A stretch of 62,974 bases of DNA from Polyangium sp. 15x6 (lineage in GTDB: Bacteria > Myxococcota_A > Polyangia > Polyangiales > Polyangiaceae), in assembly GCF_029960785.1 (NCBI RefSeq), contig NZ_JASBQE010000072.1:1-62974 (forward strand). The letters are read 5' to 3'. Of the stretch, positions 1 to 62,974 are shown one piece after another (positions within the stretch are counted from its first letter, which is position 1; each line of letters opens with the position of its first letter). The position numbers and the translations under genes were made by a program. The notes beneath the pieces are model-generated. The model saw only the letters and a list, made by a program, of their open reading frames with translations. It searched no databases and had not been told where the DNA came from.

Positions 1-1
1 C

Positions 2-106
2 TTCGCTCCGCAGTACGCCGACGTCGACCTCCACATCTCGCCCTGCTTCGGGGTTTGTCCACGGGACATGCCCCCCGCCTTACACCATCGCGCGATGGTT
101 TGGTAG
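2..106 (+). CDS. C-terminal end of a protein cut by the window edge (uncertain)
   Basis: An open frame enters from the left edge and stops at a TAG at 104-106. The 34 visible residues (FAPQYADVDLHISPCF onward) have mixed composition and look more like a protein tail than a shadow frame. It would converge on the kinase gene that ends 18 bp further on. Too little is visible to name a family. The palindrome CCATCGCGCGATGG lies inside the last codons. Confidence 0.25.
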   Translation, partial: FAPQYADVDLHISPCFGVCPRDMPPALHHRAMVW

Positions 107-123
107 AGAAAAACACCAGCCAT

Positions 124-3100
124 CTAGCGCCCAACCGAGAGCGAGACGTGAAAGTTCGCCCCTCGATCCTCGTTCGGACGCACTCCAATCCGACCACCGT
201 GGTTCTCTACGATGGTCTTGCAGATCGAGAGGCCCATCCCCATGCCTCCCTGCTTGGTCGTATAGAAAGGGCTGAAGATTCGCGCGGCCTCCTCCGGGTT
301 CACGCCCGGACCGCTGTCCTTCACCTCGAGCACAAGGACATCGGGATCGGTCAGGCGCGTTCGCACCAGGATTTCGTGGGGACCGGGGGCTACACCGCAT
401 GTCGCCTCGGACGCATTGACGACGAGGTTCACGATGACCTGTTGCAGCTGAACGCGGTCGCCGAGCACCGGGGGAAGCTGATCGGCGAGGTCCAGGCGGA
501 TCGCTGCGCCATTCCGCTGCACGCGGGCCCGTGTCAGCAGGACGACCTCTCGGATCGCCTCGTTGAGGTCGAGCGGCACGTGCGCTTCCCCTGAGCGTCC
601 AAACAGGGCTCGGAGCCGACGGATCACGTTCTCCGCCCGCGTGACGTCGCGGGCGATGGAGCTCGCGGCCTCGCAAGCCGCTTCCGGATTCGCCGGGTCA
701 CGCTGGAGCCAGTTCACGCACGCGCTCGCATTGGCGCCGATCGCGGCGAGCGGCTGACTGATCTCGTGGGCGATTGCGGCTGCCATCTCGCCCAGACTCG
801 ACACCCGCGTGAGATCGGCGAGCGCTGCCTGCGTGCGCTGGAGGGCCTCCTCCGAACGTCTGACCTCCGTGACGTCCCGGATGGCGCCGACGTACTGTTC
901 CTGCTCCGTCGAGTCGCCGGATACGCGATGGGCGGAAATGCTGACGTGCTTTACGAAGCCGTCCGGCATCATCAGCCGATACTCGACCTGCGGGCCTCCC
1001 ACGAGGCGCGAGGGGTCGGCGACGAGGGCATCGAAGATGCTCACGTCGTGGGGATGGATGCGCGCGCGCATCGACTCCACCGATGGCGAGCTTGCCGCAC
1101 CGAAGATGCGGAACACCTCGTCGGACCAGAAGATCTCCTCCGTCCGAGGCTTCCAGCTGAAGGTGCCCGTCTGACCGATGCTCTCGGCCTTGCTCATGTA
1201 GACCTTGGCCTGCCGCAGGTCCGCATAGAGCTGCGCGTTCTCGAGCGACATCGCGGACTGCGACGCCAGGAGCTCCAGGATCGCGAAGCGCCCCGGTGTG
1301 AAGATGCCAGGCGCGAGGTCGTTCTCCAGATGGAGAACGCCTACGAGCCGCGCCTGCTTGACGAGGGGAAGGCAGAGCACCGAGCGTGAGCCGCGTCGAC
1401 GGAAGTAGGCTTCCTCCGAGAACTGGTTTGCTTCGGCCGCATCCCCGAGCAGCACGCTCTCTTGCGTCCGTCGAACATAGTGGAGCAGCGCGAGCGGGAG
1501 CTCGCGCTCGGAGACGGGAGCACGCCGGAGGTCGAGGCTCACGCCATCGGGCTGCGCGCGGGCCTCGGCGACGACCTCGAGGGCCTCTCCGCGCGGCAGG
1601 ACGAGCACGCCTCGCTGCGCGCCGGCGTGCTCGAGCGCCGTCTTGAGCAGGGTCTCGATCAATCGCTCGAGCACGATCTCCTGCGAGATCGCTTGGCTCA
1701 GGCGGACCACCGTCGTCAGATCGAGCTCGTGGAGCCCACGCGCCAGCGCGGCGGGGCTTCCGCCGCGCTGGCCTGCCAAGAGCGACGGGTGGGCATGCTC
1801 GAGCGCGCGCACCTTCGCCTCCGCGCCCCAGGCGCGATAGGCGGCGTGAGCGACCCGGAGATAGGCCTCGGTGACGATCGCCTGCCCGCGCTGCTCGTAG
1901 AACCGCGCCGCGTGCTCGCTGGCGATCGCCTCGACGTGGGTCAGGCCCTGCTCCTGCGCCATGCGGATGGCCTTCTCGTAGAGGCCCTCCGCGTCCAGAA
2001 CCCGCCCTTCGATCCGCGCCGTCTCCGCCGCGAGGAGAATCGCCTTCGCCCCGAAGTTCTCGGGGCAGTGGGTCGCCCAGGTGTCGAGCTGCCGCTTGTA
2101 CTCGGCCAGGCTCTCGCGATGCGCGTGTATGGCCTCGGGCAGCGCGCCGTCGCAGAGCCCCGCATGCACCAGCGCGGCATAGAAATGGTGTTCCTCCACG
2201 TCGACGTTCGACGCGGAAGACCAGATGAGCGCGCGCGCGGCATTCGCAGCGTGGAGCGCGGCCCGGAGATCCCGCGCGAAGAAGCGGGCGGTCAGCTTAC
2301 GGATCCAGTACCAGCACGTGACGAGCGGCATCCCTGGGTTCGTCTCGAGGTCGCGCTCGAAGGCCGCCTCGTCGCGCGACTCGTCCGACATGTCCGGGAA
2401 GGCACTACCGGCCCGACGCAGCGTGCGGATCAGCCGGAGCTGGTCGGCTGCGAGCGCGACGCACGGCAGAACGTTGAGCTTCGCGGCAGTCTCGATGGCG
2501 ACTTCGGCCTCCGCTTCGGCATCGGCGAGGGGTCTTCCACTGGCCAGATAGTTTGAGACGATCTGGAACCCCCCGCTTCCGACGATCGGCTCTCCGATTC
2601 GTTGTGCCTCTGCGAGCGCGTGCCTCTCGTAGCGTAGGCAAGCGTCGAAGGGCTGGGACCAAGGCCCGATCATCGCGCCCATGCCGTGTCGCACGAGGGC
2701 GCGATATGGGTCGAGCCGATGGCGTTCGACGAGCTCGAGGGCGAGCTCTCCGAGCGGGCGCGCGATGGCGTAGTCGCCGAACCGGGGGCCGACCACCATG
2801 CCCAGCAGCAGATAGCCGATGGCAGAGGCTTCCGCGTGGCCGCGCTCGAGGCTCAGATTGACCATGCGGCAGACCAGGAGGTCGTGGAGCCGATCGTGAT
2901 TGCCCCACCGCGCCGGCTGGGTCAGCTGGAACGAGAGCTCGAGGGTTCGGGCGTGAAGCTCATCCGCGCAGACCGGAACGTCTGCGAGATCGGCGATGCT
3001 CCTCGTCCCGAGCTGCTCTCGAAACCGGCCGTACTCGCGGGCGAGGTCTTCGTCCGTCGGTGCCGGTGGCAACGGGCTTCCAGCCCCATTCAGGTACTCG

Positions 3101-5586
3101 AGTCCGACCTCGAGGCCTCGGTCGAAGTCGCCCGAGTAGTAGGAGACGGCCGCGCGCAGCGCCGCGACTCTTCCCGCATCGGTCAGGCGCGTGGCGCGGG
3201 CAGCGAGAGCGACGAGTCGAAGCTCGGCGCTCGCGAGCTCACCGCAGAGCGAGTCGCACTCGGCATGGCTGTAGGCGAGCTCGAACATGAGCTCGGGATG
3301 TCGCGACCACGGATCCGACTCGAGGCTCTCGAGGATTCGCGTCGCTTCGCTCACGTACGTCCGCGCGGTCGCATGAGCGCCGGTGGACTTCGCGCGCTTG
3401 CCGGCCGCCAGGCTCAACGTCACGAGCTCCACTCGCTCCGAGGCCGACAACAATGCGAGGCCGCGCGTCAGGTGCCCGACGACGTCGAATACGGATTCAA
3501 CCATGTCCGCTGGAGCCGCACCGCGAAGCTTGCGACCGATCATCGCGTGGAGCGTCGCCCTCTGCTCCTCCGAGAGGACGGAGTATGCAGCCTCGCGCAC
3601 GCGATCATGGACGAACGAGAAACCCGAGGCCCCGCGATGGAGTAGGCCGACGGCAGCTGCGTCGGCAAGGCCGCCGTCGATCTCTTGGAGCTCGCGCTCG
3701 CAGTGGCTCGCCAGCTCGGCAGCCGAGGCGGCGTTCCCGAAGCACGCGAGCGCCGCGAGCGCATCCCCCGTGGTTCTCGGGAGCCGCTCGATGCGGCGGA
3801 GGACGAGCTCGACGACGTTGTCGGTCGAAGGGCGTCCTCGAATCACGTCGAGGTCCCACGCCCAAAGGCAACGCTCTCGATCGAAGCCGATCAAGCGTGC
3901 GTCCCAGAGCTCGCGAAGAAATTGGAGCGCGAAGAAAGGATTGCCCTCCGTCTTCTCGACGACGAGCCGAGAGAGGTCGTCGATGTCGGCGGGAGGAGCC
4001 CGGAGCGCGTCGGTCAAGAGCTCGCTCACGTGCGAGCTCGAGAGGCCGGCGAGCTCGACCTCCACGAGCGGCGCGCTCATGCTGCGAAGCCGACGGATCG
4101 TCGCGGTGAGCGGGTGCGCTTCGCTGACCTCGTTGCTGCGGTAGGCGCCGACGACGAGGACGTGCTTCACGTCCGGGTGCGCCACGACGTGGTCGACGAA
4201 ATCGAGCGTGCCGCGATCCAGCCACTGGAGGTCGTCGAGGAAGAGCGAAAGCGGCCGGTCGTTCCGGGCGAACACCGAGAGAAACTGACGGAAGGCCAAG
4301 AAGTGGCGGTCCCGCACGTTCTCGAGCGGCACAGCGGGAGCCGGCGGCTGCGGTCCGAGGACGAGGGAAAGCTCCGCCACGAGCTCGCACATGAGGGGGG
4401 CGTTCGGGCCGAGCGCTCTGACGAGCGCCTCACGCCACGGCGCGAGCTCCTCCTCCGAGCGGGTGAGGAGCTGCCGTACGAGAGCGCCGAAAGCCTGGGC
4501 GAGCGGCGCGTAGGGGATGTTCCCCTTGTACTGATCGAACTTGCCGGACGCGAACCAGCCTGGTCGTGCGAGGAGAGCGCGATCGAGCTCGCGCGCGACA
4601 ACCGACTTCCCGATGCCGGAGGGCCCGGAAATGAGGAGCAGCCCTGCGGTTCCCTCGGTGGCCACGCGCTCGAACGCGCGTAACACGTCGTCGATCTCGC
4701 GCGCTCTTCCGTAGAGGCGCTCAGGCAGGACCAAGCGGTCCGGGATGTCGGCTTCGCCGAGCGGGAACGCGGATACGACTCCGGCTTCCCATTGTTCGAG
4801 GCCGCGCCGGAGATCCACCTCCACGCCAGCCGCCGTCTGGTAGCGGTCCTCGGGTGCCTTGGCGAGGAGCTTCATGACGATCGCGGCGATCGTCGCCGGA
4901 AGCGCGGGGGCGCGTTCTTCGAGCGGCACCGGCGGCCTTGCGATGTGGCAATGGACCCACTCGATCGGAAGCGATGCCGAGAACGGCAGATCACCGGCCA
5001 GGAGCTGATACAGCGTGACGCCGAGAGAGTAGAGATCGCTCCGCATGTCGACGGACCGGTTCATGCGGCCGGTCTGCTCCGGGGCGATGTAGGGTAGCGA
5101 GCCCGCGCCGTGTCGCCCCGAGTCGAAGATGCGGTGCTCGCGATCGGCGCGCATGGCGAGCCCGAAGCCAGTGAGGCGGACGCGTCCGCCCGCGTCGACG
5201 AGAATGTTGGCCGGACGGATATCCTGGTGAATCAAGCCGTGCGCATGCGTTCTGGCGAGAGCGCTCGAAAGCTCGGTCGCGATTCGCAACAGCGAACCGA
5301 CGTCGCCGTTGTGCTTCAGCCGTGTGGAGAGGAGCTCTCCGCCCGGGTCGTCGAGGAGGAGCACCGGCTTGCCCGCCTCCTGCACGAGCTCGCGGGGACG
5401 TACCGCCCATGTCGGATCGAGCTGGTCGCGGAGGTCGTGCTCGTGAAGCAGGCGCTCGACCGAGACGTGTCTCGAAGTAGGCGCGAGCACGAGCGATGGT
5501 GGCAGTTGCGCCGTCCCGAGTCGTCGCCACAGCTCCCACTCCCCATCGTGTCGGAGCAGCACCGATCCAGCCGACAGCTCGTTCAT
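124..5586 (-). CDS. Hybrid protein kinase-like/AAA/GAF/PAS sensor histidine kinase
   Basis: A 1,820-residue signalling protein. The order is a Ser/Thr-kinase-like domain (about 20-260), an AAA/NACHT-like ATPase (about 290-560), a long helical region, GAF, PAS and a C-terminal histidine kinase. The AAA domain has Walker A GPSGIGKS at about 321-328 and Walker B LFLDDLQWLD. The histidine kinase has phospho-acceptor His about 1607 in AIAHEISQPL, then the N and G boxes. The kinase domain carries HQDIRPANIL but has GFG where active kinases have DFG, and no clear VAIK lysine, so it may be a pseudokinase. From memory, relatives of this architecture often share the GFG. The start was set at MNELSAG, where homology-like sequence begins; the frame is open 41 codons further upstream. 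Probably a soluble sensor that binds a small ligand. No response regulator adjoins it. Confidence 0.9.
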   Translation of the reverse strand: MNELSAGSVLLRHDGEWELWRRLGTAQLPPSLVLAPTSRHVSVERLLHEHDLRDQLDPTWAVRPRELVQEAGKPVLLLDDPGGELLSTRLKHNGDVGSLLRIATELSSALARTHAHGLIHQDIRPANILVDAGGRVRLTGFGLAMRADREHRIFDSGRHGAGSLPYIAPEQTGRMNRSVDMRSDLYSLGVTLYQLLAGDLPFSASLPIEWVHCHIARPPVPLEERAPALPATIAAIVMKLLAKAPEDRYQTAAGVEVDLRRGLEQWEAGVVSAFPLGEADIPDRLVLPERLYGRAREIDDVLRAFERVATEGTAGLLLISGPSGIGKSVVARELDRALLARPGWFASGKFDQYKGNIPYAPLAQAFGALVRQLLTRSEEELAPWREALVRALGPNAPLMCELVAELSLVLGPQPPAPAVPLENVRDRHFLAFRQFLSVFARNDRPLSLFLDDLQWLDRGTLDFVDHVVAHPDVKHVLVVGAYRSNEVSEAHPLTATIRRLRSMSAPLVEVELAGLSSSHVSELLTDALRAPPADIDDLSRLVVEKTEGNPFFALQFLRELWDARLIGFDRERCLWAWDLDVIRGRPSTDNVVELVLRRIERLPRTTGDALAALACFGNAASAAELASHCERELQEIDGGLADAAAVGLLHRGASGFSFVHDRVREAAYSVLSEEQRATLHAMIGRKLRGAAPADMVESVFDVVGHLTRGLALLSASERVELVTLSLAAGKRAKSTGAHATARTYVSEATRILESLESDPWSRHPELMFELAYSHAECDSLCGELASAELRLVALAARATRLTDAGRVAALRAAVSYYSGDFDRGLEVGLEYLNGAGSPLPPAPTDEDLAREYGRFREQLGTRSIADLADVPVCADELHARTLELSFQLTQPARWGNHDRLHDLLVCRMVNLSLERGHAEASAIGYLLLGMVVGPRFGDYAIARPLGELALELVERHRLDPYRALVRHGMGAMIGPWSQPFDACLRYERHALAEAQRIGEPIVGSGGFQIVSNYLASGRPLADAEAEAEVAIETAAKLNVLPCVALAADQLRLIRTLRRAGSAFPDMSDESRDEAAFERDLETNPGMPLVTCWYWIRKLTARFFARDLRAALHAANAARALIWSSASNVDVEEHHFYAALVHAGLCDGALPEAIHAHRESLAEYKRQLDTWATHCPENFGAKAILLAAETARIEGRVLDAEGLYEKAIRMAQEQGLTHVEAIASEHAARFYEQRGQAIVTEAYLRVAHAAYRAWGAEAKVRALEHAHPSLLAGQRGGSPAALARGLHELDLTTVVRLSQAISQEIVLERLIETLLKTALEHAGAQRGVLVLPRGEALEVVAEARAQPDGVSLDLRRAPVSERELPLALLHYVRRTQESVLLGDAAEANQFSEEAYFRRRGSRSVLCLPLVKQARLVGVLHLENDLAPGIFTPGRFAILELLASQSAMSLENAQLYADLRQAKVYMSKAESIGQTGTFSWKPRTEEIFWSDEVFRIFGAASSPSVESMRARIHPHDVSIFDALVADPSRLVGGPQVEYRLMMPDGFVKHVSISAHRVSGDSTEQEQYVGAIRDVTEVRRSEEALQRTQAALADLTRVSSLGEMAAAIAHEISQPLAAIGANASACVNWLQRDPANPEAACEAASSIARDVTRAENVIRRLRALFGRSGEAHVPLDLNEAIREVVLLTRARVQRNGAAIRLDLADQLPPVLGDRVQLQQVIVNLVVNASEATCGVAPGPHEILVRTRLTDPDVLVLEVKDSGPGVNPEEAARIFSPFYTTKQGGMGMGLSICKTIVENHGGRIGVRPNEDRGANFHVSLSVGR

Positions 5587-5867
5587 GCTCGTCCTCTGCG
5601 AGGGCGCGCTCGCGTGGACATGGACTCGTTGACTGGAAGCGACGGTCCGGCTCACTGCCAGGCGCGGCCCAAGGCAACTAGCAAAAGGGACACAGTTGAT
5701 CAATGACAATTCGAGCCGCGCTGGCCGTCACGGATGCAGGCAGCGTCGGGTCGCCGATCTCGTGCGATTTGCGCGCAACTTGCATCGCGGCGTATGTAGC
5801 TGACATCGAAACCCGACCAAGGTCGGGTTTCCTGCGTCGGCAGGATTGCTTTACATGAGCGGCACCG
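5587..5867. promoter_or_regulatory. Divergent intergenic region with a perfect 10-bp inverted repeat
   Basis: This 281-bp gap separates the divergently transcribed kinase and catalase genes and should hold both promoters. At 5809-5830 it contains AAACCCGACC, a 2-nt AA spacer and GGTCGGGTTT, a perfect inverted repeat ending 37 nt before the catalase start. It could be an operator for an oxidative-stress regulator or a hairpin in the catalase leader. There is no T-tract suited to a terminator of the kinase side. Confidence 0.45.
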
Positions 5868-7313
5868 ATGTCTACCAGGCCGAAATTGACGCACGCCACG
5901 GGGGCTCCCGTGGTGGACAATGTGAACATCCAAACCGCCGGTCCGCGCGGCCCTGCGTTGCTGCAGGACATCTGGCTGATCGAGAAGCTGGCGCACTTCG
6001 ACCGCGAGGTCATCCCCGAGCGGCGCATGCACGCCAAAGGCTCAGGGGCGTACGGGACGTTCACCGTCACGCACGACATTACGCGCTACACCCGCGCGCG
6101 GCTGTTCGCCCAGATCGGCAAGCAAACGCCCGTGTTCGTGCGATTTTCGACAGTCGCCGGCGAGCGCGGCGCCGCCGACGCCGAGCGTGATATCCGCGGC
6201 TTCGCGGTGAAGTTTTACACCGAAGAAGGCAACTGGGACATCGTTGGCAACAACACGCCGGTGTTCTTCTTTCGCGACCCGCTGCGCTTCCCCGACCTCA
6301 ATCATGCCGTGAAGCGCGACCCCCGGACCGGGATGCGCAGCGCGGATAATAACTGGGACTTCTGGTCGTCGCTGCCCGAGGCGCTCCACCAGGTGACGAT
6401 CGTGATGAGCGATCGCGGCATCCCGCGCAGCTACCGCACGATGCATGGCTTTGGCAGCCATACCTTCAGCATGCTCAATGCCGAGAACGAGCGCGTATGG
6501 GTCAAGTTCCACTTCATCAGCCAGCAGGGGATCGATAACCTGAGCGACGCCGAGGCTGAAGCGGTCGTGGGGCGAGACCGCGAGAGCCACCAGCGCGACC
6601 TATTCGAAAGCCTCGAGGCGGGTCGGTTTCCGCGCTGGAAGCTCTGCCTTCAGGTCATGACCGAGGCGCAGGCGCGGACGCACCGGCACAACCCGTTTGA
6701 CCTCACCAAGGTCTGGCCGAAGGCCGGCTATCCGCTCATTGAGATCGGCGTCCTCGAGCTGAATCGCAACCCCGACAACGTGTTCGCTGAGGTCGAGCAG
6801 GCCGCGTTCTCGCCAGCCAATATCGTCCCCGGGATCGGCTTCTCGCCGGACAAGATGCTGCAGGCGCGGCTATTCTCGTACGGCGACGCGCAGCGCTACC
6901 GGCTGGGCGTCAACTTCAATCAGATCCCCGTCAACGCGCCGAGGTGCCCGTTCCACAGCTTCCACCGTGACGGCGCGATGCGCGTCGACGGCAATCTAGG
7001 CGCCACGGCCTCCTACTTCCCCAATCGACACGGCGAATGGAACGACAGCCCGAGCGCAGGCGAGCCGCCGCTGCCCGCCGCCGGCGACTCCGCGCATTGG
7101 GATCATCGCATGGACGAGGATCACTGGGAGCAGCCGGGTTGCCTGTTCCGATTGATGTCTCCTGGGCAGCAGCAGGCGCTGTTCGACAACACCGCGCGCT
7201 CGCTCGGCGGCGCGTCGGTCGAGGTCCAACGCCGGCACGTCTCCAATTGCACCAAGGCCGACCCCGCTTACGGGGCCGGGGTGGCGCGGGCGCTCGGCCT
7301 TGACCGGGGCTAG
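5868..7313 (+). CDS. Monofunctional haem catalase
   Basis: A 481-residue small-subunit catalase that dismutates hydrogen peroxide to water and oxygen in the cytoplasm. The distal haem His55 sits in [12 protein letters not shown], the catalytic Asn about 128 in [14 protein letters not shown], and the proximal haem ligand Tyr338 in [14 protein letters not shown]. The length matches small-subunit, NADPH-binding catalases and no C-terminal flavodoxin-like domain is present, so it is not the large-subunit type. The ATG at 5868 gives the expected N terminus ([12 protein letters not shown]). No strong Shine-Dalgarno is visible. A dps remnant lies downstream on the other strand, consistent with an old peroxide-stress neighbourhood. 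Confidence 0.96.
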
Positions 7314-7421
7314 CAGCCCGTGGATCTACGCCAGCCCAATCGCGATCCCAACACCCCGCACATGACCCGGTTGCATCCCGTCCCACGCAGCCCGGCAGTT
7401 GGCGACCCCGGGTCAGACTGA

Positions 7422-7450
7422 CCGGAATCCTGCTCCGCTTCGGATTCCGG
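7422..7450. terminator. Hairpin downstream of catalase
   Basis: CCGGAATCC, an 11-nt loop and GGATTCCGG form a perfect 9-bp stem between the convergent catalase gene and dps remnant. No run of T follows, so terminator function is inferred from its position only. Confidence 0.4.
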
Positions 7451-7516
7451 CGCCACTTGCACTGGTTTGTCTAGAACTGTGCTATCCGCCGCCGGTCGGT
7501 GATTTGAGCGCCCGGC

Positions 7517-7790
7517 TCAGCCCTCGAGCGAGGCGCGCAGGAACCAGGCGTGCTTCTCGAACTCGGTGATGATGGCGGTGAGCAGGTCCACTGTGTCCGT
7601 GTCCTGGTGCTGCTCGACGGCCTTGCGGCTCTCGTGCAGGCCGGTGAGGTAGGCCTCGATGCGCTCGGCCAGCAGGCGCACGTGCTCCAGATCCTTCGAC
7701 GTCTCCTGCGGATAGTCCGGCAGGCGGCTCGTCTTGGCCACGTGGCGGGCGGTGCCGTACGCTTTGGCGCCCAGCGTCACCGCGCGTGCG
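7517..7790 (-). pseudogene. dps: 3' remnant of a dps (DNA-starvation ferritin) gene
   Basis: About 88 residues match the C-terminal half of Dps: a segment like LGAKAYGTARHVAKTSRL, then a helix pair ending in FEKHAWFLRASLEG and a stop. The N-terminal half, which carries the inter-subunit ferroxidase His/Asp/Glu residues, is missing. Upstream in this frame the sequence becomes the antisense of the neighbouring hydrolase gene. A GTG at 7780 could start a short product, but no ribosome-binding site is seen and a strong hairpin covers that position. Most likely a truncated, non-functional copy left by a deletion that joined it to the hydrolase 3' end. Confidence 0.75.
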
Positions 7791-7819
7791 GCACGCAGCG
7801 CAGGCCGCGTGCCGCACGC
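7784..7819. terminator. Perfect 13-bp hairpin behind the hydrolase gene
   Basis: GCGTGCGGCACGC, a 10-nt loop and GCGTGCCGCACGC form an uninterrupted 13-bp stem, starting 9 bp past the stop codon of the hydrolase (minus strand) and at the breakpoint of the dps remnant. No U-tract follows. It may end hydrolase transcription or mark a recombination junction. Confidence 0.5.
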
Positions 7820-7827
7820 ACGAGACC

Positions 7828-8655
7828 TCAACCCTGGATGAACGCCAGCAGGTCTGCGTTGACCACATCCGCGTTGATCGTGCACAGCCCATGACCCAGG
7901 CCCTTGTGGACCTTGAGGGTCCCGCGCTTGAGGAGCTTGATGGCCAGCAACGCCGAGTCCGCGATCGGAACGATCTGATCGTCGTCGCCGTGCATGACGA
8001 GGGTCGGGACTTCGATCTTCTTCAGATCCTCGGTGAAATCCGTTTCGGAAAACGCCCTGATGCAATCGTAGTGGGGCTTGATGCCGCCCATCATTCCCTG
8101 CCGCCACCAGTTGTCGATCACACCCGGCAGCACGTTCGCACCGGGCCGATTGAAGCCGTAGAACGGGCCCGAGGGCACGTCGCGATAGAACTGCGCGCGG
8201 TTGGCGACGAGCGCAGCCCGGAATCCATCGAACACTTCGATGGGCAGCCCGCCAGGATTCTTCTCGCTCTTCACCATGACCGGAGGCACGGCTCCGATGA
8301 GCACGGCTTTCGCGACACGCCCGCCGCCACCGTATTGCGCGACATACCGCGCCACTTCGCCGCCGCCGGTGGAGTGTCCGATGTGGACGGCACCCTCGAG
8401 CTTCAGATGTTCCGCCAGCGCATCGACGTCAGCAGCGTACGTATCCATATCGTTGCCGCTGAAAGTCTGTGAGGAGCGTCCGTGCCCGCGCCGATCGTGC
8501 GCAATCACGCGGAACCCTTTCGAGAGGAAGAACATGAGCTGCGCATCCCAGTCATCGCTGCTCAAGGGCCAGCCATGGTGGAACACGATCGGCTGACCGC
8601 TGCCCCAGTCCTTGTAGAAAATCTCGGTGCCGTCTTTGGTACGTACGAAGCTCAT
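7828..8655 (-). CDS. Alpha/beta hydrolase, cofactor-free chloroperoxidase/arylesterase type
   Basis: A 275-residue alpha/beta hydrolase. The nucleophile Ser95 lies in [10 protein letters not shown], the acid in [10 protein letters not shown] (about 225) and the His in GLGHGL (about 255). The oxyanion-hole segment [13 protein letters not shown] and the DRRGHGRS turn are typical of non-haem haloperoxidases and related esterases. Such enzymes hydrolyse esters and can form peracids with peroxide, which would suit a neighbour of catalase, but the true substrate cannot be read. No signal peptide is present. It may share a transcript with the two other hydrolases upstream on the same strand. Confidence 0.92.
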
Positions 8656-8712
8656 GATGTGGACTCCTCGGTCTTATGGGATGGCTGGAATCTGAAGGTG
8701 TGCGAGTGCGCG

Positions 8713-9438
8713 TTACGCCAGTTCGCGGTTGAAGAACTCGAGCGTGCGGGCACGGGAGAGGCGCGCTGCTTCGGTATCGAAGTGCGCTCCGCCGTGCCGC
8801 GAGAACGCGTGACGGCAACCCGGATAGCTGAAGACCTCGAACTTCGGGTTTCCCGCGAGGGCCTCCGCGATTTCTCGCTGCGCTTTCTTCGGGATGAACT
8901 CGTCCCCTTCGGCGAGGTGCATCTGCAAGGGTCCGTCGATGTCCGCTGTTTCGCCGAGAAATTCCTCGGTACGCCCACCGTGAAAGGCGACCGCCGCATT
9001 CACGCGCGTGCGCGCCGCTGCGAGAAATGTGAGCAGCCCGCCAAGGCAGAAACCCATGACACCCACTCGTCCCGTAGCTCCCGTAAGCGTGCGCGCAGCG
9101 GCGATCGTCGCTTCGACGTCGCGCACGCCAGCGTCGATATCGAACGCCTTATAAAGGGCCAGGCCCTTCTCCCAGTCGGGTTGCGATTGAACGGACAGGT
9201 CCACGTGCGACTCCCCCTGGCGCCAGAACAGCTCCGGGCAGATCGCGATGAATCCTGCCGCGGCAAGCTCGTCGCAAGTGGTACGAAGGTCCGCATTGAC
9301 GCCAAAGACCTCATGCAGAACGACGATGGCCGGTGCCGCCGCTGCTGCCGGTCGCGCCAGGTAGCCGTTGAAGCTGCCCTCTGCTGAGCCGATGCGAAAC
9401 ACATGTTCGGGGTCGTCATGCCAGGTCGATGCAGCCAT
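8713..9438 (-). CDS. Dienelactone hydrolase family protein
   Basis: A 241-residue cytoplasmic hydrolase. The nucleophile Cys131 is in GVMGFCLGGLLTF, the acid is in AEGDEFIPKKA, and the His is in GCRHAFSRHG, the Cys-Asp-His triad of the carboxymethylenebutenolidase family. The N-terminal VVLHEVFGVNADLR segment is also characteristic. The start is set at MAASTWHDD; the frame is open 13 codons further. Related proteins open dienelactones in aromatic breakdown, but many act on other esters and no aromatic pathway gene is nearby. It lies 57 bp upstream of the chloroperoxidase-type hydrolase on the same strand. Confidence 0.9.
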   Translation of the reverse strand: MAASTWHDDPEHVFRIGSAEGSFNGYLARPAAAAAPAIVVLHEVFGVNADLRTTCDELAAAGFIAICPELFWRQGESHVDLSVQSQPDWEKGLALYKAFDIDAGVRDVEATIAAARTLTGATGRVGVMGFCLGGLLTFLAAARTRVNAAVAFHGGRTEEFLGETADIDGPLQMHLAEGDEFIPKKAQREIAEALAGNPKFEVFSYPGCRHAFSRHGGAHFDTEAARLSRARTLEFFNRELA

Positions 9439-9500
9439 TTGCGTGCTTCTCCGATCGGAATATGCGTTGCAAGGCACCTAGGACAAAAGTGAGGCGCGCG

Positions 9501-10319
9501 CTACATCCGCGCCGTCATCCACTCGACGATATCGCGCAACACGCCCTCCTTGCCGACGTCGGCCAGCAGATCGTGGAAATGTCCCTCGTACAGCTTGAGG
9601 GTCTTGTCCTTCGATCCAGCCTTCTCGTGGAAAAGCTGGCTGCCATGCGGCAATGTCACCCGGTCCTCGGTGCCGTGCAGGATCAGCACGGGCAGCGTGA
9701 TCTGCGGGAATTCCCGCTTCAGTCGCTCGTCCGCGCGCACCATTTCGGCCACGGTCTGCGTCGGGTACCCCGCGCGCTCGATGAGCGGGTCGTTCTTCAT
9801 CCGCTCGACGAAGCTCTTGTCGCGCGAGAAGCCGTCGTCGTCGAGCTTCAGGACGTGAGCGTGCGGCACGATGTGGCTGAGGCCCTTGAGGATCGCCAGC
9901 GCGAAATCCGGCGCGGGCACCTCGTGCGCGAAGCTCTCGCAGATGAATCCCGCGAGCTCCTCGCCGTGCTCGAGCGTGTATACGCTCGAAATCACGCCGC
10001 CGGCGCTGTGCCCGAGCAGAAACACCGGCAGCCCGGGCTCCCGCGATTTGGCCAGGCGGACGAGCGTGTGCACGTCCTCCACGTAGTCGCTGAATTTGTC
10101 GACGTAGAGCCGCTCGCCCTCCGAGCGCCCATGCCCGCGGTGGTCGAGCGCGAACACCGAGAACCCATGCTCGACGAGCTGCTCCGCCGTCCACTCGTAC
10201 AGACCGCTGTGGGCCTTGAAGCCGTGGACCAGCACCACCATGGCGCGCGGCGTCCCCGGCCGCCACGAGCGCATGAAAATCTTCAGCCCACCTTTACCCT
10301 CGAACGTCTCTTCCTTCAT
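9501..10319 (-). CDS. Alpha/beta hydrolase, monoacylglycerol lipase type
   Basis: A 272-residue serine hydrolase of the lysophospholipase/monoacylglycerol lipase group. Ser105 lies in LLGHSAGGVI, the acid Asp in LHGTEDRVTLP (about 218) and the His in YEGHFHDLL (about 248). The HGFKAHSGLYEWTAEQL and LDHRGHGRSEGER segments match the family. There is no signal peptide, so a cytoplasmic role on glycerides or lysolipids is likely. It is the first of three hydrolase genes on the minus strand, separated by gaps of 62 and 57 bp. Confidence 0.9.
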   Translation of the reverse strand: MKEETFEGKGGLKIFMRSWRPGTPRAMVVLVHGFKAHSGLYEWTAEQLVEHGFSVFALDHRGHGRSEGERLYVDKFSDYVEDVHTLVRLAKSREPGLPVFLLGHSAGGVISSVYTLEHGEELAGFICESFAHEVPAPDFALAILKGLSHIVPHAHVLKLDDDGFSRDKSFVERMKNDPLIERAGYPTQTVAEMVRADERLKREFPQITLPVLILHGTEDRVTLPHGSQLFHEKAGSKDKTLKLYEGHFHDLLADVGKEGVLRDIVEWMTARM

Positions 10320-10548
10320 CCCGAACGTCCCTTCCGATTCTCGCGTTGCTCACGCGCTCAGGGGGGCGCTCGTATGGTCGGAATCATCGGCGGAGGCAAC
10401 CCTACCAAAGGCGGGTGTCGTGCCCCTCCGTTCGGACAATCTCATACAGCTCGGATAGGAAAGTACACCGGCAAGGCCGACGCCGCGCTGCCTCCGTTGC
10501 GCGGGCGCTCGGGTCGGCCCTATGGCACGCTGCGGGCGTGCGGACGAT

Positions 10549-10774
10549 GGTAGCAGCGCTCGGCGTGATCCTCTGTGCGTGCGGCGGAGCGCGCGCGGTG
10601 CCACGGGAGACGGGTGATCCCGCGAGCGATCCCGCGCTCGCGTCGGTGCACCCGGCAGGCGTCGAGGGGGTGCGGCGCCGGATGTGGTGGCTCTACGCGG
10701 ACGACGCCGTGCTCTACCGCGGGACGAATTACACAATTAGACGAGGAGGCGCACGATGCATTTCCAAGATCTAG
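10549..10774 (+). CDS. Small lipoprotein-like ORF, possibly a decayed remnant
   Basis: The ATG opens MVAALGVILCACGG, a short hydrophobic start with a lipobox-like Cys, followed by about 45 ordinary residues (through MWWLYADDAVLYRGTNY). The frame then runs into and overlaps the next gene. There is no convincing ribosome-binding site. It is best read as the first part of a lipoprotein gene whose 3' end has been lost. Confidence 0.25.
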
Positions 10775-11009
10775 AGCTGTGCAAATACCAAACCGGTCCG
10801 TACATGCCGACAATTGGCTCATTCCTCTTCTCACCATAGGGTGGCTGGAGCATCCGCATCCGTTCAGCCAAGGCCCGACGCCTGCAGAGTTCGTGGACAA
10901 GCTAGATGCCAATCGCGGCCAAGCTCCGCCGCTGCAGGCCAACGAGGAGGCCGATGCGCATTTCGAGGAATGGATCAAGCAATACATCCGAACGCAAACG
11001 GTCATTTGA
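10756..11009 (+). pseudogene. Small DUF7919-like protein gene with a frameshift
   Basis: An AGGAGG site precedes the ATG at 10756. The first frame reads MHFQDLELCKYQTGPYMPT and stops at 10837. From about 10803 the sense continues one frame over as HADNWLIPLLTIGWLEH, then HPFSQGPTPAEFVDKLD, to a stop at 11009. Restoring one C gives GPYHADNW and one continuous product of about 84 residues. The GWLxxxHPFxxGxxPxEFV signature recalls small proteins grouped as DUF7919 (from memory), whose members are usually longer, so the 3' part may also be lost. The frameshift could be a real mutation or a sequencing indel. Confidence 0.5.
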
Positions 11010-11200
11010 TGATGTGCACGTGGCAGCAACGACAATGGGGGCACTACCTGGGGATGCTGATGAGCCTCTTTGGTGTGGGATGCGGGGGGAGCGCTCGAGA
11101 CGCGCGGGTACTCGAGTGGGAGCATGCGCAGAGCCTCGCGCCCCAATCCACGCAAGAGATTTCCCTCCCGGGCGATCTTGCCGAGGCGGTGGTGCCCTAG
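11009..11200 (+). CDS. Short putative lipoprotein, translationally coupled to the preceding gene
   Basis: The ATG overlaps the preceding TGA (TGATG). The 63-residue product starts MMCTWQQRQWGHYLGMLM, then SLFGVGCGGSARD, a possible signal segment with a weak lipobox (Gly at -3), followed by an acidic tail. The overlap suggests a real coupled gene, but both genes may be relics. Function unknown. Confidence 0.3.
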   Translation: MMCTWQQRQWGHYLGMLMSLFGVGCGGSARDARVLEWEHAQSLAPQSTQEISLPGDLAEAVVP

Positions 11201-11286
11201 TTAGGGCATCCTTGGCCCTCGCGTCTCCGTGGTCGTGTGGGCGCGCCTTCCGGTCGCGTCCACGCGGGTTGTGCAACCGGAATCTT

Positions 11287-11323
11287 GGGTGACACTTCAG
11301 ACCGGGAGTTCGGGTGACACTTC
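11287..11323. repeat. 12-bp direct repeat GGGTGACACTTC, two copies
   Basis: Two exact copies at 11287-11298 and 11312-11323 lie about 117 bp upstream of the first duplicated lipoprotein start. They could be paired activator sites or a scar of a mobile element. The second paralogue lacks this segment. Confidence 0.5.
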
Positions 11324-11439
11324 CTCGCTGCTGGCGACGTCGACCCATCCCGCTTCCGCTTCCGCCCCCGCTTCCGCCACCTGCGCACTCGAATGACCAG
11401 CCCCCCCGCGGCAACTCATGTCCCCCGTGGAGGTATCGC

Positions 11440-12996
11440 ATGGTGCACGGACGAACGCTGCGAGGGTTCTGGTGTGGTGCGTCAGAGGAAACGTGGAGCC
11501 GGGGCGCGCTCGCCGCCCTCGGCTTCTTTGCCGCGGCGCTGCTCCCCGCGTGCAGCGGTTGCCAGGAGATCGAGATCGAGCGCAGCACCGAGACGCAGGC
11601 GGACGGCTTCTATCGCGGGCTCCTCGTCGCAGGAACGGAGCCCGACGGCGCGTTCGTCCTGGCGCAGCACGAGCGCGCGCCGGGGGATGAAGAGCTCCTC
11701 CTGATCTCGCTTGCCGAGGATGAAAAGCGCACCTGCTCGCTGGGCAAGGCATTCTATTACCACACGGACCAGCAGCGCTCCCCCAGATTCGGGCCGTCCG
11801 TCGAACCTCGCCCGGCACGTATCCTGACGCTCGAGGGAGAGCTCGGGGCCGAGAGCGGGGACCTGCGCATCTTCGACGCGTCCTGCGTGGAGCGCATGCG
11901 CGTCCCCTCGGTCGAGGCGTGGCCGTCGCTGATCTACGGCTCGGGTAGGGTCGAGACCTACGCCGCGCGGACGACGTTGGGTGAGGTCGTGATGATCGAT
12001 CCCTGGGCCGGCTCGGTGCACACGATCTCCGAGAACGCGACCTTCTGGAGATACGCGGACGACAGATTCTGGCTGATCGAGGACGGGCGCCTGGTCGTGC
12101 GCGATCACGAGGGGAACAGCTTGCACACCATGGGCGAGGGCGTCACCGAGATCGCGCACCGGTTCGAAGACGAGGTGGCCTATGTGGATGCGAAGGGACT
12201 TTGGGTGATGAAGCTCGGGGATCCCGAGCCCACGGCCATCCCCACGGCGGCCGCGCCGTGCAAACCCCAGTACGCCTACACGAACTCGAGGAAGCTCGTC
12301 TACCGGGACGACTGCGCGGCTTCCGTGCTCGCGGTCCGGGACCTGACGACGGGGGACACACGCGTCCTCTCCGATGCGGTCACGTCCACGCGTTTCGTCT
12401 ACGACCCTTCGATGGCGTGGATCTTCTTCGAGCGTGAGGAGCCTGGGAAGAAGCGTGAGTACTGGGCCGTCCCGGGGGATGGCGAGCCCGTGCTCGTCGG
12501 GGCGAATCCGAAGCCCAACTGGTTTCAGATGCAGTCCAAGAGCGGCTTTCTGGTCGAGCTCGATCACGACGGCGCGAGCTGCACGCTGGGACATTGGACG
12601 CTGGAGGGCGGTTTTTCTCCGCTCCTCGAGAACTCCTCCGGGTACGTGCAAGGGAACAGCGCCTATCTCGCCACGCTCGTGGACGCGCAGGAGGATGTCG
12701 GGACGCTCGTCGTGTTCAACATGGAGACGATGGCCGAAGATCTCCGGGTCCCGCGCGTCCGCCGCGCGACCGCCGACTTTTCCGGCCAGGTGCCTGCTCT
12801 CGGCTACGTTCACGACTGGGACGACGCGCTCGGGGCAGGCACCCTCGGGGTCTGGATCCCCTACAACGGGCAGCAGATCGACGTCGATACGGGCGTCAAC
12901 GAATTCAGCGAGATCTACTGGCCCGAGCCCGGCATCGTCTACGCCGTGCGCGCGGCCGAACGCGCCGGCCTCTGGACAGCCTATCCGGACCTCTAG
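11440..12996 (+). CDS. Outer lipoprotein, first of two tandem paralogues
   Basis: A 518-residue exported lipoprotein of unknown function. After a long n-region (MVHGRTLRGFWCG) comes a hydrophobic stretch ending ALLPACSGC, a signal-peptidase II site. The mature part is rich in short beta-strand-like segments of the kind seen in propeller or TolB-like folds (for example VYDPSMAWIFFEREEPGKK). The start is chosen at the ATG preceded by GGAGG; the frame is open upstream but codes low-complexity proline. The next gene is a close paralogue. It is followed by a GC-rich hairpin. Confidence 0.75.
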   Translation: MVHGRTLRGFWCGASEETWSRGALAALGFFAAALLPACSGCQEIEIERSTETQADGFYRGLLVAGTEPDGAFVLAQHERAPGDEELLLISLAEDEKRTCSLGKAFYYHTDQQRSPRFGPSVEPRPARILTLEGELGAESGDLRIFDASCVERMRVPSVEAWPSLIYGSGRVETYAARTTLGEVVMIDPWAGSVHTISENATFWRYADDRFWLIEDGRLVVRDHEGNSLHTMGEGVTEIAHRFEDEVAYVDAKGLWVMKLGDPEPTAIPTAAAPCKPQYAYTNSRKLVYRDDCAASVLAVRDLTTGDTRVLSDAVTSTRFVYDPSMAWIFFEREEPGKKREYWAVPGDGEPVLVGANPKPNWFQMQSKSGFLVELDHDGASCTLGHWTLEGGFSPLLENSSGYVQGNSAYLATLVDAQEDVGTLVVFNMETMAEDLRVPRVRRATADFSGQVPALGYVHDWDDALGAGTLGVWIPYNGQQIDVDTGVNEFSEIYWPEPGIVYAVRAAERAGLWTAYPDL

Positions 12997-13020
12997 GCGT
13001 CGGCCCCCGCGCGCCATGAC

Positions 13021-13042
13021 GGGGCCACGACCACGTGGCCCC
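13021..13042 (+). terminator. Hairpin behind first tandem lipoprotein
   Basis: GGGGCCAC, six bases, then GTGGCCCC form an 8-bp stem 24 bp after the stop codon. A longer related hairpin follows the second paralogue, so the 3' signal appears to have been duplicated too. Confidence 0.5.
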
Positions 13043-13121
13043 CGAAAGCACATCCCCGCCTCCTGCGCACTCGAATGACCATCCCCCCCGCGGCAACTCA
13101 TGGCCCCCGTGGAGGTTTCGC

Positions 13122-14687
13122 ATGGTGCACGGACGAACGCTGCGAGGGTTCTGGTGTGGTGCGTCGGGGGAAACGTGGAGACGGGGCGCGCTCGCCGCCC
13201 TCGGCTTCTTTGCCGCGGCGCTGCTCCCCGCGTGCAGCGCTGACGTCGAGATCGAGCGCAGCCCCGCGATGCACGCGGAGGGCCTCTATCACGGGCTCTT
13301 CGTCGGAGGATCGGAGCCCGACGGGACCTTCGTCCTGGCGCAGCAGGAGCGCGCGCCGGGGGACGAGGAGCTCAACCTGGTCTCGCTCGCAGACGGCGAA
13401 AAGCGCACCTGCTCGCTGGGCAAGGCATTCTTTTACCACACGGCCCAGCCGGAACCCCCTCCCGGGTTCGGCGTGAACGAGCCGCGCGTCGACCCTCGCC
13501 CGACACGTATCCTGACGCTCGAAGGAGAGCTCGGGGCCGAGAGCGGGGACCTGCGCGTCTTCGACGCGTCCTGCGTGGAGCGCATGCGCGTGCCCTCGGT
13601 CGAAGCGCCGGTGGAGCTCATCGGCTGGTCCACGCCCAAGGTCTACGCCGCGCGGACGACGTCCGGGGAGGTCGTGAAGATCGATCCCTGGGCCGACTCG
13701 GTGCACACGATCGCCGAGAGCGCGAGCTTCTGGAAATACGCGGGGGACAAGTTCTGGTTGATCGAGGGCGGGCACCTGGTCGTGCGTGATCTCGAGGGGA
13801 ACATCTTGCAAACCGCGGGCGAGGGCGTCACCGAGGTCGCGGTCGCGTTTGCCGGAGACGAGGCGGCTTATGTGGATGCGACGGGGCTCTGGGTGCTGAA
13901 ACCGGGGGACCCCGGGCCCATCGCCATCCCCACGACGGCCGCGCCGTGCAAACCCCAATACGGCTTGGGGGGGCCCCCGCTGAAGCTCACCTACCGGGAC
14001 GACTGCGCGGCCGGCGTGCTCGCGGTTTTGGACCGGGAGACGGGGGACAAACGCGTCTTCTCCAGCGGGGTCACGTCCGTGCTTGCCGCCAACCGCATTT
14101 CGATGTCGTGGGTCTTCTTCGAGCGCGAGGAGCCTGGGAAGAAGCGCGAGCTCTGGGCCGTCCCGGGGGACGGCGAGCCCGTGCTCGTCGGGACGAATCC
14201 GAGCCCCACCTGGTTTGCTTGGCCGCGCAAGGAGGACTTTCTGGTCGAGCTCGATCACGACGGCGCGACCGCCACGCTTGGAAAATGGACGCCGGAGGGG
14301 GGTTTTGCTCCGCTCCTCGAGAACTTCTGGGAGGGATGGGCAGGGATGAAGGGCTATTTCCCCACGCTCACGGACCCCGAGGAGGAGCTCGGGACGCTCG
14401 TCGTGCTCGACACGGCGACGCTGACCGAAGCGCTCCGGATCCCGGGCGTCCACCGCATGACCCCGGACTTTGTCCCCCAGGGGCGCACCCTCCGCTACAT
14501 TCACGACTGGGACGACGCGCTCGGTGCAGGCACCCTCGGGGCCTGGGGCCTCGCCACCGGACAGCAGCTCGACATCGATACCGGCGCCGCCGAATCCGGC
14601 GAGCTCTTCTGGCCCGAGCCCGGCGTCGTCTACGCCGTGCGCACGCCCGAACGCGCGGGCATCTGGACAGCCTATCCGGACCTCTAG
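13122..14687 (+). CDS. Outer lipoprotein, second of two tandem paralogues
   Basis: 521 residues, close to the preceding protein throughout: the same n-region, ALLPAC lipobox, SWVFFEREEPGKK strand and AGIWTAYPDL C terminus. It lacks the second Cys of the first copy (ACSAD instead of ACSGC). The 60 bp before the start, including the GGAGG, is nearly the same as in the first copy, so the two should share translation signals. Differences are spread along the gene and include small insertions (for example around 13950-13985). Function unknown; a surface binding or propeller-type protein is a guess. Confidence 0.75.
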   Translation: MVHGRTLRGFWCGASGETWRRGALAALGFFAAALLPACSADVEIERSPAMHAEGLYHGLFVGGSEPDGTFVLAQQERAPGDEELNLVSLADGEKRTCSLGKAFFYHTAQPEPPPGFGVNEPRVDPRPTRILTLEGELGAESGDLRVFDASCVERMRVPSVEAPVELIGWSTPKVYAARTTSGEVVKIDPWADSVHTIAESASFWKYAGDKFWLIEGGHLVVRDLEGNILQTAGEGVTEVAVAFAGDEAAYVDATGLWVLKPGDPGPIAIPTTAAPCKPQYGLGGPPLKLTYRDDCAAGVLAVLDRETGDKRVFSSGVTSVLAANRISMSWVFFEREEPGKKRELWAVPGDGEPVLVGTNPSPTWFAWPRKEDFLVELDHDGATATLGKWTPEGGFAPLLENFWEGWAGMKGYFPTLTDPEEELGTLVVLDTATLTEALRIPGVHRMTPDFVPQGRTLRYIHDWDDALGAGTLGAWGLATGQQLDIDTGAAESGELFWPEPGVVYAVRTPERAGIWTAYPDL

Positions 14688-14698
14688 GCATCGACGTC

Positions 14699-14723
14699 GG
14701 GGCCACGTGGACCACGTGGCCCC
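14699..14723 (+). terminator. Perfect 11-bp hairpin behind second tandem lipoprotein
   Basis: GGGGCCACGTG, loop GAC, CACGTGGCCCC, starting 12 bp after the stop codon. It is a strong stem without a U-tract, probably a transcription end or 3'-protecting structure. Confidence 0.55.
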
Positions 14724-14779
14724 CCGGCGCCCCCTTCCATGATGCGCGGGCCTATAGCATCGTCCCGCCCCCGCCCCCC

Positions 14780-16408
14780 ATGAGCGCGCTCTCCGCCTTC
14801 GCCTTCTACCCCGTCTGGGCCCTCGCCCTCCTCGTCGGGTTCGTCTCGCTGCGCCTCGGGCGCTCGCGTGGCTACGCGCTCCCGCTCCTCTGCTTCGCGC
14901 AAGGCGTCTGGGTAACCGGCCTCGTGCTGTTCACGACCCCAGGCACGAGCCACATCGCCGAGCGCGTGCTCCCCTCGGGCATCGTCCAGGGGGCAGGCTT
15001 CATCCACGCCGCCGAGGCCCTCGCGGGAAAACCCCGGCGCAAGCTCGTCGCGGGCACCTGGATGGCCACCGGCGCGTTCGCGGCGCTCGGCGCCGTGGCC
15101 CCGCGCCTGCTTTACGGCCCCGGCGCCCGCGGCATCGGGCCGGCCTTCGTTCCGTTCGCCGTCCTCGGCGTCGCGGCGGCCGTGGCGATGCTCGCCTACC
15201 TCGCGGCCCGCGCGCAGAACGCCGCCGGTGACGAGCGAGGCGCCCTCTTCACGCTGCTCGGCGCGGCGGTCCTCGGCTGCCTCGGCGGCGGCGGGACCAT
15301 CAGCGCCTTCATCCTCGGCATCGGCCCCCTCTGGATCGCCGCCCCGCTCATGCTCGGCTCGACCTTGCTCGCCGCGCACGCGACGCTCGGCCGCGAGCAA
15401 GGCAAAGCAAGGGCCCTCGTGCGGAGCGGCATCGTCTACGCCGTCCTCACGGCGAGCGTCTCGGCGGTGTTCGCGACGGGATACGCGCTCGCGCTGCCGT
15501 ACCTCGTGCCGGCGCAGGGCTCGACGGCCGCGTTCGTCGCCGGCGCGCTCGTCGTCACCTTCTTCGCGGCGCTGCCGTTCGATCCGCTGCGGCAGATCGT
15601 CGTCGACGGGATCGGCCGGCGCGTCGCGCGTGATCCCATCGGCGTGCGTGACCTCGCCGAGGCCGTCGACCGCAGCGAGGCGCGCGCGGATCAGGCCGAG
15701 CGGCTGGCCGAGATGGGTCGTATCGTCAGCGCGGTCGCCCACGAGATCCGAAATCCGCTCGGCGTCATGCTCGCGCAGGCCAAGATCCTCGAGCGCCGCG
15801 GCGCCGACCCCGAGACGCTCGCCGGGCTGCGGCAAGAAATCGCGAACGCCCGGCGCTTCCTCGACGATCTGCTGCGCTACGGCAAGCCGCGCCCGCTCGA
15901 TCTCGCGGTCGCCCCGGTCCTCGCCGAGGTCACACGCGCCGCCGAGGCCGCGCGCGCCGCGTTCGGCGATCTCGCCCCGCCCGTCGACGTCACCGGCGAC
16001 GCGGCGCTCTCGGCCGAGCTCGACCGCGCGGCGCTCGGCGATGTGGTGAAGGTGCTGGTCCACAACGCGCTCGTCGCCCTGTCGACCGCGGGCGGCGGCG
16101 GTCGCGTCAGGATCGAGGTCACGAGCGAGGGCGACGAGACCGTCGTGCGCGTGACCGACGACGGGCCCGGCGTCCCGGTCGAGATCGAGCCGCGCCTCTT
16201 CGAGCCGTTCGTCACGGGGCGCGGCCGCGACGCCTCGCACCCCGGGACGGGTCTCGGCCTCGCGATCGCGGCGCGCTGGACCGAGCGGCACGGGGGCTCA
16301 CTCCGCCACGAGCGTCCGCCCGAAGGCGGCGCGCGCTTCATCGCCCGGTTTCCGACGACGGCGCGCGTGGTCAACGCCGCCCCCATGGTCCAGACTCGCG
16401 CCCGATGA
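14780..16408 (+). CDS. Membrane-bound sensor histidine kinase
   Basis: 542 residues. The first roughly 270 are about seven hydrophobic segments (starting MSALSAFAFYPVWALALLVG), then a short linker and a HisKA/HATPase core. The phospho-acceptor is in IVSAVAHEIRNPLGVM, the N box is VKVLVHNALVAL, the G1 box is DDGPGVPVEIEPRLFEPF and the G2 box is HPGTGLGLAIAARW. It senses a membrane or intracellular cue and passes phosphate to the next gene's product, with which it overlaps by 4 nt (ATGA). The start follows a C-rich stretch with no good Shine-Dalgarno; the frame is open far upstream through the lipoprotein gene, so the ATG is the first sensible start. Confidence 0.92.
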   Translation: MSALSAFAFYPVWALALLVGFVSLRLGRSRGYALPLLCFAQGVWVTGLVLFTTPGTSHIAERVLPSGIVQGAGFIHAAEALAGKPRRKLVAGTWMATGAFAALGAVAPRLLYGPGARGIGPAFVPFAVLGVAAAVAMLAYLAARAQNAAGDERGALFTLLGAAVLGCLGGGGTISAFILGIGPLWIAAPLMLGSTLLAAHATLGREQGKARALVRSGIVYAVLTASVSAVFATGYALALPYLVPAQGSTAAFVAGALVVTFFAALPFDPLRQIVVDGIGRRVARDPIGVRDLAEAVDRSEARADQAERLAEMGRIVSAVAHEIRNPLGVMLAQAKILERRGADPETLAGLRQEIANARRFLDDLLRYGKPRPLDLAVAPVLAEVTRAAEAARAAFGDLAPPVDVTGDAALSAELDRAALGDVVKVLVHNALVALSTAGGGGRVRIEVTSEGDETVVRVTDDGPGVPVEIEPRLFEPFVTGRGRDASHPGTGLGLAIAARWTERHGGSLRHERPPEGGARFIARFPTTARVVNAAPMVQTRAR

Positions 16409-17796
16409 ACGGAGCCTCCGCCTCGATTCTCGTGGTCGACGACGACGCCGGCTTCCGGCGCGCCTGGCGCACCCTCCTCGAAGCGGAGGGCCTCGTGGTG
16501 CTGGAGGCCGGTTCCGCCGAGCCGGCCCGCGCGACGTTCCTCGCGAAGCGCCCGCGCCTCGTGCTGCTCGACCTGATGCTGCCGCCCTCGGGCCTGCCGA
16601 AGGAGGGCGCCGCGCTGCTCGACGTGTTCCTCGCGGCCGAGCCACGCGTGAAGGTGGTGGTGGTGTCGGGGACGGGCGAGACGCAGCTCGCGCTGGATCT
16701 CGTGCGGCGAGGAGCCTACGATTTCATCGAGAAGCCGGTCGACCCCGACGTGCTGCTCGCCGTGCTCGCGCGGGCCCGGGCGCGGCTCGATCTCGAAGAC
16801 CGCGTGACCGAGCTCGAAGGTCAGCTCGCGGCGACGGGCGAAGCTGGCCTGCTCGGCGGCTCGCCGGCCTTCATGGAGGCGCTTTCCATCGCCGAGCGCG
16901 CCGCGCCGGCCGAGGTGCCCGTGCTCGTCACGGGCGCGTCGGGCACCGGGAAGGAGCTGTTCGCCCGGCGGGTGCACGCGCGGAGCCGTCGACGCGAGAA
17001 GCCGTTCGTGGCGATCAACTGCGGGGCGCTCGCGCCGTCGCTGCTCGAATCGACGCTGTTCGGTCACAAGAAAGGCGCGTTCACGGGCGCCATCGCGGAC
17101 GGGCGTGGTCTCTTCGTGGAGGCGGACGGCGGGACGTTGTTCCTCGACGAGATCGGCGATCTCGAGCTCGCGCTGCAGGTAAAACTGCTCCGCGCGCTCG
17201 AATCGGGCGAGGTGTTGCCCGTGGGCGCCGCAAAGCCGGTGCGCGTCGACGTGCGCATCGTGTCGGCGACGCATCGGCCGCTGGAACAGATGGTCCGCAC
17301 GGGCACCTTTCGCGAGGACCTGTACTGGCGCATCCGGGGAATCGAAATCACGCTGCCGAGCCTCGTCGATCGAACCGGAGATCTCGCAGTCCTGGCGCAG
17401 CATTTCCTCAACGAGGCGCGGGCACTCGTGCCAGGCGCCGGGCCGACGACGCTGTCGAAAGAGGCCCTCCGGCGGCTCGAAGACCACGATTGGCCGGGCA
17501 ACCTGCGCGAGCTGCGGCACGAGATGCAACGCGCCCTCGTGATGGCAGCCGGCCGCGCGGAGATCCTCGAAGCAGATCTCTCCCCTGCCCTCCGTCGCTC
17601 CCGATCGGCGGCGGCCGTCGAGGCGCCTGGGGAGGACACGTCACTCACGCTGGAGCAAAAGATCGAGCGCCTGGAGCGCGCAGAGATCACGCGCGCCCTC
17701 GCCGAATGCCAGGGCAACCGGAGCCAGGCCGCGCAGCGGCTCGGGCTGTCACGCCAGGGCCTGCTGAACAAGCTGGATCGGTACGGGTTGCGCTGA
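16405..17796 (+). CDS. Sigma54-dependent NtrC-family response regulator
   Basis: 463 residues. There is a receiver domain with phospho-acceptor Asp56 (VLLDLMLPP), an AAA+ domain with Walker A TGASGTGKE and the sigma54-contacting GAFTGA loop (KKGAFTGAIADGRG), and a C-terminal Fis-type helix-turn-helix (GNRSQAAQRLGLSRQGLL). When phosphorylated by the kinase encoded just upstream it should activate sigma54 promoters. No clear sigma54 -24/-12 site was found by eye near neighbouring genes, so targets are unknown. The structured repeat follows 24 bp behind the stop codon. Confidence 0.95.
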   Translation: MNGASASILVVDDDAGFRRAWRTLLEAEGLVVLEAGSAEPARATFLAKRPRLVLLDLMLPPSGLPKEGAALLDVFLAAEPRVKVVVVSGTGETQLALDLVRRGAYDFIEKPVDPDVLLAVLARARARLDLEDRVTELEGQLAATGEAGLLGGSPAFMEALSIAERAAPAEVPVLVTGASGTGKELFARRVHARSRRREKPFVAINCGALAPSLLESTLFGHKKGAFTGAIADGRGLFVEADGGTLFLDEIGDLELALQVKLLRALESGEVLPVGAAKPVRVDVRIVSATHRPLEQMVRTGTFREDLYWRIRGIEITLPSLVDRTGDLAVLAQHFLNEARALVPGAGPTTLSKEALRRLEDHDWPGNLRELRHEMQRALVMAAGRAEILEADLSPALRRSRSAAAVEAPGEDTSLTLEQKIERLERAEITRALAECQGNRSQAAQRLGLSRQGLLNKLDRYGLR

Positions 17797-17820
17797 CAGG
17801 GAGGGTCGCTTCTGGGGGCG

Positions 17821-18128
17821 CCGCGCCGGGGCGCTGCCCCGGGCCCCGCGGGGGCTATCCGCCCCTCGACCCGGACCAGGGCAAGCCCTGGACTCGGGGT
17901 GGAAGAACTGCGCTCCGCGCAGTTCTTCCAACGGGCCCGTTGGAAGACCAGGGGCAGCGTTGCCGGTCGAAATGTCGGCGCGGCTGTCTTGCTTGGCAGG
18001 GCTCGTTCCTCGGCCTGTTCGATGAACTGCGCATCGCGCAGTTCATCGACCCCGGGTCCAGCGCTTGCGCTGGTCCAGGTCCAGGGGTGGACAACCCCTG
18101 GTGGGGCCTGGGGCAACGCCCCAGCGCA
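17821..18128 (+). repeat. Palindromic structured intergenic repeat, copy 1 (A to B orientation)
   Basis: Arm A is 17821-17930, the middle 17931-18019 and inverted arm B 18020-18128. Small stems visible are CCAGGG-CAA-GCCCTGG, GGAAGAACTGCGC-TCC-GCGCAGTTCTTCC, GATGAACTGCGC-ATC-GCGCAGTTCATC and CCAGGGGT-GGACA-ACCCCTGG. It fills the gap between two convergent genes, 24 bp behind the regulator stop and 4 bp from the stop of the membrane protein. It could end transcription from both sides. No ORF within it is credible. Confidence 0.9.
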
Positions 18129-18132
18129 ACGG

Positions 18133-18591
18133 CTACCCGCATGCATCCGTCCGCGCGCCTGGGCGGGTCCAGCGTTCGAGGATCACGGCTCCGACGATCG
18201 AGAAGGGCCCGAGGAGTGGGACGAATACGACGCCGATCAGGAGCCCGAACCAGGCTGCTGTCAGGGGCTCTGTGGATGGGATTGCGAACGTCGCGGCGAT
18301 CACCACGAAAGATCCGAGGAGGGCGGCGCCGGCGAGCTTGAGGGTGCGTGCTTTGCGGAGGTTTCGGCCGAGTGCGCCGATCAGCCCACCTACGAGCGCC
18401 GCGGGCAGGAGGCCGGCCAGGAGGATGCGGCCGAGGAATGCGAGCACTTTCAGGTGCTCGTCGAGATCCGGATCGATGTGGCCTCCGAACATGTAGCCGA
18501 GCACGGCATACACGACGAAAAACGCCACGAACATCGCCACGCCGAGCGTGGCTCCCTTCCAGACCTCCGATGTGAAGCGCATGCGTCCCAT
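18133..18591 (-). CDS. Small four-helix membrane protein, paralogue 1
   Basis: 152 residues with about four hydrophobic helices (MFVAFFVVYAVLGYMFGG; AGLLPAALVGGLIGALG; AALLGSFVVIAATFAI; GVVFVPLLGPFSIVGAVI) and a basic RNLRKARTLKL loop between helices 2 and 3. The ATG is preceded by GGAGG. It is clearly related to the protein at 19783-20235 (shared EVWKGA start, LPAALVGGL, VGAVILERWTRPG end). Function unknown. It is divergent from the lipoprotein at 18804. Confidence 0.75.
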   Translation of the reverse strand: MGRMRFTSEVWKGATLGVAMFVAFFVVYAVLGYMFGGHIDPDLDEHLKVLAFLGRILLAGLLPAALVGGLIGALGRNLRKARTLKLAGAALLGSFVVIAATFAIPSTEPLTAAWFGLLIGVVFVPLLGPFSIVGAVILERWTRPGARTDACG

Positions 18592-18803
18592 GGTTCCTCC
18601 AAGGTACTTTTCTGCTCGGCGGTGCATCGCAAATGCAGTGCCATGACGTTTTCCCGAGGATTCACGGGCGAGCGCGGGCCGAGATGTCCAGCGGGTGGAG
18701 GGAGGTGTCCACGGGCTGGACAGTCGAGCTCGACGTCGAGCTGCGAACCGCGCGACGCGGGCCTCGGAGCGTGATGGCATCACGCTTGCCTGGGCGGAGC
18801 GGC

Positions 18804-19445
18804 ATGCTTTCCACGAGCTCGGACGACCTTTTCGGTCTCGCGTGTGCCGTTTTCCTCGGCGGCGCGCTCTCCGCGTGCAGCGCGGATTCGAAACCGGCGA
18901 GCTCCGCTCCGCAAACGGAAGCGCGCGTCGCCACGGTCGACGCGTGCGCGGAGCGCGTGATCGCCGCCTTCGAAGCGCGGTCGGGCGACGCCCTCGCCGC
19001 CGCCGCCCATCCGGTTCGCGGAATCCGCTTCACGCCCTTCGGTTTCGTGCGTCCGGAAGAAGACGTGGTGCTCGACGCGAACGCGCTCCGCGGGGCATTC
19101 GACGACGACGCCGTGCGCGACTGGGGCAACCTGGCCGAAAGCGACGAACGCATTCGGATGAAGCCGGCGGCATACTTCGAACGATTCGTGCTCCATCCGG
19201 CATCGGGATGGGAGCCAGCCGCGGGGAGCGACGCCGCGAGCTACGAGGCCGCAGCCTTCGACGTCGACACGCTCGAGTCCGACCTCGCCAAGGCATACCC
19301 CCACGGCCACGTGATCCAGCGCCGTCGCCCACCGAGCACCCCGAATGACGCAGAGCACGACGGGGCCGTGCTCCGCGTGGTGTGCGAAGCGTACGAGGGC
19401 GCTTGGTACACGGTCGGCATCGTACACAGCGAGTGGACACCGTGA
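18804..19445 (+). CDS. Putative lipoprotein, divergent partner 1
   Basis: 213 residues. MLSTSSDDLFGLACA, then VFLGGALSACSAD, is a signal peptide with lipobox LSAC. The mature domain starts TVDACAERVIAAFEARSGD and resembles the small periplasmic domains that follow lipid anchors, but I recognise no family. The start is set at 18804 because the upstream region aligns with the partner gene at 20458 up to exactly this codon; ATG 18774 in frame is the alternative. The protein is unrelated to its counterpart in the second duplicated unit beyond the first residues. Confidence 0.65.
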   Translation: MLSTSSDDLFGLACAVFLGGALSACSADSKPASSAPQTEARVATVDACAERVIAAFEARSGDALAAAAHPVRGIRFTPFGFVRPEEDVVLDANALRGAFDDDAVRDWGNLAESDERIRMKPAAYFERFVLHPASGWEPAAGSDAASYEAAAFDVDTLESDLAKAYPHGHVIQRRRPPSTPNDAEHDGAVLRVVCEAYEGAWYTVGIVHSEWTP

Positions 19446-19459
19446 TCACAATGCAGCCG

Positions 19460-19770
19460 CCGCGCCGGGGCGCTGCCCCGGACCCCGCGGGGGCTGTCCG
19501 CCCCTCGACCCGGACCAGGCACGGCCTGGACCGAGGGTGGAAGAACTGCGCGATGCGCAGTTCTTCCAACGAGCCGGTGGGACCGCGTTGCCCGTCGAAA
19601 AGGCAGCGCGGCTGTCTTGTTTGGCAGGGTCGTCGCCGGTCTTGACCTGGCCTGTTCGATGAACTGCGCATCGCGCAGTTCATCGACCCCGGGTCCAGCG
19701 CTTGCGCTGGTCCGGGTCCAGGGGCGGATAGCCCCTGGTGGGGCCTGGGGCAACGCCCCAGCGCAGCGGC
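19460..19770 (+). repeat. Palindromic structured intergenic repeat, copy 2 (A to B orientation)
   Basis: Arm A is 19460-19568, the middle 19569-19657 and inverted arm B 19658-19770. Stem 3 here is CCAGGC-ACG-GCCTGG, different from copy 1 but still fully paired. Stem 4 is GGAAGAACTGCGC-GAT-GCGCAGTTCTTCC. The element starts 14 bp behind the lipoprotein stop and ends about 13 bp from the convergent membrane-protein stop, the same geometry as copy 1. Confidence 0.9.
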
Positions 19771-19782
19771 CCCCGGATGACA

Positions 19783-20235
19783 CTACCCGCGCGCATCCCT
19801 CGGCACGCCGGGGCGGGTGCAGCGTTCGAGGATCACTGCGGCCAACACCAGAAACGGTGCTGCGAGCGGGGCGAGAAATACGCTCGTGAGAACACCGAAG
19901 TGTATGGCCGTGGTGTCACCGGACGTGAGCATTGCGGCGGGGAACACCACGAAGTAGCTGATGAGGGCTGCCCCGACGAGCTTGATACGGCGTGCTTTGC
20001 GGACGCCTCGAGCGACCGCGCCGAGCAGCCCCCCGACCAGCGCTGCGGGCACGAGGGTGCGCAGCAGGATGGCCCCCAGAAATGTGACCGTTTGCGCGTG
20101 CTCGGCTGGGTCTGCGCCGTGCGCTCTTCCGAGCGCGAAGCTGAGCAGGGCATAAGCCACGAGGAAAACGACGAGCGTCGCTGCCCCGATGACGGCTCCC
20201 TTCCAGACCTCCGGCGTGACGCGAATTCGCCTCAT
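19783..20235 (-). CDS. Small four-helix membrane protein, paralogue 2
   Basis: 150 residues, with the same layout as the protein at 18133-18591: the EVWKGAVIGAATLVVFLVAY first helix, the LRTLVPAALVGGLLGAV second helix, a basic VRKARRIKLVGAAL loop, and a VLAAVILERCTRPG end. The ATG has GGAGG upstream in the same context. Function unknown. The two paralogues probably arose by the segmental duplication that also copied the repeat and the divergent promoter. Confidence 0.75.
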   Translation of the reverse strand: MRRIRVTPEVWKGAVIGAATLVVFLVAYALLSFALGRAHGADPAEHAQTVTFLGAILLRTLVPAALVGGLLGAVARGVRKARRIKLVGAALISYFVVFPAAMLTSGDTTAIHFGVLTSVFLAPLAAPFLVLAAVILERCTRPGVPRDARG

Positions 20236-20457
20236 GGTTCCTCCAAGGGTTTTCTGCTCGTCCGTGCATCGCAATTGCGGTGCCATGACGTTTCCCCGAG
20301 GATTCGCGGGCGCGCGTCGGCCACGATGTCCAGCGGGTGGAGGGAGGTGTCCACGGGCTGGACGGTCGAGCTCGACGGCGGGCTTCGAGGGAGGCGACGG
20401 ATCGCGGCGCGCGGGCCTGGAAACGCGATGGCATCATGCTTGCGAAGGCGACGGGGC

Positions 20458-20952
20458 ATGACTTCCACGATGCCCCACGACTCTCTCCACCTCGGGACTC
20501 TCCTCGGCCGCGCCGTCACGGCCCTCTTTGCCGTGGCGACGATCTTCTTCGTGCTTGCGCTGTTCGATTTCCGCGTCCCGTACAAGCCCGGCTTCGGCCT
20601 GATCATCCTGGCCACGCTGCTCGGCCTCGGGGCCTCGGTGTGGTGGCTCGGCGGGCTCGCGGGGCGCGCCATCGAGCGACGCGGGGGCGCGGCCGTGGCG
20701 TGGGGACCGCTTTTCGGCCTCGGGACCCTCGCGATCTCCGCGTTTTTGCTCTCGCTGGCGAGCGCTGCTCAGATCGAGCACGACCACGCGTTCGGTCTGG
20801 CGCAGGCCGCGTGGGATTATTTCGGCAAGCCGCTCGTGGCCACCATGGTTTATGGAGCCGTTCCGGCCGCGTTGATCGGGCTTCTTTGCGCCGCCACGAT
20901 TCATGGCGCCATCGCCCTGATGCGCAGGGCGCCCATGGCGGACGCGCGCTGA
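20458..20952 (+). CDS. Four-helix membrane protein, divergent partner 2
   Basis: 164 residues, mostly hydrophobic: LFAVATIFFVLALF, LIILATLLGLGASVWWLG, LFGLGTLAISAFLLSLASA and VYGAVPAALIGLLCAATI, joined by short polar loops with a basic C terminus. It resembles generic small inner-membrane proteins and I recognise no family. The upstream 190 bp is homologous to that of the lipoprotein at 18804, so both should be controlled alike. A second in-frame ATG is at 20470. Confidence 0.65.
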   Translation: MTSTMPHDSLHLGTLLGRAVTALFAVATIFFVLALFDFRVPYKPGFGLIILATLLGLGASVWWLGGLAGRAIERRGGAAVAWGPLFGLGTLAISAFLLSLASAAQIEHDHAFGLAQAAWDYFGKPLVATMVYGAVPAALIGLLCAATIHGAIALMRRAPMADAR

Positions 20953-21006
20953 GGCGCGTCGCGGGTTTCTTGCAGGTCGGGCCAACACCTGCGCACACTC
21001 GCGATC

Positions 21007-21243
21007 ATGCAGGTCTCGTTCAGCGCACCCTGTACCGAACGCGAGGCGCAGATCATCCGCGCCGTGCTCATTGTTTATGACACCGCGCTACGGGCGTCGG
21101 TCATTGGCCGCGCGGGCCACGTCGACGACGAGGCGGCGAAGTCGATTGAAGAGCAGGTGATGAAGCTCGCGCGGGAATGTTTTCCCGATATCCGGATCAC
21201 ACCGCTCGCGCCTGCGTCTCCAGACGGCGACGCGCAGTCCTGA
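21007..21243 (+). CDS. Small protein of unknown function
   Basis: 78 residues, MQVSFSAPCTEREAQIIRAV onward, with a predicted helix-rich middle (DDEAAKSIEEQVMKLAREC). Codon use fits the surrounding genes. No signal, motif or family was recognised. It lies 54 bp behind the membrane protein and converges on the papain-like protease, with the stop codons 10 bp apart. Confidence 0.5.
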   Translation: MQVSFSAPCTEREAQIIRAVLIVYDTALRASVIGRAGHVDDEAAKSIEEQVMKLARECFPDIRITPLAPASPDGDAQS

Positions 21244-21253
21244 GCTCGGACGA

Positions 21254-22561
21254 TCAGAGACCGCTGGGAACGGCCACGCACTGGCCAGGGACCAGCAGGT
21301 TCGGCACCGTGCCGGCCGGGCAGTTGCCCATCGGCGGGAGCCCGCTCGGCGGAGGGATCGCGCCGGGCGAAGGAACCGCGCCGCCGCCTGGGAGAGGCAG
21401 GCATACCCCGAGCACGGCCGTTTGCCCCTGCGGGCAGCTCGCCGCGGGCACGTTTGGCGCCTGCGGCACCGAGGGCGGCACGTACGGCGCGCCCGCCGCG
21501 TCGCTCACGCGAACGCGGTACGCGTGGAGCAGGTGCGTTCGCATCATCGACTCGGGGATCCACAGATACCCGCCGAGCCCCCAGTTCGGCCCCCAGCTAT
21601 TCTGGAACAGGAACTCCCGCCCCGTCGGCCCGGTGCGATAGCCCTGGAGCACGACCGCGTGGCCGATGCCGTCCTGGCGCGGATAATACGGCAGGTATCC
21701 CGAGCGCACGCTGTTCCAGTCCCACGCTTGCCGATCGAACGCGAGCGCGACCCACACGGCCTCTCCCTCCGCGAGCAGGAGCGCCATCTGGTCGATGTCC
21801 TTGGCCTCCATGTATTCGAGCGCGTCGATGCGGTAGGCGCCCATCGAATCGGCGCGCGCTCGCTCCGACAGCAGCATCGGGTCGTTCGCGCCGGAGCCCG
21901 GGAAGACGCCCGCGTCGGACTGGCAATATCCGCCATGCGCCGGCGACGAGATGCGGCACGCCTTCACCTTGTCGAAAGGCCACACCGGATCGACCGCGAG
22001 CGGTCGGCCCTTGAGGACGCCGAGATCGTTCGGCTGCGTGTAGGTCGCGAAGACATGGAGGGGCGACACCACGTCGTAGCGACCCCGCCGCCGGATCGCG
22101 TTGTCCATCACGGACGACATCGCGAACCCCGAGCACGCGCCCACCGGGTTCTGATCCTTCACCGGGCCCGTCAGCCCCTGCGCGCGATGGTCCACCTGGG
22201 CCGGCAGCGAGCCCGCCGCGATCGCCCTGGGAACGTAGGCGACGGCGTTGGTCGCGGTCCGGATCGCCGCACAATCGATGAGCCGCGCCACCTCGGGCGG
22301 CAGCCCCGGCAGGGGGCACGGGATCGTCTTCTGCGCCGCGGCGATCATGTCCAGCATCGCCGAGCCCAGCGCCGGCTGCGCTGGCTGCGCCTGCGGATAC
22401 GGCTGCGCCGGATACGGCTGCGGGTACGGCTGCGCCGTGTAGGGCTGCGGCGGCGGCGCGGGCGGCGGGCTCTTCGAGCAGGCCGCGAGCAGCGAGACCG
22501 TGAGCACGAGCGCTGGCGGCGCGAAGCGGCGGAGGCGGTCGGAGCGAGGCGAACGCGGCAT
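21254..22561 (-). CDS. Papain-family (C1) cysteine protease, lipoprotein
   Basis: 435 residues. The signal peptide ends LTVSLLAACSK (lipidated Cys28). A Pro-Gln-Tyr-Ala repeat linker (about 35-63) follows, then a C1 peptidase domain. Catalytic Cys143 is in VKDQNPVGACSGFAMSS, His in DGIGHAVVLQGY and Asn in FQNSWGPNWGLGGYLWIP. There is no long inhibitory propeptide; the linker and about 60 residues precede the core. A Pro/Gly-rich tail with two CPxG repeats closes the protein. It probably degrades proteins at the cell surface, which fits a predatory lifestyle. The ATG at 22561 starts the signal peptide; the open frame upstream is arginine-rich shadow sequence. Confidence 0.9.
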   Translation of the reverse strand: MPRSPRSDRLRRFAPPALVLTVSLLAACSKSPPPAPPPQPYTAQPYPQPYPAQPYPQAQPAQPALGSAMLDMIAAAQKTIPCPLPGLPPEVARLIDCAAIRTATNAVAYVPRAIAAGSLPAQVDHRAQGLTGPVKDQNPVGACSGFAMSSVMDNAIRRRGRYDVVSPLHVFATYTQPNDLGVLKGRPLAVDPVWPFDKVKACRISSPAHGGYCQSDAGVFPGSGANDPMLLSERARADSMGAYRIDALEYMEAKDIDQMALLLAEGEAVWVALAFDRQAWDWNSVRSGYLPYYPRQDGIGHAVVLQGYRTGPTGREFLFQNSWGPNWGLGGYLWIPESMMRTHLLHAYRVRVSDAAGAPYVPPSVPQAPNVPAASCPQGQTAVLGVCLPLPGGGAVPSPGAIPPPSGLPPMGNCPAGTVPNLLVPGQCVAVPSGL

Positions 22562-23267
22562 ACGTACGGATGAACGAAGCGGGCTGGCGGATGTTACACG
22601 ACTGTACGAACTTCCCGAGCGGGATCCTGCTCTTCCCGTCTCGCGTGCTCCGTTTTCCCTTCCCGCTCCCCTCCCCCCACCGTCGCTCGTCACGCTCGGG
22701 CGCAAAGCGCTCGAGGTCGCCGCCTCGCCCGTCCGGCGCGCGGTCGGGCCAGGGACGCGGATCGATCGGGCCCGCGCTCGCCCCGGTCCGCCTGGATTTC
22801 GTCCCGCCCGCCATGGTGCTCCGCAGGCGCGCCGCGCCCCCTGGGCATCGCTCGGGACCTCGCCCCTGGCCTCCCGCAACGACGGCTCCCCCGCCGCTGC
22901 GTGACCTGCCAGACGATCGCTCACGCGCGTTCGTGTAGCGTGGTCGACGAGCACCGATCTGCGAGAGAGCTGCTCCTCCCTGCCATTCCGGTTTTCTCCG
23001 CGTCCACTTTGTCGATTGTGATGGACGACTCCTCGCGCGTCGTCGGATGGCCGGATCCCGCTCGTCGATCCGCCGGACCCAGATTGCTTGCGCTCGGCAT
23101 ATCCAGCGGGGGCGGAGCTACATGACGCTGTGCCGCCGGGTTACGGATGCCCACGGCATATCGATTGCAATTGGCGGTCGAGTTTCTCCGGTGCTGCGTG
23201 GACACGCTGTGCTTCCATCGAAAAGGACGGCAAGTGCTTCTTCGCAGATATACACAAGGAGCAGAGG
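22562..23267. promoter_or_regulatory. Non-coding gap with conserved leader of the six-cysteine lipoprotein array
   Basis: Before about 22,920 I see only GC-rich sequence, which should contain the protease promoter. From about 22,925 to 23,267 the sequence matches, in blocks, the region 24,240-24,524 in front of the third gene of the array. Shared blocks include CTGCTCCT, GCCATTCC, CGCTGTGCC, GGATGCCCACGGCAT and TCGATTGCAA. This is probably a long 5' leader or promoter copied with the genes. Confidence 0.55.
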
Positions 23268-23609
23268 ATGAACAAGCGGGGCGGGACGTATCGCGCTTTT
23301 CCCAGAGCGCCCGGGCTTTTGCTTCTGGCTGCGGTCGCCTGCGCGAATGGCTGCGACGAGGCCGCCGGGGACCAGGATCGCGGCGAAGACCGCCGCGTCT
23401 ATGCGTGCACCCTCGCGCAGGGACTGGTGCTCGGGTCGCTGGAGGTCTTCAGCGCCCCCAGCGCGACCCCGACCTGCAGGATAGCCGCCACGGAGCTACC
23501 CGACTCGTCGAGGAGCTTCTGCTTCCCCGCGCCTGGGAACACGTCTCCGGGCACCTGCCCCGACTGTCTGGCTCTCAAGGACGGGCTCCAATGCACGATG
23601 ATGCAGTGA
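23268..23609 (+). CDS. Six-cysteine small lipoprotein A1
   Basis: 113 residues. The signal peptide APGLLLLAAVACANGC ends in a lipidated Cys, then comes an acidic spacer and a compact domain with six cysteines: YACTLAQGL, PTCRIAA, RSFCFPAP, TCPDCLALKD and LQCTMMQ. The spacing suggests three disulfides in an exported, membrane-anchored domain. It is closest to the fourth gene (A2). No known toxin or peptide family is recognised. An AAGGAG site precedes the ATG. A GC hairpin with CCTCCTCGTCCC follows. Confidence 0.7.
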   Translation: MNKRGGTYRAFPRAPGLLLLAAVACANGCDEAAGDQDRGEDRRVYACTLAQGLVLGSLEVFSAPSATPTCRIAATELPDSSRSFCFPAPGNTSPGTCPDCLALKDGLQCTMMQ

Positions 23610-23626
23610 GCGGCCGGGCTCGATAC

Positions 23627-23653
23627 GGAACGAGGGAGGCTCCTCCTCGTCCC
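23627..23653 (+). terminator. Hairpin behind lipoprotein A1
   Basis: GGAACGAGGGAGG pairs imperfectly with CCTCCTCGTCCC across a 2-nt loop. The matching position behind A2 holds a perfect version of the same hairpin (25381-25412). Confidence 0.5.
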
Positions 23654-23670
23654 TCTCGCCGAAGGAGTGA

Positions 23671-23777
23671 TTGTTTTCGACGCGGCGGCGAGGGGGCATC
23701 CGCATTGCAATCATGCGTTCGGTGGTCGTCGGCGCTGCGCCGGCACGCCGGCTCTCGATGAAAGAATGGAGGCAAGC
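23671..23777 (+). promoter_or_regulatory. Conserved short leader in front of lipoprotein B1
   Basis: CGACGCGGCGGCGAGGGGGC, CATCCGCATTGCAA and GGCACGCCGGCTCTCGATGA recur almost unchanged in front of B2 (25538-25638). Parts also match the leaders of A1 and C1. It ends with GGAGGCAAGC just before the ATG. Confidence 0.6.
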
Positions 23778-24143
23778 ATGCGCAATCATCTTTCAATGGC
23801 GCTCCTGGCTGCGCTCGCCCTCGTGTACGGCTTCGCGCCGGTGGACGACGCCCTCGCAGGCGGGGGGGAAGAATCCGTCGAGTCACCCAGCGAGGAGGCC
23901 GCGGATGAGCTGCAAACCAGGGAGCCCGTGAGCTACCAATGTACCGTCAGCGGGGGGTTGGTATCCGCGTCGATGGTGGCCTACCCCGGCCCGTGGGGGA
24001 ACTCGCTCTGCTCCATCGTCACGCCGGCGCTCGCGGATTCCTCGAAGCTTTACTGCACCGGGACGGGCGTCTTCACGACCTGTCCGGATTGCCAGGCCCT
24101 CCGGATCGATCTTTCGTGCCCCTACGGTGCGCAGAGCCGATGA
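23778..24143 (+). CDS. Six-cysteine small exported protein B1
   Basis: 121 residues. The signal segment MALLAALALVYGFAPVDDALAGG lacks the lipobox Cys that all five paralogues have, so this member may be released by signal peptidase I rather than lipidated. The six-Cys domain reads YQCTVSGGL, SLCSIVT, LYCTGTG, TCPDCQALR, LSCPYG. It is closest to B2 (shared SMVAYPGPWGNS-like loop). GGAGG precedes the ATG. Confidence 0.7.
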   Translation: MRNHLSMALLAALALVYGFAPVDDALAGGGEESVESPSEEAADELQTREPVSYQCTVSGGLVSASMVAYPGPWGNSLCSIVTPALADSSKLYCTGTGVFTTCPDCQALRIDLSCPYGAQSR

Positions 24144-24192
24144 GCTCGAAAAGGAAGGCCATCCCGAGCAATCTTCATCGAGCATGCCCGTG
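24144..24192 (+). pseudogene. Possible remnant of a C-type lipoprotein start
   Basis: Right after the B1 stop, CTCGAAAAGGAAGGCCATC and CTTCATCGAGCA align with the Shine-Dalgarno and first codons of C2 (26035-26080), but the ATG is lost and no frame continues. This suggests that an earlier C gene followed B1 closely, as C2 follows B2, and was disrupted. Confidence 0.35.
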
Positions 24193-24239
24193 CATTCACT
24201 GGCCGAAGATCGCCCACGGGCTTTCGGGCAGCATGGTCG

Positions 24240-24524
24240 AGTAGCGCGGATCTGCAGAAGACTGCTCCTACCCGCCATTCCAGTCCCCTCCACGCCCACG
24301 TCGTCGCTCGTGGTGGACGGCGCCTACGCGTGGTCGCTCGTCGTCGATGGATCGCGCGCGGAATGCTCTCGCCCAGCACATGGCCCGCGGGCACGCCGGG
24401 CGGCGCTGCATCACGCTGTGCCACCTGATCACGGATGCCCACGGCATCTCGATTGCAACCTGGGCGTTCGAGGTTCCCCGGCGCTGCCCTGGCGTGCTGG
24501 GCCTCGATCGAAAGGAAGGCAAGT
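24240..24524 (+). promoter_or_regulatory. Long conserved leader in front of lipoprotein C1
   Basis: Block-wise match to the region before A1 (22925-23267), including CTGCTCCT, CGCTGTGCC, GGATGCCCACGGCAT and TCGAAAGGAAGGCAAG-like sequence near the start codon. A regulatory or structured-RNA role is inferred from conservation between otherwise diverged non-coding DNA. Confidence 0.5.
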
Positions 24525-24893
24525 ATGAGTACTCGACATCAGATGGGTCGCGCTCTCCGTATCGGTTTCGGCCTCTCGCTTTTGGCAGCGGTCGCTCTCG
24601 TGAATGGCTGCGCGTCGGAGGACGTCGCCGACGAGTCGGAGCAATCCGCTGATCTGGCGCCCGGAGAGGCAACCGAAAACCTGGCGGCCGCACCCCCGGT
24701 GGGCCAGTGGGCGTGCACGACCGGAGGGGGATTGTTCCAGGCGTCGCTGGTGACCTACGCCGGCGGCCAATGTCGCATCTACGTCGGGTACACCCCCGCT
24801 GCGTCTCTGCTGTACTGCCCGGGCAGCATCCTCATCACCTGCCCGGATTGCGACTCACTCGCAAGGGGATGGGGATGCCAGATGATCAATTAG
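24525..24893 (+). CDS. Six-cysteine small lipoprotein C1
   Basis: 122 residues. The signal peptide RIGFGLSLLAAVALVNGC is followed by ASEDVADESEQ and an acidic spacer, then the Cys domain: WACTTGGGL, GQCRIYV, LYCPGSI, TCPDCDSLA, WGCQMIN. Its N terminus (GFGLxLxAAxAxVNGCxSED) pairs it with C2 rather than with the A or B types. The loop between Cys1 and Cys2 is shorter than in A and B members. Confidence 0.7.
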   Translation: MSTRHQMGRALRIGFGLSLLAAVALVNGCASEDVADESEQSADLAPGEATENLAAAPPVGQWACTTGGGLFQASLVTYAGGQCRIYVGYTPAASLLYCPGSILITCPDCDSLARGWGCQMIN

Positions 24894-24985
24894 CGCTGTC
24901 CAACGAACCTCGACCATGCCGGCGGGTCGGCTCGTGAGAAATGAGGCTCGCCCCCGTCCCGCCTCGATCGACAAAGGAGCAAACC

Positions 24986-25363
24986 ATGAACGAGCGACGC
25001 GACAGGTGTCGCGCAGATCCGACCAGACTCGGGCTTTTGCTTCTGGCCGTGGTCGCCTTCGCGAATGGCTGTGCGGTGGGGGATGTCGCGGGGCAACCCG
25101 GTGACCCATCGAGCGACGAGGTCACCGAGGACCTGCAGAGCCGCGAAGTCCGCCACGTCTATACATGCACCCTCGCGCAGGGGCTGGTGATCGGGTCGCT
25201 GGAGGTCGTTAGCGAACCCGGCGCGATCCCGACCTGCAGGATGGCCGCCTCGGAGCCGCGCGATTCGTCGAGGATCTTCTGCTTCCCCGCGCCTCCATTA
25301 CTCGGCACGTGCCCTGACTGTGTGGATCTCAAGGACACGCTCGGATGCGTCATGGCGCCGTGA
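24986..25363 (+). CDS. Six-cysteine small lipoprotein A2
   Basis: 125 residues, nearly a copy of A1 in its domain: YTCTLAQGLVIGSLEVV, PTCRMAASEP, RIFCFPAP, TCPDCVDLKD, LGCVMAP. The signal peptide LGLLLLAVVAFANGC carries a lipobox Cys. AAAGGAG lies just upstream of the ATG. It follows C1 by 92 bp without the long leader, so it may be cotranscribed with C1. Confidence 0.7.
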   Translation: MNERRDRCRADPTRLGLLLLAVVAFANGCAVGDVAGQPGDPSSDEVTEDLQSREVRHVYTCTLAQGLVIGSLEVVSEPGAIPTCRMAASEPRDSSRIFCFPAPPLLGTCPDCVDLKDTLGCVMAP

Positions 25364-25380
25364 GCGGCCCGGCTTGATGC

Positions 25381-25412
25381 GGGACGAGGAGGCGGCGGCA
25401 CCTCCTCGTCCC
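25381..25412 (+). terminator. Perfect 12-bp hairpin behind lipoprotein A2
   Basis: GGGACGAGGAGG, 8-nt loop, CCTCCTCGTCCC, 17 bp after the stop. The equivalent behind A1 is imperfect. Between this hairpin and the B2 leader is about 110 bp not present in the A1-B1 gap. Confidence 0.6.
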
Positions 25413-25638
25413 TCGCGTCGAAGCGACGTGGTGCTCGAAGCTGCCCGCGAAGCCCTTCTTTTCCCGCTCGAAGCAGTACCCGTCGCAGCTCAGCACGTCG
25501 GCGCCATCCATCCACGAGCCGCGCGGAGTGATCGTTTTCGACGCGGCGGCGAGGGGGCATCCGCATTGCAACCAGGCGTTCGAGGTTCGTCGGCGCTGCA
25601 CGGGCACGCCGGCTCTCGATGAAAACATGGAGGCAAGC

Positions 25639-26031
25639 ATGCAAAATTCTCGTCCCGTGGGTCACGCTCTCCAGAGCGGGTTCGGTAGGGCGCTCATGGC
25701 TGCGCTCGCCCTCGTGCACGGCTGTGCGCCAGCGGACGCCGACGAAGGCGAGGGGGAACCATCCGTCGAACCATCCAGCGCGGAGGCCGAGGATGAGCTG
25801 CAGACCCGGGCTCCGCCGGGCATGTTCCTATGCACCCTCGACGGGGGGTTGCACAGCGGGACGATGGTGGCCTACCCCGGCCCGTACGGGAACTCGAGCT
25901 GCACGATCTTCGGCCCAGCGCTCCAGGGTTCTTCGAGGCGCTTCTGCAGCGTCGCTGGCAGCTTCATGACTTGCCCGGATTGCCAGACACTGCGGGTCCG
26001 CCTGGCATGCCCCTACCGTGATCCGCTCTGA
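25639..26031 (+). CDS. Six-cysteine small lipoprotein B2
   Basis: 130 residues. The signal peptide ALMAALALVHGC is followed by an acidic, Ser/Glu-rich spacer and the domain FLCTLDGGL, SSCTIFG, RFCSVAG, TCPDCQTLR, LACPYRD. It is closest to B1, but with the lipobox Cys intact. The leader in front (25538-25638) is nearly identical to that of B1. C2 starts 23 bp downstream. Confidence 0.7.
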   Translation: MQNSRPVGHALQSGFGRALMAALALVHGCAPADADEGEGEPSVEPSSAEAEDELQTRAPPGMFLCTLDGGLHSGTMVAYPGPYGNSSCTIFGPALQGSSRRFCSVAGSFMTCPDCQTLRVRLACPYRDPL

Positions 26032-26054
26032 CGAATTCGAAAAGGGAGGCCATC

Positions 26055-26423
26055 ATGAAAACGCTTCATCGAGCCGGTCGCGCCATCATGACGGGATTCG
26101 GGCTTGCGCTGTTCGCAGCGCTCGCCTTCGTGAACGGCTGCGGGTCGGAGGACGCATCCAGCGTGTCGGGGCCATGGGACGAGCCGTCGAACGCGGCGGC
26201 GGCGGTGGACGCCGCGCGTAGCTCGGCGCCCGTGGGCATCTGGAAATGCCACCGGGATTATGAGCTGCGGGCGCTGGTGGTCATGCCTGGCCCGTTCGGG
26301 AACAATACCTGCTCGATCACCGCCGGGGAGGCGCCCGGCGCGTCCGATTTGTACTGCGACCCGGAGGATGGCTGTCTGCCGTGTGCGTACCTCCAGAGGC
26401 TCTGGAACTGCCCCACGACGTAG
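26055..26423 (+). CDS. Six-cysteine small lipoprotein C2 (diverged)
   Basis: 122 residues. The signal peptide TGFGLALFAALAFVNGC is followed by GSED and a spacer. The domain reads WKCHRDYEL, NTCSITAG, LYCDPEDGCLPC, LWNCPTT. The usual CPDC is replaced by CLPC, keeping two cysteines with the same spacing. GGAGG precedes the ATG, 23 bp behind B2, so the two form one transcript. Confidence 0.65.
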   Translation: MKTLHRAGRAIMTGFGLALFAALAFVNGCGSEDASSVSGPWDEPSNAAAAVDAARSSAPVGIWKCHRDYELRALVVMPGPFGNNTCSITAGEAPGASDLYCDPEDGCLPCAYLQRLWNCPTT

Positions 26424-26450
26424 CCCGCGCGGATGCGCGGCTCGCGGATC

Positions 26451-27701
26451 CTACTGCGCGAGCTGCGCATCCCCACCCACCACCGCGACGCCGCGCGCCT
26501 CGAGCCGTCGCGCCTGCTCCGGGTCGTCCACGCCGTTTGCGGTGACGTCCACCCATTGCAGGTCCGGCAGGTGCTCGAGTGGCGCGAGGGACCGTAGCCA
26601 GTTGCCGCGGAGCGAGACGCGACGCAGCCCCGCGAGTCCGGCGAGCGGCGAGAGGTCCGTCAGCGCGAGGTCATCGAGCGAGAGCGCCTCCGTCGCGGCG
26701 AGGCGCTCCCCGAGGCGCTGGCAATCGGGCGCGTCCGCCGCGGAGGCCGGCTCCCCCAGCGCGGCGGCGATGGCCCGCAGCGTGCGCCGCGGACCGGGGC
26801 CCATGTTCTTCGCAGCCTCGCATCGCGCTGGAAACGATTCGCCCTCTGGCTCGTCCTGCGAGGCGCGCGACGGGGGCGCGCAATCCAGGTCCCCGAGCGC
26901 GAGATCGACGCCCGATTCCTCCTGGATCCAGCACGCCGTCTCGCGCAAAATGCTCCATTTCCCCGGCCTCGCGTCGTCGGCGCAGGGATCAGGCCCGCGC
27001 GACGCGAGGCCCACGAGCCGGAAAGAGCCGCCTTCCAGGCGCACGAGGGCCGGGCCGCCGCTGTCGCCGGCGCAAGCATCGGCCGCCGCGCCCCCGGCCC
27101 TGAGCTCGGCGCGGCCGACGGCGGCGACGCGGGTCCACGCGGCGTATTTGAGTCCATATCGGGCGACGTCCTCCTCGCGGTCCCGGAAACCATACCCGAT
27201 GAGGAGGAGCTCCCGGCCCGGCACGAGGGCTTCCCGGGTCTCGGCGACGTCCGTCAAGAGCGGCACCGTGGCGATCGCCGGAAGTGGCTCGGTGAGGATC
27301 GCGAGGCCCACGTCGTATCGCCCGAAGAGGGCTTCGGGGCTGGCTTTCTTGTACAGCGGGTGCATGACCGCCCGCGCGATGGCCACCGTGGGCCGCGCGG
27401 CGCCCCCTTCCGCGCCCGGCCCGACATGCACGCCGGCCTCCTGCAAGGCTTCCGGATCGTCGAGGCCGCGCACGCAATGCGCAGCCGTCACCACGAGGCG
27501 CGGGTGCACGAGCGTGCCCGAACAGGTGATCAGCCCATGGCGGGTGACGGCGACGGCGGTCTCCCATTGCCCGGCCGGGACGGGCGTACCGCCGACGAGC
27601 GCGAGCGCCGCGGCCAGCGGCTCCTCGGCGGGCGCCCCGCAGGCGGCGACCGAAAGGGAGGCCAGGACCGCCATCACGAGGGACCGGGAACGCGCGCACA
27701 T
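26451..27701 (-). CDS. Trypsin-like serine protease lipoprotein with C-terminal leucine-rich segment
   Basis: 416 residues. The signal peptide ends LSVAACGAP (Cys21). The chymotrypsin-fold triad is visible: His75 in VTAAHC, Asp130 in RYDVGLAIL and Ser214 in CAGDSGGP. After the protease domain (to about 265) comes a linker and a leucine-rich-repeat-like end (LALTDLSPLAGLAGLRRVSL, then LAPLEHLPDLQWVDV). It is probably anchored outside the cytoplasm and processes proteins there, the LRR part giving binding specificity. The gene follows the small secreted-protein gene by 11 bp on the same strand. Confidence 0.9.
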   Translation of the reverse strand: MCARSRSLVMAVLASLSVAACGAPAEEPLAAALALVGGTPVPAGQWETAVAVTRHGLITCSGTLVHPRLVVTAAHCVRGLDDPEALQEAGVHVGPGAEGGAARPTVAIARAVMHPLYKKASPEALFGRYDVGLAILTEPLPAIATVPLLTDVAETREALVPGRELLLIGYGFRDREEDVARYGLKYAAWTRVAAVGRAELRAGGAAADACAGDSGGPALVRLEGGSFRLVGLASRGPDPCADDARPGKWSILRETACWIQEESGVDLALGDLDCAPPSRASQDEPEGESFPARCEAAKNMGPGPRRTLRAIAAALGEPASAADAPDCQRLGERLAATEALSLDDLALTDLSPLAGLAGLRRVSLRGNWLRSLAPLEHLPDLQWVDVTANGVDDPEQARRLEARGVAVVGGDAQLAQ

Positions 27702-27712
27702 TTCGCGGGAGC

Positions 27713-28090
27713 TCAGTCGTGGCAGGGCCCGCGGAGGAGATCGTACCCAGTCACCCTCGGGTCGATCGTGAGATCGCAATGACGACGCGTTTCGGTCACG
27801 ATCTCCAAGTAAATGGCGTTCTCGCAGCGAGCCATGATCTCCGTCCGAGCCGCGCTGCTCGGCGCGGTGGAAAGGATGCCGCTATTGCCGAAGGGGCCGA
27901 TGGTCGCCCGCAACGACCCGTTGACCCAGATCTCGCAGGTGCGGTCGATTTTGCTGATGACCCTCAGGGTATCGAGGCCGCGCTCCACGTCGGCAGAGTC
28001 CTCGCGCGCGGCGTCGTCCGCCGCGAGGGCCGTGAAGCTGGCGGATGCGAGGCCGAGGGCCAGCATAGAGGTAATGGCGAATCGAATCAT
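27713..28090 (-). CDS. Small secreted protein of unknown function
   Basis: 125 residues. The signal peptide MIRFAITSMLALGLASASFT, then ALA, gives predicted cleavage after ALAA. The mature protein has four cysteines (RTCEIWVNG, MARCENAIYL, RRHCDLTID, GPCHD) and a beta-rich look. GGAAGGAG stands before the ATG. It probably shares a transcript with the trypsin-like gene 11 bp downstream and could be its partner or substrate; that is inference from spacing only. Confidence 0.65.
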   Translation of the reverse strand: MIRFAITSMLALGLASASFTALAADDAAREDSADVERGLDTLRVISKIDRTCEIWVNGSLRATIGPFGNSGILSTAPSSAARTEIMARCENAIYLEIVTETRRHCDLTIDPRVTGYDLLRGPCHD

Positions 28091-28198
28091 GGCGAAACTC
28101 CTTCCAATCCTCGTACGAGGTCCATGGCAAAACCCACGTTCCCGCACGAAGCATGGGGGATTCGCACGCACGTCGTAAGCGGGCGTCGTCTGGGAGGC

Positions 28199-28510
28199 GC
28201 CGCGCTGGGGCGTTGCCCCAGGCCCCACCAGGGGCTATCCGCCCCTGGACCCGGACCAGCGCAAGCGCTGGACCCGGGGTCGATGAACTGCGCGATGCGC
28301 AGTTCATCGAACAGGTCGAGGCAAGACCGGCGACGACCCTGCCAAACAAGACAGCCGCGCTGCCTTTTCGACGGGCAACGCGGTCCGACGGGCCCGTTGG
28401 AAGAACTGCGCGAAGCGCAGTTCTTCCACCCTCGGTCCAGGCCGTGCCTGGTCCGGGTCGAGGGGCGGATAGCCCCCGCGGGGCCCGGGGCAGCGCCCCG
28501 GCGCGGCGGC
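28199..28510 (-). repeat. Palindromic structured intergenic repeat, copy 3 (A to B on minus strand)
   Basis: Arm B is 28199-28310, the middle 28311-28398 and arm A 28399-28510. Stems include CTGGGGCGTTGCCCCAG, CCAGCGC-AA-GCGCTGG, GATGAACTGCGC-GAT-GCGCAGTTCATC and GGAAGAACTGCGC-GAA-GCGCAGTTCTTCC. Read on the minus strand, arm A begins 24 bp behind the stop of the gene ending at 28535; arm B lies about 110 bp before the start of the secreted-protein gene. Confidence 0.9.
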
Positions 28511-28534
28511 CCCAGCCGAAGCCCCTCGCCTCCC

Positions 28535-29242
28535 TCAGCCTTGCGCCGGCATGGCAGGCGCCCCGGATTCGTCGGCCTCCTCGACGGGGACATCCTCGCT
28601 CTTCGTGGTCGCGGCCGAAAGGACCGGGAAGATCACGTCCTGGAGCTCGCGATCTCGCGGGAAGGCCGCTCGCACCACGCCCATCGCCCGGTCCACGGCG
28701 TCGTGATGCGCGTCGCGCAGCGCGAGCTCCGCCTTGAATGCGACGTCGTGGGCGGCGAGCGCCTCGTCGCGCGCGTCGAGGGCGGCCAGAAGGTCCGCGA
28801 GCGCGGCGCCGAGCTTGGGCGACCATGCATTGCGGTATGCCTCGATCCCCGCCACCTTGGCGTGATCGAGCCGGTCGACGAGGTCTTGCATCGACTTCAC
28901 CTGCGCCCTGCCGGCGGGCGTGAGGATCGGCGTCGAGCCCTTCGGGAACACGGCGGCGCAGATCCTCCCGCGGCGCCCGCCGTCCTCGATCTCGGCGGCC
29001 CGGAGTGCGGAGCGGATGATGCGTTCGGCGCGGTATTCGGCGAAGCGGGCGGCGGCGCGCGTCTCGACCACGGGGACGCGGAGGGCGCGGCGCTCCTGGT
29101 GCTGGCTGTCGAGCGCGTCGTTCACGGCCCGGATGTCGAGCGCGGCGGAGGCGGTCTCGGGGAACTGCGCGAGGCCGGCCGCGAGCTCGACGCCATACTC
29201 GAAGCGGACCGAGGACGAGGCATTGCTGCGATACTTGCGCAT
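28535..29242 (-). CDS. Helix-rich protein of unknown function
   Basis: 235 residues, MRKYRSNASSSVRFEYGVEL onward, with long amphipathic helices rich in Ala, Arg, Glu and Asp (for example LVDRLDHAKVAGIEAYRNAW and LAALDARDEALAAHDVAFKA) and no signal peptide or Cys pattern. A coiled-coil or helical-bundle cytoplasmic protein is likely. The start follows GGAGCCCC-type sequence, and the frame is open 34 codons upstream with poor codon use. No family recognised. Confidence 0.6.
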   Translation of the reverse strand: MRKYRSNASSSVRFEYGVELAAGLAQFPETASAALDIRAVNDALDSQHQERRALRVPVVETRAAARFAEYRAERIIRSALRAAEIEDGGRRGRICAAVFPKGSTPILTPAGRAQVKSMQDLVDRLDHAKVAGIEAYRNAWSPKLGAALADLLAALDARDEALAAHDVAFKAELALRDAHHDAVDRAMGVVRAAFPRDRELQDVIFPVLSAATTKSEDVPVEEADESGAPAMPAQG

Positions 29243-30049
29243 GAGGGGCTCCCTGGGCCGATGGCCCGGTGGTGTTCGTTGGTCGGCCACGACGCGGCGA
29301 TGCAACGTCGGGGTGGTCGTTGAACGCGCGCCGGAAAAATGCATTCAGGACAAGCAGGTTTCGGGCGCGCGAGGGTCGCTGAACGTTCGGAGCGAGTCGG
29401 GGGAGCGTGACGCGTGGGTGATCGAAGGTTCGATCGGGCGCGCGTCACGGTGACGCGAGAGCGCTCGAACGTCTGGCGACGCATCGGCGACGGTGGCGCG
29501 AGGGGCGATCGAACGGCTGGAGACGCAGAGGAGCCGACGACGCGGCGGTGATCGAACGTCTGGAGACGCAGAGGATACGGTGACGCGAGGCGGATCGAAC
29601 GCTCGATCGGGCGCGGGTAACGGTCACCCGAGGCGGATCGAACGTCTGGAGACGCGAGGGTAGCTACGGGCGCGTGGTCGTTCCGCAAAGGCCTCCTCGA
29701 ACGAGAGGAGCGCGCCCTCGTGATTCCGGAGCGGGCGCGCCGGGAGCAAGCGCGCACGGCACTCGCTCTTGCGTTGCGTGATCGCGCAACGTCCTGCCCT
29801 CGGCGCAAGTCGACGCTGGGGCGCGCGTGACGCGGAGCGCGCCGAACCCTGCGTGGCATGCGCATTGCGATGGCGGTGCGCATCGCGCCTCTCGAGCTGG
29901 TCGTCCGAGCGACGTGTCGCGTCCTCCATTGCGCGACAGAGCGACGAACCACCGCGCGAGACGTCCGCTCCCACGTGAGCCCGGCGCCGAGCCGCCGCCA
30001 TGGCGAGGCGCGCGCGCGAGACCTCTGCACGACAATCCTGGAGGAAAAG
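29243..30049. other. Long non-coding stretch between divergent genes
   Basis: About 800 bp without a believable gene. It holds the promoter of the helix-rich protein, the 43-bp tandem repeat (29419-29665) and the upstream region of the desaturase operon. ORFs on both strands are arginine/serine-rich shadows. The desaturase Shine-Dalgarno GGAGGA ends it. Confidence 0.6.
29419..29665. repeat. 43-bp tandem repeat, six units
   Basis: The core ATCGAA (TTCGAA-like in one unit) recurs at 29421, 29464, 29508, 29551, 29594 and 29637, a spacing of 43 bp with one of 44. Two unit types occur: ATCGAACGTCTGGAGACGC, which holds the palindrome CGTCTGGAGACG, and ATCGAACGCTCGATCGGGCG. As 43 is not a multiple of 3, it is not a protein repeat. 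It may be a minisatellite or an array of binding sites upstream of the operon. Confidence 0.8.
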
Positions 30050-31213
30050 ATGGACGTCGACGTTCGCGGGACGATGAGCGTGCTGCCCGGCATTTGCCAG
30101 CCCTTCCTGACCTGGTTGACGGGCAAGGCGCTGCCGGGGCAGAAGGCGAGCAACCATTCTCCTCACGGCCACCTGCTCGTGCCCGGAGCCTTCGTGATCG
30201 TGGGCGTCGCGGCGAGCGCGGCGCTCGTGAGCCGTGGCCTCGGCATGCAGCTTGGCCTGCTCCCGCTGACCTGGCTCGTGACGGTGTCCGGCGCGCGCAA
30301 GCTGCAGTTGATGATCGTACACCAGTGCGCCCACGGGACCTTTTCGGGGAGCCGCCGGGTGAACGAGCTCGTCGGCGCGGCCCTGTCGCTGCTGCTCACG
30401 ATCGAGCCGTTCAAGCGCTACCGCGCGAAACACATCGAGCTGCACCACGCGCAACACCACATGACCCGCCGCGATCCGACGGTGGTGTTCCTCTTCGACA
30501 AGGTCGGCCTCCGCCCGGGCATGAGCAAACCCGAGCTGTGGCGGCGCCTGCTCCTCACGCTCGTGTCACCACGTTATCACCTGGGGATGACGGCGGAGCG
30601 GATCGCGTCCGTCGCGCGCGGCTCGCCATCCGAGCTCGCGGCCTATGTGATTTTCTGGGGCGCCGTGCTCGCCATCGTCGTGATCCTCGGGGCCGAGCTG
30701 GTCTTCGCCGTCGCGTGGCTCGTGCCGATCGTGCTCCTTTACAACGTGAGCTCCTGCTTGCGTCTTTCGTCCGAGCACCTATGGCCCGCCCCCGTGGCCG
30801 AGAGGCAGCCGCCCGGCCGCGCCCTGGTCGCCAGCTATTCGACGGGCATTTTTCTCGGGGAAGCCACGCCCTCGCCCGAGCTCGGTGGCATCTCGGCCGC
30901 CGTCGCCTGGGCGCGGTGGGCGCTTCGTATGCTGTTCGTCCACCTGCCGGCGCGCCTGTTCGTGCTCGTCGGCGACACGCCATGCCACGATTACCATCAC
31001 CGCCACCCGCGATCGCGGGAGTGGATGAACTACGCCTACGCGCGCCAGAAGGATATCGATGCAGGCGCGCCCGGATGGCCGCCCTATACGGAGGTATGGG
31101 GGTTCGTGCCGGCCCTCGACGCAGCGCTCTCCGCGTTGTCTCGAACCTGCGAGACCGTCTACGTGGCAACACCGGCGCCGGTCCGCGCCGTGAATGGAGC
31201 GAGCCATGCGTGA
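30050..31213 (+). CDS. Membrane fatty-acid-desaturase-type diiron enzyme
   Basis: 387 residues with about five membrane helices and the histidine boxes that bind two irons: HQCAHG (91-96), HIELHHAQHH (128-137) and the C-terminal CHDYHHRHPR. Enzymes of this superfamily desaturate or hydroxylate acyl chains or other hydrophobic substrates in the inner membrane using oxygen. The ATG follows GGAGGA at a good distance; the upstream open frame is arginine-rich. It is the first gene of an operon with glutamate mutase subunits (8-nt overlap with the next gene). In that setting it could modify a lipid or an amino-acid-derived product. Confidence 0.9.
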   Translation: MDVDVRGTMSVLPGICQPFLTWLTGKALPGQKASNHSPHGHLLVPGAFVIVGVAASAALVSRGLGMQLGLLPLTWLVTVSGARKLQLMIVHQCAHGTFSGSRRVNELVGAALSLLLTIEPFKRYRAKHIELHHAQHHMTRRDPTVVFLFDKVGLRPGMSKPELWRRLLLTLVSPRYHLGMTAERIASVARGSPSELAAYVIFWGAVLAIVVILGAELVFAVAWLVPIVLLYNVSSCLRLSSEHLWPAPVAERQPPGRALVASYSTGIFLGEATPSPELGGISAAVAWARWALRMLFVHLPARLFVLVGDTPCHDYHHRHPRSREWMNYAYARQKDIDAGAPGWPPYTEVWGFVPALDAALSALSRTCETVYVATPAPVRAVNGASHA

Positions 31214-31640
31214 ATTCGAGCCCCTCGTTCTCCTCGCCGTCCCGGAATCGGACTGCCACGTCGTGGCCTGCAAGCTCCTCGAGCTCTATTTGAAGAAGCA
31301 TGGCTATCGGGTGATGAACCTCGGCGTCACGACGCCGAGCTCCGAGATCGCCGACGCGGTCGCCCGCCTTCGCCCGATCGCGGTCTTCATCAGCGGACAA
31401 AATGGTCACGCGCTGAGCGACCTGTCCGGACTGAAAGACGAGCTCGCGATCCGAGCGTGCTCCGTCCCCTTGTTCATCGGCGGCAAGGTCACCCTCGGGC
31501 CCGTGAGCGATGCGGACGAAGTCCAGGCGAGGTTCGCGGAGATTGGCTTCACGGTCCTCCAATCGTTCAACGACGCCCGCGAAGCGCTGCGAAAGCTCGT
31601 CCCGCCGGCGCATGGCGCCCGGCTGCCGGAGGCGGTGTGA
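31206..31640 (+). CDS. glmS: Cobalamin-binding small subunit of glutamate (methylaspartate) mutase
   Basis: 144 residues, about the length of GlmS/MutS. B12-binding fold: ESDCHVVACKLLELYL near the N terminus (lower-ligand His18), VFISGQNGHALSD in the middle and PLFIGGKVTLGP near the end, matching the DxHxxG, SxL and GG motifs. The Gly of DxHxxG is Ala21 here, an unusual change that may still allow His-on cobalamin binding. With the next gene it should carry adenosylcobalamin for interconversion of L-glutamate and (2S,3S)-3-methylaspartate. It starts inside the desaturase gene and ends in a TGATG junction with the large subunit. Confidence 0.88.
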   Translation: MREFEPLVLLAVPESDCHVVACKLLELYLKKHGYRVMNLGVTTPSSEIADAVARLRPIAVFISGQNGHALSDLSGLKDELAIRACSVPLFIGGKVTLGPVSDADEVQARFAEIGFTVLQSFNDAREALRKLVPPAHGARLPEAV

Positions 31641-33037
31641 TGAAGCTCGAGCTCGAGGACCTGCTCACCCTTCGCGGCGAGCTCTTCCGGAATGCGCCGA
31701 TCCCAGCGTTCCCGCTCGAGGAGACGCTCGCGGCGCTCGCGGCGCGGACGTGCCCGAGCGTCACGGAGGTCCTCGGCAGCGGGGGGGGCGCGCTCAAGAT
31801 CCAGCCGCGCTGCGGCGTCGGTGGCCAAGCGGAGATGGAGGAGCTCCTGCGGTTCCTCAAGATCCATGGCGAGCCGGATATCCTGACATTGACGATCGAC
31901 GCCTACACACGCCTCAACCTTTATGAAAAGGCGGCCACGACGACGGAGCTGAACGGCTATCCTCTGATCCATCACGGCGCGGCCCGCGCCGCCACGCTGG
32001 AGGCAGCCGTGGGCGTGCCGCTGCAAGTACGGCACGGCTCACCGGACGGGCGGCTGCTGGCCGAGGTGGCCTATCGCGCAGGCCTCACGTCATTCGAAGG
32101 AGGCGGAATCTCGTACAATCTCCCTTATAGCAAGGCCGTGCCGCTCCGGCGATCGCTGCGCGCCTGGCAATACGTCGATCGGCTGACCGGCCTCGCCTCC
32201 GAGGTGCAAACGATCGACCGGGAGACGTTCGGCCCGCTCACCGCGGTGCTGACGCCGCCGTCCATCAGCATCGCGATCAGCATCCTCGAGATGGCCCTGG
32301 CCGTCGAGCAGGGCGTGCGTGCCGTGACGATCGGCTATCCGGAGGCCGGTTGTTTCTATCAAGACATGGCCGCGCTCACCGCGATCCCGCGCCTCTGCGC
32401 CGAGCACCTGCGACGCCTGGGGCTGCCGGACGTCGAGATCTTCACGTCCTTTCACCAGTGGATGGGCGTGTTCCCGAAGGACATGACCGCCGCGCTCGCG
32501 CTGATCGCGTCCGGGGTCGTGTCGGCGGCGGCTGGAAAGGCCACGAAGCTCATCAACAAGACGCACCTCGAGGCCCACGGCGTCCCGACCAAGGAAGCCA
32601 ATGCCTTTTGCATTCGCCTCTGCAAGAGCCTCGCGAGCACGAGCGTGGCCGAGCAGGCAGGCGAAGCGAGCTCCGAGAGAGTCGCGGAGGAGCGCTCCTT
32701 CATCACGCGGGAAGTCGACGAGATCCTGGCGGCGGTCTACGACCTCGGCACGGACGATCTGGTCGAGTCCGTGGCCTCGGCATTCGAGCGCGGCCTGCTC
32801 GATATCCCGTTCTCGCCGAGCCGCTCCGCGCGCGGCGACGTCCTGCCGGCGCGAGGGCCCGACCGTTCGATCCGCTATCTCGATCCCGGGAGGCTCCCCT
32901 TCAGCGCCGAGACCCTCGCCCATAACCGGCGGAGGCTCGGCGCCCGCAAGGCGGACGATCATCAACGCATCATCAAGGACATCAACCTGCTGGCCGGCAG
33001 TCGGCTGCCCGGCCTGACTTCGAGGGGAACAACATGA
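31640..33037 (+). CDS. glmE: Glutamate mutase (methylaspartate mutase) large subunit
   Basis: 465 residues, near the usual 480 of GlmE/MutE. Family hallmarks: RHGSPDGRLLAEVAYRAG, SFEGGGISYNLPYSKAVPL, AWQYVDRL, FGPLTAVLTPPS and FHQWMGVFPKD. It forms the active barrel that, with the B12 subunit, rearranges L-glutamate to 3-methylaspartate by a radical mechanism. No methylaspartate ammonia-lyase or mutase-reactivating protein (GlmL) is encoded nearby, so fermentation of glutamate is unlikely and use of methylaspartate as a building block is favoured. The start overlaps the preceding stop, and the next gene overlaps by 4 nt. Confidence 0.95.
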   Translation: MKLELEDLLTLRGELFRNAPIPAFPLEETLAALAARTCPSVTEVLGSGGGALKIQPRCGVGGQAEMEELLRFLKIHGEPDILTLTIDAYTRLNLYEKAATTTELNGYPLIHHGAARAATLEAAVGVPLQVRHGSPDGRLLAEVAYRAGLTSFEGGGISYNLPYSKAVPLRRSLRAWQYVDRLTGLASEVQTIDRETFGPLTAVLTPPSISIAISILEMALAVEQGVRAVTIGYPEAGCFYQDMAALTAIPRLCAEHLRRLGLPDVEIFTSFHQWMGVFPKDMTAALALIASGVVSAAAGKATKLINKTHLEAHGVPTKEANAFCIRLCKSLASTSVAEQAGEASSERVAEERSFITREVDEILAAVYDLGTDDLVESVASAFERGLLDIPFSPSRSARGDVLPARGPDRSIRYLDPGRLPFSAETLAHNRRRLGARKADDHQRIIKDINLLAGSRLPGLTSRGTT

Positions 33038-34281
33038 GTGATTTGATCGTGATCGGGCCGCTCCGGACCAGCGATTCGCAGGGCTCCGATTTCGTGCGCG
33101 AGGCGAAGGCCCAGGGCCACCGGGTCATCGTGGTGACGTCGGCGTCGGAGCGGGCGCCCGAGGACGTGCACGCGCTCGCCGACCACCTCGTGCGTGTCGA
33201 GGCGGATATGGAATCGGACGAGGCGGCGGACGAGGCGGTCGCCAAGATCCGCGCGCTCGCCGTCGCGCCCGCGGCGATCTTCCCCGGCACGGAGCAGGGC
33301 GTCCTGCTCGCGGCGGTGGCGGGCGAGAGGCTCGGGCTGCACTCGAACGGCAGCGTCGTCGGGCGGGTGCTCCGGAACAAGTACCAGCAGCGCCGCATCC
33401 TCGAGCGACACGGGTTCCCGACGCCGTTTTTCCACCGATTCTCGACCGAACGAGAGCTTGCCGCGCTCTTGCCGAGGCTCACGTTCCCGGTCGTGCTGAA
33501 GCCCGTCAACGGTCTGAGCAAGGTGGGCGTGATGAAGGCCTTCGATGCCGACGGGCTCATGAAGGCCTTCCGCAACGGCCGCGAGCCTGCGCGAACCCGG
33601 TATCGATACCTCGAGATCGGTGCCGAGTGGCTGGTCGAGGAGTTCATCGAAGGCGACAAGCTGACCCTCGAGCTCATCGTCGCGGGCGAGGGCCAGATCA
33701 CCCCGCTCGTGCTGGCCGAGACCACCGTCGTCGGCGACAACTTCATCGAGATAGGGCACGCGCTGCCCTCGGCCCTTTCGCCGGAGACGCAGGCCGAGGT
33801 CCATGCCTATGGCGTCGCGGTCCTCGAGGCCGTCGGCGTGCGCCACGGCGTCGTGCATCTCGAGCTTTTGCGCCGGCGCGACGATGGGCGGCTCTTCGTG
33901 ATCGAGCTGAACGGCCGCATCCCCGGCGGACGGGTGGCGAAGCTCATCGAGGCGGCCTCCGGCAACAACTACTATCGCATCGTCCTCGCCACGCTCCTCA
34001 GCCGGCGCGTCCCTGCGCTGAAGCCGTTCCGTCGAGCCGTCGCCGTGCACTGGTTCTGCCGCACGACGGGCGAGGTCGCCGCGGTCGAAGGTTTCGACGA
34101 GCTCGATGGGTCTCCGGGTTTCCTGGAGAAATTCATCTCCGTGGGCGTCGGTGACCGGCTGGTCGCGTTCGGCGATGGCACCGACCGCGTCGGCTACTCC
34201 ATGAACGCCGCCGCGGACCTGGCGAGCGCGAAGGCCCGCGCGCGAGCCGCCGCGAGCTGCGTCCGTATCGTCTACAGATGA
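33034..34281 (+). CDS. ATP-grasp carboxylate-amine ligase
   Basis: 415 residues. There is an N-terminal pre-ATP-grasp domain (MSDLIVIGPLRTSDSQGSDF), then the ATP-grasp fold with FPVVLKPVNGLSKVGV (ATP-binding Lys and loop), WLVEEFIEGDKLTLELIV and the metal site HLELLRRRDDGRLFVIELNGRIPGG-like segment (Glu and Asn ligands). Such enzymes join an acyl phosphate to an amine, giving peptide-like bonds. Located directly behind glutamate mutase, it is the best candidate for coupling 3-methylaspartate to another acid or amine. Overlaps by 4 nt on both sides show a coupled operon. Confidence 0.9.
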   Translation: MSDLIVIGPLRTSDSQGSDFVREAKAQGHRVIVVTSASERAPEDVHALADHLVRVEADMESDEAADEAVAKIRALAVAPAAIFPGTEQGVLLAAVAGERLGLHSNGSVVGRVLRNKYQQRRILERHGFPTPFFHRFSTERELAALLPRLTFPVVLKPVNGLSKVGVMKAFDADGLMKAFRNGREPARTRYRYLEIGAEWLVEEFIEGDKLTLELIVAGEGQITPLVLAETTVVGDNFIEIGHALPSALSPETQAEVHAYGVAVLEAVGVRHGVVHLELLRRRDDGRLFVIELNGRIPGGRVAKLIEAASGNNYYRIVLATLLSRRVPALKPFRRAVAVHWFCRTTGEVAAVEGFDELDGSPGFLEKFISVGVGDRLVAFGDGTDRVGYSMNAAADLASAKARARAAASCVRIVYR

Positions 34282-35669
34282 CGCCCTCGGAGCGGCAAGC
34301 GACCACCATGGCAGTCCACACGAACCTCCTGAGCCGGCTCCTCGGTACCCAGCACGACCGTGCCTTCCCGGCGAGGCACCGCTGGCTCTTCGGCAGCTTC
34401 GGGGTGAACACGGCCGCGCAGTTCATGTTCACGAGCGTCCTCGCCGTGCAGCTCCACCGCCAGGGTATCGCGCCGCTCGGCATCGGCGTGGTCATGCTCC
34501 TGTTTCTCGTGAGCATGCGCTGCATGGGGCCCGTGTGCGGCGCGCTCGTCGACGCATACGGCCCCCGTGCCTGCCTGACGCTCAGCACGGCCCTCTCGGT
34601 CGTCGGTTATGGGGCGACCGGCCTCGCGCACGAGGTCTGGCACCACGGCGCGAGCCTCACCCTCCTCGGGTTTGGCCGCGGGCTCGACGCCGTCTGCCGC
34701 TCGACGCTGCTCGTGCAGGTGAGCGCGACGAAAGAGGAAGGCAGCCGGGCGCTCGCGTTCAATTATGTCGTCTTCAATCTGGCCGCTTCCTGCGGGCCGC
34801 TGCTGTCGTCGGCGGCGATCGCCTGCGGCGTGCCGCTCCAGGCGCTGCATGGCCTGGCGGCGTTGACATGCCTCACCACGGGCGCATCGCTCGTGCTCCG
34901 TTTCCCCTTTCCGGCGCGCGTCCTCGGGCCGTCGGACGGGCGCCCGTCCTTCCGGGGCCTCGCGGGCGCGTGGGCGGACCGGCGGTTCCGGTCGCTGGTG
35001 CTGGTGCTGCCCATGATCTGGTTCCTCTTCAGCCTCATGCACGTCATCGTCCCGGTGCTGCTGATGGAGGGCGCCGGCACGAGCGCGAGCGCGGTCTCGG
35101 CCATGTTCTCGCTGAACGCGGCCATGGTGGTGCTCCTCGGCTACCGGATCAACCGCTGGATGGTGCGCTTTCACGAGGAACGCGGCCGGTCGAAGCTCGA
35201 CGGCGTCGCGATCGGCGCGGCTTGCATGGGCCTGGCGCTGTTCTCCCTGGGCGCGGCGGCGTGGCTGCCGAACGCCACACCCTTGCTGTTCATGGCCCTG
35301 TTCACGCTCGGCGAGCTCTGCTTCGTGCCCATCGTCCAGGTCCTCGTGAACGAGTCGATCCAGGCGCGGGGCGCGACGCCGGGTCCGTATTTCGGGCTGG
35401 CGATGCTGGCCTGGGGCGTCGGCGGGGGCGCGAGCAACGTGCTCGGCGGCCTCGTCATAGAGCTCTGCCGCACGTATGGGTTTGTGCTCTTTCCGGCCGT
35501 CTTCGGCGTGACGTCGCTGATCGTCGCGGCCGTCTTCTGGCGCCTCTCGAACAGCTGGACCCGCGCCGCGGGCAAGGTCGACGCCGAAGAGGTCCGCCGA
35601 GGGACGGCTGGGCTCGATGGCATTTCGGTATCGACGCTTTTTCCCTGCGACGATAAAAGGAGCTCGTGA
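34278..35669 (+). CDS. Major facilitator superfamily transporter, probable product exporter
   Basis: 463 residues with about twelve hydrophobic helices and the inter-helix loop RINRWMVRFHEERG of MFS carriers. From its place in the operon it most likely exports the product or a precursor. ATG 34278 overlaps the ATP-grasp stop (ATGA). An in-frame ATG at 34308 (MAVHTNLLSRLLG) is an alternative start. Its stop overlaps the next start (GTGA). Confidence 0.88.
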   Translation: MTPSERQATTMAVHTNLLSRLLGTQHDRAFPARHRWLFGSFGVNTAAQFMFTSVLAVQLHRQGIAPLGIGVVMLLFLVSMRCMGPVCGALVDAYGPRACLTLSTALSVVGYGATGLAHEVWHHGASLTLLGFGRGLDAVCRSTLLVQVSATKEEGSRALAFNYVVFNLAASCGPLLSSAAIACGVPLQALHGLAALTCLTTGASLVLRFPFPARVLGPSDGRPSFRGLAGAWADRRFRSLVLVLPMIWFLFSLMHVIVPVLLMEGAGTSASAVSAMFSLNAAMVVLLGYRINRWMVRFHEERGRSKLDGVAIGAACMGLALFSLGAAAWLPNATPLLFMALFTLGELCFVPIVQVLVNESIQARGATPGPYFGLAMLAWGVGGGASNVLGGLVIELCRTYGFVLFPAVFGVTSLIVAAVFWRLSNSWTRAAGKVDAEEVRRGTAGLDGISVSTLFPCDDKRSS

Positions 35670-36844
35670 AGCCCGTCTCGCCGCTCCGTGTGACCGTGCT
35701 CTTCGCCCTCGCGATCGGGAGCCTCGCGGCGGCATGCGGCGGGGGCCCCCGACCTCCCGCCGCGAGAGCAACCGCCGAAGAGAAGAGCATTCCCTTTCGC
35801 CCGCGTCCCGGCGTCGAGACCGTGGATTGCCCGATCACGAGCGACGATTGTGCGAGCACGGACCCCAAAGCGTGCGAGGCAGGCTGCGGCGACGGGGACA
35901 TGGCGGCCTGCGTGGCGCTCGCGGCGTGGCACACGAAGCACCCGAAGGAGGGCGGCGGGCCGGCGCGGGGCATGGAGCTCCTGCGCATGACGTGCGAGAA
36001 GGGATTTGCCTGGGGTTGCCTCACGCTCGCCTGGCAAAAGGAGGCGACGTCTGGCGATCGAGCGAGGATCGAGACCAGGCTCCGAGCGGCCTGCGAGCGA
36101 GACTCGATGTGCGGGTGCTGGATGTATGGATCGGGGCTATCGTCCGACCCGCGCACGGCGGTGCGGGGGGTCGAGATGATCGGCGAGGCGTGCGCGCGGG
36201 GGGTGCTGACCGCGTGCGACGAGCTCGACATCCTCGTGGATATTTGTGATCGTGATCAGGCGCGCGGGGGGTTCTGCGAGCGGCTGCGGGAAAGCCAGCG
36301 CCTCCGGCCGCCCGATCCGCCGCCTCCAGAATGGTCGAGGACGCCGCTCCCGGCGGCGCTCGCGGGCTGCTTCCGGGTGAAAGCGCCGGGAGGGCCACGC
36401 GAGCCGAAGGGTTTTGGGTTGGGCACGCTGTATTGCTTCACGGATGGCCGCTCTTTCATGAAGCCGGTCGGCGAGCCCTGGGACGCATGGCCAGCGCAGT
36501 GGTCGTCGACGTCCGAGAGGAGCGTATTCAAGAACGAGGCGGTGGGCGAGCTGATGGAGCTACGCCAGGAGAAGTCCGAGATCGTTCTCCAGCGCGGAGG
36601 GTTCTCGGCGTGGCTGGAGCGGCTCGCGGGGCCGGAGGCGGAGGCGGCGCTCGCAGAGACGGCGGCATTGCCAGCGCTGGAGGAGGCGTGCGCGCGGGCC
36701 CGCCGGTGCGTGAGCGCGTTGCCGTACGGCTATGATGGGGTGATGCCCGAGAGCCTGCGCGAGTGCCTGGCGACGGAGAAGGGGGCGCGCGAGATGATCG
36801 AGGGGGAGCGCGGGAAGGAGGCGGCGGAGAAGGCTTGCCGGTGA
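35666..36844 (+). CDS. Cys-rich lipoprotein with Sel1-like segment
   Basis: 392 residues. The signal peptide VLFALAIGSLAAACGGG is lipidated at Cys24. The N-terminal half has many paired cysteines within helical repeats of Sel1/TPR type (KACEAGCGDGDMAACVALA, then LRMTCEKGFAWGCLTLAW). The C-terminal part is beta-rich, with FCRVK-like and helical ends. The GTG start overlaps the transporter stop and has AAAGGAGC before it. It belongs to the operon by spacing, but myxobacteria encode many such proteins in other settings, so a role in the pathway is unproven. Confidence 0.8.
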   Translation: MKPVSPLRVTVLFALAIGSLAAACGGGPRPPAARATAEEKSIPFRPRPGVETVDCPITSDDCASTDPKACEAGCGDGDMAACVALAAWHTKHPKEGGGPARGMELLRMTCEKGFAWGCLTLAWQKEATSGDRARIETRLRAACERDSMCGCWMYGSGLSSDPRTAVRGVEMIGEACARGVLTACDELDILVDICDRDQARGGFCERLRESQRLRPPDPPPPEWSRTPLPAALAGCFRVKAPGGPREPKGFGLGTLYCFTDGRSFMKPVGEPWDAWPAQWSSTSERSVFKNEAVGELMELRQEKSEIVLQRGGFSAWLERLAGPEAEAALAETAALPALEEACARARRCVSALPYGYDGVMPESLRECLATEKGAREMIEGERGKEAAEKACR

Positions 36845-36863
36845 GGATCCGGCGCTCCTGCCC

Positions 36864-39008
36864 CTACCGTCGGGACTTCTTCTTCCGTCGGCGAGGCACC
36901 TTCGTGTAAAAGCAATATCGCATCGCTTCGGCCGTCGGATACCAGGGATGCTCTCCCGGGCTCCCCGAGAGCTCGCGCGCGAAGGCCCAAGCGAGCGGCT
37001 TGGGGTCGACGACGGCGAAACGGAAGCCGTTCGCCAGGAACTGCTCGGACCATTCCCACAGGGTCGATAACGTGCTGACGCCGGAGAAGAGGTCGTGCGC
37101 GTCGATCACCTGCTGGGTCATGTCGCTGGCGATCGAACCGAAGAAGACGCCCCTCTTGCAGACCCGGGCCATCTCGCGGATCGCGCGGCCGACCTTCTTC
37201 TGCGGGACGTAACAGAGCGCGGTGTCGTAGAGGAAGTCGAATTCATCGTCGGGAAAGGGCATCGCACAAACGTCGCCGAGGGCGTTGCGCGCTTTCCACT
37301 TCTTCGCAGTCTTGCCGTGGATGTATGCGCTCTTCTCGATTCCCCAGGCATCGACGTCGAGCTTGGCGAACTCCTCGAGCGTGATGCCGTTCGCGGCGCC
37401 GCAATCGAGGAGCTTGTACGGAGGCTTCGCGCCCCAGATGATCTCGATGAGGTCCACGACGTACCGCGCGTCGAAGTACTCGTTGAACGAAGCCTCGTAG
37501 GAGCTCTCGCCGTCGTAGAAGTCGTGGTAGGCCGGGTCGAGGTCCTCGGACGGGGCGCCGTCGACGATGGTGATTGCGGGCCGTTCGTCCTCATGGGGTC
37601 GCTTCGTGGCCTGCGGTTCGTCGTCTTGCGCCTTCTCGGCTTCGGGGAGGTAGGTGCCGCGGAACACTTCGCTGGTCAGGCAATCCGTGGCGAAGTCGGC
37701 CGAGTCGAGCACCCCATTCAGCGTGGAGTCGAAGAGGTAGTCGCCGACCAGGAAGAGGCCGGGGTGCCGCTTCGGCTCCGGGACATGGCGCTCGCGCATG
37801 TCGGGCGTCGGGAACCCTCCGGGGAGGCCATTGACGCTCGAAAGCCACCGGTGAACACGGCCCTCGAGCGCGAGCTCACGGCCATGCCGGAGGGGCGGAG
37901 GGAGGGCGTCGAGCACTTCGCGGATGAGCGTCGCGTCATCGCTGTTCGCCAGGGTCTGCGCGGCGCTGCCCGCGAGCAGCCAGCCGAGGACGGCTTTGCC
38001 CGGGGCGTCGCCATAACGAGAGCCTTCGTCGTAGAGGCACGTGCCGCCGAAGGTGTCGATCATGAAGTACGAGCCCGGCACGGCGTCCCGCCAGAACGGG
38101 CGCGAGAACAGGACGGAGACGCGGAGGTAGTGGGCCGGGCGGTCGTAGTGCGCAACGTGCGTCTGCATGGCCCGCGCGAGGCGAGGATCCTTCCATTCGA
38201 GCATCGATAGCCGATCGTGCGGGAGGGCGATCACGACGAAATCGTACTCCGCCTCCTCCAGGTCGAGCCCATGCCGCGCGACGACCCGATACCCCCGTTC
38301 GCCGCGCTCGACCGAGACGACCCGCCGCCCGAGCCGAATGTCGGCCTTCACGAGGCCACTCAGGCGGTCGACGAGGCGTTCGATGCCCCCCTCGATGGTG
38401 TAGAGCCGCATGTAGCCGGGCACGTCCATCAGGAAGTTCTTGAGGCCATTCAGGCCATTGGTGAGGTGCGGCTCGGTGGCGATGTCGCTGTGGGCCGCGA
38501 CCTCGAAGTAGCGGCGCGCGTCTTCGTCCTTCAAGCGATCCAGGATCTCCCGGCAGGTCTTTCTGGCCCACGCATGCGCGTTGTCGTGGGTCCAATGCGA
38601 GTCGTAATAGTCCTCGCGACTGAGCTGCCGCATCGCCTCGGCGCGGAACGCCTCGACGGAGCTGGCCGTGTTATCGCCGCAGAGCTGCCGGATATCGGCG
38701 ATGTTGCGAAGGACCCGGTCGCCGAGGAGGACCGTGCCTCCAGACATCGGGAGGACGCCGAGCCCGAGGTGCTCGACGAGGGTGCGGAGCGGGTCGTACC
38801 CGATCATCGAATAGTCGTAAATCTCGGCAACGCCGGCCTCGTAGACCGGCCCTCCCGGCCCGAGCTTCGCGGTCGAGATCTTCCCGCCCAGGCGAGAGCT
38901 CGCTTCGTAGAGGGTGATCGCGCAGCGGTCCCAGAGCTTGTCATTGAGCATGTACGCGGTGAAGAGGCCCCCAGGCCCACCGCCTACGATCGCAACGCGT
39001 GCCGTCAT
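36864..39008 (-). CDS. Flavin amine-oxidase-type protein fused to a SAM methyltransferase
   Basis: 714 residues. The N-terminal domain (1 to about 450) starts RVAIVGGGPGGLFTAYM, the FAD-binding dinucleotide fold, followed by EASSRLGGKIST, as in amine oxidases, phytoene desaturases and protoporphyrinogen oxidases. An acidic linker (about 460-490) leads to a class I methyltransferase with motif I KLLDCGAANGITLEEF and DEFDFLYDTALCYVPQ. A fused oxidoreductase-methyltransferase is unusual. It might oxidise and methylate one small molecule. Its stop is 20 bp from that of the convergent lipoprotein closing the glutamate-mutase operon, so a role in the same pathway is possible. The start is MTARVAIVG; seven codons upstream are also open. 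Confidence 0.85.
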   Translation of the reverse strand: MTARVAIVGGGPGGLFTAYMLNDKLWDRCAITLYEASSRLGGKISTAKLGPGGPVYEAGVAEIYDYSMIGYDPLRTLVEHLGLGVLPMSGGTVLLGDRVLRNIADIRQLCGDNTASSVEAFRAEAMRQLSREDYYDSHWTHDNAHAWARKTCREILDRLKDEDARRYFEVAAHSDIATEPHLTNGLNGLKNFLMDVPGYMRLYTIEGGIERLVDRLSGLVKADIRLGRRVVSVERGERGYRVVARHGLDLEEAEYDFVVIALPHDRLSMLEWKDPRLARAMQTHVAHYDRPAHYLRVSVLFSRPFWRDAVPGSYFMIDTFGGTCLYDEGSRYGDAPGKAVLGWLLAGSAAQTLANSDDATLIREVLDALPPPLRHGRELALEGRVHRWLSSVNGLPGGFPTPDMRERHVPEPKRHPGLFLVGDYLFDSTLNGVLDSADFATDCLTSEVFRGTYLPEAEKAQDDEPQATKRPHEDERPAITIVDGAPSEDLDPAYHDFYDGESSYEASFNEYFDARYVVDLIEIIWGAKPPYKLLDCGAANGITLEEFAKLDVDAWGIEKSAYIHGKTAKKWKARNALGDVCAMPFPDDEFDFLYDTALCYVPQKKVGRAIREMARVCKRGVFFGSIASDMTQQVIDAHDLFSGVSTLSTLWEWSEQFLANGFRFAVVDPKPLAWAFARELSGSPGEHPWYPTAEAMRYCFYTKVPRRRKKKSRR

Positions 39009-39224
39009 GAACGCTCTCCATGATCTCAATTACCCATGGCGCGCGAACGAGGACGCGCGGCGCATCTGACAATAAACAAAGCGTTCTTCGACCGACTTTC
39101 CATGGCGCGAGAATGCACGATTGACGCCACCCCCCCTGTATCGAAGCGAGCCACCGAGGCCGAGCCATGCCGTCCAGGGCGACCGCGCCCGCAGATCCGT
39201 CCCGCTCCCCCGCTCGCTACGTCT
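39009..39224. promoter_or_regulatory. Left part of a 700-bp divergent intergenic region
   Basis: This stretch lies between the oxidoreductase start and repeat copy 4 and must carry the oxidoreductase promoter. I see no gene. A second gene-free stretch (39557-39707) lies between the repeat and the CHAT gene. Confidence 0.45.
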
Positions 39225-39556
39225 CATCTGGGAGGGGCCTCGCTGGGGCGTTGCCCCAGGCCCCACCAGGGGCTATCCGCCCCTGGACCCGGACCAGCGC
39301 AAGCGCTGGACCCGGGGTCGATGAACTGCGCGATGCGCAGTTCATCGAACAGGCCCGAGGCAAGACCAGCGACGACCCTGCCAACCGAGACAGCCGCGCT
39401 GCCATTTCAACTGGCAACGCTGCCCCTGGTCTTCCAACGGGCCCGTTGGAAGAACCGCGCATCGCGCGGTTCTTCCATCCCGAGTCCAGGGCTTGCCCTG
39501 GTCCGGGTCGAGGGGCGGATAGCCCCCGCGGGGTCCGGGGCAGCGCCCCGGCGAAG
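39225..39556 (-). repeat. Palindromic structured intergenic repeat, copy 4 (A to B on minus strand)
   Basis: Arm B is 39225-39347, the middle 39348-39446 and arm A 39447-39556. Arm A stem 4 reads GGAAGAACCGCGC-ATC-GCGCGGTTCTTCC: a T-A pair of the other copies has become C-G on both sides. The B end shares TCTCATCTGGGAG with copy 6. Unlike the others, this copy does not follow a gene end; it sits between two divergent gene starts. Confidence 0.9.
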
Positions 39557-39707
39557 CGCCTCCCTCCGGCACGCTGACTGTGTGGTCGTTCACCTCGGCT
39601 GCCAGCGTGCGCGGCGGAGGATCTTCGCAAGGTTGTCGCGGAGCGGCCGAGGAACTGGGTATGATGTCGAGCGCTTGTCTCGGTCGACTGTGAAAGGTGC
39701 TCGTACG

Positions 39708-42700
39708 GTGAAGATCTTGTTCGTCGGTGCCAATGGGATCGACACGTCCCGTCTCCGCATCGGCGCGGAGTTCCGGGACGTCCAGGCAGAGATCGAGCGC
39801 GCGCGGGCGAGCGGTGAGATCGAGATCCTGGCCGCGGTCGCCGTCACGCCGGTGGATCTGAACCGGCTTTTGCTCGAGTACGAGCCGGATGTCGTGCACT
39901 TCAGCGGCCATGGCACGCTTGCCCGCACCGAGCCCCCCCCGCGAACGGCGCGGGAGTTCGGCCTGCCCGACTCGGGGTCGCCGCCGAGCTCGCGGCAAGG
40001 GAGGCTTCTCCTCGAGACGCCCGAAGGCGAGGCCGCGCCCGTGTCGGCCGGGAGCTTGGCGCGGCTCTTCGCGATCCTGAAGACCCAGCGATGTGTCGTG
40101 CTCAACGCGTGTTTCAGCGCCGCCGAGGCCGCCTCGATCGCGGCGCACGTCGACTGCGTCATCGGAATGAAGGGCCCCATCGACGACAGATCGGCGAGCG
40201 TGTTCGCGGTCGGGTTTTACCAGGCCATCGCGCGCGGCAAGACGGTCAAGGCCGCCTTCGAGCTCGGGTGCAATCTGATCGAGACGTGCGGCCTGCCGGA
40301 CGCGGACATGCCGGAGCTCCGTGGACGCGTGGATCCGGCGACCGTGCGGCTCGTCGGCACGGGCAGGCCCCCCGCGATGGGCTGGAGGGACATCGATTCG
40401 ACGCCGCCCCTCGGCCTCTTCGTGACACCGCTGAGCACGCATGGCAGCCCTGACCTCTACCCGGCCATCCCCGAGGCGGCGCCCTGGCAGGCGGAGACGC
40501 CTCGCCGCGCGCCGAGGACCGACCGACCGACGTGGCGTTCGATTGCGCTCGACAGCGGCGCTCGGAGCCATACCACGCGCGCGGACGCCGAGCGCGACGA
40601 TGACGTGACCGGCCCCCCGAGCGTCTCTTCGAGGCTCCCCGCATCGGGCGAAAATCGCGTATGCACGGTGATGTTCGTCGACCTGGCCGGCGCCACGCGC
40701 GGGGCCGCGAAATGGAGCCCCGAGCGCCTCAAGGAGATATGCGACCGCCATTATCGCGTCCTCGAAGAGCAGGTGGAGGGCCTGGGAGGCATTGTCCAGC
40801 GGCTCGTCGGGGATCGGGCGCTCGCGCTTTTTGGCGTTCCGCGCGCGGCCGAGAACGACGTGGAGCGCGGGGTCGTCAGCGCGATGCGCACGCGCGAGGC
40901 GATGCGGCGCCTACCTCCGCTGCGGGAGCTCAAGGGAGCGCGCCCTTCGGTGCGAATCGGCGTGGCGACCGGGCGCGTGTTCGTGCAGATCGAGGGGACT
41001 TCCTCGGCCGAGATTTCGGTCGTGGGCGAAGCGACGGAGCTCGCGGCGCGGCTCCAGCAAATGGCTCCCGAAGGGGCGATCGTCATCGGCCGCGAGGCGT
41101 ACCGGCAGGTCATGGGCCTCGTCGACGTCGAGCCCCTGCCGCCGAGCCCGCTCGAAGGAGGCGACGGCGTCATCGCCGCTTTCCGTGTCCTCGCTCCCAC
41201 GAGCGTGCGCCCCGCTTTTGCGACTGCGGATTTTTACGGGTTCGAAACGAAGTTCGTCGGGCGCTCCGCGGAGCGGCGCTGGATCGCGGACGCGTACGAG
41301 ACCGCCGTGTCGGAGGTCCGTCCTCAGCTCGTGACGCTCGTCGGCGCGCCGGGCCTCGGACGAAGCCGGCTCCTGTCCGAGATCCTCACGGGGTTCCTTT
41401 CGCGCCCGGAGCCCCCCTTGATCCTGCTCGGTCAGGGCTCACCGCTCTTTCGAGATACCACGTACGGATTTCTCGCCTCGATGCTGCGACGTCGGTTCGG
41501 CGCCGAAGAAGGGGATTCTCCCACGCGGGTCCGACGGAGGTTACGGAGCGGCCTGCGATGGTTCCGGATGCGCACGGCCGCGGCAGAGCGCGCGGGGGAT
41601 TGGACCACCGCGCTCGGAATACCGAGCGACGAGGCGGATGAGCTGGAGGATGGTCTGCGCCAGCTCGAGGTCATTCTCGGGATTCATGAGGCCGGCGCGA
41701 CGCGCGATCGTTTTCCCGATGAGTCGTCGAACCTCGTCAAGCCCCGCATCCGGGCTGCCGTCTCGCGGCTGCTCCGGTTCGCCGCCCGAAGGACGCCCGT
41801 CGTGTTCGTGTGCAATCACCTCCAATGGGTGGATGATGCGAGCCTGGACCTCTTCGACGACGTGCTCCGGGATGGCGCGGACTTGCCCATTTTCGCCCTG
41901 TGCGGCACGAGGCCCGACCTGTTCGAGCGTCGGCCGCAATGGGGAGCGGATCGCGAAGGCCACCAGCGCATCGATCTCACTCCCCTGCCCCGCCGGTTCA
42001 TCGAGGAGATGATCCGCGATCGGCTGCGCGCCGTGCCGAGCCTTCCGCCGGACCTCATGAAGATCGTCGCCGATCGGGCCGAGGGATCTCCGAGGCTCGC
42101 CGAGGAGACCCTCCATCTCCTCCTGGATACGGGCGTGATCGAAGCGCGAGCCGACAAACCTTGGACCGTGCACGAGGATCGAATGGGTGAGCTCACCTTG
42201 CCCACCACGATCCAGGGCATCGTGCAGGAGCGCATCGATCGGCTCGGCGCCGATACTCGCATCGTGCTCATGCGGGCCGCCGTCGTCGGCCGTTCGTTCT
42301 GGCAGGGCGCGCTCGAGCACCTCAGCCGGGACATCGTCGGGCCCGAGGGATCCCTCGAGCGGCACCTCGATGTCCTGCGCGAACGGCTGCTCATCCGCCG
42401 CCGCCGGCCGTCGTCGATCGCGGGCGAAGAGGAGTATGTGTTCGTCGATTCGGCCACGTACGAGGTCGCCTACCAAATGCCGAGCCGCAAGGTGCTGGGG
42501 CCTCTGCACTTGCTCGTCGCGGAATGGCTCGAGGGCAAGATGGCCGATCAGAGCCCGGCGGTCGTCGCGGTGCATTACGATCGAGGCGGAGATCTGGCCC
42601 GCGCGGCCGCGGCCTACGAGCGGGCGGCGCACCACGCGGCGTCGCTCGGTGAAAATGTGGAGGCGCTTCGGCACCTCGAGCGGGCGCGAGACATTCATGA

Positions 42701-43886
42701 CGAGCTCGGCGCGGAGCAGGAGCTCGGTGAGCACGTGGAATGGGTGGTGGCCACGCCGATCGTCGTATCGGCGGCGGATCGCGTGCGCGTTCGGATCGAG
42801 CTCGGAGACGTGCTGCGTCGGATCGGGCGCCTCGACGAAGCCGAAGTGGCTTACGAGCAGGCGCGCGAACGGATCCCGCGGGACGAGCCGAGCGCGAAAA
42901 GCGAGATCGATTTCGCGCGGGCCCTGCGGTTCGATGCGCGGATCGACTATCGCCTCGCGTTGCTCCAGCGGGTGCGAGGTTCGCTCGAAGCGGCCCGCGC
43001 GCTGGTCGAGCGTGCCATCACGCGGGCGACCGAGGCGGGGGCGCACGAGGAGACGCCGCCGATGCTGGCCGTGCTGGTCTTCCTCCACCGGCGCCTGAAG
43101 CAGCCGGATCGCGCGCTCGAGGCGGCGAGGAGGGGGCTCCGCATTTGCCGGTCCATTCCCAACCGCGACGAGCCGTGGAGAATGAACGTGGTGGAGACCC
43201 TGCTCGGCCTGGCCGTGGCGCTCCTGGGGAAGAAGAAGCTCGGCGCCGCGGAGCGGACGTTTCGTCAGGTCTCGCGCATGCTCTCCGAATCGGCACATCC
43301 GCATCAGGTCAGCCTGGCCTTGAACGGTATCGCGGGATTGAGGCTCGCCAAGGGCGATCTTCGAGGGGCTCGCGAGTATCTGCTGCGTTCGCTCCGGCTC
43401 AAGGAGCGCGCGGGGGATCTTCACCAGCTCGCGATCGCGTACAGCAACCTCGCCGAGGTCGAGCTGCGTTTGTCGGAGACCAAAGCCGCCGTCGAACATG
43501 CGAAGAGGAGCGTCTGGCTCGGCGAGCAGGCTCGGGCGGGGTATGACCTGGCGGACATGTACAAGAACCTCGCGCAGGCTTCCCTCGCCTCGGGCGACCT
43601 CGATGGTGCCCTCGACGCAGGCTCGAGAGCGCTGGCCATCGCCGGCGAAACGGGGAAGTTCTACCTCAAGGACGTCGCTTCGGCCGTCGCCCAGAGCTGC
43701 GCGCAGGTGGCCAAGAAAGCGACACCGGGCTCCGATCTCCATACGAAGGCGCAAGGCGTGGCGCGAAGCTTGCTACGGATCCTGAACCGTTCTGCGGACG
43801 ACCCGGACCTCGGGCAACGATCCATGGAATGGCGTTCGCTCGTCGCACCGCTCCTCGAGCAAGCGGACGAAACCCCCGTATCTTGA
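39708..43886 (+). CDS. CHAT-cyclase-AAA-TPR signalling/effector protein
   Basis: 1,392 residues. The N-terminal CHAT (caspase-like) domain has VVHFSGHG (His68) and CVVLNACFSA (Cys135), both catalytic residues kept. A class III nucleotidyl cyclase domain (about 318-500) has VMFVDLAGAT (Asp325) and GIVQRLVGDRALALF (Asp369), but GDG is GDR and the transition-state Asn of TVNLAARL-like motifs is Glu (GEATELAARL). The AAA-type ATPase has GAPGLGRSRLL, Arg552 in place of the Walker A Lys, and a Walker B written VVFVCNHLQWVDD, lacking the acidic pair. C-terminal TPR repeats run from about 950 to the end. GTG 39708 is chosen; GTG 39690 is an alternative. It looks like a protease switch with degenerate nucleotide modules. 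Confidence 0.85.
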   Translation: MKILFVGANGIDTSRLRIGAEFRDVQAEIERARASGEIEILAAVAVTPVDLNRLLLEYEPDVVHFSGHGTLARTEPPPRTAREFGLPDSGSPPSSRQGRLLLETPEGEAAPVSAGSLARLFAILKTQRCVVLNACFSAAEAASIAAHVDCVIGMKGPIDDRSASVFAVGFYQAIARGKTVKAAFELGCNLIETCGLPDADMPELRGRVDPATVRLVGTGRPPAMGWRDIDSTPPLGLFVTPLSTHGSPDLYPAIPEAAPWQAETPRRAPRTDRPTWRSIALDSGARSHTTRADAERDDDVTGPPSVSSRLPASGENRVCTVMFVDLAGATRGAAKWSPERLKEICDRHYRVLEEQVEGLGGIVQRLVGDRALALFGVPRAAENDVERGVVSAMRTREAMRRLPPLRELKGARPSVRIGVATGRVFVQIEGTSSAEISVVGEATELAARLQQMAPEGAIVIGREAYRQVMGLVDVEPLPPSPLEGGDGVIAAFRVLAPTSVRPAFATADFYGFETKFVGRSAERRWIADAYETAVSEVRPQLVTLVGAPGLGRSRLLSEILTGFLSRPEPPLILLGQGSPLFRDTTYGFLASMLRRRFGAEEGDSPTRVRRRLRSGLRWFRMRTAAAERAGDWTTALGIPSDEADELEDGLRQLEVILGIHEAGATRDRFPDESSNLVKPRIRAAVSRLLRFAARRTPVVFVCNHLQWVDDASLDLFDDVLRDGADLPIFALCGTRPDLFERRPQWGADREGHQRIDLTPLPRRFIEEMIRDRLRAVPSLPPDLMKIVADRAEGSPRLAEETLHLLLDTGVIEARADKPWTVHEDRMGELTLPTTIQGIVQERIDRLGADTRIVLMRAAVVGRSFWQGALEHLSRDIVGPEGSLERHLDVLRERLLIRRRRPSSIAGEEEYVFVDSATYEVAYQMPSRKVLGPLHLLVAEWLEGKMADQSPAVVAVHYDRGGDLARAAAAYERAAHHAASLGENVEALRHLERARDIHDELGAEQELGEHVEWVVATPIVVSAADRVRVRIELGDVLRRIGRLDEAEVAYEQARERIPRDEPSAKSEIDFARALRFDARIDYRLALLQRVRGSLEAARALVERAITRATEAGAHEETPPMLAVLVFLHRRLKQPDRALEAARRGLRICRSIPNRDEPWRMNVVETLLGLAVALLGKKKLGAAERTFRQVSRMLSESAHPHQVSLALNGIAGLRLAKGDLRGAREYLLRSLRLKERAGDLHQLAIAYSNLAEVELRLSETKAAVEHAKRSVWLGEQARAGYDLADMYKNLAQASLASGDLDGALDAGSRALAIAGETGKFYLKDVASAVAQSCAQVAKKATPGSDLHTKAQGVARSLLRILNRSADDPDLGQRSMEWRSLVAPLLEQADETPVS

Positions 43887-43909
43887 TCCCCCAAGGGACG
43901 AGGTCCACG

Positions 43910-45352
43910 ATGTCGATTCGACGCTGCCTATCCTTCGCGCTGACGATCCTTGGTTCCCTGTTGGCGACGGGTTGCACGGAAGAAACCGAGCCCGTCACCT
44001 GCGCAACGGAAGATCAACAGGGCGGCGTATGCCGAGGTGTCCCCGCAACGGGGGCTTGCAATGCTGACGCGTCAACCACGGACATCACGTGTTCAAAGAC
44101 GGTCGAGGTGGACGACGATGGGGAGCTCGGCTCCGCGATCGACGCAGCCACGGCCGGCACGTGCATCGTGCTCGGCGCGGGGAGTTATGGCGCCGTCGTG
44201 TTGCCGGGAGGCGTCAGCCTCGTGGGGCCATGCGCCGACGAGGTGAAGGTCAAGGCGGTGACGGTCGCGGCTGGCGAGGGCTCGGTCCTTCGGGGCCTGG
44301 AGATCGGATCCGGCGGGCTTTCGCTCGACGGCGCGCAGGGCGTGCGTGTGGAGTCCGTTCGCGTGAACGGCGCGACGGCGGCGGCGATCAAGGTCCAGGC
44401 GGGAGCCGAGGTCACGATGGTCGGCTCGACGGTGCAAAACGGCGCCCTGTACGGGATCTTCGCGGACGACGGCGCCTCCGTGACGATCGAGGGAAGCGTC
44501 ATCCTGGGCCAGCAGGGCTCGGGCATCGCGACGACGTGCAGCGGAGGATGCGGCGCGTGCGCCGCGCGACCCAGTCTATCGGTCACCGACAGCATCATCC
44601 GCAATAACCACGTCGGTGGCGTCGACCTGTTCACGACGGATGTCGTGATGAACAACGTGGATATCCGAGGGACGCTTCAAGGCGAGTCGTTCATGACGTT
44701 CAAGGGCGGCGGCGGCGCTTCGATCGCGGCGTGCTCCACGGTGATCGAGGCGAGGAACCTGCGCATCGAGGACAACTTCGCGTACGGGATCTTGATCGAC
44801 GCTTCGACGGCGAGGCTCGGGGATCAGGACGATGCGGAGGACAGCGTCGTCATCCGAGGGAACAGCATCGGGATATGGGTTCAAAATGGCGCGGACGGCG
44901 GGGTCTCGGAGCTGCATAACGGCAGGGTCGAGAACAACAAGGGCGTCGGCCTGGGGATCAAGGGGGAGACGCAGGGGTTCATTTTCTGCCGTTCGAAGGT
45001 CGTGAACACGCTGGAGGACAACCTTCCCACGGACGGCGCGAGCAGCGAGCCGGTGGGTCATGGCATTGTGTGGCGGAACCAGGCGAGCGTGAAGCTCGAG
45101 GATGCGACCATCAGCGGGAGCAGTCGGGTCAGCGTGCTGATCGACGGGCCCATGGGCACGATGGGGAGCATGCCGAGCATTTTGAAGAACGTGACGCTCG
45201 GTGGAGGGGACGAACTGAAGGGGATCTGGCAGCAGAATTTGCCGGCAGGAGGGATGCAGCCGATGGTGGAGAATGCGCCGGCGATTCAGACGGATGTGGG
45301 GGAGAGGTTTTCGGTGCCGAGTGCGCCGAACCTGACGATGATCAGCCCGTAG
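43910..45352 (+). CDS. Parallel beta-helix lipoprotein
   Basis: 480 residues. The signal peptide SFALTILGSLLATGCTEE has lipobox ATGC. A short Cys-rich N terminus is followed by repeated beta-helix rungs (VRVESVRVNGATAAAIKVQA, VTIEGSVILGQQGSGIAT, VVIRGNSIGIWVQNG) of the right-handed pectin-lyase-like fold. No catalytic pectate-lyase residues were recognised, so a surface adhesin or binding protein is more likely than an enzyme. It begins 23 bp behind the CHAT gene and may be cotranscribed with it. It converges on the next, also beta-helical, gene. Confidence 0.8.
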   Translation: MSIRRCLSFALTILGSLLATGCTEETEPVTCATEDQQGGVCRGVPATGACNADASTTDITCSKTVEVDDDGELGSAIDAATAGTCIVLGAGSYGAVVLPGGVSLVGPCADEVKVKAVTVAAGEGSVLRGLEIGSGGLSLDGAQGVRVESVRVNGATAAAIKVQAGAEVTMVGSTVQNGALYGIFADDGASVTIEGSVILGQQGSGIATTCSGGCGACAARPSLSVTDSIIRNNHVGGVDLFTTDVVMNNVDIRGTLQGESFMTFKGGGGASIAACSTVIEARNLRIEDNFAYGILIDASTARLGDQDDAEDSVVIRGNSIGIWVQNGADGGVSELHNGRVENNKGVGLGIKGETQGFIFCRSKVVNTLEDNLPTDGASSEPVGHGIVWRNQASVKLEDATISGSSRVSVLIDGPMGTMGSMPSILKNVTLGGGDELKGIWQQNLPAGGMQPMVENAPAIQTDVGERFSVPSAPNLTMISP

Positions 45353-45362
45353 GGGGAGCGGA

Positions 45363-48224
45363 TCACGGGGGGGGAAGTGGCCCGGTCGGGTCGACCAAGG
45401 GAGTCGGCGGCGCGAGTCCCGCGCTCTTGGCGCCGCATTTCCCGGTGGGTTCGGGACACCCGCATGAATTGTCGCGGCTACCGTCGAAGGACCAGGTATA
45501 CCCGGCCTGGTCTTCCCCGTTCAAGTCGAACTTGTGACAGGTGAGGACGCTGGAGACGAGCTGGATGGATCCGCCGAAACTGGCGATGCCGGCGCGCGCG
45601 TTGCTATCCAATCGGGTTCGAGTTATTCCGACCGATGGTGGCAAGGCCGCCCACTTCGAAACGTTATCGACATCGGAGATCGCGACGATGCCGTCTCCAT
45701 ATTCACCGTAGTCGTTGGGCATGGTCCCGCGTACGAGCGTCGATTCGATTTTTGCCTCCGAGTTGACCACGAAGACGCCGGCTTCGTAATTCTTCTCGAT
45801 GAGCGAACCAATCACCCCGGCGTTTGCGCGCTGCCCGATGCTCGGGTGCATCTGCACCTGGATGCCTCTTCCGAAGGTGCCATCCGGATCGGGCCGCGTC
45901 TCACGCACCACCGTCGCCTCGATCTGGACATCCGATTCCGACACGAAGATGCCGAGGCCCTGGTTTCTTTCAATGAGTGACGCGCGCACGGTGATGCCGG
46001 TCCGTGCGACTGCGCCGGCGGATTGGACGGTGATACCTCCCCCTTCCTCCAACCCGTTTTCGCGTACCACGGTGGCCTCGATCAGGGCTTTCGCACCGGC
46101 CACGAAGATGCCCAGCCCATGGTTCTTCTCCACCACCGATGCCCGTACGGTGACTTCCGTAGGAAGCTCGACCTTGGCGACGCCCTGCACGTTGAGCCCT
46201 CGGCCCGGCTCCGTGTCTCCTCGGGGCAAGGTCTCGCGCACCACGGACGATTCGATCAACGCCTCCGATCCGTCGACGGCGATGCCGGTGTCGAGGTTCT
46301 TCTCGATGAGCGCTCCGCGCACGTGTAAACTCGCGCGCTGCCCTGCGTCGCTCTGCGCGTGAATCCCCAATCCCTCGTTGGTCGCATCGGGCTTCGTCTC
46401 GCGCATCACCGTCGACTCGATCTGCACATCGGACGCCCGCACGAGGGCACCGACTTCGAAGTTCCTCTCGATGAGGGATGCTCGCACCGTGACGTTCGAC
46501 CGATGCCCGGTTTCACGTCGGTTCACGGCCTCGATGCCATGCCCCAGGTTATCCCGCACGACCACCGCGTCGATGAGTCCATCTGCGCCCTCCACGATGA
46601 TCCCTGTCTTGCTGTTTTCATCGATGACCGATCCCCGCATCGTGATGCTCGCGCGCTTCTCTGTATCGATGTCGTCCGTTGCCTGGACTCCGATCCCGAA
46701 TTTGCCTTGTCCGTTGGGCAGGGTTTTACGCACCAAGGATGCTTCGATCAGAGCCTGCGAGCCGCCAACCAGGATACTCGCTTCATGGTTCCGATCGATG
46801 AGTGAGCGCACGATGGCCACGTTTGCGAACTCCCCGGTGTCGGACTCGGGAAGCGCCACGACGCCGAGTCCCGACAGCCCACTGGTGAGCGGCTGGGTCT
46901 CCCGCGCCACCGTCGCCTCGATGACGGCATCGGAGCCTCCGACATAGATGGCAACATCATGGTTTCTTTCGATGAGCGATCGAGTCACGGCGATCTTTGC
47001 CCGCGGCTCCGCTCCAAAAGCTTCCGCGAAGACACCAATCCCCATCACCCCATTCCCGTTGGGCTGCGTCTCCTCCACCACGGTCGCATCGATCAGCGCG
47101 TCCGAACCCCCCACGAGGATGCCCATCTCGTGATTGCGTTCGATGCGTGAGCCGCTCACCGTGACATTGGCCCGTGTCATTCCTTCAGATTCAGCATCGA
47201 TGCCTCTCCCGAACCTCCCACTGGTATTGCATGCCGTCTCTCGCACGACGGACCGGTCGACCGTGATCGTCGCCCCCTTCGCGTACACGCCCGCCACGGT
47301 TGCACGCTCGATGAGCGAATGTGCCAGCGTGACTCCCGCCAGGCTCGAGGGCGCATTCCGTGCGTCGATCGCACTGTGGCCCGTGTCGTGAATGCGAATT
47401 CGCTCCAGGATCACGCTGCTCGAGCCATTCACGGTGATGCCAGTATTCGGTCCCGTGATCGAGGCCCCTCGCAGCTCGCTCGCGTCCGCAGCGCTTCCTG
47501 AGATCGTAATGACCGCGGCCTTGCTGACCCCCTTGATCTCCACCGTCTCCGGGCACCTGCCCCAGACCTTCACCGCCTTGCCCTGGATGGTCACATCTTC
47601 CGTATACGTACCCGCAGCCACCGCCACGATCGCCCCCGTCGCCGCCGCCGTCACCCCCGCGTTGATCGTCTTCCAAGGCTTTTCCTGCGACCCATCGCTG
47701 TCATTCAGCGGATACGCCGCATTCACGAACTCCGTCGCCCCATCGACCGGAATGTCCCCCCAATCCCCATCCCCGCACGGCGCTACCTCACGACAAACCG
47801 TATCTCCCGGCACCGCCATCATCCCATCGGGACAAGGATCCGCCGGCAGAATCGCCTCACACCCTCGATTGCCATCCGCCACGAACCCCGGCGCGCACAT
47901 CTCGGGCGGAATCCCCGCCGGCTCGCACCCTCCCCCTTCCTTCTCCATCTCCCCCGGCGGGCACGCCATGTCCGGCGGCAACCCTGCCGGCGCGCATCCG
48001 CCCCCCGCCATTTCCCATTCCCCCGGCGGGCACGTCATGTCGAGCGGCAGCCCCGCGGGCTGGCACCGTCCATCCTCGAGCAACATCTCTCCCGCCGGAC
48101 AGGTCTTCGGCGGCGCAGGCGCCGCAGGCGCACCCGGTTCGTCCGAGCAGCCCCCGAACGCGAACAGCACGAACAGCAGCGTGAACAGCAAATCCCTCGA
48201 AATTGGACGCCTCATCCACGGCAT
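45363..48224 (-). CDS. Large repetitive beta-helix lipoprotein
   Basis: 953 residues. The signal segment DLLFTLLFVLFAFGGC is lipidated. Then come about four Cys repeats like CPPGEMEKEGGGCEPAGIPP and a DUF1565-like start (SQEKPWKTINAGVTAAATGA). About eleven beta-helix repeats of 45-55 residues follow, each with a core like SLIERNHEMGILVGGSDA then IDATVVEETQP. A CGCPEPTGKCG end closes it. Probably a long, rigid surface protein. The start MPWMRRPIS is preceded by GGAG; ATGs at 48236 and 48215 are alternatives. Internal repeats make the gene prone to length variation. Confidence 0.85.
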   Translation of the reverse strand: MPWMRRPISRDLLFTLLFVLFAFGGCSDEPGAPAAPAPPKTCPAGEMLLEDGRCQPAGLPLDMTCPPGEWEMAGGGCAPAGLPPDMACPPGEMEKEGGGCEPAGIPPEMCAPGFVADGNRGCEAILPADPCPDGMMAVPGDTVCREVAPCGDGDWGDIPVDGATEFVNAAYPLNDSDGSQEKPWKTINAGVTAAATGAIVAVAAGTYTEDVTIQGKAVKVWGRCPETVEIKGVSKAAVITISGSAADASELRGASITGPNTGITVNGSSSVILERIRIHDTGHSAIDARNAPSSLAGVTLAHSLIERATVAGVYAKGATITVDRSVVRETACNTSGRFGRGIDAESEGMTRANVTVSGSRIERNHEMGILVGGSDALIDATVVEETQPNGNGVMGIGVFAEAFGAEPRAKIAVTRSLIERNHDVAIYVGGSDAVIEATVARETQPLTSGLSGLGVVALPESDTGEFANVAIVRSLIDRNHEASILVGGSQALIEASLVRKTLPNGQGKFGIGVQATDDIDTEKRASITMRGSVIDENSKTGIIVEGADGLIDAVVVRDNLGHGIEAVNRRETGHRSNVTVRASLIERNFEVGALVRASDVQIESTVMRETKPDATNEGLGIHAQSDAGQRASLHVRGALIEKNLDTGIAVDGSEALIESSVVRETLPRGDTEPGRGLNVQGVAKVELPTEVTVRASVVEKNHGLGIFVAGAKALIEATVVRENGLEEGGGITVQSAGAVARTGITVRASLIERNQGLGIFVSESDVQIEATVVRETRPDPDGTFGRGIQVQMHPSIGQRANAGVIGSLIEKNYEAGVFVVNSEAKIESTLVRGTMPNDYGEYGDGIVAISDVDNVSKWAALPPSVGITRTRLDSNARAGIASFGGSIQLVSSVLTCHKFDLNGEDQAGYTWSFDGSRDNSCGCPEPTGKCGAKSAGLAPPTPLVDPTGPLPPP

Positions 48225-48443
48225 GGCTTTCTCCATGGCCACAGGGAAAAATAGGCCATGCGCGATCGTACCATGGGGTCCACCTGAACCGCGAAGCTCA
48301 CAATCGAAGACGCTCATGTCGTCGATGAAGTGCGAGCCGGCCCTCCTTTCCCGCCAGCGCCTCCGCTCCCGCGCCCGCTTCCGCTCCCCGCTTCACCTCG
48401 GGACACGTTCGGCGCTAAGGTCCGCCCAAAGGAACGACCCCGT

Positions 48444-49868
<1,425 letters not shown>

Positions 49869-49911
49869 GAGATCGGGGCACGGCGCGCGCGGGTCGTAGT
49901 ATCCTCGTGTC

Positions 49912-50613
49912 ATGCCCCCGTCCTCTGGCTCGAACCAGTTTGCCCCCGGCATCCACCACGTCGACTGGCCCGTCGTCGCGGACGAGGAGCGGCTCCCGCG
50001 CGATCCGATGGAGGCGCTCGACAAGCTCACGCAGTTGAACGGTTCGAGCCCCTCGGCGAGCGCACACGCGTGCGGCGCGGTCTCGCTCGTGGGCGCCATG
50101 CTCGCGACCTCGGGCTACAGGGGGCTCGTCGATCTCGCCGAGCGGATCGCGGACGAGCTCGACGACGAGAAGCGCGCCGAGCTCACGCGGCTCGCGCAGG
50201 CCATCACGAGCGGCGGCCCCGACGCGACGTACGGCGCGCTCGCCGATTACGCGCTCCTGCTCTACCGGCGTTACCGCGGCATGGACGGCGGAATGGAGTA
50301 CCGCAAGCTGCTCCACCTGATGCAACGCGCGGGTTTTTCGCCGCCGCGCCGCCCGAACGACGACGACCTCGCGCGGACGCTCGATCGCAGTTGCGAATGC
50401 TGGCCCGCCAAGATCTCGATATTCGGCGACGAGGGCGACCACTGGATCCTCGTCGGCCGCGACACGCGCGGGCTCTTCGTGTTCGATCCCTATCCGCGGG
50501 ACGACGGAAGCCAGATCATCCGCCCCGGCGAAGCCGACTGGAAGCGTTACGTGGACGCCATCGGAAAGGACGAAGCAGGCCGGAACACCATTGGCTTCTT
50601 GCCGGCCGAATGA
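49912..50613 (+). CDS. Protein with a possible papain-like (C39-type) Cys-His-Asp arrangement
   Basis: 233 residues, no signal peptide, no family recognised. Cys54 in SAHACGAVSLVGAML, His177 in GDEGDHWILVGRD and Asp192 in FVFDPYPRDDG have the order and local sequence of C39/papain-like cysteine peptidases, and the middle is helical. This is a pattern match only. It follows the M20 gene by 43 bp and could be cotranscribed. A peptidase, an effector or a structural relative are all possible. Confidence 0.6.
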   Translation: MPPSSGSNQFAPGIHHVDWPVVADEERLPRDPMEALDKLTQLNGSSPSASAHACGAVSLVGAMLATSGYRGLVDLAERIADELDDEKRAELTRLAQAITSGGPDATYGALADYALLLYRRYRGMDGGMEYRKLLHLMQRAGFSPPRRPNDDDLARTLDRSCECWPAKISIFGDEGDHWILVGRDTRGLFVFDPYPRDDGSQIIRPGEADWKRYVDAIGKDEAGRNTIGFLPAE

Positions 50614-50642
50614 CGGGCGCCGATGGCGCTTGACAAGCGAGC

Positions 50643-50952
50643 GTCGCGCCGGGGCGCTGCCCCGGACCCCGCGGGGGCTGTTCGCCCCTCGACCCGAACC
50701 AGCGCAAACGCTGGACCATTTGGGGAAGAACTGCGCGATGCGCAGTTCTTCCCACAGGCCGGTGGCAAGACCGCGAAGGTTCGCTTCACGCCGTCGGCGT
50801 CATGCTTGGCCGGCAGGATCGTCGCCGGTCTTGCCTCGGCCCGTTCGATGAACTGCGCGTTGCGCAGTTCATCGACCCCGGGTCCAGCGCTTGCGCTGGT
50901 CCGGGTCCAGGGGTGGACAACCCCTGGTCGGGTCCGGGGTGAAACCCCGGCG
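50643..50952 (+). repeat. Palindromic structured intergenic repeat, copy 5 (A to B orientation)
   Basis: Arm A is 50643-50752, the middle 50753-50845 and inverted arm B 50846-50952. Stem 4 extends to GGGAAGAACTGCGC-GAT-GCGCAGTTCTTCCC. Stem 3 of arm A is CCAGCG-CAAA-CGCTGG. The outermost B stem is CCGGGGT-GAA-ACCCCGG instead of CTGGGGC/GCCCCAG, again paired changes. Arm A starts 29 bp behind a stop, and the B end abuts the TAG of the convergent gene. Confidence 0.9.
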
Positions 50953-51393
50953 CTACGCCGTGGACTGCACACGCGCGGGGCGGGGCGGCTCTTTCGCCAG
51001 CCAAAACAGCAACACCCCCGCTGCGACGAGCGCCACGTCGCGCAGCACCGTCAACATCGTCACGGGCCCTGATCCCTCACCGAAGCAGCCGCACGTGATG
51101 TTCACGCCGCGCGCGACCACCGATGCCACGGCCACCGTGAAGACCCCGAGCACCAGCGTGGAGGCGAACGCGCTGGCGCGCATCCATGGCCGCGGGGCTG
51201 CGAGCAGCGCGAGGCCGAGGACGATCTCCACGGTCGGCAGCGTCGCCGCGAGCAGCGGGGCGAGATCCGGCAGGAGCTGGTAGTTGTGGATCTCCAGCGC
51301 GAACGAGGTCGGGTCGTAAAACTTGAGCGCGCCGGCTGCGACGAACATGCCGCCGAGGCCGAGGCGCAAGAGCCAAAGAAGCGCGGTCTTCAC
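50953..51393 (-). CDS. MauE/DoxX-like membrane protein
   Basis: 146 residues with four membrane helices: LLRLGLGGMFVAAGALKFYD, LLAATLPTVEIVLGLALLA, ASTLVLGVFTVAVASVVARG and LRDVALVAAGVLLFWLA. The NITCGCFGEG segment before the last helix is typical of MauE-type proteins, which assist thiol-disulfide or quinone chemistry in the membrane. The GTG start overlaps the stop of the rhodanese-like gene. Both probably handle sulfur or redox chemistry together. Confidence 0.8.
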   Translation of the reverse strand: MKTALLWLLRLGLGGMFVAAGALKFYDPTSFALEIHNYQLLPDLAPLLAATLPTVEIVLGLALLAAPRPWMRASAFASTLVLGVFTVAVASVVARGVNITCGCFGEGSGPVTMLTVLRDVALVAAGVLLFWLAKEPPRPARVQSTA

Positions 51394-51926
51394 GGGCTCG
51401 GCTCCTGCTTGTGGGTGATGGCGCAGCCGGGGCACGGGCCCGAGGCGCACGCGAGGCCTTCCTGTTCCCAGGCCGAAAAGCCGCCGCGCAGGACGCGCAC
51501 GTCCATCTTCAGCCCGCGCCGGCGCAACGTCTCGGCCACCTCGTAGGCCTCCTCCGTCGACTCGCCGTACACCACGATCGTCTTCGCGTGACCGAGCTCC
51601 TTCATCGCCACCTCGGCGCCGCTCGCGGTCGCGTCGCATGGCAGGTGGATCGCGTCGGCCACGTGCCCGGCTGCGAAGCCTTCGGCCGTGCGCGTGTCGG
51701 CGAAGAGCGTGCCTGGCTGCCCGCACAGGGTCGAGGCCTCGCGCGGCGTCATCTCGATCACGGGCGTCTCGTCGGCGGCGGCCACGGTGCAGGCCGTGGG
51801 CGGCTCGAAGCCGACGAGGGCGACGCCTGCGGGCCGCGCTGCGTTGATCCCGAGGCCGAGCACGGCGCCTCCCAGGAGCAGCGCTGCCGATCGGAACAGG
51901 AGGGGTCGATCGAGCCCGGACGACAT
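51390..51926 (-). CDS. Membrane-anchored rhodanese-like protein lacking the catalytic Cys
   Basis: 178 residues. An N-terminal hydrophobic helix (AALLLGGAVLGLGINAA) is followed by a rhodanese fold: LFADTRTAEGFAAGHVADAI is the standard start, and VRVLRGGFSAWEQEG the standard end. The active-site loop reads IVVYGESTEEAYEVA, with Gly where sulfur-carrying Cys should be, so sulfurtransferase activity is doubtful. A terminal CASGPCPGC provides three other cysteines. It overlaps the MauE-like gene. Confidence 0.82.
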   Translation of the reverse strand: MSSGLDRPLLFRSAALLLGGAVLGLGINAARPAGVALVGFEPPTACTVAAADETPVIEMTPREASTLCGQPGTLFADTRTAEGFAAGHVADAIHLPCDATASGAEVAMKELGHAKTIVVYGESTEEAYEVAETLRRRGLKMDVRVLRGGFSAWEQEGLACASGPCPGCAITHKQEPSP

Positions 51927-52067
51927 CCTCCCGCGAAGCTAGCGCGGAAGCGGCGAGGAGGCGAGGTATGCTGCGGCGCGTGGGTGCGGGTTGTCTTCAT
52001 TTCGCGCTTCCCATCTCCTCGCATCCCGGGTGATCATGGCCGCGCTCGATCGACCCCGAGGCCCCGG

Positions 52068-53333
52068 ATGAGCGATCCCATCGCAGCGCGCAAAGGCGAT
52101 CATCACCTCTGTTTGCAGCATGTCGGCAAGGACATCTTGCCTGCTTGCGCGACCACCATCCTCGTCGGCGGCGAGCCTGCGGCCCGCGTGACCGACCAGC
52201 TCGAGTGCACGGGCTCGCCGCCCGACGTCATCGGCATCGGCGAGCCCACGGTGCTCCTCGAAGGCAAGATGGCGGCGCGCTTCGGCGACGGCACGCTCCA
52301 CGGCGGGCTCATCGACGAGGGTTGTCCCACCGTCATCATCGGCAAGATGACCGCGGCGGACAAACGCATGCGCCTCATGGAGCGCTTGCGCCTCATCGAC
52401 CAGGCTCGGCAGCGCGCGGCTTCGATGCCGAACGGCCCCGAGAAGGATCGCCTCTCGAACGCGGCCGAGCGGCTCGCGCGGAACAACCGCTCGGTCGAGG
52501 ACGCGCGCCTCGTGAACGACGTCTACAGGACGAGCGGCGCGCCCGAGGGCTGGACGCGCCTCGGCCCGAACGATCTCCCGCCGGAGCTGCGCAACGCCGT
52601 CTTCCACGACGACAGCACCGGGTTTTACTCCGACCTCTACCGCTCCGACATCGACGGCAGCTACCGGCTGATCATGCGCGGCACGGAGTTCGAGACCTGG
52701 AAGCAGTGGGACGGCAACGACTGGCTCTGGGGCAACCTCTCGCAGGGCACGGGCTTCGAAGGCGCGCAGTACACGCAGGCCGTCGAGCTCTCGCGGCAGG
52801 TCGCCGCGGTCTACGGCAACAACGCGAGCATCGCCGGGCACTCCCTCGGCGGCGGCCTCGCCTCGGCCGGCTCCCTCGCCTCGGGCCTGCCGGCGAACAC
52901 GTTCAACGCCTCGGGCATCCACAACAACACGTACGACCGCTACGGGCTCGATGCTTCGCAGGCGAACGACCTCATCGACGCGTACCAGGTCGACGGCGAC
53001 ATCTTGACCTGGGCGCAGGAGCACTCGCCCATCTCCGGGCTGATGCCGGACGCGATCGGCAACCGGTACGGCCTGAACGCGGTGAACCAGAATCCGGACG
53101 GCAGCTTCACGGCCCGGCAGTGGCCACCGGAGCCGACGTTCGATCACCCGGACAGCGGCTGGGGGTATCTGAACCCGTTCGGCATGGCCCGGCGCACGAA
53201 GGACTGGGCGGCGGCGGAGATCGACCAGGAGAAGAAGCGGTTCGGCGAGATGATCGAGCGTCACAGCACGCACGAAGCCGGCATCGAGCAGCAAAAGAGC
53301 CAGGACATCGCAACCATTCAGGGGATGACGTGA
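52068..53333 (+). CDS. PAAR-domain lipase, putative type VI secretion effector
   Basis: 421 residues. The PAAR domain (1 to about 95) starts MSDPIAARKGDHHLC, with RVTDQLECTG, LLEGKMAARFGDGT and EGCPTVIIG, the cone that caps VgrG spikes. After a linker, an alpha/beta-hydrolase lipase domain has Ser259 in SIAGHSLGGGLAS within a class-3-lipase-like context (DGNDWLWGNLSQGTGFEGAQ). Such fusions deliver phospholipase activity into rival cells. The next gene overlaps by 4 nt and is the expected immunity protein. No VgrG or other secretion genes are in the window. Confidence 0.87.
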   Translation: MSDPIAARKGDHHLCLQHVGKDILPACATTILVGGEPAARVTDQLECTGSPPDVIGIGEPTVLLEGKMAARFGDGTLHGGLIDEGCPTVIIGKMTAADKRMRLMERLRLIDQARQRAASMPNGPEKDRLSNAAERLARNNRSVEDARLVNDVYRTSGAPEGWTRLGPNDLPPELRNAVFHDDSTGFYSDLYRSDIDGSYRLIMRGTEFETWKQWDGNDWLWGNLSQGTGFEGAQYTQAVELSRQVAAVYGNNASIAGHSLGGGLASAGSLASGLPANTFNASGIHNNTYDRYGLDASQANDLIDAYQVDGDILTWAQEHSPISGLMPDAIGNRYGLNAVNQNPDGSFTARQWPPEPTFDHPDSGWGYLNPFGMARRTKDWAAAEIDQEKKRFGEMIERHSTHEAGIEQQKSQDIATIQGMT

Positions 53334-54034
53334 AGGACGTCGAGCGATTTGCCGCAGGTCTCGAGGGGATTCTGGGCCCGAGGCCGCCCGTTCCCCCCGC
53401 AAGCGAGGTGTTTCCGAGCGAGCGACTGCGCGAGGCCGCGGCCGCCGCCGAGCGCGGCGACGTGGCGACGCTGCGCGCGCTCGTCGCGCGAGGCGCGGAT
53501 CTCGACGAGATCGCGCCTTCGGACGTGAACCTGCTCATGTACGAGCTCGTCGCGAGGAACGAGGTCGCCGTGCGGGCCTTGCTCGCGGCGGGCGCGAATC
53601 CGAACGTGCTCACGAAGATCGGCACGTCGCCGATGCTCGTGGCCGCGACGAGCCCCGATCCTCGCTTCCTCGTCCTCTTGCTCGACAACGGCGGCGATCG
53701 GAACCTCGAAAACCAGAAGGGCGTTCCCCTCGCCCACCAGGCCCTGAACTTCGGGCAATGGCAAAACCTGGGGATCTTGTTCGATCGCGGCGTCCCCGTG
53801 GACGTGAAGAACAAGATGGAGCAGACGCCCGCGCTGCGGCTCGCGTATCTCAATCGATACGACGAGGTGGACAAGCTCCTCGATCGCGGCGCCGATCCGG
53901 ACGCGAAAGATCAGGTCGGTTTGTCCGTCCGCAAGCTCGCGGAGAAGCCGATCCCGGCGGCGGATTCGCCGCTCGAGGGGTGGCGGCGCAAGGTCGCCGA
54001 GCGGCTCGGGATCCCGGTCGATCAGCCGAGGTAG
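53330..54034 (+). CDS. Ankyrin-repeat protein, putative immunity protein
   Basis: 234 residues from a GTG inside the effector stop (GTGA), showing translational coupling. Ankyrin-type repeats: LREAAAAAERGDVATLRALV, NEVAVRALLAAGANPN, DPRFLVLLLDNGGDRN, and NRYDEVDKLLDRGADPDAK. There is no signal peptide; the protein would act in the cytoplasm or reach the membrane otherwise. Ankyrin proteins paired with PAAR-lipases commonly neutralise them (family knowledge). Its 3' end overlaps the convergent RNA ligase gene by 13 nt. Confidence 0.8.
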   Translation: MKDVERFAAGLEGILGPRPPVPPASEVFPSERLREAAAAAERGDVATLRALVARGADLDEIAPSDVNLLMYELVARNEVAVRALLAAGANPNVLTKIGTSPMLVAATSPDPRFLVLLLDNGGDRNLENQKGVPLAHQALNFGQWQNLGILFDRGVPVDVKNKMEQTPALRLAYLNRYDEVDKLLDRGADPDAKDQVGLSVRKLAEKPIPAADSPLEGWRRKVAERLGIPVDQPR

Positions 54035-55062
54035 AGCTCGACGAGGGCGCGCGCTTCGCTGTCGAGGTGGGCGGCGAGCGCGCGGGTCTCCGCCGGCGAG
54101 AGCGCGCGCAGGGCGCCTTCGTGGCGCGCGCGCATCTCGGCTTCGAGGTCCTCGCGGACGAGCGCGAGCACCTCGCCGAGCCGCGCCGTGTCCCCGGGCC
54201 GCGTCGGTCCGACCTTGGAGACGGCGGCGTTCAGGCGATTCTCGTTCACCAGGGACGAGGCCTCGTGCATGAGCCAATCGACGGGCGAGGCGGAAGGCGC
54301 GCGCGAGCCGGTCCATTTCTCCGCCTCGTGAAAACGCTCGTCCTCGGAGAACTCGGGGATCTTGCGTTTCACGACGGGCCGCACCACGCCCGCGCGCCTT
54401 GGCACGACGAGCGCCCGGGCGGGCTTCAGGACGACGCCTTCGGCCTTGTTGGAGGGCCCGAGCGAAGGTAGGCCGAGGCGCGCGGGAATCGTGGTCTCGA
54501 AGCCCAGCGGAAGAACGAGCGCGTCCTCGTAGCGGCCACGAAAGAGCGGCCGCGCGAACGGAATGCCAAAGTCCTCGCACGCCTCGCGGGCCTCGTCTTG
54601 ATCGAGGTAGACGCGCTCGGAGGCATCTTCCCGGACGAACCCGACGTCGAACGCGCAGAACTCGATCCCCGGCGCATACCAGCAGCCGGTCTGCACTGGC
54701 TGCACGCCGGGGACGGGCGTGACGTCGGGGTGCGGATATCCGCCGCCGAAGAGCTCGCCATACACGAGGACGCGCGTGGCCTTCGGCTCGCGCGTCTTCA
54801 CCCGCGCGAGCACGTCACGCACGCCGCCGGCGAATCGGCCCAGCACCGCGCGATGACCAAAAAAGTCCTCGTCTTCCGCGAGCCATCCCTTTCGCTTGGC
54901 GCACCGCACCTCCTCGCCATCCGTGACGAAGCAGAAGTTCGCGCCGTGGATCTTCTCGGTGACGATCCACTCGGCCCGGCTCGCCGCGCGGTGGGCCGCC
55001 TCGTCGTCGCCGAGGGCGGCCGCGAGGCTGTCGGCGATCTTCTCGTACGGGGAAAACGTCAT
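54022..55062 (-). CDS. Rnl2-family RNA ligase
   Basis: 346 residues. The nucleotidyltransferase motif I is EWIVTEKIHGANF (adenylated Lys37), motif IV is AEGVVLKP and motif V is RPVVKRKIPEF. A C-terminal helical domain follows. Rnl2-type ligases seal nicks in double-stranded RNA, and several bacterial members belong to RNA repair systems. The start is set at MTFSPYEK because its ATG overlaps the stop of the Cys-rich lipoprotein gene (ATGA); ATG 55089 is an alternative. No partner such as a kinase-phosphatase or Hen1 lies nearby, so it may act alone. Confidence 0.88.
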   Translation of the reverse strand: MTFSPYEKIADSLAAALGDDEAAHRAASRAEWIVTEKIHGANFCFVTDGEEVRCAKRKGWLAEDEDFFGHRAVLGRFAGGVRDVLARVKTREPKATRVLVYGELFGGGYPHPDVTPVPGVQPVQTGCWYAPGIEFCAFDVGFVREDASERVYLDQDEAREACEDFGIPFARPLFRGRYEDALVLPLGFETTIPARLGLPSLGPSNKAEGVVLKPARALVVPRRAGVVRPVVKRKIPEFSEDERFHEAEKWTGSRAPSASPVDWLMHEASSLVNENRLNAAVSKVGPTRPGDTARLGEVLALVREDLEAEMRARHEGALRALSPAETRALAAHLDSEARALVELYLG

Positions 55063-55514
55063 AACTTCGGGTTCCCCGAACAGAGCCATTCACAGCCGCA
55101 GACCTCGAGCTTGTGCCCCTTCTCGGCGCAGGCGTCCTGGAAGGCAGCGCTCGCCGGCTCCGGCGTGCAATCGTCCTTCGCGGGTGCGCAGGCCTTGCCG
55201 TGGCCCTCGGCGTCGTAGTGTTGCTTCGCTTCGCCGCTGCCGGGATTGCCGCCGCAGAGCATCTCGCAGCCGCACTGGATCATGCGGAAGCCGCCGAGCG
55301 AGCAACGATCGGCGAGGTCGCGGTCGGGCGAGACGGCGGGGCAATCGGCAGGCGGAGGCTCGCAAGCCTTGGACTGCCCGCGGGCATCGTACCCCTTGGC
55401 AGGCGCGATCGTGGCAGGAGGCGCCTCGGGCGGATTCGGCGGCGGCGTCTGGCCCGCGCAAGCAAAGAGGGACGCAGCGAGGACGAGGAAGAGCGGGCGC
55501 GAAGAACTGGGCAT
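55059..55514 (-). CDS. Lipoprotein with two Cys-rich repeats
   Basis: 151 residues. The signal peptide LFLVLAASLFACAGQ is lipidated at Cys19. Two homologous repeats follow: GYDARGQSKACEPPPADC to MIQCGCEMLCGGNP, and HYDAEGHGKACAPAKDDC to LEVCGCEWLCSGNP, each with six cysteines. Probably a disulfide-rich surface domain. Its stop overlaps the start of the RNA ligase, an odd pairing of an exported protein with an RNA repair enzyme. Confidence 0.75.
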   Translation of the reverse strand: MPSSSRPLFLVLAASLFACAGQTPPPNPPEAPPATIAPAKGYDARGQSKACEPPPADCPAVSPDRDLADRCSLGGFRMIQCGCEMLCGGNPGSGEAKQHYDAEGHGKACAPAKDDCTPEPASAAFQDACAEKGHKLEVCGCEWLCSGNPKL

Positions 55515-55609
55515 GGCGGGCCCGAGAGGAGACCACTCGCGGGCCGAGGCGTCAACGGGCGGGGCGGGCCGAGGGGCGCAGCGCCCAGGGGCGATCAGCG
55601 CCCAGCATT

Positions 55610-55913
55610 GATCTCATCTGGGAGCCGTTTCGCTGGGGCGTTGCCCCAGGCCCCACCGGGGCTATCCGCCCCTGGACCCGGACCAGCGCAAGCGCTGGAC
55701 CCGGGGTCGATGAACTGCGCGATGCGCAGTTCATCGAACAGACCCCTGCCAACCGAGACAGCCGCGCCGCCCTTTCGGCTGGCAAGGCTCTCTCACGGGC
55801 CCGCTGGAAGAACTGCGCGGAGCGCAGTTCTTCCACCCTCGGTCCAGGCCGTGCCTGGTCCGGGTCGAGGGGCGGACAGCCCCCGCGGGGTCCGGGGCGG
55901 CGCCCCGGCGCGA
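55610..55913 (-). repeat. Palindromic structured intergenic repeat, copy 6 (A to B on minus strand)
   Basis: Arm B is 55610-55737, a shortened middle 55738-55804, and arm A 55805-55913. Stem 4 is GGAAGAACTGCGC-GGA-GCGCAGTTCTTCC and stem 3 of arm A is CCAGGC-CGT-GCCTGG. On the minus strand arm A begins 24 bp behind the stop of the S37 peptidase gene. The middle is about 20-30 nt shorter than in the other copies. Confidence 0.9.
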
Positions 55914-55937
55914 CGGCCCAGAGGGGGGAACCCCTTC

Positions 55938-57425
55938 TCAGGGGATGTCGATGCCGAGCTTCTCCTCGAGGAAGGCGGAGAGCGCGGCCTGATCGGGCTC
56001 CGAGAGCGACGAGAACGTCGCGAGGTGGTTGCCGTTCGTGACGTTGAACCGGAGGTTGCCGCTCCCTGCCGCTGGGGTGACGGCGCCGGCGGACCACGGG
56101 TCCTGGTCGGAGTAGATGAAGGCGACGCCGTCACCGACGCGGGCGAACTCTGCGAGCGAGCTGTTCTCGGCGGCGTCGAACATCGGCGCGGTCACGCCCT
56201 CGGGCACGAGCCCGCGCTCCATGTCGACGAGGTCTTCGGGGATGAGGCCCTCCGCGACGAGCTCGGCGCGCGGCAGGGCGGGCCAGCCGCTGCTCTTCTG
56301 CACCTCGTAGAAGTAGGCGCCGAAGAACGACAGGTACCCGTCGGACATCGGGTAGGTGCCGAAGATGCTGGTGACGTCGAAGAACGCCGTCGTCAGATCC
56401 TCCGCCGTCGCCGTCGCCGGATCGGGCAGACCGGCGCAGTCGTCGGGGGTGCCGAAGTACTGCCAGAACAGCCACGGGTACGAGAGCGCGGCGGCCTCGA
56501 AGGCGCGCGCGGGCTCGACGCGGGTAAAGGCGTCGCCGAGCTCGTCGGTGGCCAGCGCCTGCACCGCGGGCTCGACGCCCATGCGCTGGGCGCCGAGCAC
56601 GGCGCGCTGGATGGCCTCGAGGCGGTCCTGACAGGCGGCGTCGACGGTGTCGAAGAACGAAAGAAAACGCGCGTCATCGGGCACCATGAACGGGGCGCCG
56701 AACGCGACGGTGGCGTCGACGTCATCGGGGTAGTGCTGGCGGAAGCTCACCATGTCGACGCCGCCGTTGCTGAAGCCCGAGCCGAGCCACGCGCTCGTGT
56801 ACAGGTCGTGCAGGCGCACCACGACGTCGTGCGCATCGTCGGCGACCTGCTTGCGCGTGAAGTGGGAGAAGTCGTCGCCATTGCCGTTGTGGAAGCGCTT
56901 GTCCAGAACAAGCTGATTTCCCTTGAGAAGAGTCGTCAACTCATCCTGTTCGAACCCGAGATAATTGCTGTATCCCGTGGAGATCAAGTTCATGGGCAGG
57001 TCGAAGCCGCGGTGGATGAGCGTGAGGTACTGCTCGTGGGTGCCCGACGTCGCGTCCTGGTGATCGTTCAGCTGCAGGAGCGTGAGATCGTAGAGCTCGG
57101 CACCGTCGTCGCTTTTGCCGGCCGGGCTGACGATGAAGCCGGCCGCCTCGAGCGCCGCGGTCACGCTGATGCACGACTGCGCTTTGCCGTCGACGTCGAA
57201 GCAGGCGTTGCAGGCGGCGTTGTCGACGCCGGTGCCCGGGTCGGCCGAGCCGGCGCCGTCGCAGTCCGGATCGGGCGCGCCGCAGCCGCAGTCGCAGCCG
57301 TCGGAGCCGTTGAAGCGCGCGGCGTCGCAGGTCCACTCCGGCGGCGGCGACACGGGAGCGTCGTCGGGGCAGCCGGCGGCGAAGGGGAGAAGAAGCAGCG
57401 GTACCAGCCGTAGAATCGATTTCAT
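55938..57425 (-). CDS. S37-type secreted prolyl/tripeptidyl aminopeptidase lipoprotein
   Basis: 495 residues. The signal peptide LVPLLLLPFAAGCPDD is lipidated at Cys19. A myxobacterial-type Cys-rich segment (about 33-85, GCDCGCGAPDPDCDG) is followed by an alpha/beta-hydrolase domain with LTLIHRGFDLPMNLISTGYS, Ser219 in WLGSGFSNGGVDMVS, Asp in FIYSDQDPWSAG, and His in NGNHLATF. This pattern fits the S37/PS-10 family, which removes tripeptides or prolyl residues from peptides. It probably digests prey or medium proteins at the surface. Confidence 0.87.
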   Translation of the reverse strand: MKSILRLVPLLLLPFAAGCPDDAPVSPPPEWTCDAARFNGSDGCDCGCGAPDPDCDGAGSADPGTGVDNAACNACFDVDGKAQSCISVTAALEAAGFIVSPAGKSDDGAELYDLTLLQLNDHQDATSGTHEQYLTLIHRGFDLPMNLISTGYSNYLGFEQDELTTLLKGNQLVLDKRFHNGNGDDFSHFTRKQVADDAHDVVVRLHDLYTSAWLGSGFSNGGVDMVSFRQHYPDDVDATVAFGAPFMVPDDARFLSFFDTVDAACQDRLEAIQRAVLGAQRMGVEPAVQALATDELGDAFTRVEPARAFEAAALSYPWLFWQYFGTPDDCAGLPDPATATAEDLTTAFFDVTSIFGTYPMSDGYLSFFGAYFYEVQKSSGWPALPRAELVAEGLIPEDLVDMERGLVPEGVTAPMFDAAENSSLAEFARVGDGVAFIYSDQDPWSAGAVTPAAGSGNLRFNVTNGNHLATFSSLSEPDQAALSAFLEEKLGIDIP

Positions 57426-57731
57426 GTGGATGTGCCCTTCGTTAAGGATTCAGGAAGCGAGGATCTCCACCCCGCGCGCACGCGGCGGGACGAGAGACGC
57501 AAGGGGGGTCAGCGACGGCAGGCAGCACCGATCTCGAGGAGCCCTCGGAAAACGGTGGCGCGAGGACGTCTCATTCTGTTTCTGCCTGCCTGTCGTCCGC
57601 ACCCATGACGAAACGTTTTCGTCATGGGAATGGCGCGCGCGAGTAGCGTTTCCGCCACTGAGACTCGCAAATCTGCGAATGTCGACGAGGGCCGAGACGC
57701 CGGAGGTCTCGCCCAGCGTCGGCGCCTTCAG
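57426..57731. other. Intergenic region with a 27-bp inverted repeat
   Basis: This region between the regulator stop and the peptidase start (both minus strand) carries no gene. At 57602-57628 it has CCCATGACGAAA, loop CGT, TTTCGTCATGGG, a perfect 12-bp inverted repeat. It could terminate the AraC-type gene or bind a regulator of the peptidase. Confidence 0.55.
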
Positions 57732-58697
57732 CTAGCCCTGGATTGCGCGGTGATGGGTCGGGCTCCTGCCCTGCCAGCGCTTGAAGGCCTTGCTGAAGGA
57801 CGGGACGCTCTCGTAGCCGACGCGCTCGGCGATCTGGGCGATGGTGTCGTCGGTCTCGCGCAGGAGCTCGGCGGCGCGGGACATCCGCCAGCGGGCGAGG
57901 TACTGCAGGGGCGGCTCGCCGACGGCCTGGGTGAAGCGCTGGGCGAAGCCGGAGCGGGAGAGGCCGACGAGCGCGGCGAGCTTGGCGACGGTCCAGGGCT
58001 CGTTCACGCGGGTGTGCATGAGGTTCAAGGCGCGGTGCACGGGCGGGTCGGAGAGGGCCTCGGCCAGGCCGCAGCCCTTGTGGGTGGGGAGGTAGCGGAG
58101 CACCTGGACGAACAGGACGTCGGCGAGGCGCTGGAGGACGAGGGTGCTGGCGGGGCCGGGAGAGGCGATCTCGGCGAGCATGAGGTCGACGGTGGCTGCG
58201 CTCCACGGCGGCGGAGCGCCGCCGGAGGCGGACACGACCACGGCCTGAGGCACGCGCGCGAGCAGGATGGGCCTCACGCCGCCTGTGTAGGCGAAGAAGC
58301 CCGCGAGCAGGGTGGTGAGGGCTCCGTCGCCGCCGATGCGGGCGGGGCCGGTGGCGGCGCAGCTCGGGCCGTCGTGGACCAGGAACAACTGGCGCGCCGC
58401 TTCGTCGCGGAGGGTGTGCGCCGTGCCGTGAGGGATGAAGACGACGTCGCCGGTGGAAAGGGAGCGCGGAGGCTCGCCGTCGACCTCCAGGAGGGCGTGG
58501 CCGCGGGCGATCAGGTAGAAGACGGCGCGGTCGCGGGTCGGGACGCGCAGGCCCCAGGGGGACCGGGCTTCGATGCACTTGAAGAGGGCGTTCGGGAGCA
58601 AGGACACGCTCAGCACGTCGGCGAGGACGTCGCCGCGGGGGTCCTGAAGGTCCAGCCGTTCTGGCGTCTTGGATACGAGGTTTGGACGGCGCGGCAT
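57732..58697 (-). CDS. AraC-family transcriptional regulator with cupin domain
   Basis: 321 residues. An N-terminal cupin-type sensor domain (about 30-190: FYLIARGHALLEVDGEPPRS, VVFIPHGTAHTLRD) is followed by a C-terminal double helix-turn-helix of AraC type (WTVAKLAALVGLSRSGFAQR, then IAERVGYESVPSFSKAFKRW). It is likely to control the divergently transcribed NmrA-type gene, from whose start it is 34 bp away. The start is at MPRRPNLV; twelve codons upstream are also open. Confidence 0.92.
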   Translation of the reverse strand: MPRRPNLVSKTPERLDLQDPRGDVLADVLSVSLLPNALFKCIEARSPWGLRVPTRDRAVFYLIARGHALLEVDGEPPRSLSTGDVVFIPHGTAHTLRDEAARQLFLVHDGPSCAATGPARIGGDGALTTLLAGFFAYTGGVRPILLARVPQAVVVSASGGAPPPWSAATVDLMLAEIASPGPASTLVLQRLADVLFVQVLRYLPTHKGCGLAEALSDPPVHRALNLMHTRVNEPWTVAKLAALVGLSRSGFAQRFTQAVGEPPLQYLARWRMSRAAELLRETDDTIAQIAERVGYESVPSFSKAFKRWQGRSPTHHRAIQG

Positions 58698-58731
58698 TGA
58701 TCGTCCATACCGCGGGGCGTATGACTTTGCC
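58698..58731. promoter_or_regulatory. 34-bp divergent control region with an inverted repeat
   Basis: The starts of the AraC-type and NmrA-type genes are only 34 bp apart. Within it, CATAC (58706-58710), eight bases, and GTATG (58719-58723) form an inverted repeat, a plausible regulator site. Either transcript is leaderless or nearly so, or one start is further inside its gene (for example ATG 58768). Confidence 0.45.
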
Positions 58732-59712
58732 ATGACGAATGCGACGACGACCGATTCGATTCTCGCAATGGGTGTGAAGGCGTCCGATCCGATCCTCGTA
58801 ACGGGCGCGACGGGCCGGCAGGGGGGCGCGGTCGCGCGGGCGCTGCTCGCGCGCGGGGCGCCGGTGCACGCGCTGGTGCGCGACGTGGAGGCGTCAGGGG
58901 CGCGGGCGCTCGGCGAGCTCGGCGCGACGCTGGTGCGCGGCGACTTCGACGATCCCGCGTCGCTGCGGGCTGCCTGCGCCGGGGCCCGCGGGGTGTTCTC
59001 GGTGCAGATGCCGAACCTGAAGAACCTCGAAGGCGACGACGAGCGGCGGCAGGGGGAAAACCTCGTGGAGGCGGCGCGGGCGGCGGGCGTGCCGCAGTTC
59101 GTGCATACGTCGGTCTCGGGCTCGGGGGAGTACCAGCGCCGGCAGCCGGGGTGGGGCTCGCCAGCGTCGGGCGTCCACTACTGGGAGAGCAAGGAGTACA
59201 CCGAGAATCTCGTGCGCAGCGCGGGGTTCCGCTCGTTCACCTTGCTGAAGCCGCCGTTTTTCATGGAGAACTTCGTGCGGCCGTCGTTTCTGTTCGCGAA
59301 CTGGGTGGAGGACCGGCTCTTGACGGTGCTCGCGCCGGATACGGTGCTCTCGCTGGTGGCGATGCAGGACATCGGGGCGGCGGCGGCGGCGGCCTTCACG
59401 GACCCGGCGACCTGGAATGGGGTCGAGCTGGAGATCGCGGGCGACAGGCTGTCGATGCGTGAGATCGCGGCGGTCCTCTCGGAGGTGCTCGGCACGCCCA
59501 TCGAGGCGCCCTCGCTCACCGCGGAGGAGGCGCTCGCCCAGGGGCTCTTGCCGATCTTCGTCGTCTCGCAGCAGCGGATGAACGTCGTCGACAGCCCCGC
59601 CCGACCGGAGCACGCGCGCGCGCACGGGCTCGCGACCACGGACTTCAGGACCTGGGCGAAGGCGCATCTGGGGCGCACCGAGGCCGCGAAACCAGCAGGC
59701 GCGAGCGCGTGA
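58732..59712 (+). CDS. NmrA-family NAD(P)-binding protein
   Basis: 326 residues. The Rossmann start DPILVTGATGRQGGAVARAL, then LVRGDFDDPASLRAAC and FVHTSVSGSGEY, mark NmrA/SDR-type proteins, which act as redox-sensing regulators or as reductases. The YWESKEYTENLV segment carries a possible Tyr-x3-Lys-like pair, though not the classical SDR spacing. The start is at MTNATT; MGVKASDP 36 nt further is possible. It is divergent from its likely AraC-type regulator. Confidence 0.88.
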   Translation: MTNATTTDSILAMGVKASDPILVTGATGRQGGAVARALLARGAPVHALVRDVEASGARALGELGATLVRGDFDDPASLRAACAGARGVFSVQMPNLKNLEGDDERRQGENLVEAARAAGVPQFVHTSVSGSGEYQRRQPGWGSPASGVHYWESKEYTENLVRSAGFRSFTLLKPPFFMENFVRPSFLFANWVEDRLLTVLAPDTVLSLVAMQDIGAAAAAAFTDPATWNGVELEIAGDRLSMREIAAVLSEVLGTPIEAPSLTAEEALAQGLLPIFVVSQQRMNVVDSPARPEHARAHGLATTDFRTWAKAHLGRTEAAKPAGASA

Positions 59713-59749
59713 GCGTGCGGGGGCGAGCGGTCCCTGCTATGGCCGGATC

Positions 59750-59968
59750 ATGCTCCGGCAGCGGACGATCGGGCTCTCCCTCCTCGCGCTCGCCCTCGGG
59801 TGGACCGGGGGCGCGAGCGGCGCTCCAGGGCCCCTCGAGCCGGCTCCGGCCAAGCCAAAGGCGGCGCCTCCTCCGACGGCGGCCCCAACCTCGGAGCCCA
59901 AGGTTTCCGCCTCGCCCGCGGCTCCTCCTCTACCGCTCCGGCAGGTGAGCACGGATCAGAAATCGTGA
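59750..59968 (+). CDS. Small exported Pro/Ala-rich protein (uncertain)
   Basis: 72 residues. The signal peptide is MLRQRTIGLSLLALALGWTG, followed by a low-complexity tail of Pro, Ala, Lys and Ser. No family is recognised, and the tail could be periplasmic linker material. It lies 37 bp behind the NmrA-type gene. Confidence 0.4.
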   Translation: MLRQRTIGLSLLALALGWTGGASGAPGPLEPAPAKPKAAPPPTAAPTSEPKVSASPAAPPLPLRQVSTDQKS

Positions 59969-60108
59969 CCGGCGGCGTGGTCATGTTCCCTGGGCTGATC
60001 GCCAAAAACGATCCGGTGGTCGTATACGAATAAAATTACAGTGATTGGCCGACGGAGTATTTGCTGCTATCTTCGGCGCCCCAACCTGCTTACCACGAGG
60101 TGTATCCA

Positions 60109-61125
60109 ATGCGCTGTCTCGCTCTGCCCTTTCTTGCCCTGAGCTTGGTCGTTGTTGGTTGTGGCGGTGTCGATTCCCAGGAGCCATCGGAGCTGCTCGG
60201 GACACAAAGAGCGTCGCTCACCGAGACCGACGTCGACGTGGCGCCGGAATGCCAGGGGATCATCGACTTCGTCAACGCGGCATCGTTCCAGACGCTGGAC
60301 GCTTATCTGCCGAGCGACGTCGCATCGAACCTCGTGGGGTATCGCGCGGTTTCGCCCTTCGGGACGCTGGCGGACGTCTCCTCCGTTCCGCTCGTCGGGC
60401 CCGCTCGCCTCGAGCAAATTGAAGGCGGGGCGCGGAGCGAGGGGTACATCGGCTCGAGCTGCGTCGGAATCATCAACGATCTGGCTGTCTCCGCCGACGA
60501 CGCGGCCAGGATGGTCTCGCTGGTGAATAGCGTCAGCTCCACGGAGCTGCACGACATCCTCCCCTACGCGTGGAATGGCGCGACGAATCTCCTCAACCTG
60601 CGACCCTTCGCCACCGTCGAGAGCATCGCCGCCACGTCGGGGATCGGCTCGGTGAGCCTGCGGAACATCCGGAACGCCGCGACGTTGAGCGATCCCCTCG
60701 AGAACCTGATCGCGGCGGTGAACGCGCTGCCGCAGCCTGATTTCGGCGCGATCATGGCCCGCCACTTCGACAGGTACGAAATCACGACGGGGTCGCAACA
60801 CTATCATCTCGGTGGGTTGGAGTGCTTCGGGATCGAGCCTGGCTCCCTCCCCTATGGCGCGAGCATCCGACAGAACCTCGCCGACGCCGCAGAGGTGCGC
60901 GCGGAGGTCGAGAGCACCGTCGATTATGCGAATCGATACGATCAGATCCCTGCGAGCGTCGTCGCGCAAGGGCTCGCGAACCTCGACGAGCGGATCGCAG
61001 GGCGCTCCTTCAAGGGCTGCTATTTCAGCTACGCGGATGATCCCTGGAGCGGGAACAACGTCGCGTTCTTCGTCGATACCGTTTCCGGCTTCAGCGTGCT
61101 GACGGAGTCGTACTGGAGCGAATGA
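60109..61125 (+). CDS. Lipoprotein with helix-hairpin-helix-like repeats
   Basis: 338 residues. The signal peptide ALPFLALSLVVVGCGG is lipidated at Cys18. The mature part repeats a pattern seen in ComEA-type HhH domains: VSSVPLVGPARLEQIEGG and ATSGIGSVSLRNIRNAA, each inside a roughly 75-residue helical unit beginning IIDFVNAA or MVSLVNSV. The C-terminal third is different (ending KGCYFSYADDPWSGNNVAFF). DNA binding at the cell surface is conceivable from the HhH resemblance only. ATG 60109 begins the signal peptide. Confidence 0.7.
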   Translation: MRCLALPFLALSLVVVGCGGVDSQEPSELLGTQRASLTETDVDVAPECQGIIDFVNAASFQTLDAYLPSDVASNLVGYRAVSPFGTLADVSSVPLVGPARLEQIEGGARSEGYIGSSCVGIINDLAVSADDAARMVSLVNSVSSTELHDILPYAWNGATNLLNLRPFATVESIAATSGIGSVSLRNIRNAATLSDPLENLIAAVNALPQPDFGAIMARHFDRYEITTGSQHYHLGGLECFGIEPGSLPYGASIRQNLADAAEVRAEVESTVDYANRYDQIPASVVAQGLANLDERIAGRSFKGCYFSYADDPWSGNNVAFFVDTVSGFSVLTESYWSE

Positions 61126-61144
61126 GCCGGCACGGCCGCCACCC

Positions 61145-61786
61145 ATGCAGGAGACGACATTGCGAGACGTTTTTGCGACCTTGATCGAAGAGCTCCGCGC
61201 CTGCCCCGAGGTCGTCCTGCTGGGAGCCGAGTTCGGGCCGCCGGCTTCGGCCGAAGCGCTCGCGCGCCTCGCGTCCTGGTTCGGCGGCCGTGTGCCCGAC
61301 GACGTGCGCGCGTTCTACGCGGAGGTGGGCGCCGTGCAGATCCGATGGATGGCGGCGAAGAGCCCGCGCTACGTCGGTCGCGAGGACGAATACCTGCGTG
61401 GCGCGGTCCCGTGGACGTATGCCCTGTTCGACACGTTCGAGAACAAGAAGGAGGACGGCGTGCTCATCCTGCCGCCTCTGGACGTGGTCCTCGAGCGTTC
61501 GTGGGAAGACCTCATGGACGGCGTCGACATCTGGATCGACGGCGAGACCGACGAAGGACCGCAGGTCGAGCCGGGCGATTTCGACCGCTCGGTGCGCATC
61601 TTCGACTTCTCGTCGTTCTTCGACTGGCCGGGCTTCTTCCGAGCGACCGGCCGCGTCGGTGTGGGCACCGACCACGGCATCGACTGGGCCGGAGAGCGCC
61701 GCACGTTTCGCGCGCACCTCGACGATTCCCTCGACGAGATGCGAGGGCGCATCGAAGCCGCGCGCCGCGGAGACGTCAGCTTCTGA
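61145..61786 (+). CDS. SMI1/KNR4 (SUKH)-like protein
   Basis: 213 residues, no signal peptide. The N terminus (ALARLASWFGGRVPDDVRAF, then YAEVGAV) matches the opening of the SUKH fold, and strands such as IRIFDF-like SVRIFDFSSFFDWPGFF fit the rest. SUKH proteins often act as immunity factors against contact-dependent toxins, but many are orphans. It starts 19 bp behind the HhH-like lipoprotein gene, so the two may be cotranscribed; neither resembles a known toxin. Confidence 0.65.
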   Translation: MQETTLRDVFATLIEELRACPEVVLLGAEFGPPASAEALARLASWFGGRVPDDVRAFYAEVGAVQIRWMAAKSPRYVGREDEYLRGAVPWTYALFDTFENKKEDGVLILPPLDVVLERSWEDLMDGVDIWIDGETDEGPQVEPGDFDRSVRIFDFSSFFDWPGFFRATGRVGVGTDHGIDWAGERRTFRAHLDDSLDEMRGRIEAARRGDVSF

Positions 61787-61798
61787 CGGCGCTCAGGG

Positions 61799-62656
61799 CT
61801 ACGAGCGCACGCGATTCCGGCCGTCGCACTTGGCCTGGTAGAGCCTCTCGTCTGCCGTCCTGATGAGATCGCTAGCGACGCAGGTATCTGCGTCCGCTAG
61901 CGCGACGCCCGCCGAGATGGTCAGCGAGATCGTGTGCTCCTCGCAGGTCACCACGTGGGCCGCGACGGCTGCGCGGATCGTTTCGGCCAGCGCCGCGGCT
62001 CCCTGAAGGTCGGTCCCGGGCAGCATCAACGCGAACTCTTCCCCGCTGTATCGTGCAAAGACATCGCCCGGGCGCACGTGCTGCTGCGTGAGCGACGCGA
62101 CCTCTCGTAGCACCTGGTCACCCGCCATGTGCCCGAACGAGTCATTGATCCTCTTGAAATGGTCGAGGTCGAACATCACGAGCGCGAGCGGATGCTCGTG
62201 GAGCTCCGTGCGCCGCAACGCGGCGTCGAGCTGCTCGATGAGATGACGGCGGTTGTACGCCTTCGTCAGGCCGTCGATCGGCGACGTCGAGTATCGTGTT
62301 TCGTCGATCAGCCGCCCGCACTCGGCGCAGCAGGACTTGAAGATCGTGTTCCCGAGGTTCACGCGATCGCCGCAGCGCAGCAGCGCCCCTGGCACCCGCT
62401 CGTCGTTGACGAAGGTGCCGTTGGTGCTGTCGTTGTCGACCACCCACCAGCCCTCGGCGCGCTTCTCGAAGCGCGCATGGCACCGCGAGACCGCGTCGCC
62501 GTCGATCTTGATGGTGTTTTCCGCGTGGCGTCCGACCGTGACCACCGCGGCGGCGGGGTCCAGCTTGTATCGATGGCCGAGGAGCTTGCGATCGCGCGTG
62601 TAGATGACGACGAGGGTGTCGGGGCCTGCCTGGTCTTGCGAGCAGCAGATGATCAT
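61799..62656 (-). CDS. FHA-domain diguanylate cyclase
   Basis: 285 residues. The FHA domain (about 20-105) has TVGRHAENTIKIDGDAVSRC and DNDSTNGTFVNDERV, which bind phosphothreonine. A Cys-rich bridge (KSCCAECG) leads to a GGDEF domain with DGLTKAYNRRHL, the metal site FDLDHFKRIND, and a signature ARYSGEEFAL, i.e. SGEEF in place of GGDEF. Activity to make cyclic di-GMP is probable but the Ser variant is less common. The architecture couples Ser/Thr kinase signals to c-di-GMP. Its ATG overlaps the stop of a tandem-repeat ORF. Confidence 0.92.
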   Translation of the reverse strand: MIICCSQDQAGPDTLVVIYTRDRKLLGHRYKLDPAAAVVTVGRHAENTIKIDGDAVSRCHARFEKRAEGWWVVDNDSTNGTFVNDERVPGALLRCGDRVNLGNTIFKSCCAECGRLIDETRYSTSPIDGLTKAYNRRHLIEQLDAALRRTELHEHPLALVMFDLDHFKRINDSFGHMAGDQVLREVASLTQQHVRPGDVFARYSGEEFALMLPGTDLQGAAALAETIRAAVAAHVVTCEEHTISLTISAGVALADADTCVASDLIRTADERLYQAKCDGRNRVRS

Positions 62657-62974
62657 GGAGGTCGGCTGCGTGGGGTTGGCGCCATAGAGTAGCGTGATCT
62701 GCCTGTCGTGTCCGAGCGGATCCCGATCGTGTCCGAGCCCATGGCTGCCGTGTCCGAGCCCATGGCTGCCGTGTCCGAGCCCATGGCTGCCGTGTCCGAG
62801 CTCATGGTTACCGTGTCCGAGCCCATGGCTACCGTGTCCGAGCCCACGGCTGCCGTGTCCGAGCCCATGGCTGCCGTGTCCGAGCCCATGGCTGCCGTGT
62901 CCGAGCCCATGGCTGCCGTGTCCGAGCCCATGGCTGCCGTGTCCGAGCCCATGGCTGCCGTGTCCGAGCCCATG
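62653..62974 (-). CDS. 21-bp tandem-repeat ORF, runs off the window end (uncertain)
   Basis: From about 62,680 to the edge, at least 14 units of 21 bp repeat. Read on the minus strand they encode the heptapeptide MGSDTAA, ending ...RSRYSMAPTPRSRPP before a stop that overlaps the diguanylate-cyclase ATG (ATGA). On the plus strand the same DNA encodes SEPMAAV repeats without a stop to the edge. The coupling favours the minus strand, but the true coding strand cannot be settled here, and it may be only a minisatellite. Confidence 0.4.
   Translation of the reverse strand, partial: MGSDTAAMGSDTAAMGSDTAAMGSDTAAMGSDTAAMGSDTAAVGSDTVAMGSDTVTMSSDTAAMGSDTAAMGSDTAAMGSDTIGIRSDTTGRSRYSMAPTPRSRPP

Follow-up and report, generated by a model that had tools for sequence, protein, structure and literature searches.

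What does a gene that joins a flavin oxidoreductase to a methyltransferase do beside a mutase operon? Such a gene lies in the window, i.e. the whole stretch of 62,974 nucleotides from Polyangium sp. 15x6 that was analysed here, and an earlier note made from the sequence alone had left two answers side by side, a late tailoring enzyme of the operon or a separate system. The reading that we favour, with a probability of about 0.5, is a bifunctional enzyme that would oxidise and methylate a small molecule, the product being exported in the two larger lineages of its family, and that would work independently of the mutase operon in the window.

The fusion gene and its flavin domain

The earlier note had described a single chain of an amine-oxidase-type FAD domain and a class I SAM methyltransferase. 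Indeed, one uninterrupted minus-strand frame runs from the ATG at 39008 to the stop at 36864, encodes 714 residues and matches Pfam models for both halves above their cut-offs (Table 1). The alternative longer start, a TTG at 39029, is less likely, since the N-termini of the relatives align with the equivalent of MTARVAIVGGG and a GGAGAG element lies 5 nt upstream of the ATG. The GC content by codon position (0.66/0.45/0.87; the values for the methyltransferase part and the CHAT frame described below were out of phase and are left out) follows a coding pattern like that of the neighbouring genes, which together with the relatives speaks against a chance frame. The gene is convergent with the operon as previously noted; the gap needed correction from 20 bp to the 19 bp that separate its stop codon from that of the preceding plus-strand frame, which ends at 36844. 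No terminator-like site was found in 36600-37100.

Table 1. Positions in the window of the fusion gene, its parts and the adjoining operon.
Feature	Positions	Strand	Basis
Whole fusion gene, 714 aa, ATG at 39008	36864..39008	-	ORF; start supported by relatives
Shine-Dalgarno-like GGAGAG, 5 nt before ATG	39014..39019	-	read by eye
FAD amine-oxidase-fold domain, residues about 1-448	37665..39008	-	PF01593 at 13-440; predicted fold
GGGPGG dinucleotide-binding motif, residues 9-14	38967..38984	-	invariant in 20 rows of alignment A4
HYLR, residues 293-296, Arg296 at amine-oxidase Lys position	38121..38132	-	97/97 aligned members
Linker, residues about 449-490	37539..37664	-	pLDDT below 50 over 453-503; poorly conserved
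Class I SAM methyltransferase domain, residues about 491-706	36891..37538	-	PF13649 and PF08241
SAM motif I, LDCGAANG, residues 534-541	37386..37409	-	sequence and alignments
392-aa frame, convergent with fusion, 19-bp gap	35666..36844	+	no Pfam/NCBIfam match at E <= 0.01
MFS transporter, last operon gene with a recognised domain	34278..35669	+	Pfam
Desaturase-family protein, mutase B12-binding subunit, mutase E subunit, ATP-grasp ligase	29858..34281	+	Pfam/NCBIfam

Which chemistry could the flavin half carry out? Residues 13-440 match the Pfam model Amino_oxidase (PF01593; E 5.8e-30, 105.4 bits against a curated cut-off of 19.8), as do all 21 members of alignment A2. In an AlphaFold2 model built with alignment A4 (mean pLDDT 76.4, pTM 0.64), residues 1-452 are predicted to adopt the fold of solved L-amino acid, monoamine and putrescine oxidases and of protoporphyrinogen oxidase, and Foldseek on an earlier model returned the same flavin fold class. 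The best structural match was 7eme, titled a putative Leptospira L-amino acid oxidase (Z 27.6, rmsd 4.4 A over 398 residues), with monoamine and putrescine oxidases at Z of about 25-27, protoporphyrinogen oxidase at about 25-26 and many matches tied within 1. The structural alignment rows (VIA-align) cover about residues 1-452, i.e. the flavin domain and not the methyltransferase fold, and the solved oxidases share only 14-21% identity with the window protein there.

Two features of the fusion set it apart from these solved oxidases, the attached methyltransferase and an arginine in place of a lysine. An active-site lysine near the flavin N5 matters in amine oxidases. In a profile alignment, Arg296 falls on this lysine of putrescine oxidase and of an L-amino acid oxidase, and the position is arginine in all 97 aligned family members; classical O2-dependent amine oxidation would therefore be the less likely flavin chemistry. 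We propose instead that dehydrogenation or isomerisation takes place at the FAD domain, with electrons taken from the substrate or shifted within it. Among NCBIfam models, none spans the whole protein and the best scores come from protoporphyrinogen-oxidase models, far under their cut-offs; with 46.4 bits against 517 and 32.3 against 97.85 for the equivalogs, a protoporphyrinogen oxidase was rejected.

Relatives and lineages

Is the fusion a peculiarity of one genome? Relatives were sought by scanning for WEWSE, a motif of the methyltransferase half, written as a degenerate DNA pattern; the scan returned at least 118 loci. Among the matches listed, 106 of the 118 carry a relative of the window protein and 12 do not; 105 match at E <= 1e-10. 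Also among the matches listed, 81 of the 106 reach both protein ends with the domains in the same order, 78 of them in one alignment piece at 42.3-50.4% identity, and the other 25 are cut by the locus end or broken. That 81 of 106 loci share this arrangement puts the fusion beyond chance. Across alignments A3 and A4 identity is 42-52%; the frameshifted locus L032 was left out of alignments A2-A4, and L181, with an 8-residue gap, out of A4. In L032 and L043, both from Bradyrhizobium, the match is broken into two frames, with the junction near residue 643 of the window protein.

The titles of these loci, among the matches listed, are mostly Bradyrhizobium, with Afipia, Tardiphaga, Rhodopseudomonas, Nitrobacter, unplaced Hyphomicrobiales and Xanthobacteraceae; a single Frankia-titled locus is probably mislabelled. 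The closest relative among the matches listed, L125, is 50-52% identical and comes from a 2.6-Mb Hyphomicrobiales metagenome assembly (G379). As the 118 loci are a minimum and the WEWSE pattern favours one lineage (lineage I; lineage II reads WQWSE), the family may be spread more widely than these titles show, and WEWSE is conserved within lineage I as a product of selection by the scan motif.

A three-row profile, A1, matched 11 of 398 genomes in the phylum of G379, so that the fusion is uncommon even where present, and 23 of 297 in its order, 24 distinct genomes in all. It added lineage II (12 loci, L156-L167) and a divergent lineage III (one genome; L168 and L172), both with the domain order of the window fusion. 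The match lies in one place in 23 of the 24 genomes; a stop was counted in four, and on recheck none fell inside the aligned part. In G423 (L154/L155) a frameshift or a sequencing error breaks the flavin domain near profile position 348, so that the fusion reads as two overlapping frames.

The search of the window's own phylum used a single sequence, that of G379's phylum a profile, and elsewhere single genomes only were searched. Within the window's phylum, the other 376 genomes held no counterpart at E <= 1e-10, the one match in 377 being the window's own. Of the five congeners searched, one has no match at E <= 1e-6, and the other four match weakly over the flavin domain, at 29-30% identity. 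Plasmids gave no match at E <= 1e-5; at E 10 there were 183 records, none covering 80% of the query, and the top one among the best 30 of the 183 covers 31%. Full-length scans yielded 25 pattern-matching stretches in genomic contigs and 4 in viral contigs, none a relative, and motif scans of viral contigs gave one match only, a helicase-like frame by eye. We found no paper on this family in the open-licence PubMed Central literature. The family is thus uncharacterised and, as far as sampled and as placed by locus titles and the order of G379, best represented in Hyphomicrobiales. According to the earlier note, a wide distribution together with a known, unrelated function would speak against its view; the fusion is widespread, and no known function was found.

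How did the gene reach the window genome? In the trees of both halves, the window protein, L125 and lineage II stand apart from lineage I (support 99/95 and 100/97). L125 joins lineage II and not the window protein in the flavin tree (AU p 0.0165 against window plus L125); for the methyltransferase p is 0.193, compatible with either placement. L172 groups with lineage I in the flavin tree and apart from it in the methyltransferase tree, on long branches prone to such joins. The trees are compatible with joint inheritance of the two halves. The presence of the fusion in one of six genomes of the genus, together with known relatives in Hyphomicrobiales, suggests acquisition by transfer, as far as absence in a sample goes; the base composition of the gene carries no sign of it.

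We consider it very unlikely that the contig is contamination and the gene that of another bacterium. The estimated contamination of the genome is 3.05%, and searches of the five congeners detected neither a full-length fusion nor, at E <= 1e-30 and without a control, the beta-helix protein encoded at 45363-48317, an absence from which we draw no island boundary; but the codon-position GC of the fusion resembles that of other window genes, and with about 52% identity to the nearest relative found, the gene is not stray DNA of those bacteria. This beta-helix protein is one of two convergent frames with right-handed beta-helix domains, the other lying at 43829-45352.

A probable exporter partner and the mutase operon

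Do the relatives share a neighbourhood? Next downstream on the same strand, an ABC exporter is encoded in 93 of the 95 WEWSE loci with at least 500 bp there, among the matches listed; the exceptions are L125 and L107, the latter with only 674 bp downstream. The exporter follows the fusion in 21 of the 22 short loci from the profile searches (all but L168) and in 12 of 13 long loci (all but L172, from the same genome as L168). The short loci represent 22 of the 24 profile-search genomes, those left out being G379, i.e. L125, and the split G423; the three sets overlap in genomes, and their counts are not to be added. A recheck of L107, L168 and L125 at E <= 10 returned no exporter.

Upstream, the surroundings differ. 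Directly before the fusion on the same strand, rpoC is found in 55 of the 72 WEWSE loci with space for it (among the matches listed), in 7 of 22 short and in 2 of 13 long loci, and a TRAP-transporter permease in 0 of 72 (again among the matches listed), 12 of 22 and 9 of 13; both labels were confirmed by Pfam. Across the lineages, the exporters of G967 and G380 are reciprocal best matches: that of G967 (lineage II) finds the fusion-adjoining exporters of G380 and G605 at 495 and 499 bits, the next-best scores being 270 and 269, and that of G380 (lineage I) finds those of G967 and G803 at 497 and 499 bits, followed by 288 and 286. With cross-lineage best matches so far above the next-best ones and with different upstream genes, fusion and exporter are, by sequence comparison, an orthologous pair retained in two different surroundings. 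ABC exporters are common genes, but this orthology test speaks against chance. In the lineage II loci L169 (5554-6675) and L171 (5448-6503), an MBL-fold hydrolase follows the exporter (the L169 copy by Pfam and NCBIfam); the L171 copy was matched at only 3 fusion loci.

The exporter is absent beside the window copy, where the convergent frame stands instead, and beside L125, L107 and lineage III, and the best exporter matches in the window genome, G379 and G826 reach only the background level of 258-278 bits; the whole family therefore does not require it. We propose that in the two larger lineages the product would be exported by the adjoining, dedicated ABC exporter, and that in the window, where this partner is missing, the fusion would be an accessory gene with start signals of its own, a neighbour of the mutase operon and not a member.

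At 31194-34281 the operon itself encodes, in this order, the S and E subunits of glutamate (methylaspartate) mutase and an ATP-grasp ligase whose C-terminal domain is of the L-amino acid ligase type. Its mutase E is divergent, with 420 bits as compared to 696-722 in the three other phylum-sample genomes that have one. On the other side, divergent from the fusion, a large frame at 39036-43886 carries CHAT, adenylate/guanylate cyclase, AAA and TPR domains, with partial PADLOC matches to Pycsar cyclase models; its translation probably begins downstream of 39036. The other PADLOC matches, to a desaturase-like and a methylation-associated model, are likewise partial, and we propose no defence reading.

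Could the fusion nevertheless be a late tailoring enzyme of the mutase/ATP-grasp operon, oxidising and methylating a small methylaspartate-containing peptide exported by the MFS protein? We consider this unlikely. The two are directly adjacent across the 19-bp gap, an exporter is nearby as in the relatives, and the fusion and mutase E are both missing in the genus-mates examined (five for the fusion, the two listed for mutase E) and both rare in the phylum samples (1 of 377 and 4 of 359 genomes). Since mutase E is likewise rare, the two could have arrived together. However, the opposite strand places the fusion outside the operon transcript, and the other mutase-E genomes, G035, G206 and G301, have no fusion match at E <= 1e-10, taking them to be part of the sample searched. 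Moreover, none of the five operon genes, the 392-aa frame or the CHAT protein, seven window neighbours in all, was found at the relatives' loci at E <= 1e-10, where all but 13 loci were at most 8 kb long and those 13 were 19.5 kb. Undetected neighbours, a recurrent ABC exporter and a fusion without counterpart in the phylum sample make a separate module likelier than a tailoring enzyme, so that of the two answers left by the earlier note the second fits better. The tie of the fusion to the mutase operon is thus weak, and the finding argues against assigning the gene to the mutase cluster from position alone.

The methyltransferase half and known fusions

Is the second half of the protein an active methyltransferase? 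Pfam matches Methyltransf_25 (PF13649; 3.8e-10, residues 534-620, 40.7 bits, cut-off 27) and Methyltransf_11 (PF08241; 2.9e-9, residues 534-621, 37.9 bits, cut-off 21.2). Acidic and glycine residues have roles in the class I SAM site, and the window copy keeps D535, G537, G541, E558 and D579. We propose that the tethered domain would methylate the same molecule on which the flavin domain acts, after or before the flavin step.

The conservation of these residues differs between lineages. In 97 aligned rows (including L181, and L173 and L177, which are in no other alignment; five of the lineage I rows are truncated at the N-terminus), G537 and G541 are invariant and position 558 is E in 96 rows and D in one. 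The window copy, L125 and all 9 lineage II rows retain both D535 and D579, whereas in all 85 lineage I rows D535 is replaced by Val or Ile and D579 by Ser, Thr or Ala, and in L172 the two are His and Ala. Methylation may therefore not be the function of the whole family. The NCBIfam DVU_1556-family and ArsM-like methyltransferase models match 14 and 6 of 21 family members; at E <= 0.001, the window protein matches neither. Two rows, probably L032 and L043, have different residues at 651 and 653.

We speculate that the family may be a module for the synthesis and export of an undescribed metabolite, lying beside the core gene rpoC in most sampled Nitrobacteraceae, where the methyltransferase would have been repurposed once its acidic SAM-site residues had been replaced, while the window copy would retain an ancestral two-step activity and use another exporter; we give this extension a fairly low probability. 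That the methyltransferase half is mainly structural or regulatory, with the flavin half doing the shared chemistry, appears quite unlikely: such a role would suit a domain still kept in 85 of 85 lineage I rows and L172 after the loss of both aspartates, but not their retention in the window copy, L125 and lineage II, nor the near-complete conservation of 537, 541 and 558.

Do known enzymes combine these domains? The earlier note knew of no characterised enzyme of this make-up, and our searches found none that is exactly alike; but the make-up is not without precedent, because MnmC and the plant cyclopropane synthases are also FAD/SAM-methyltransferase fusions. MnmC has the opposite domain order and a methyltransferase of a different family, and no MnmC model was among the 13 NCBIfam matches at E <= 0.01, though the library contains one. 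For plant cyclopropane fatty acid synthase, the reported domain order is the same as in the window fusion; the 9 Pfam matches of the window protein at E <= 0.01 include Methyltransf_25/11 and no cyclopropane-synthase model. MnmC, which like the window fusion has both domains in one chain, is reported to be a two-domain FAD-dependent oxidoreductase/SAM-dependent methyltransferase whose domains act in sequence on tRNA (PMC9976899). In cotton GhCPS, an N-terminal FAD-binding oxidase domain of unknown function is fused to a C-terminal SAM enzyme, and deleting that oxidase domain cut the output of cyclopropane fatty acids by about 70% (PMC3132707). Both enzymes demonstrate that fusions of this kind exist and can function; by the tests made, neither represents the family of this protein.

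The shared domain order with the plant enzymes would also suit a lipid-modifying enzyme whose exporter moves the modified lipid, and the best NCBIfam score of the neighbouring exporter is to an MsbA-related model, at 388 and 421 bits where the cut-off is 780. The methyltransferase domain, however, spans only about 215 residues and matches PF13649 and PF08241 and no cyclopropane-synthase model at E <= 0.01 in Pfam, which makes this reading unlikely. The oxidise-and-methylate enzyme that we favour would be a conserved, uncharacterised two-domain protein with a probable exporter partner, present in Bradyrhizobium, Rhodopseudomonas and Nitrobacter. Because these hosts can be grown and mutated, its function is open to test by gene removal and metabolite comparison, and the copies with and without the acidic SAM-site residues offer a natural test of which half works.
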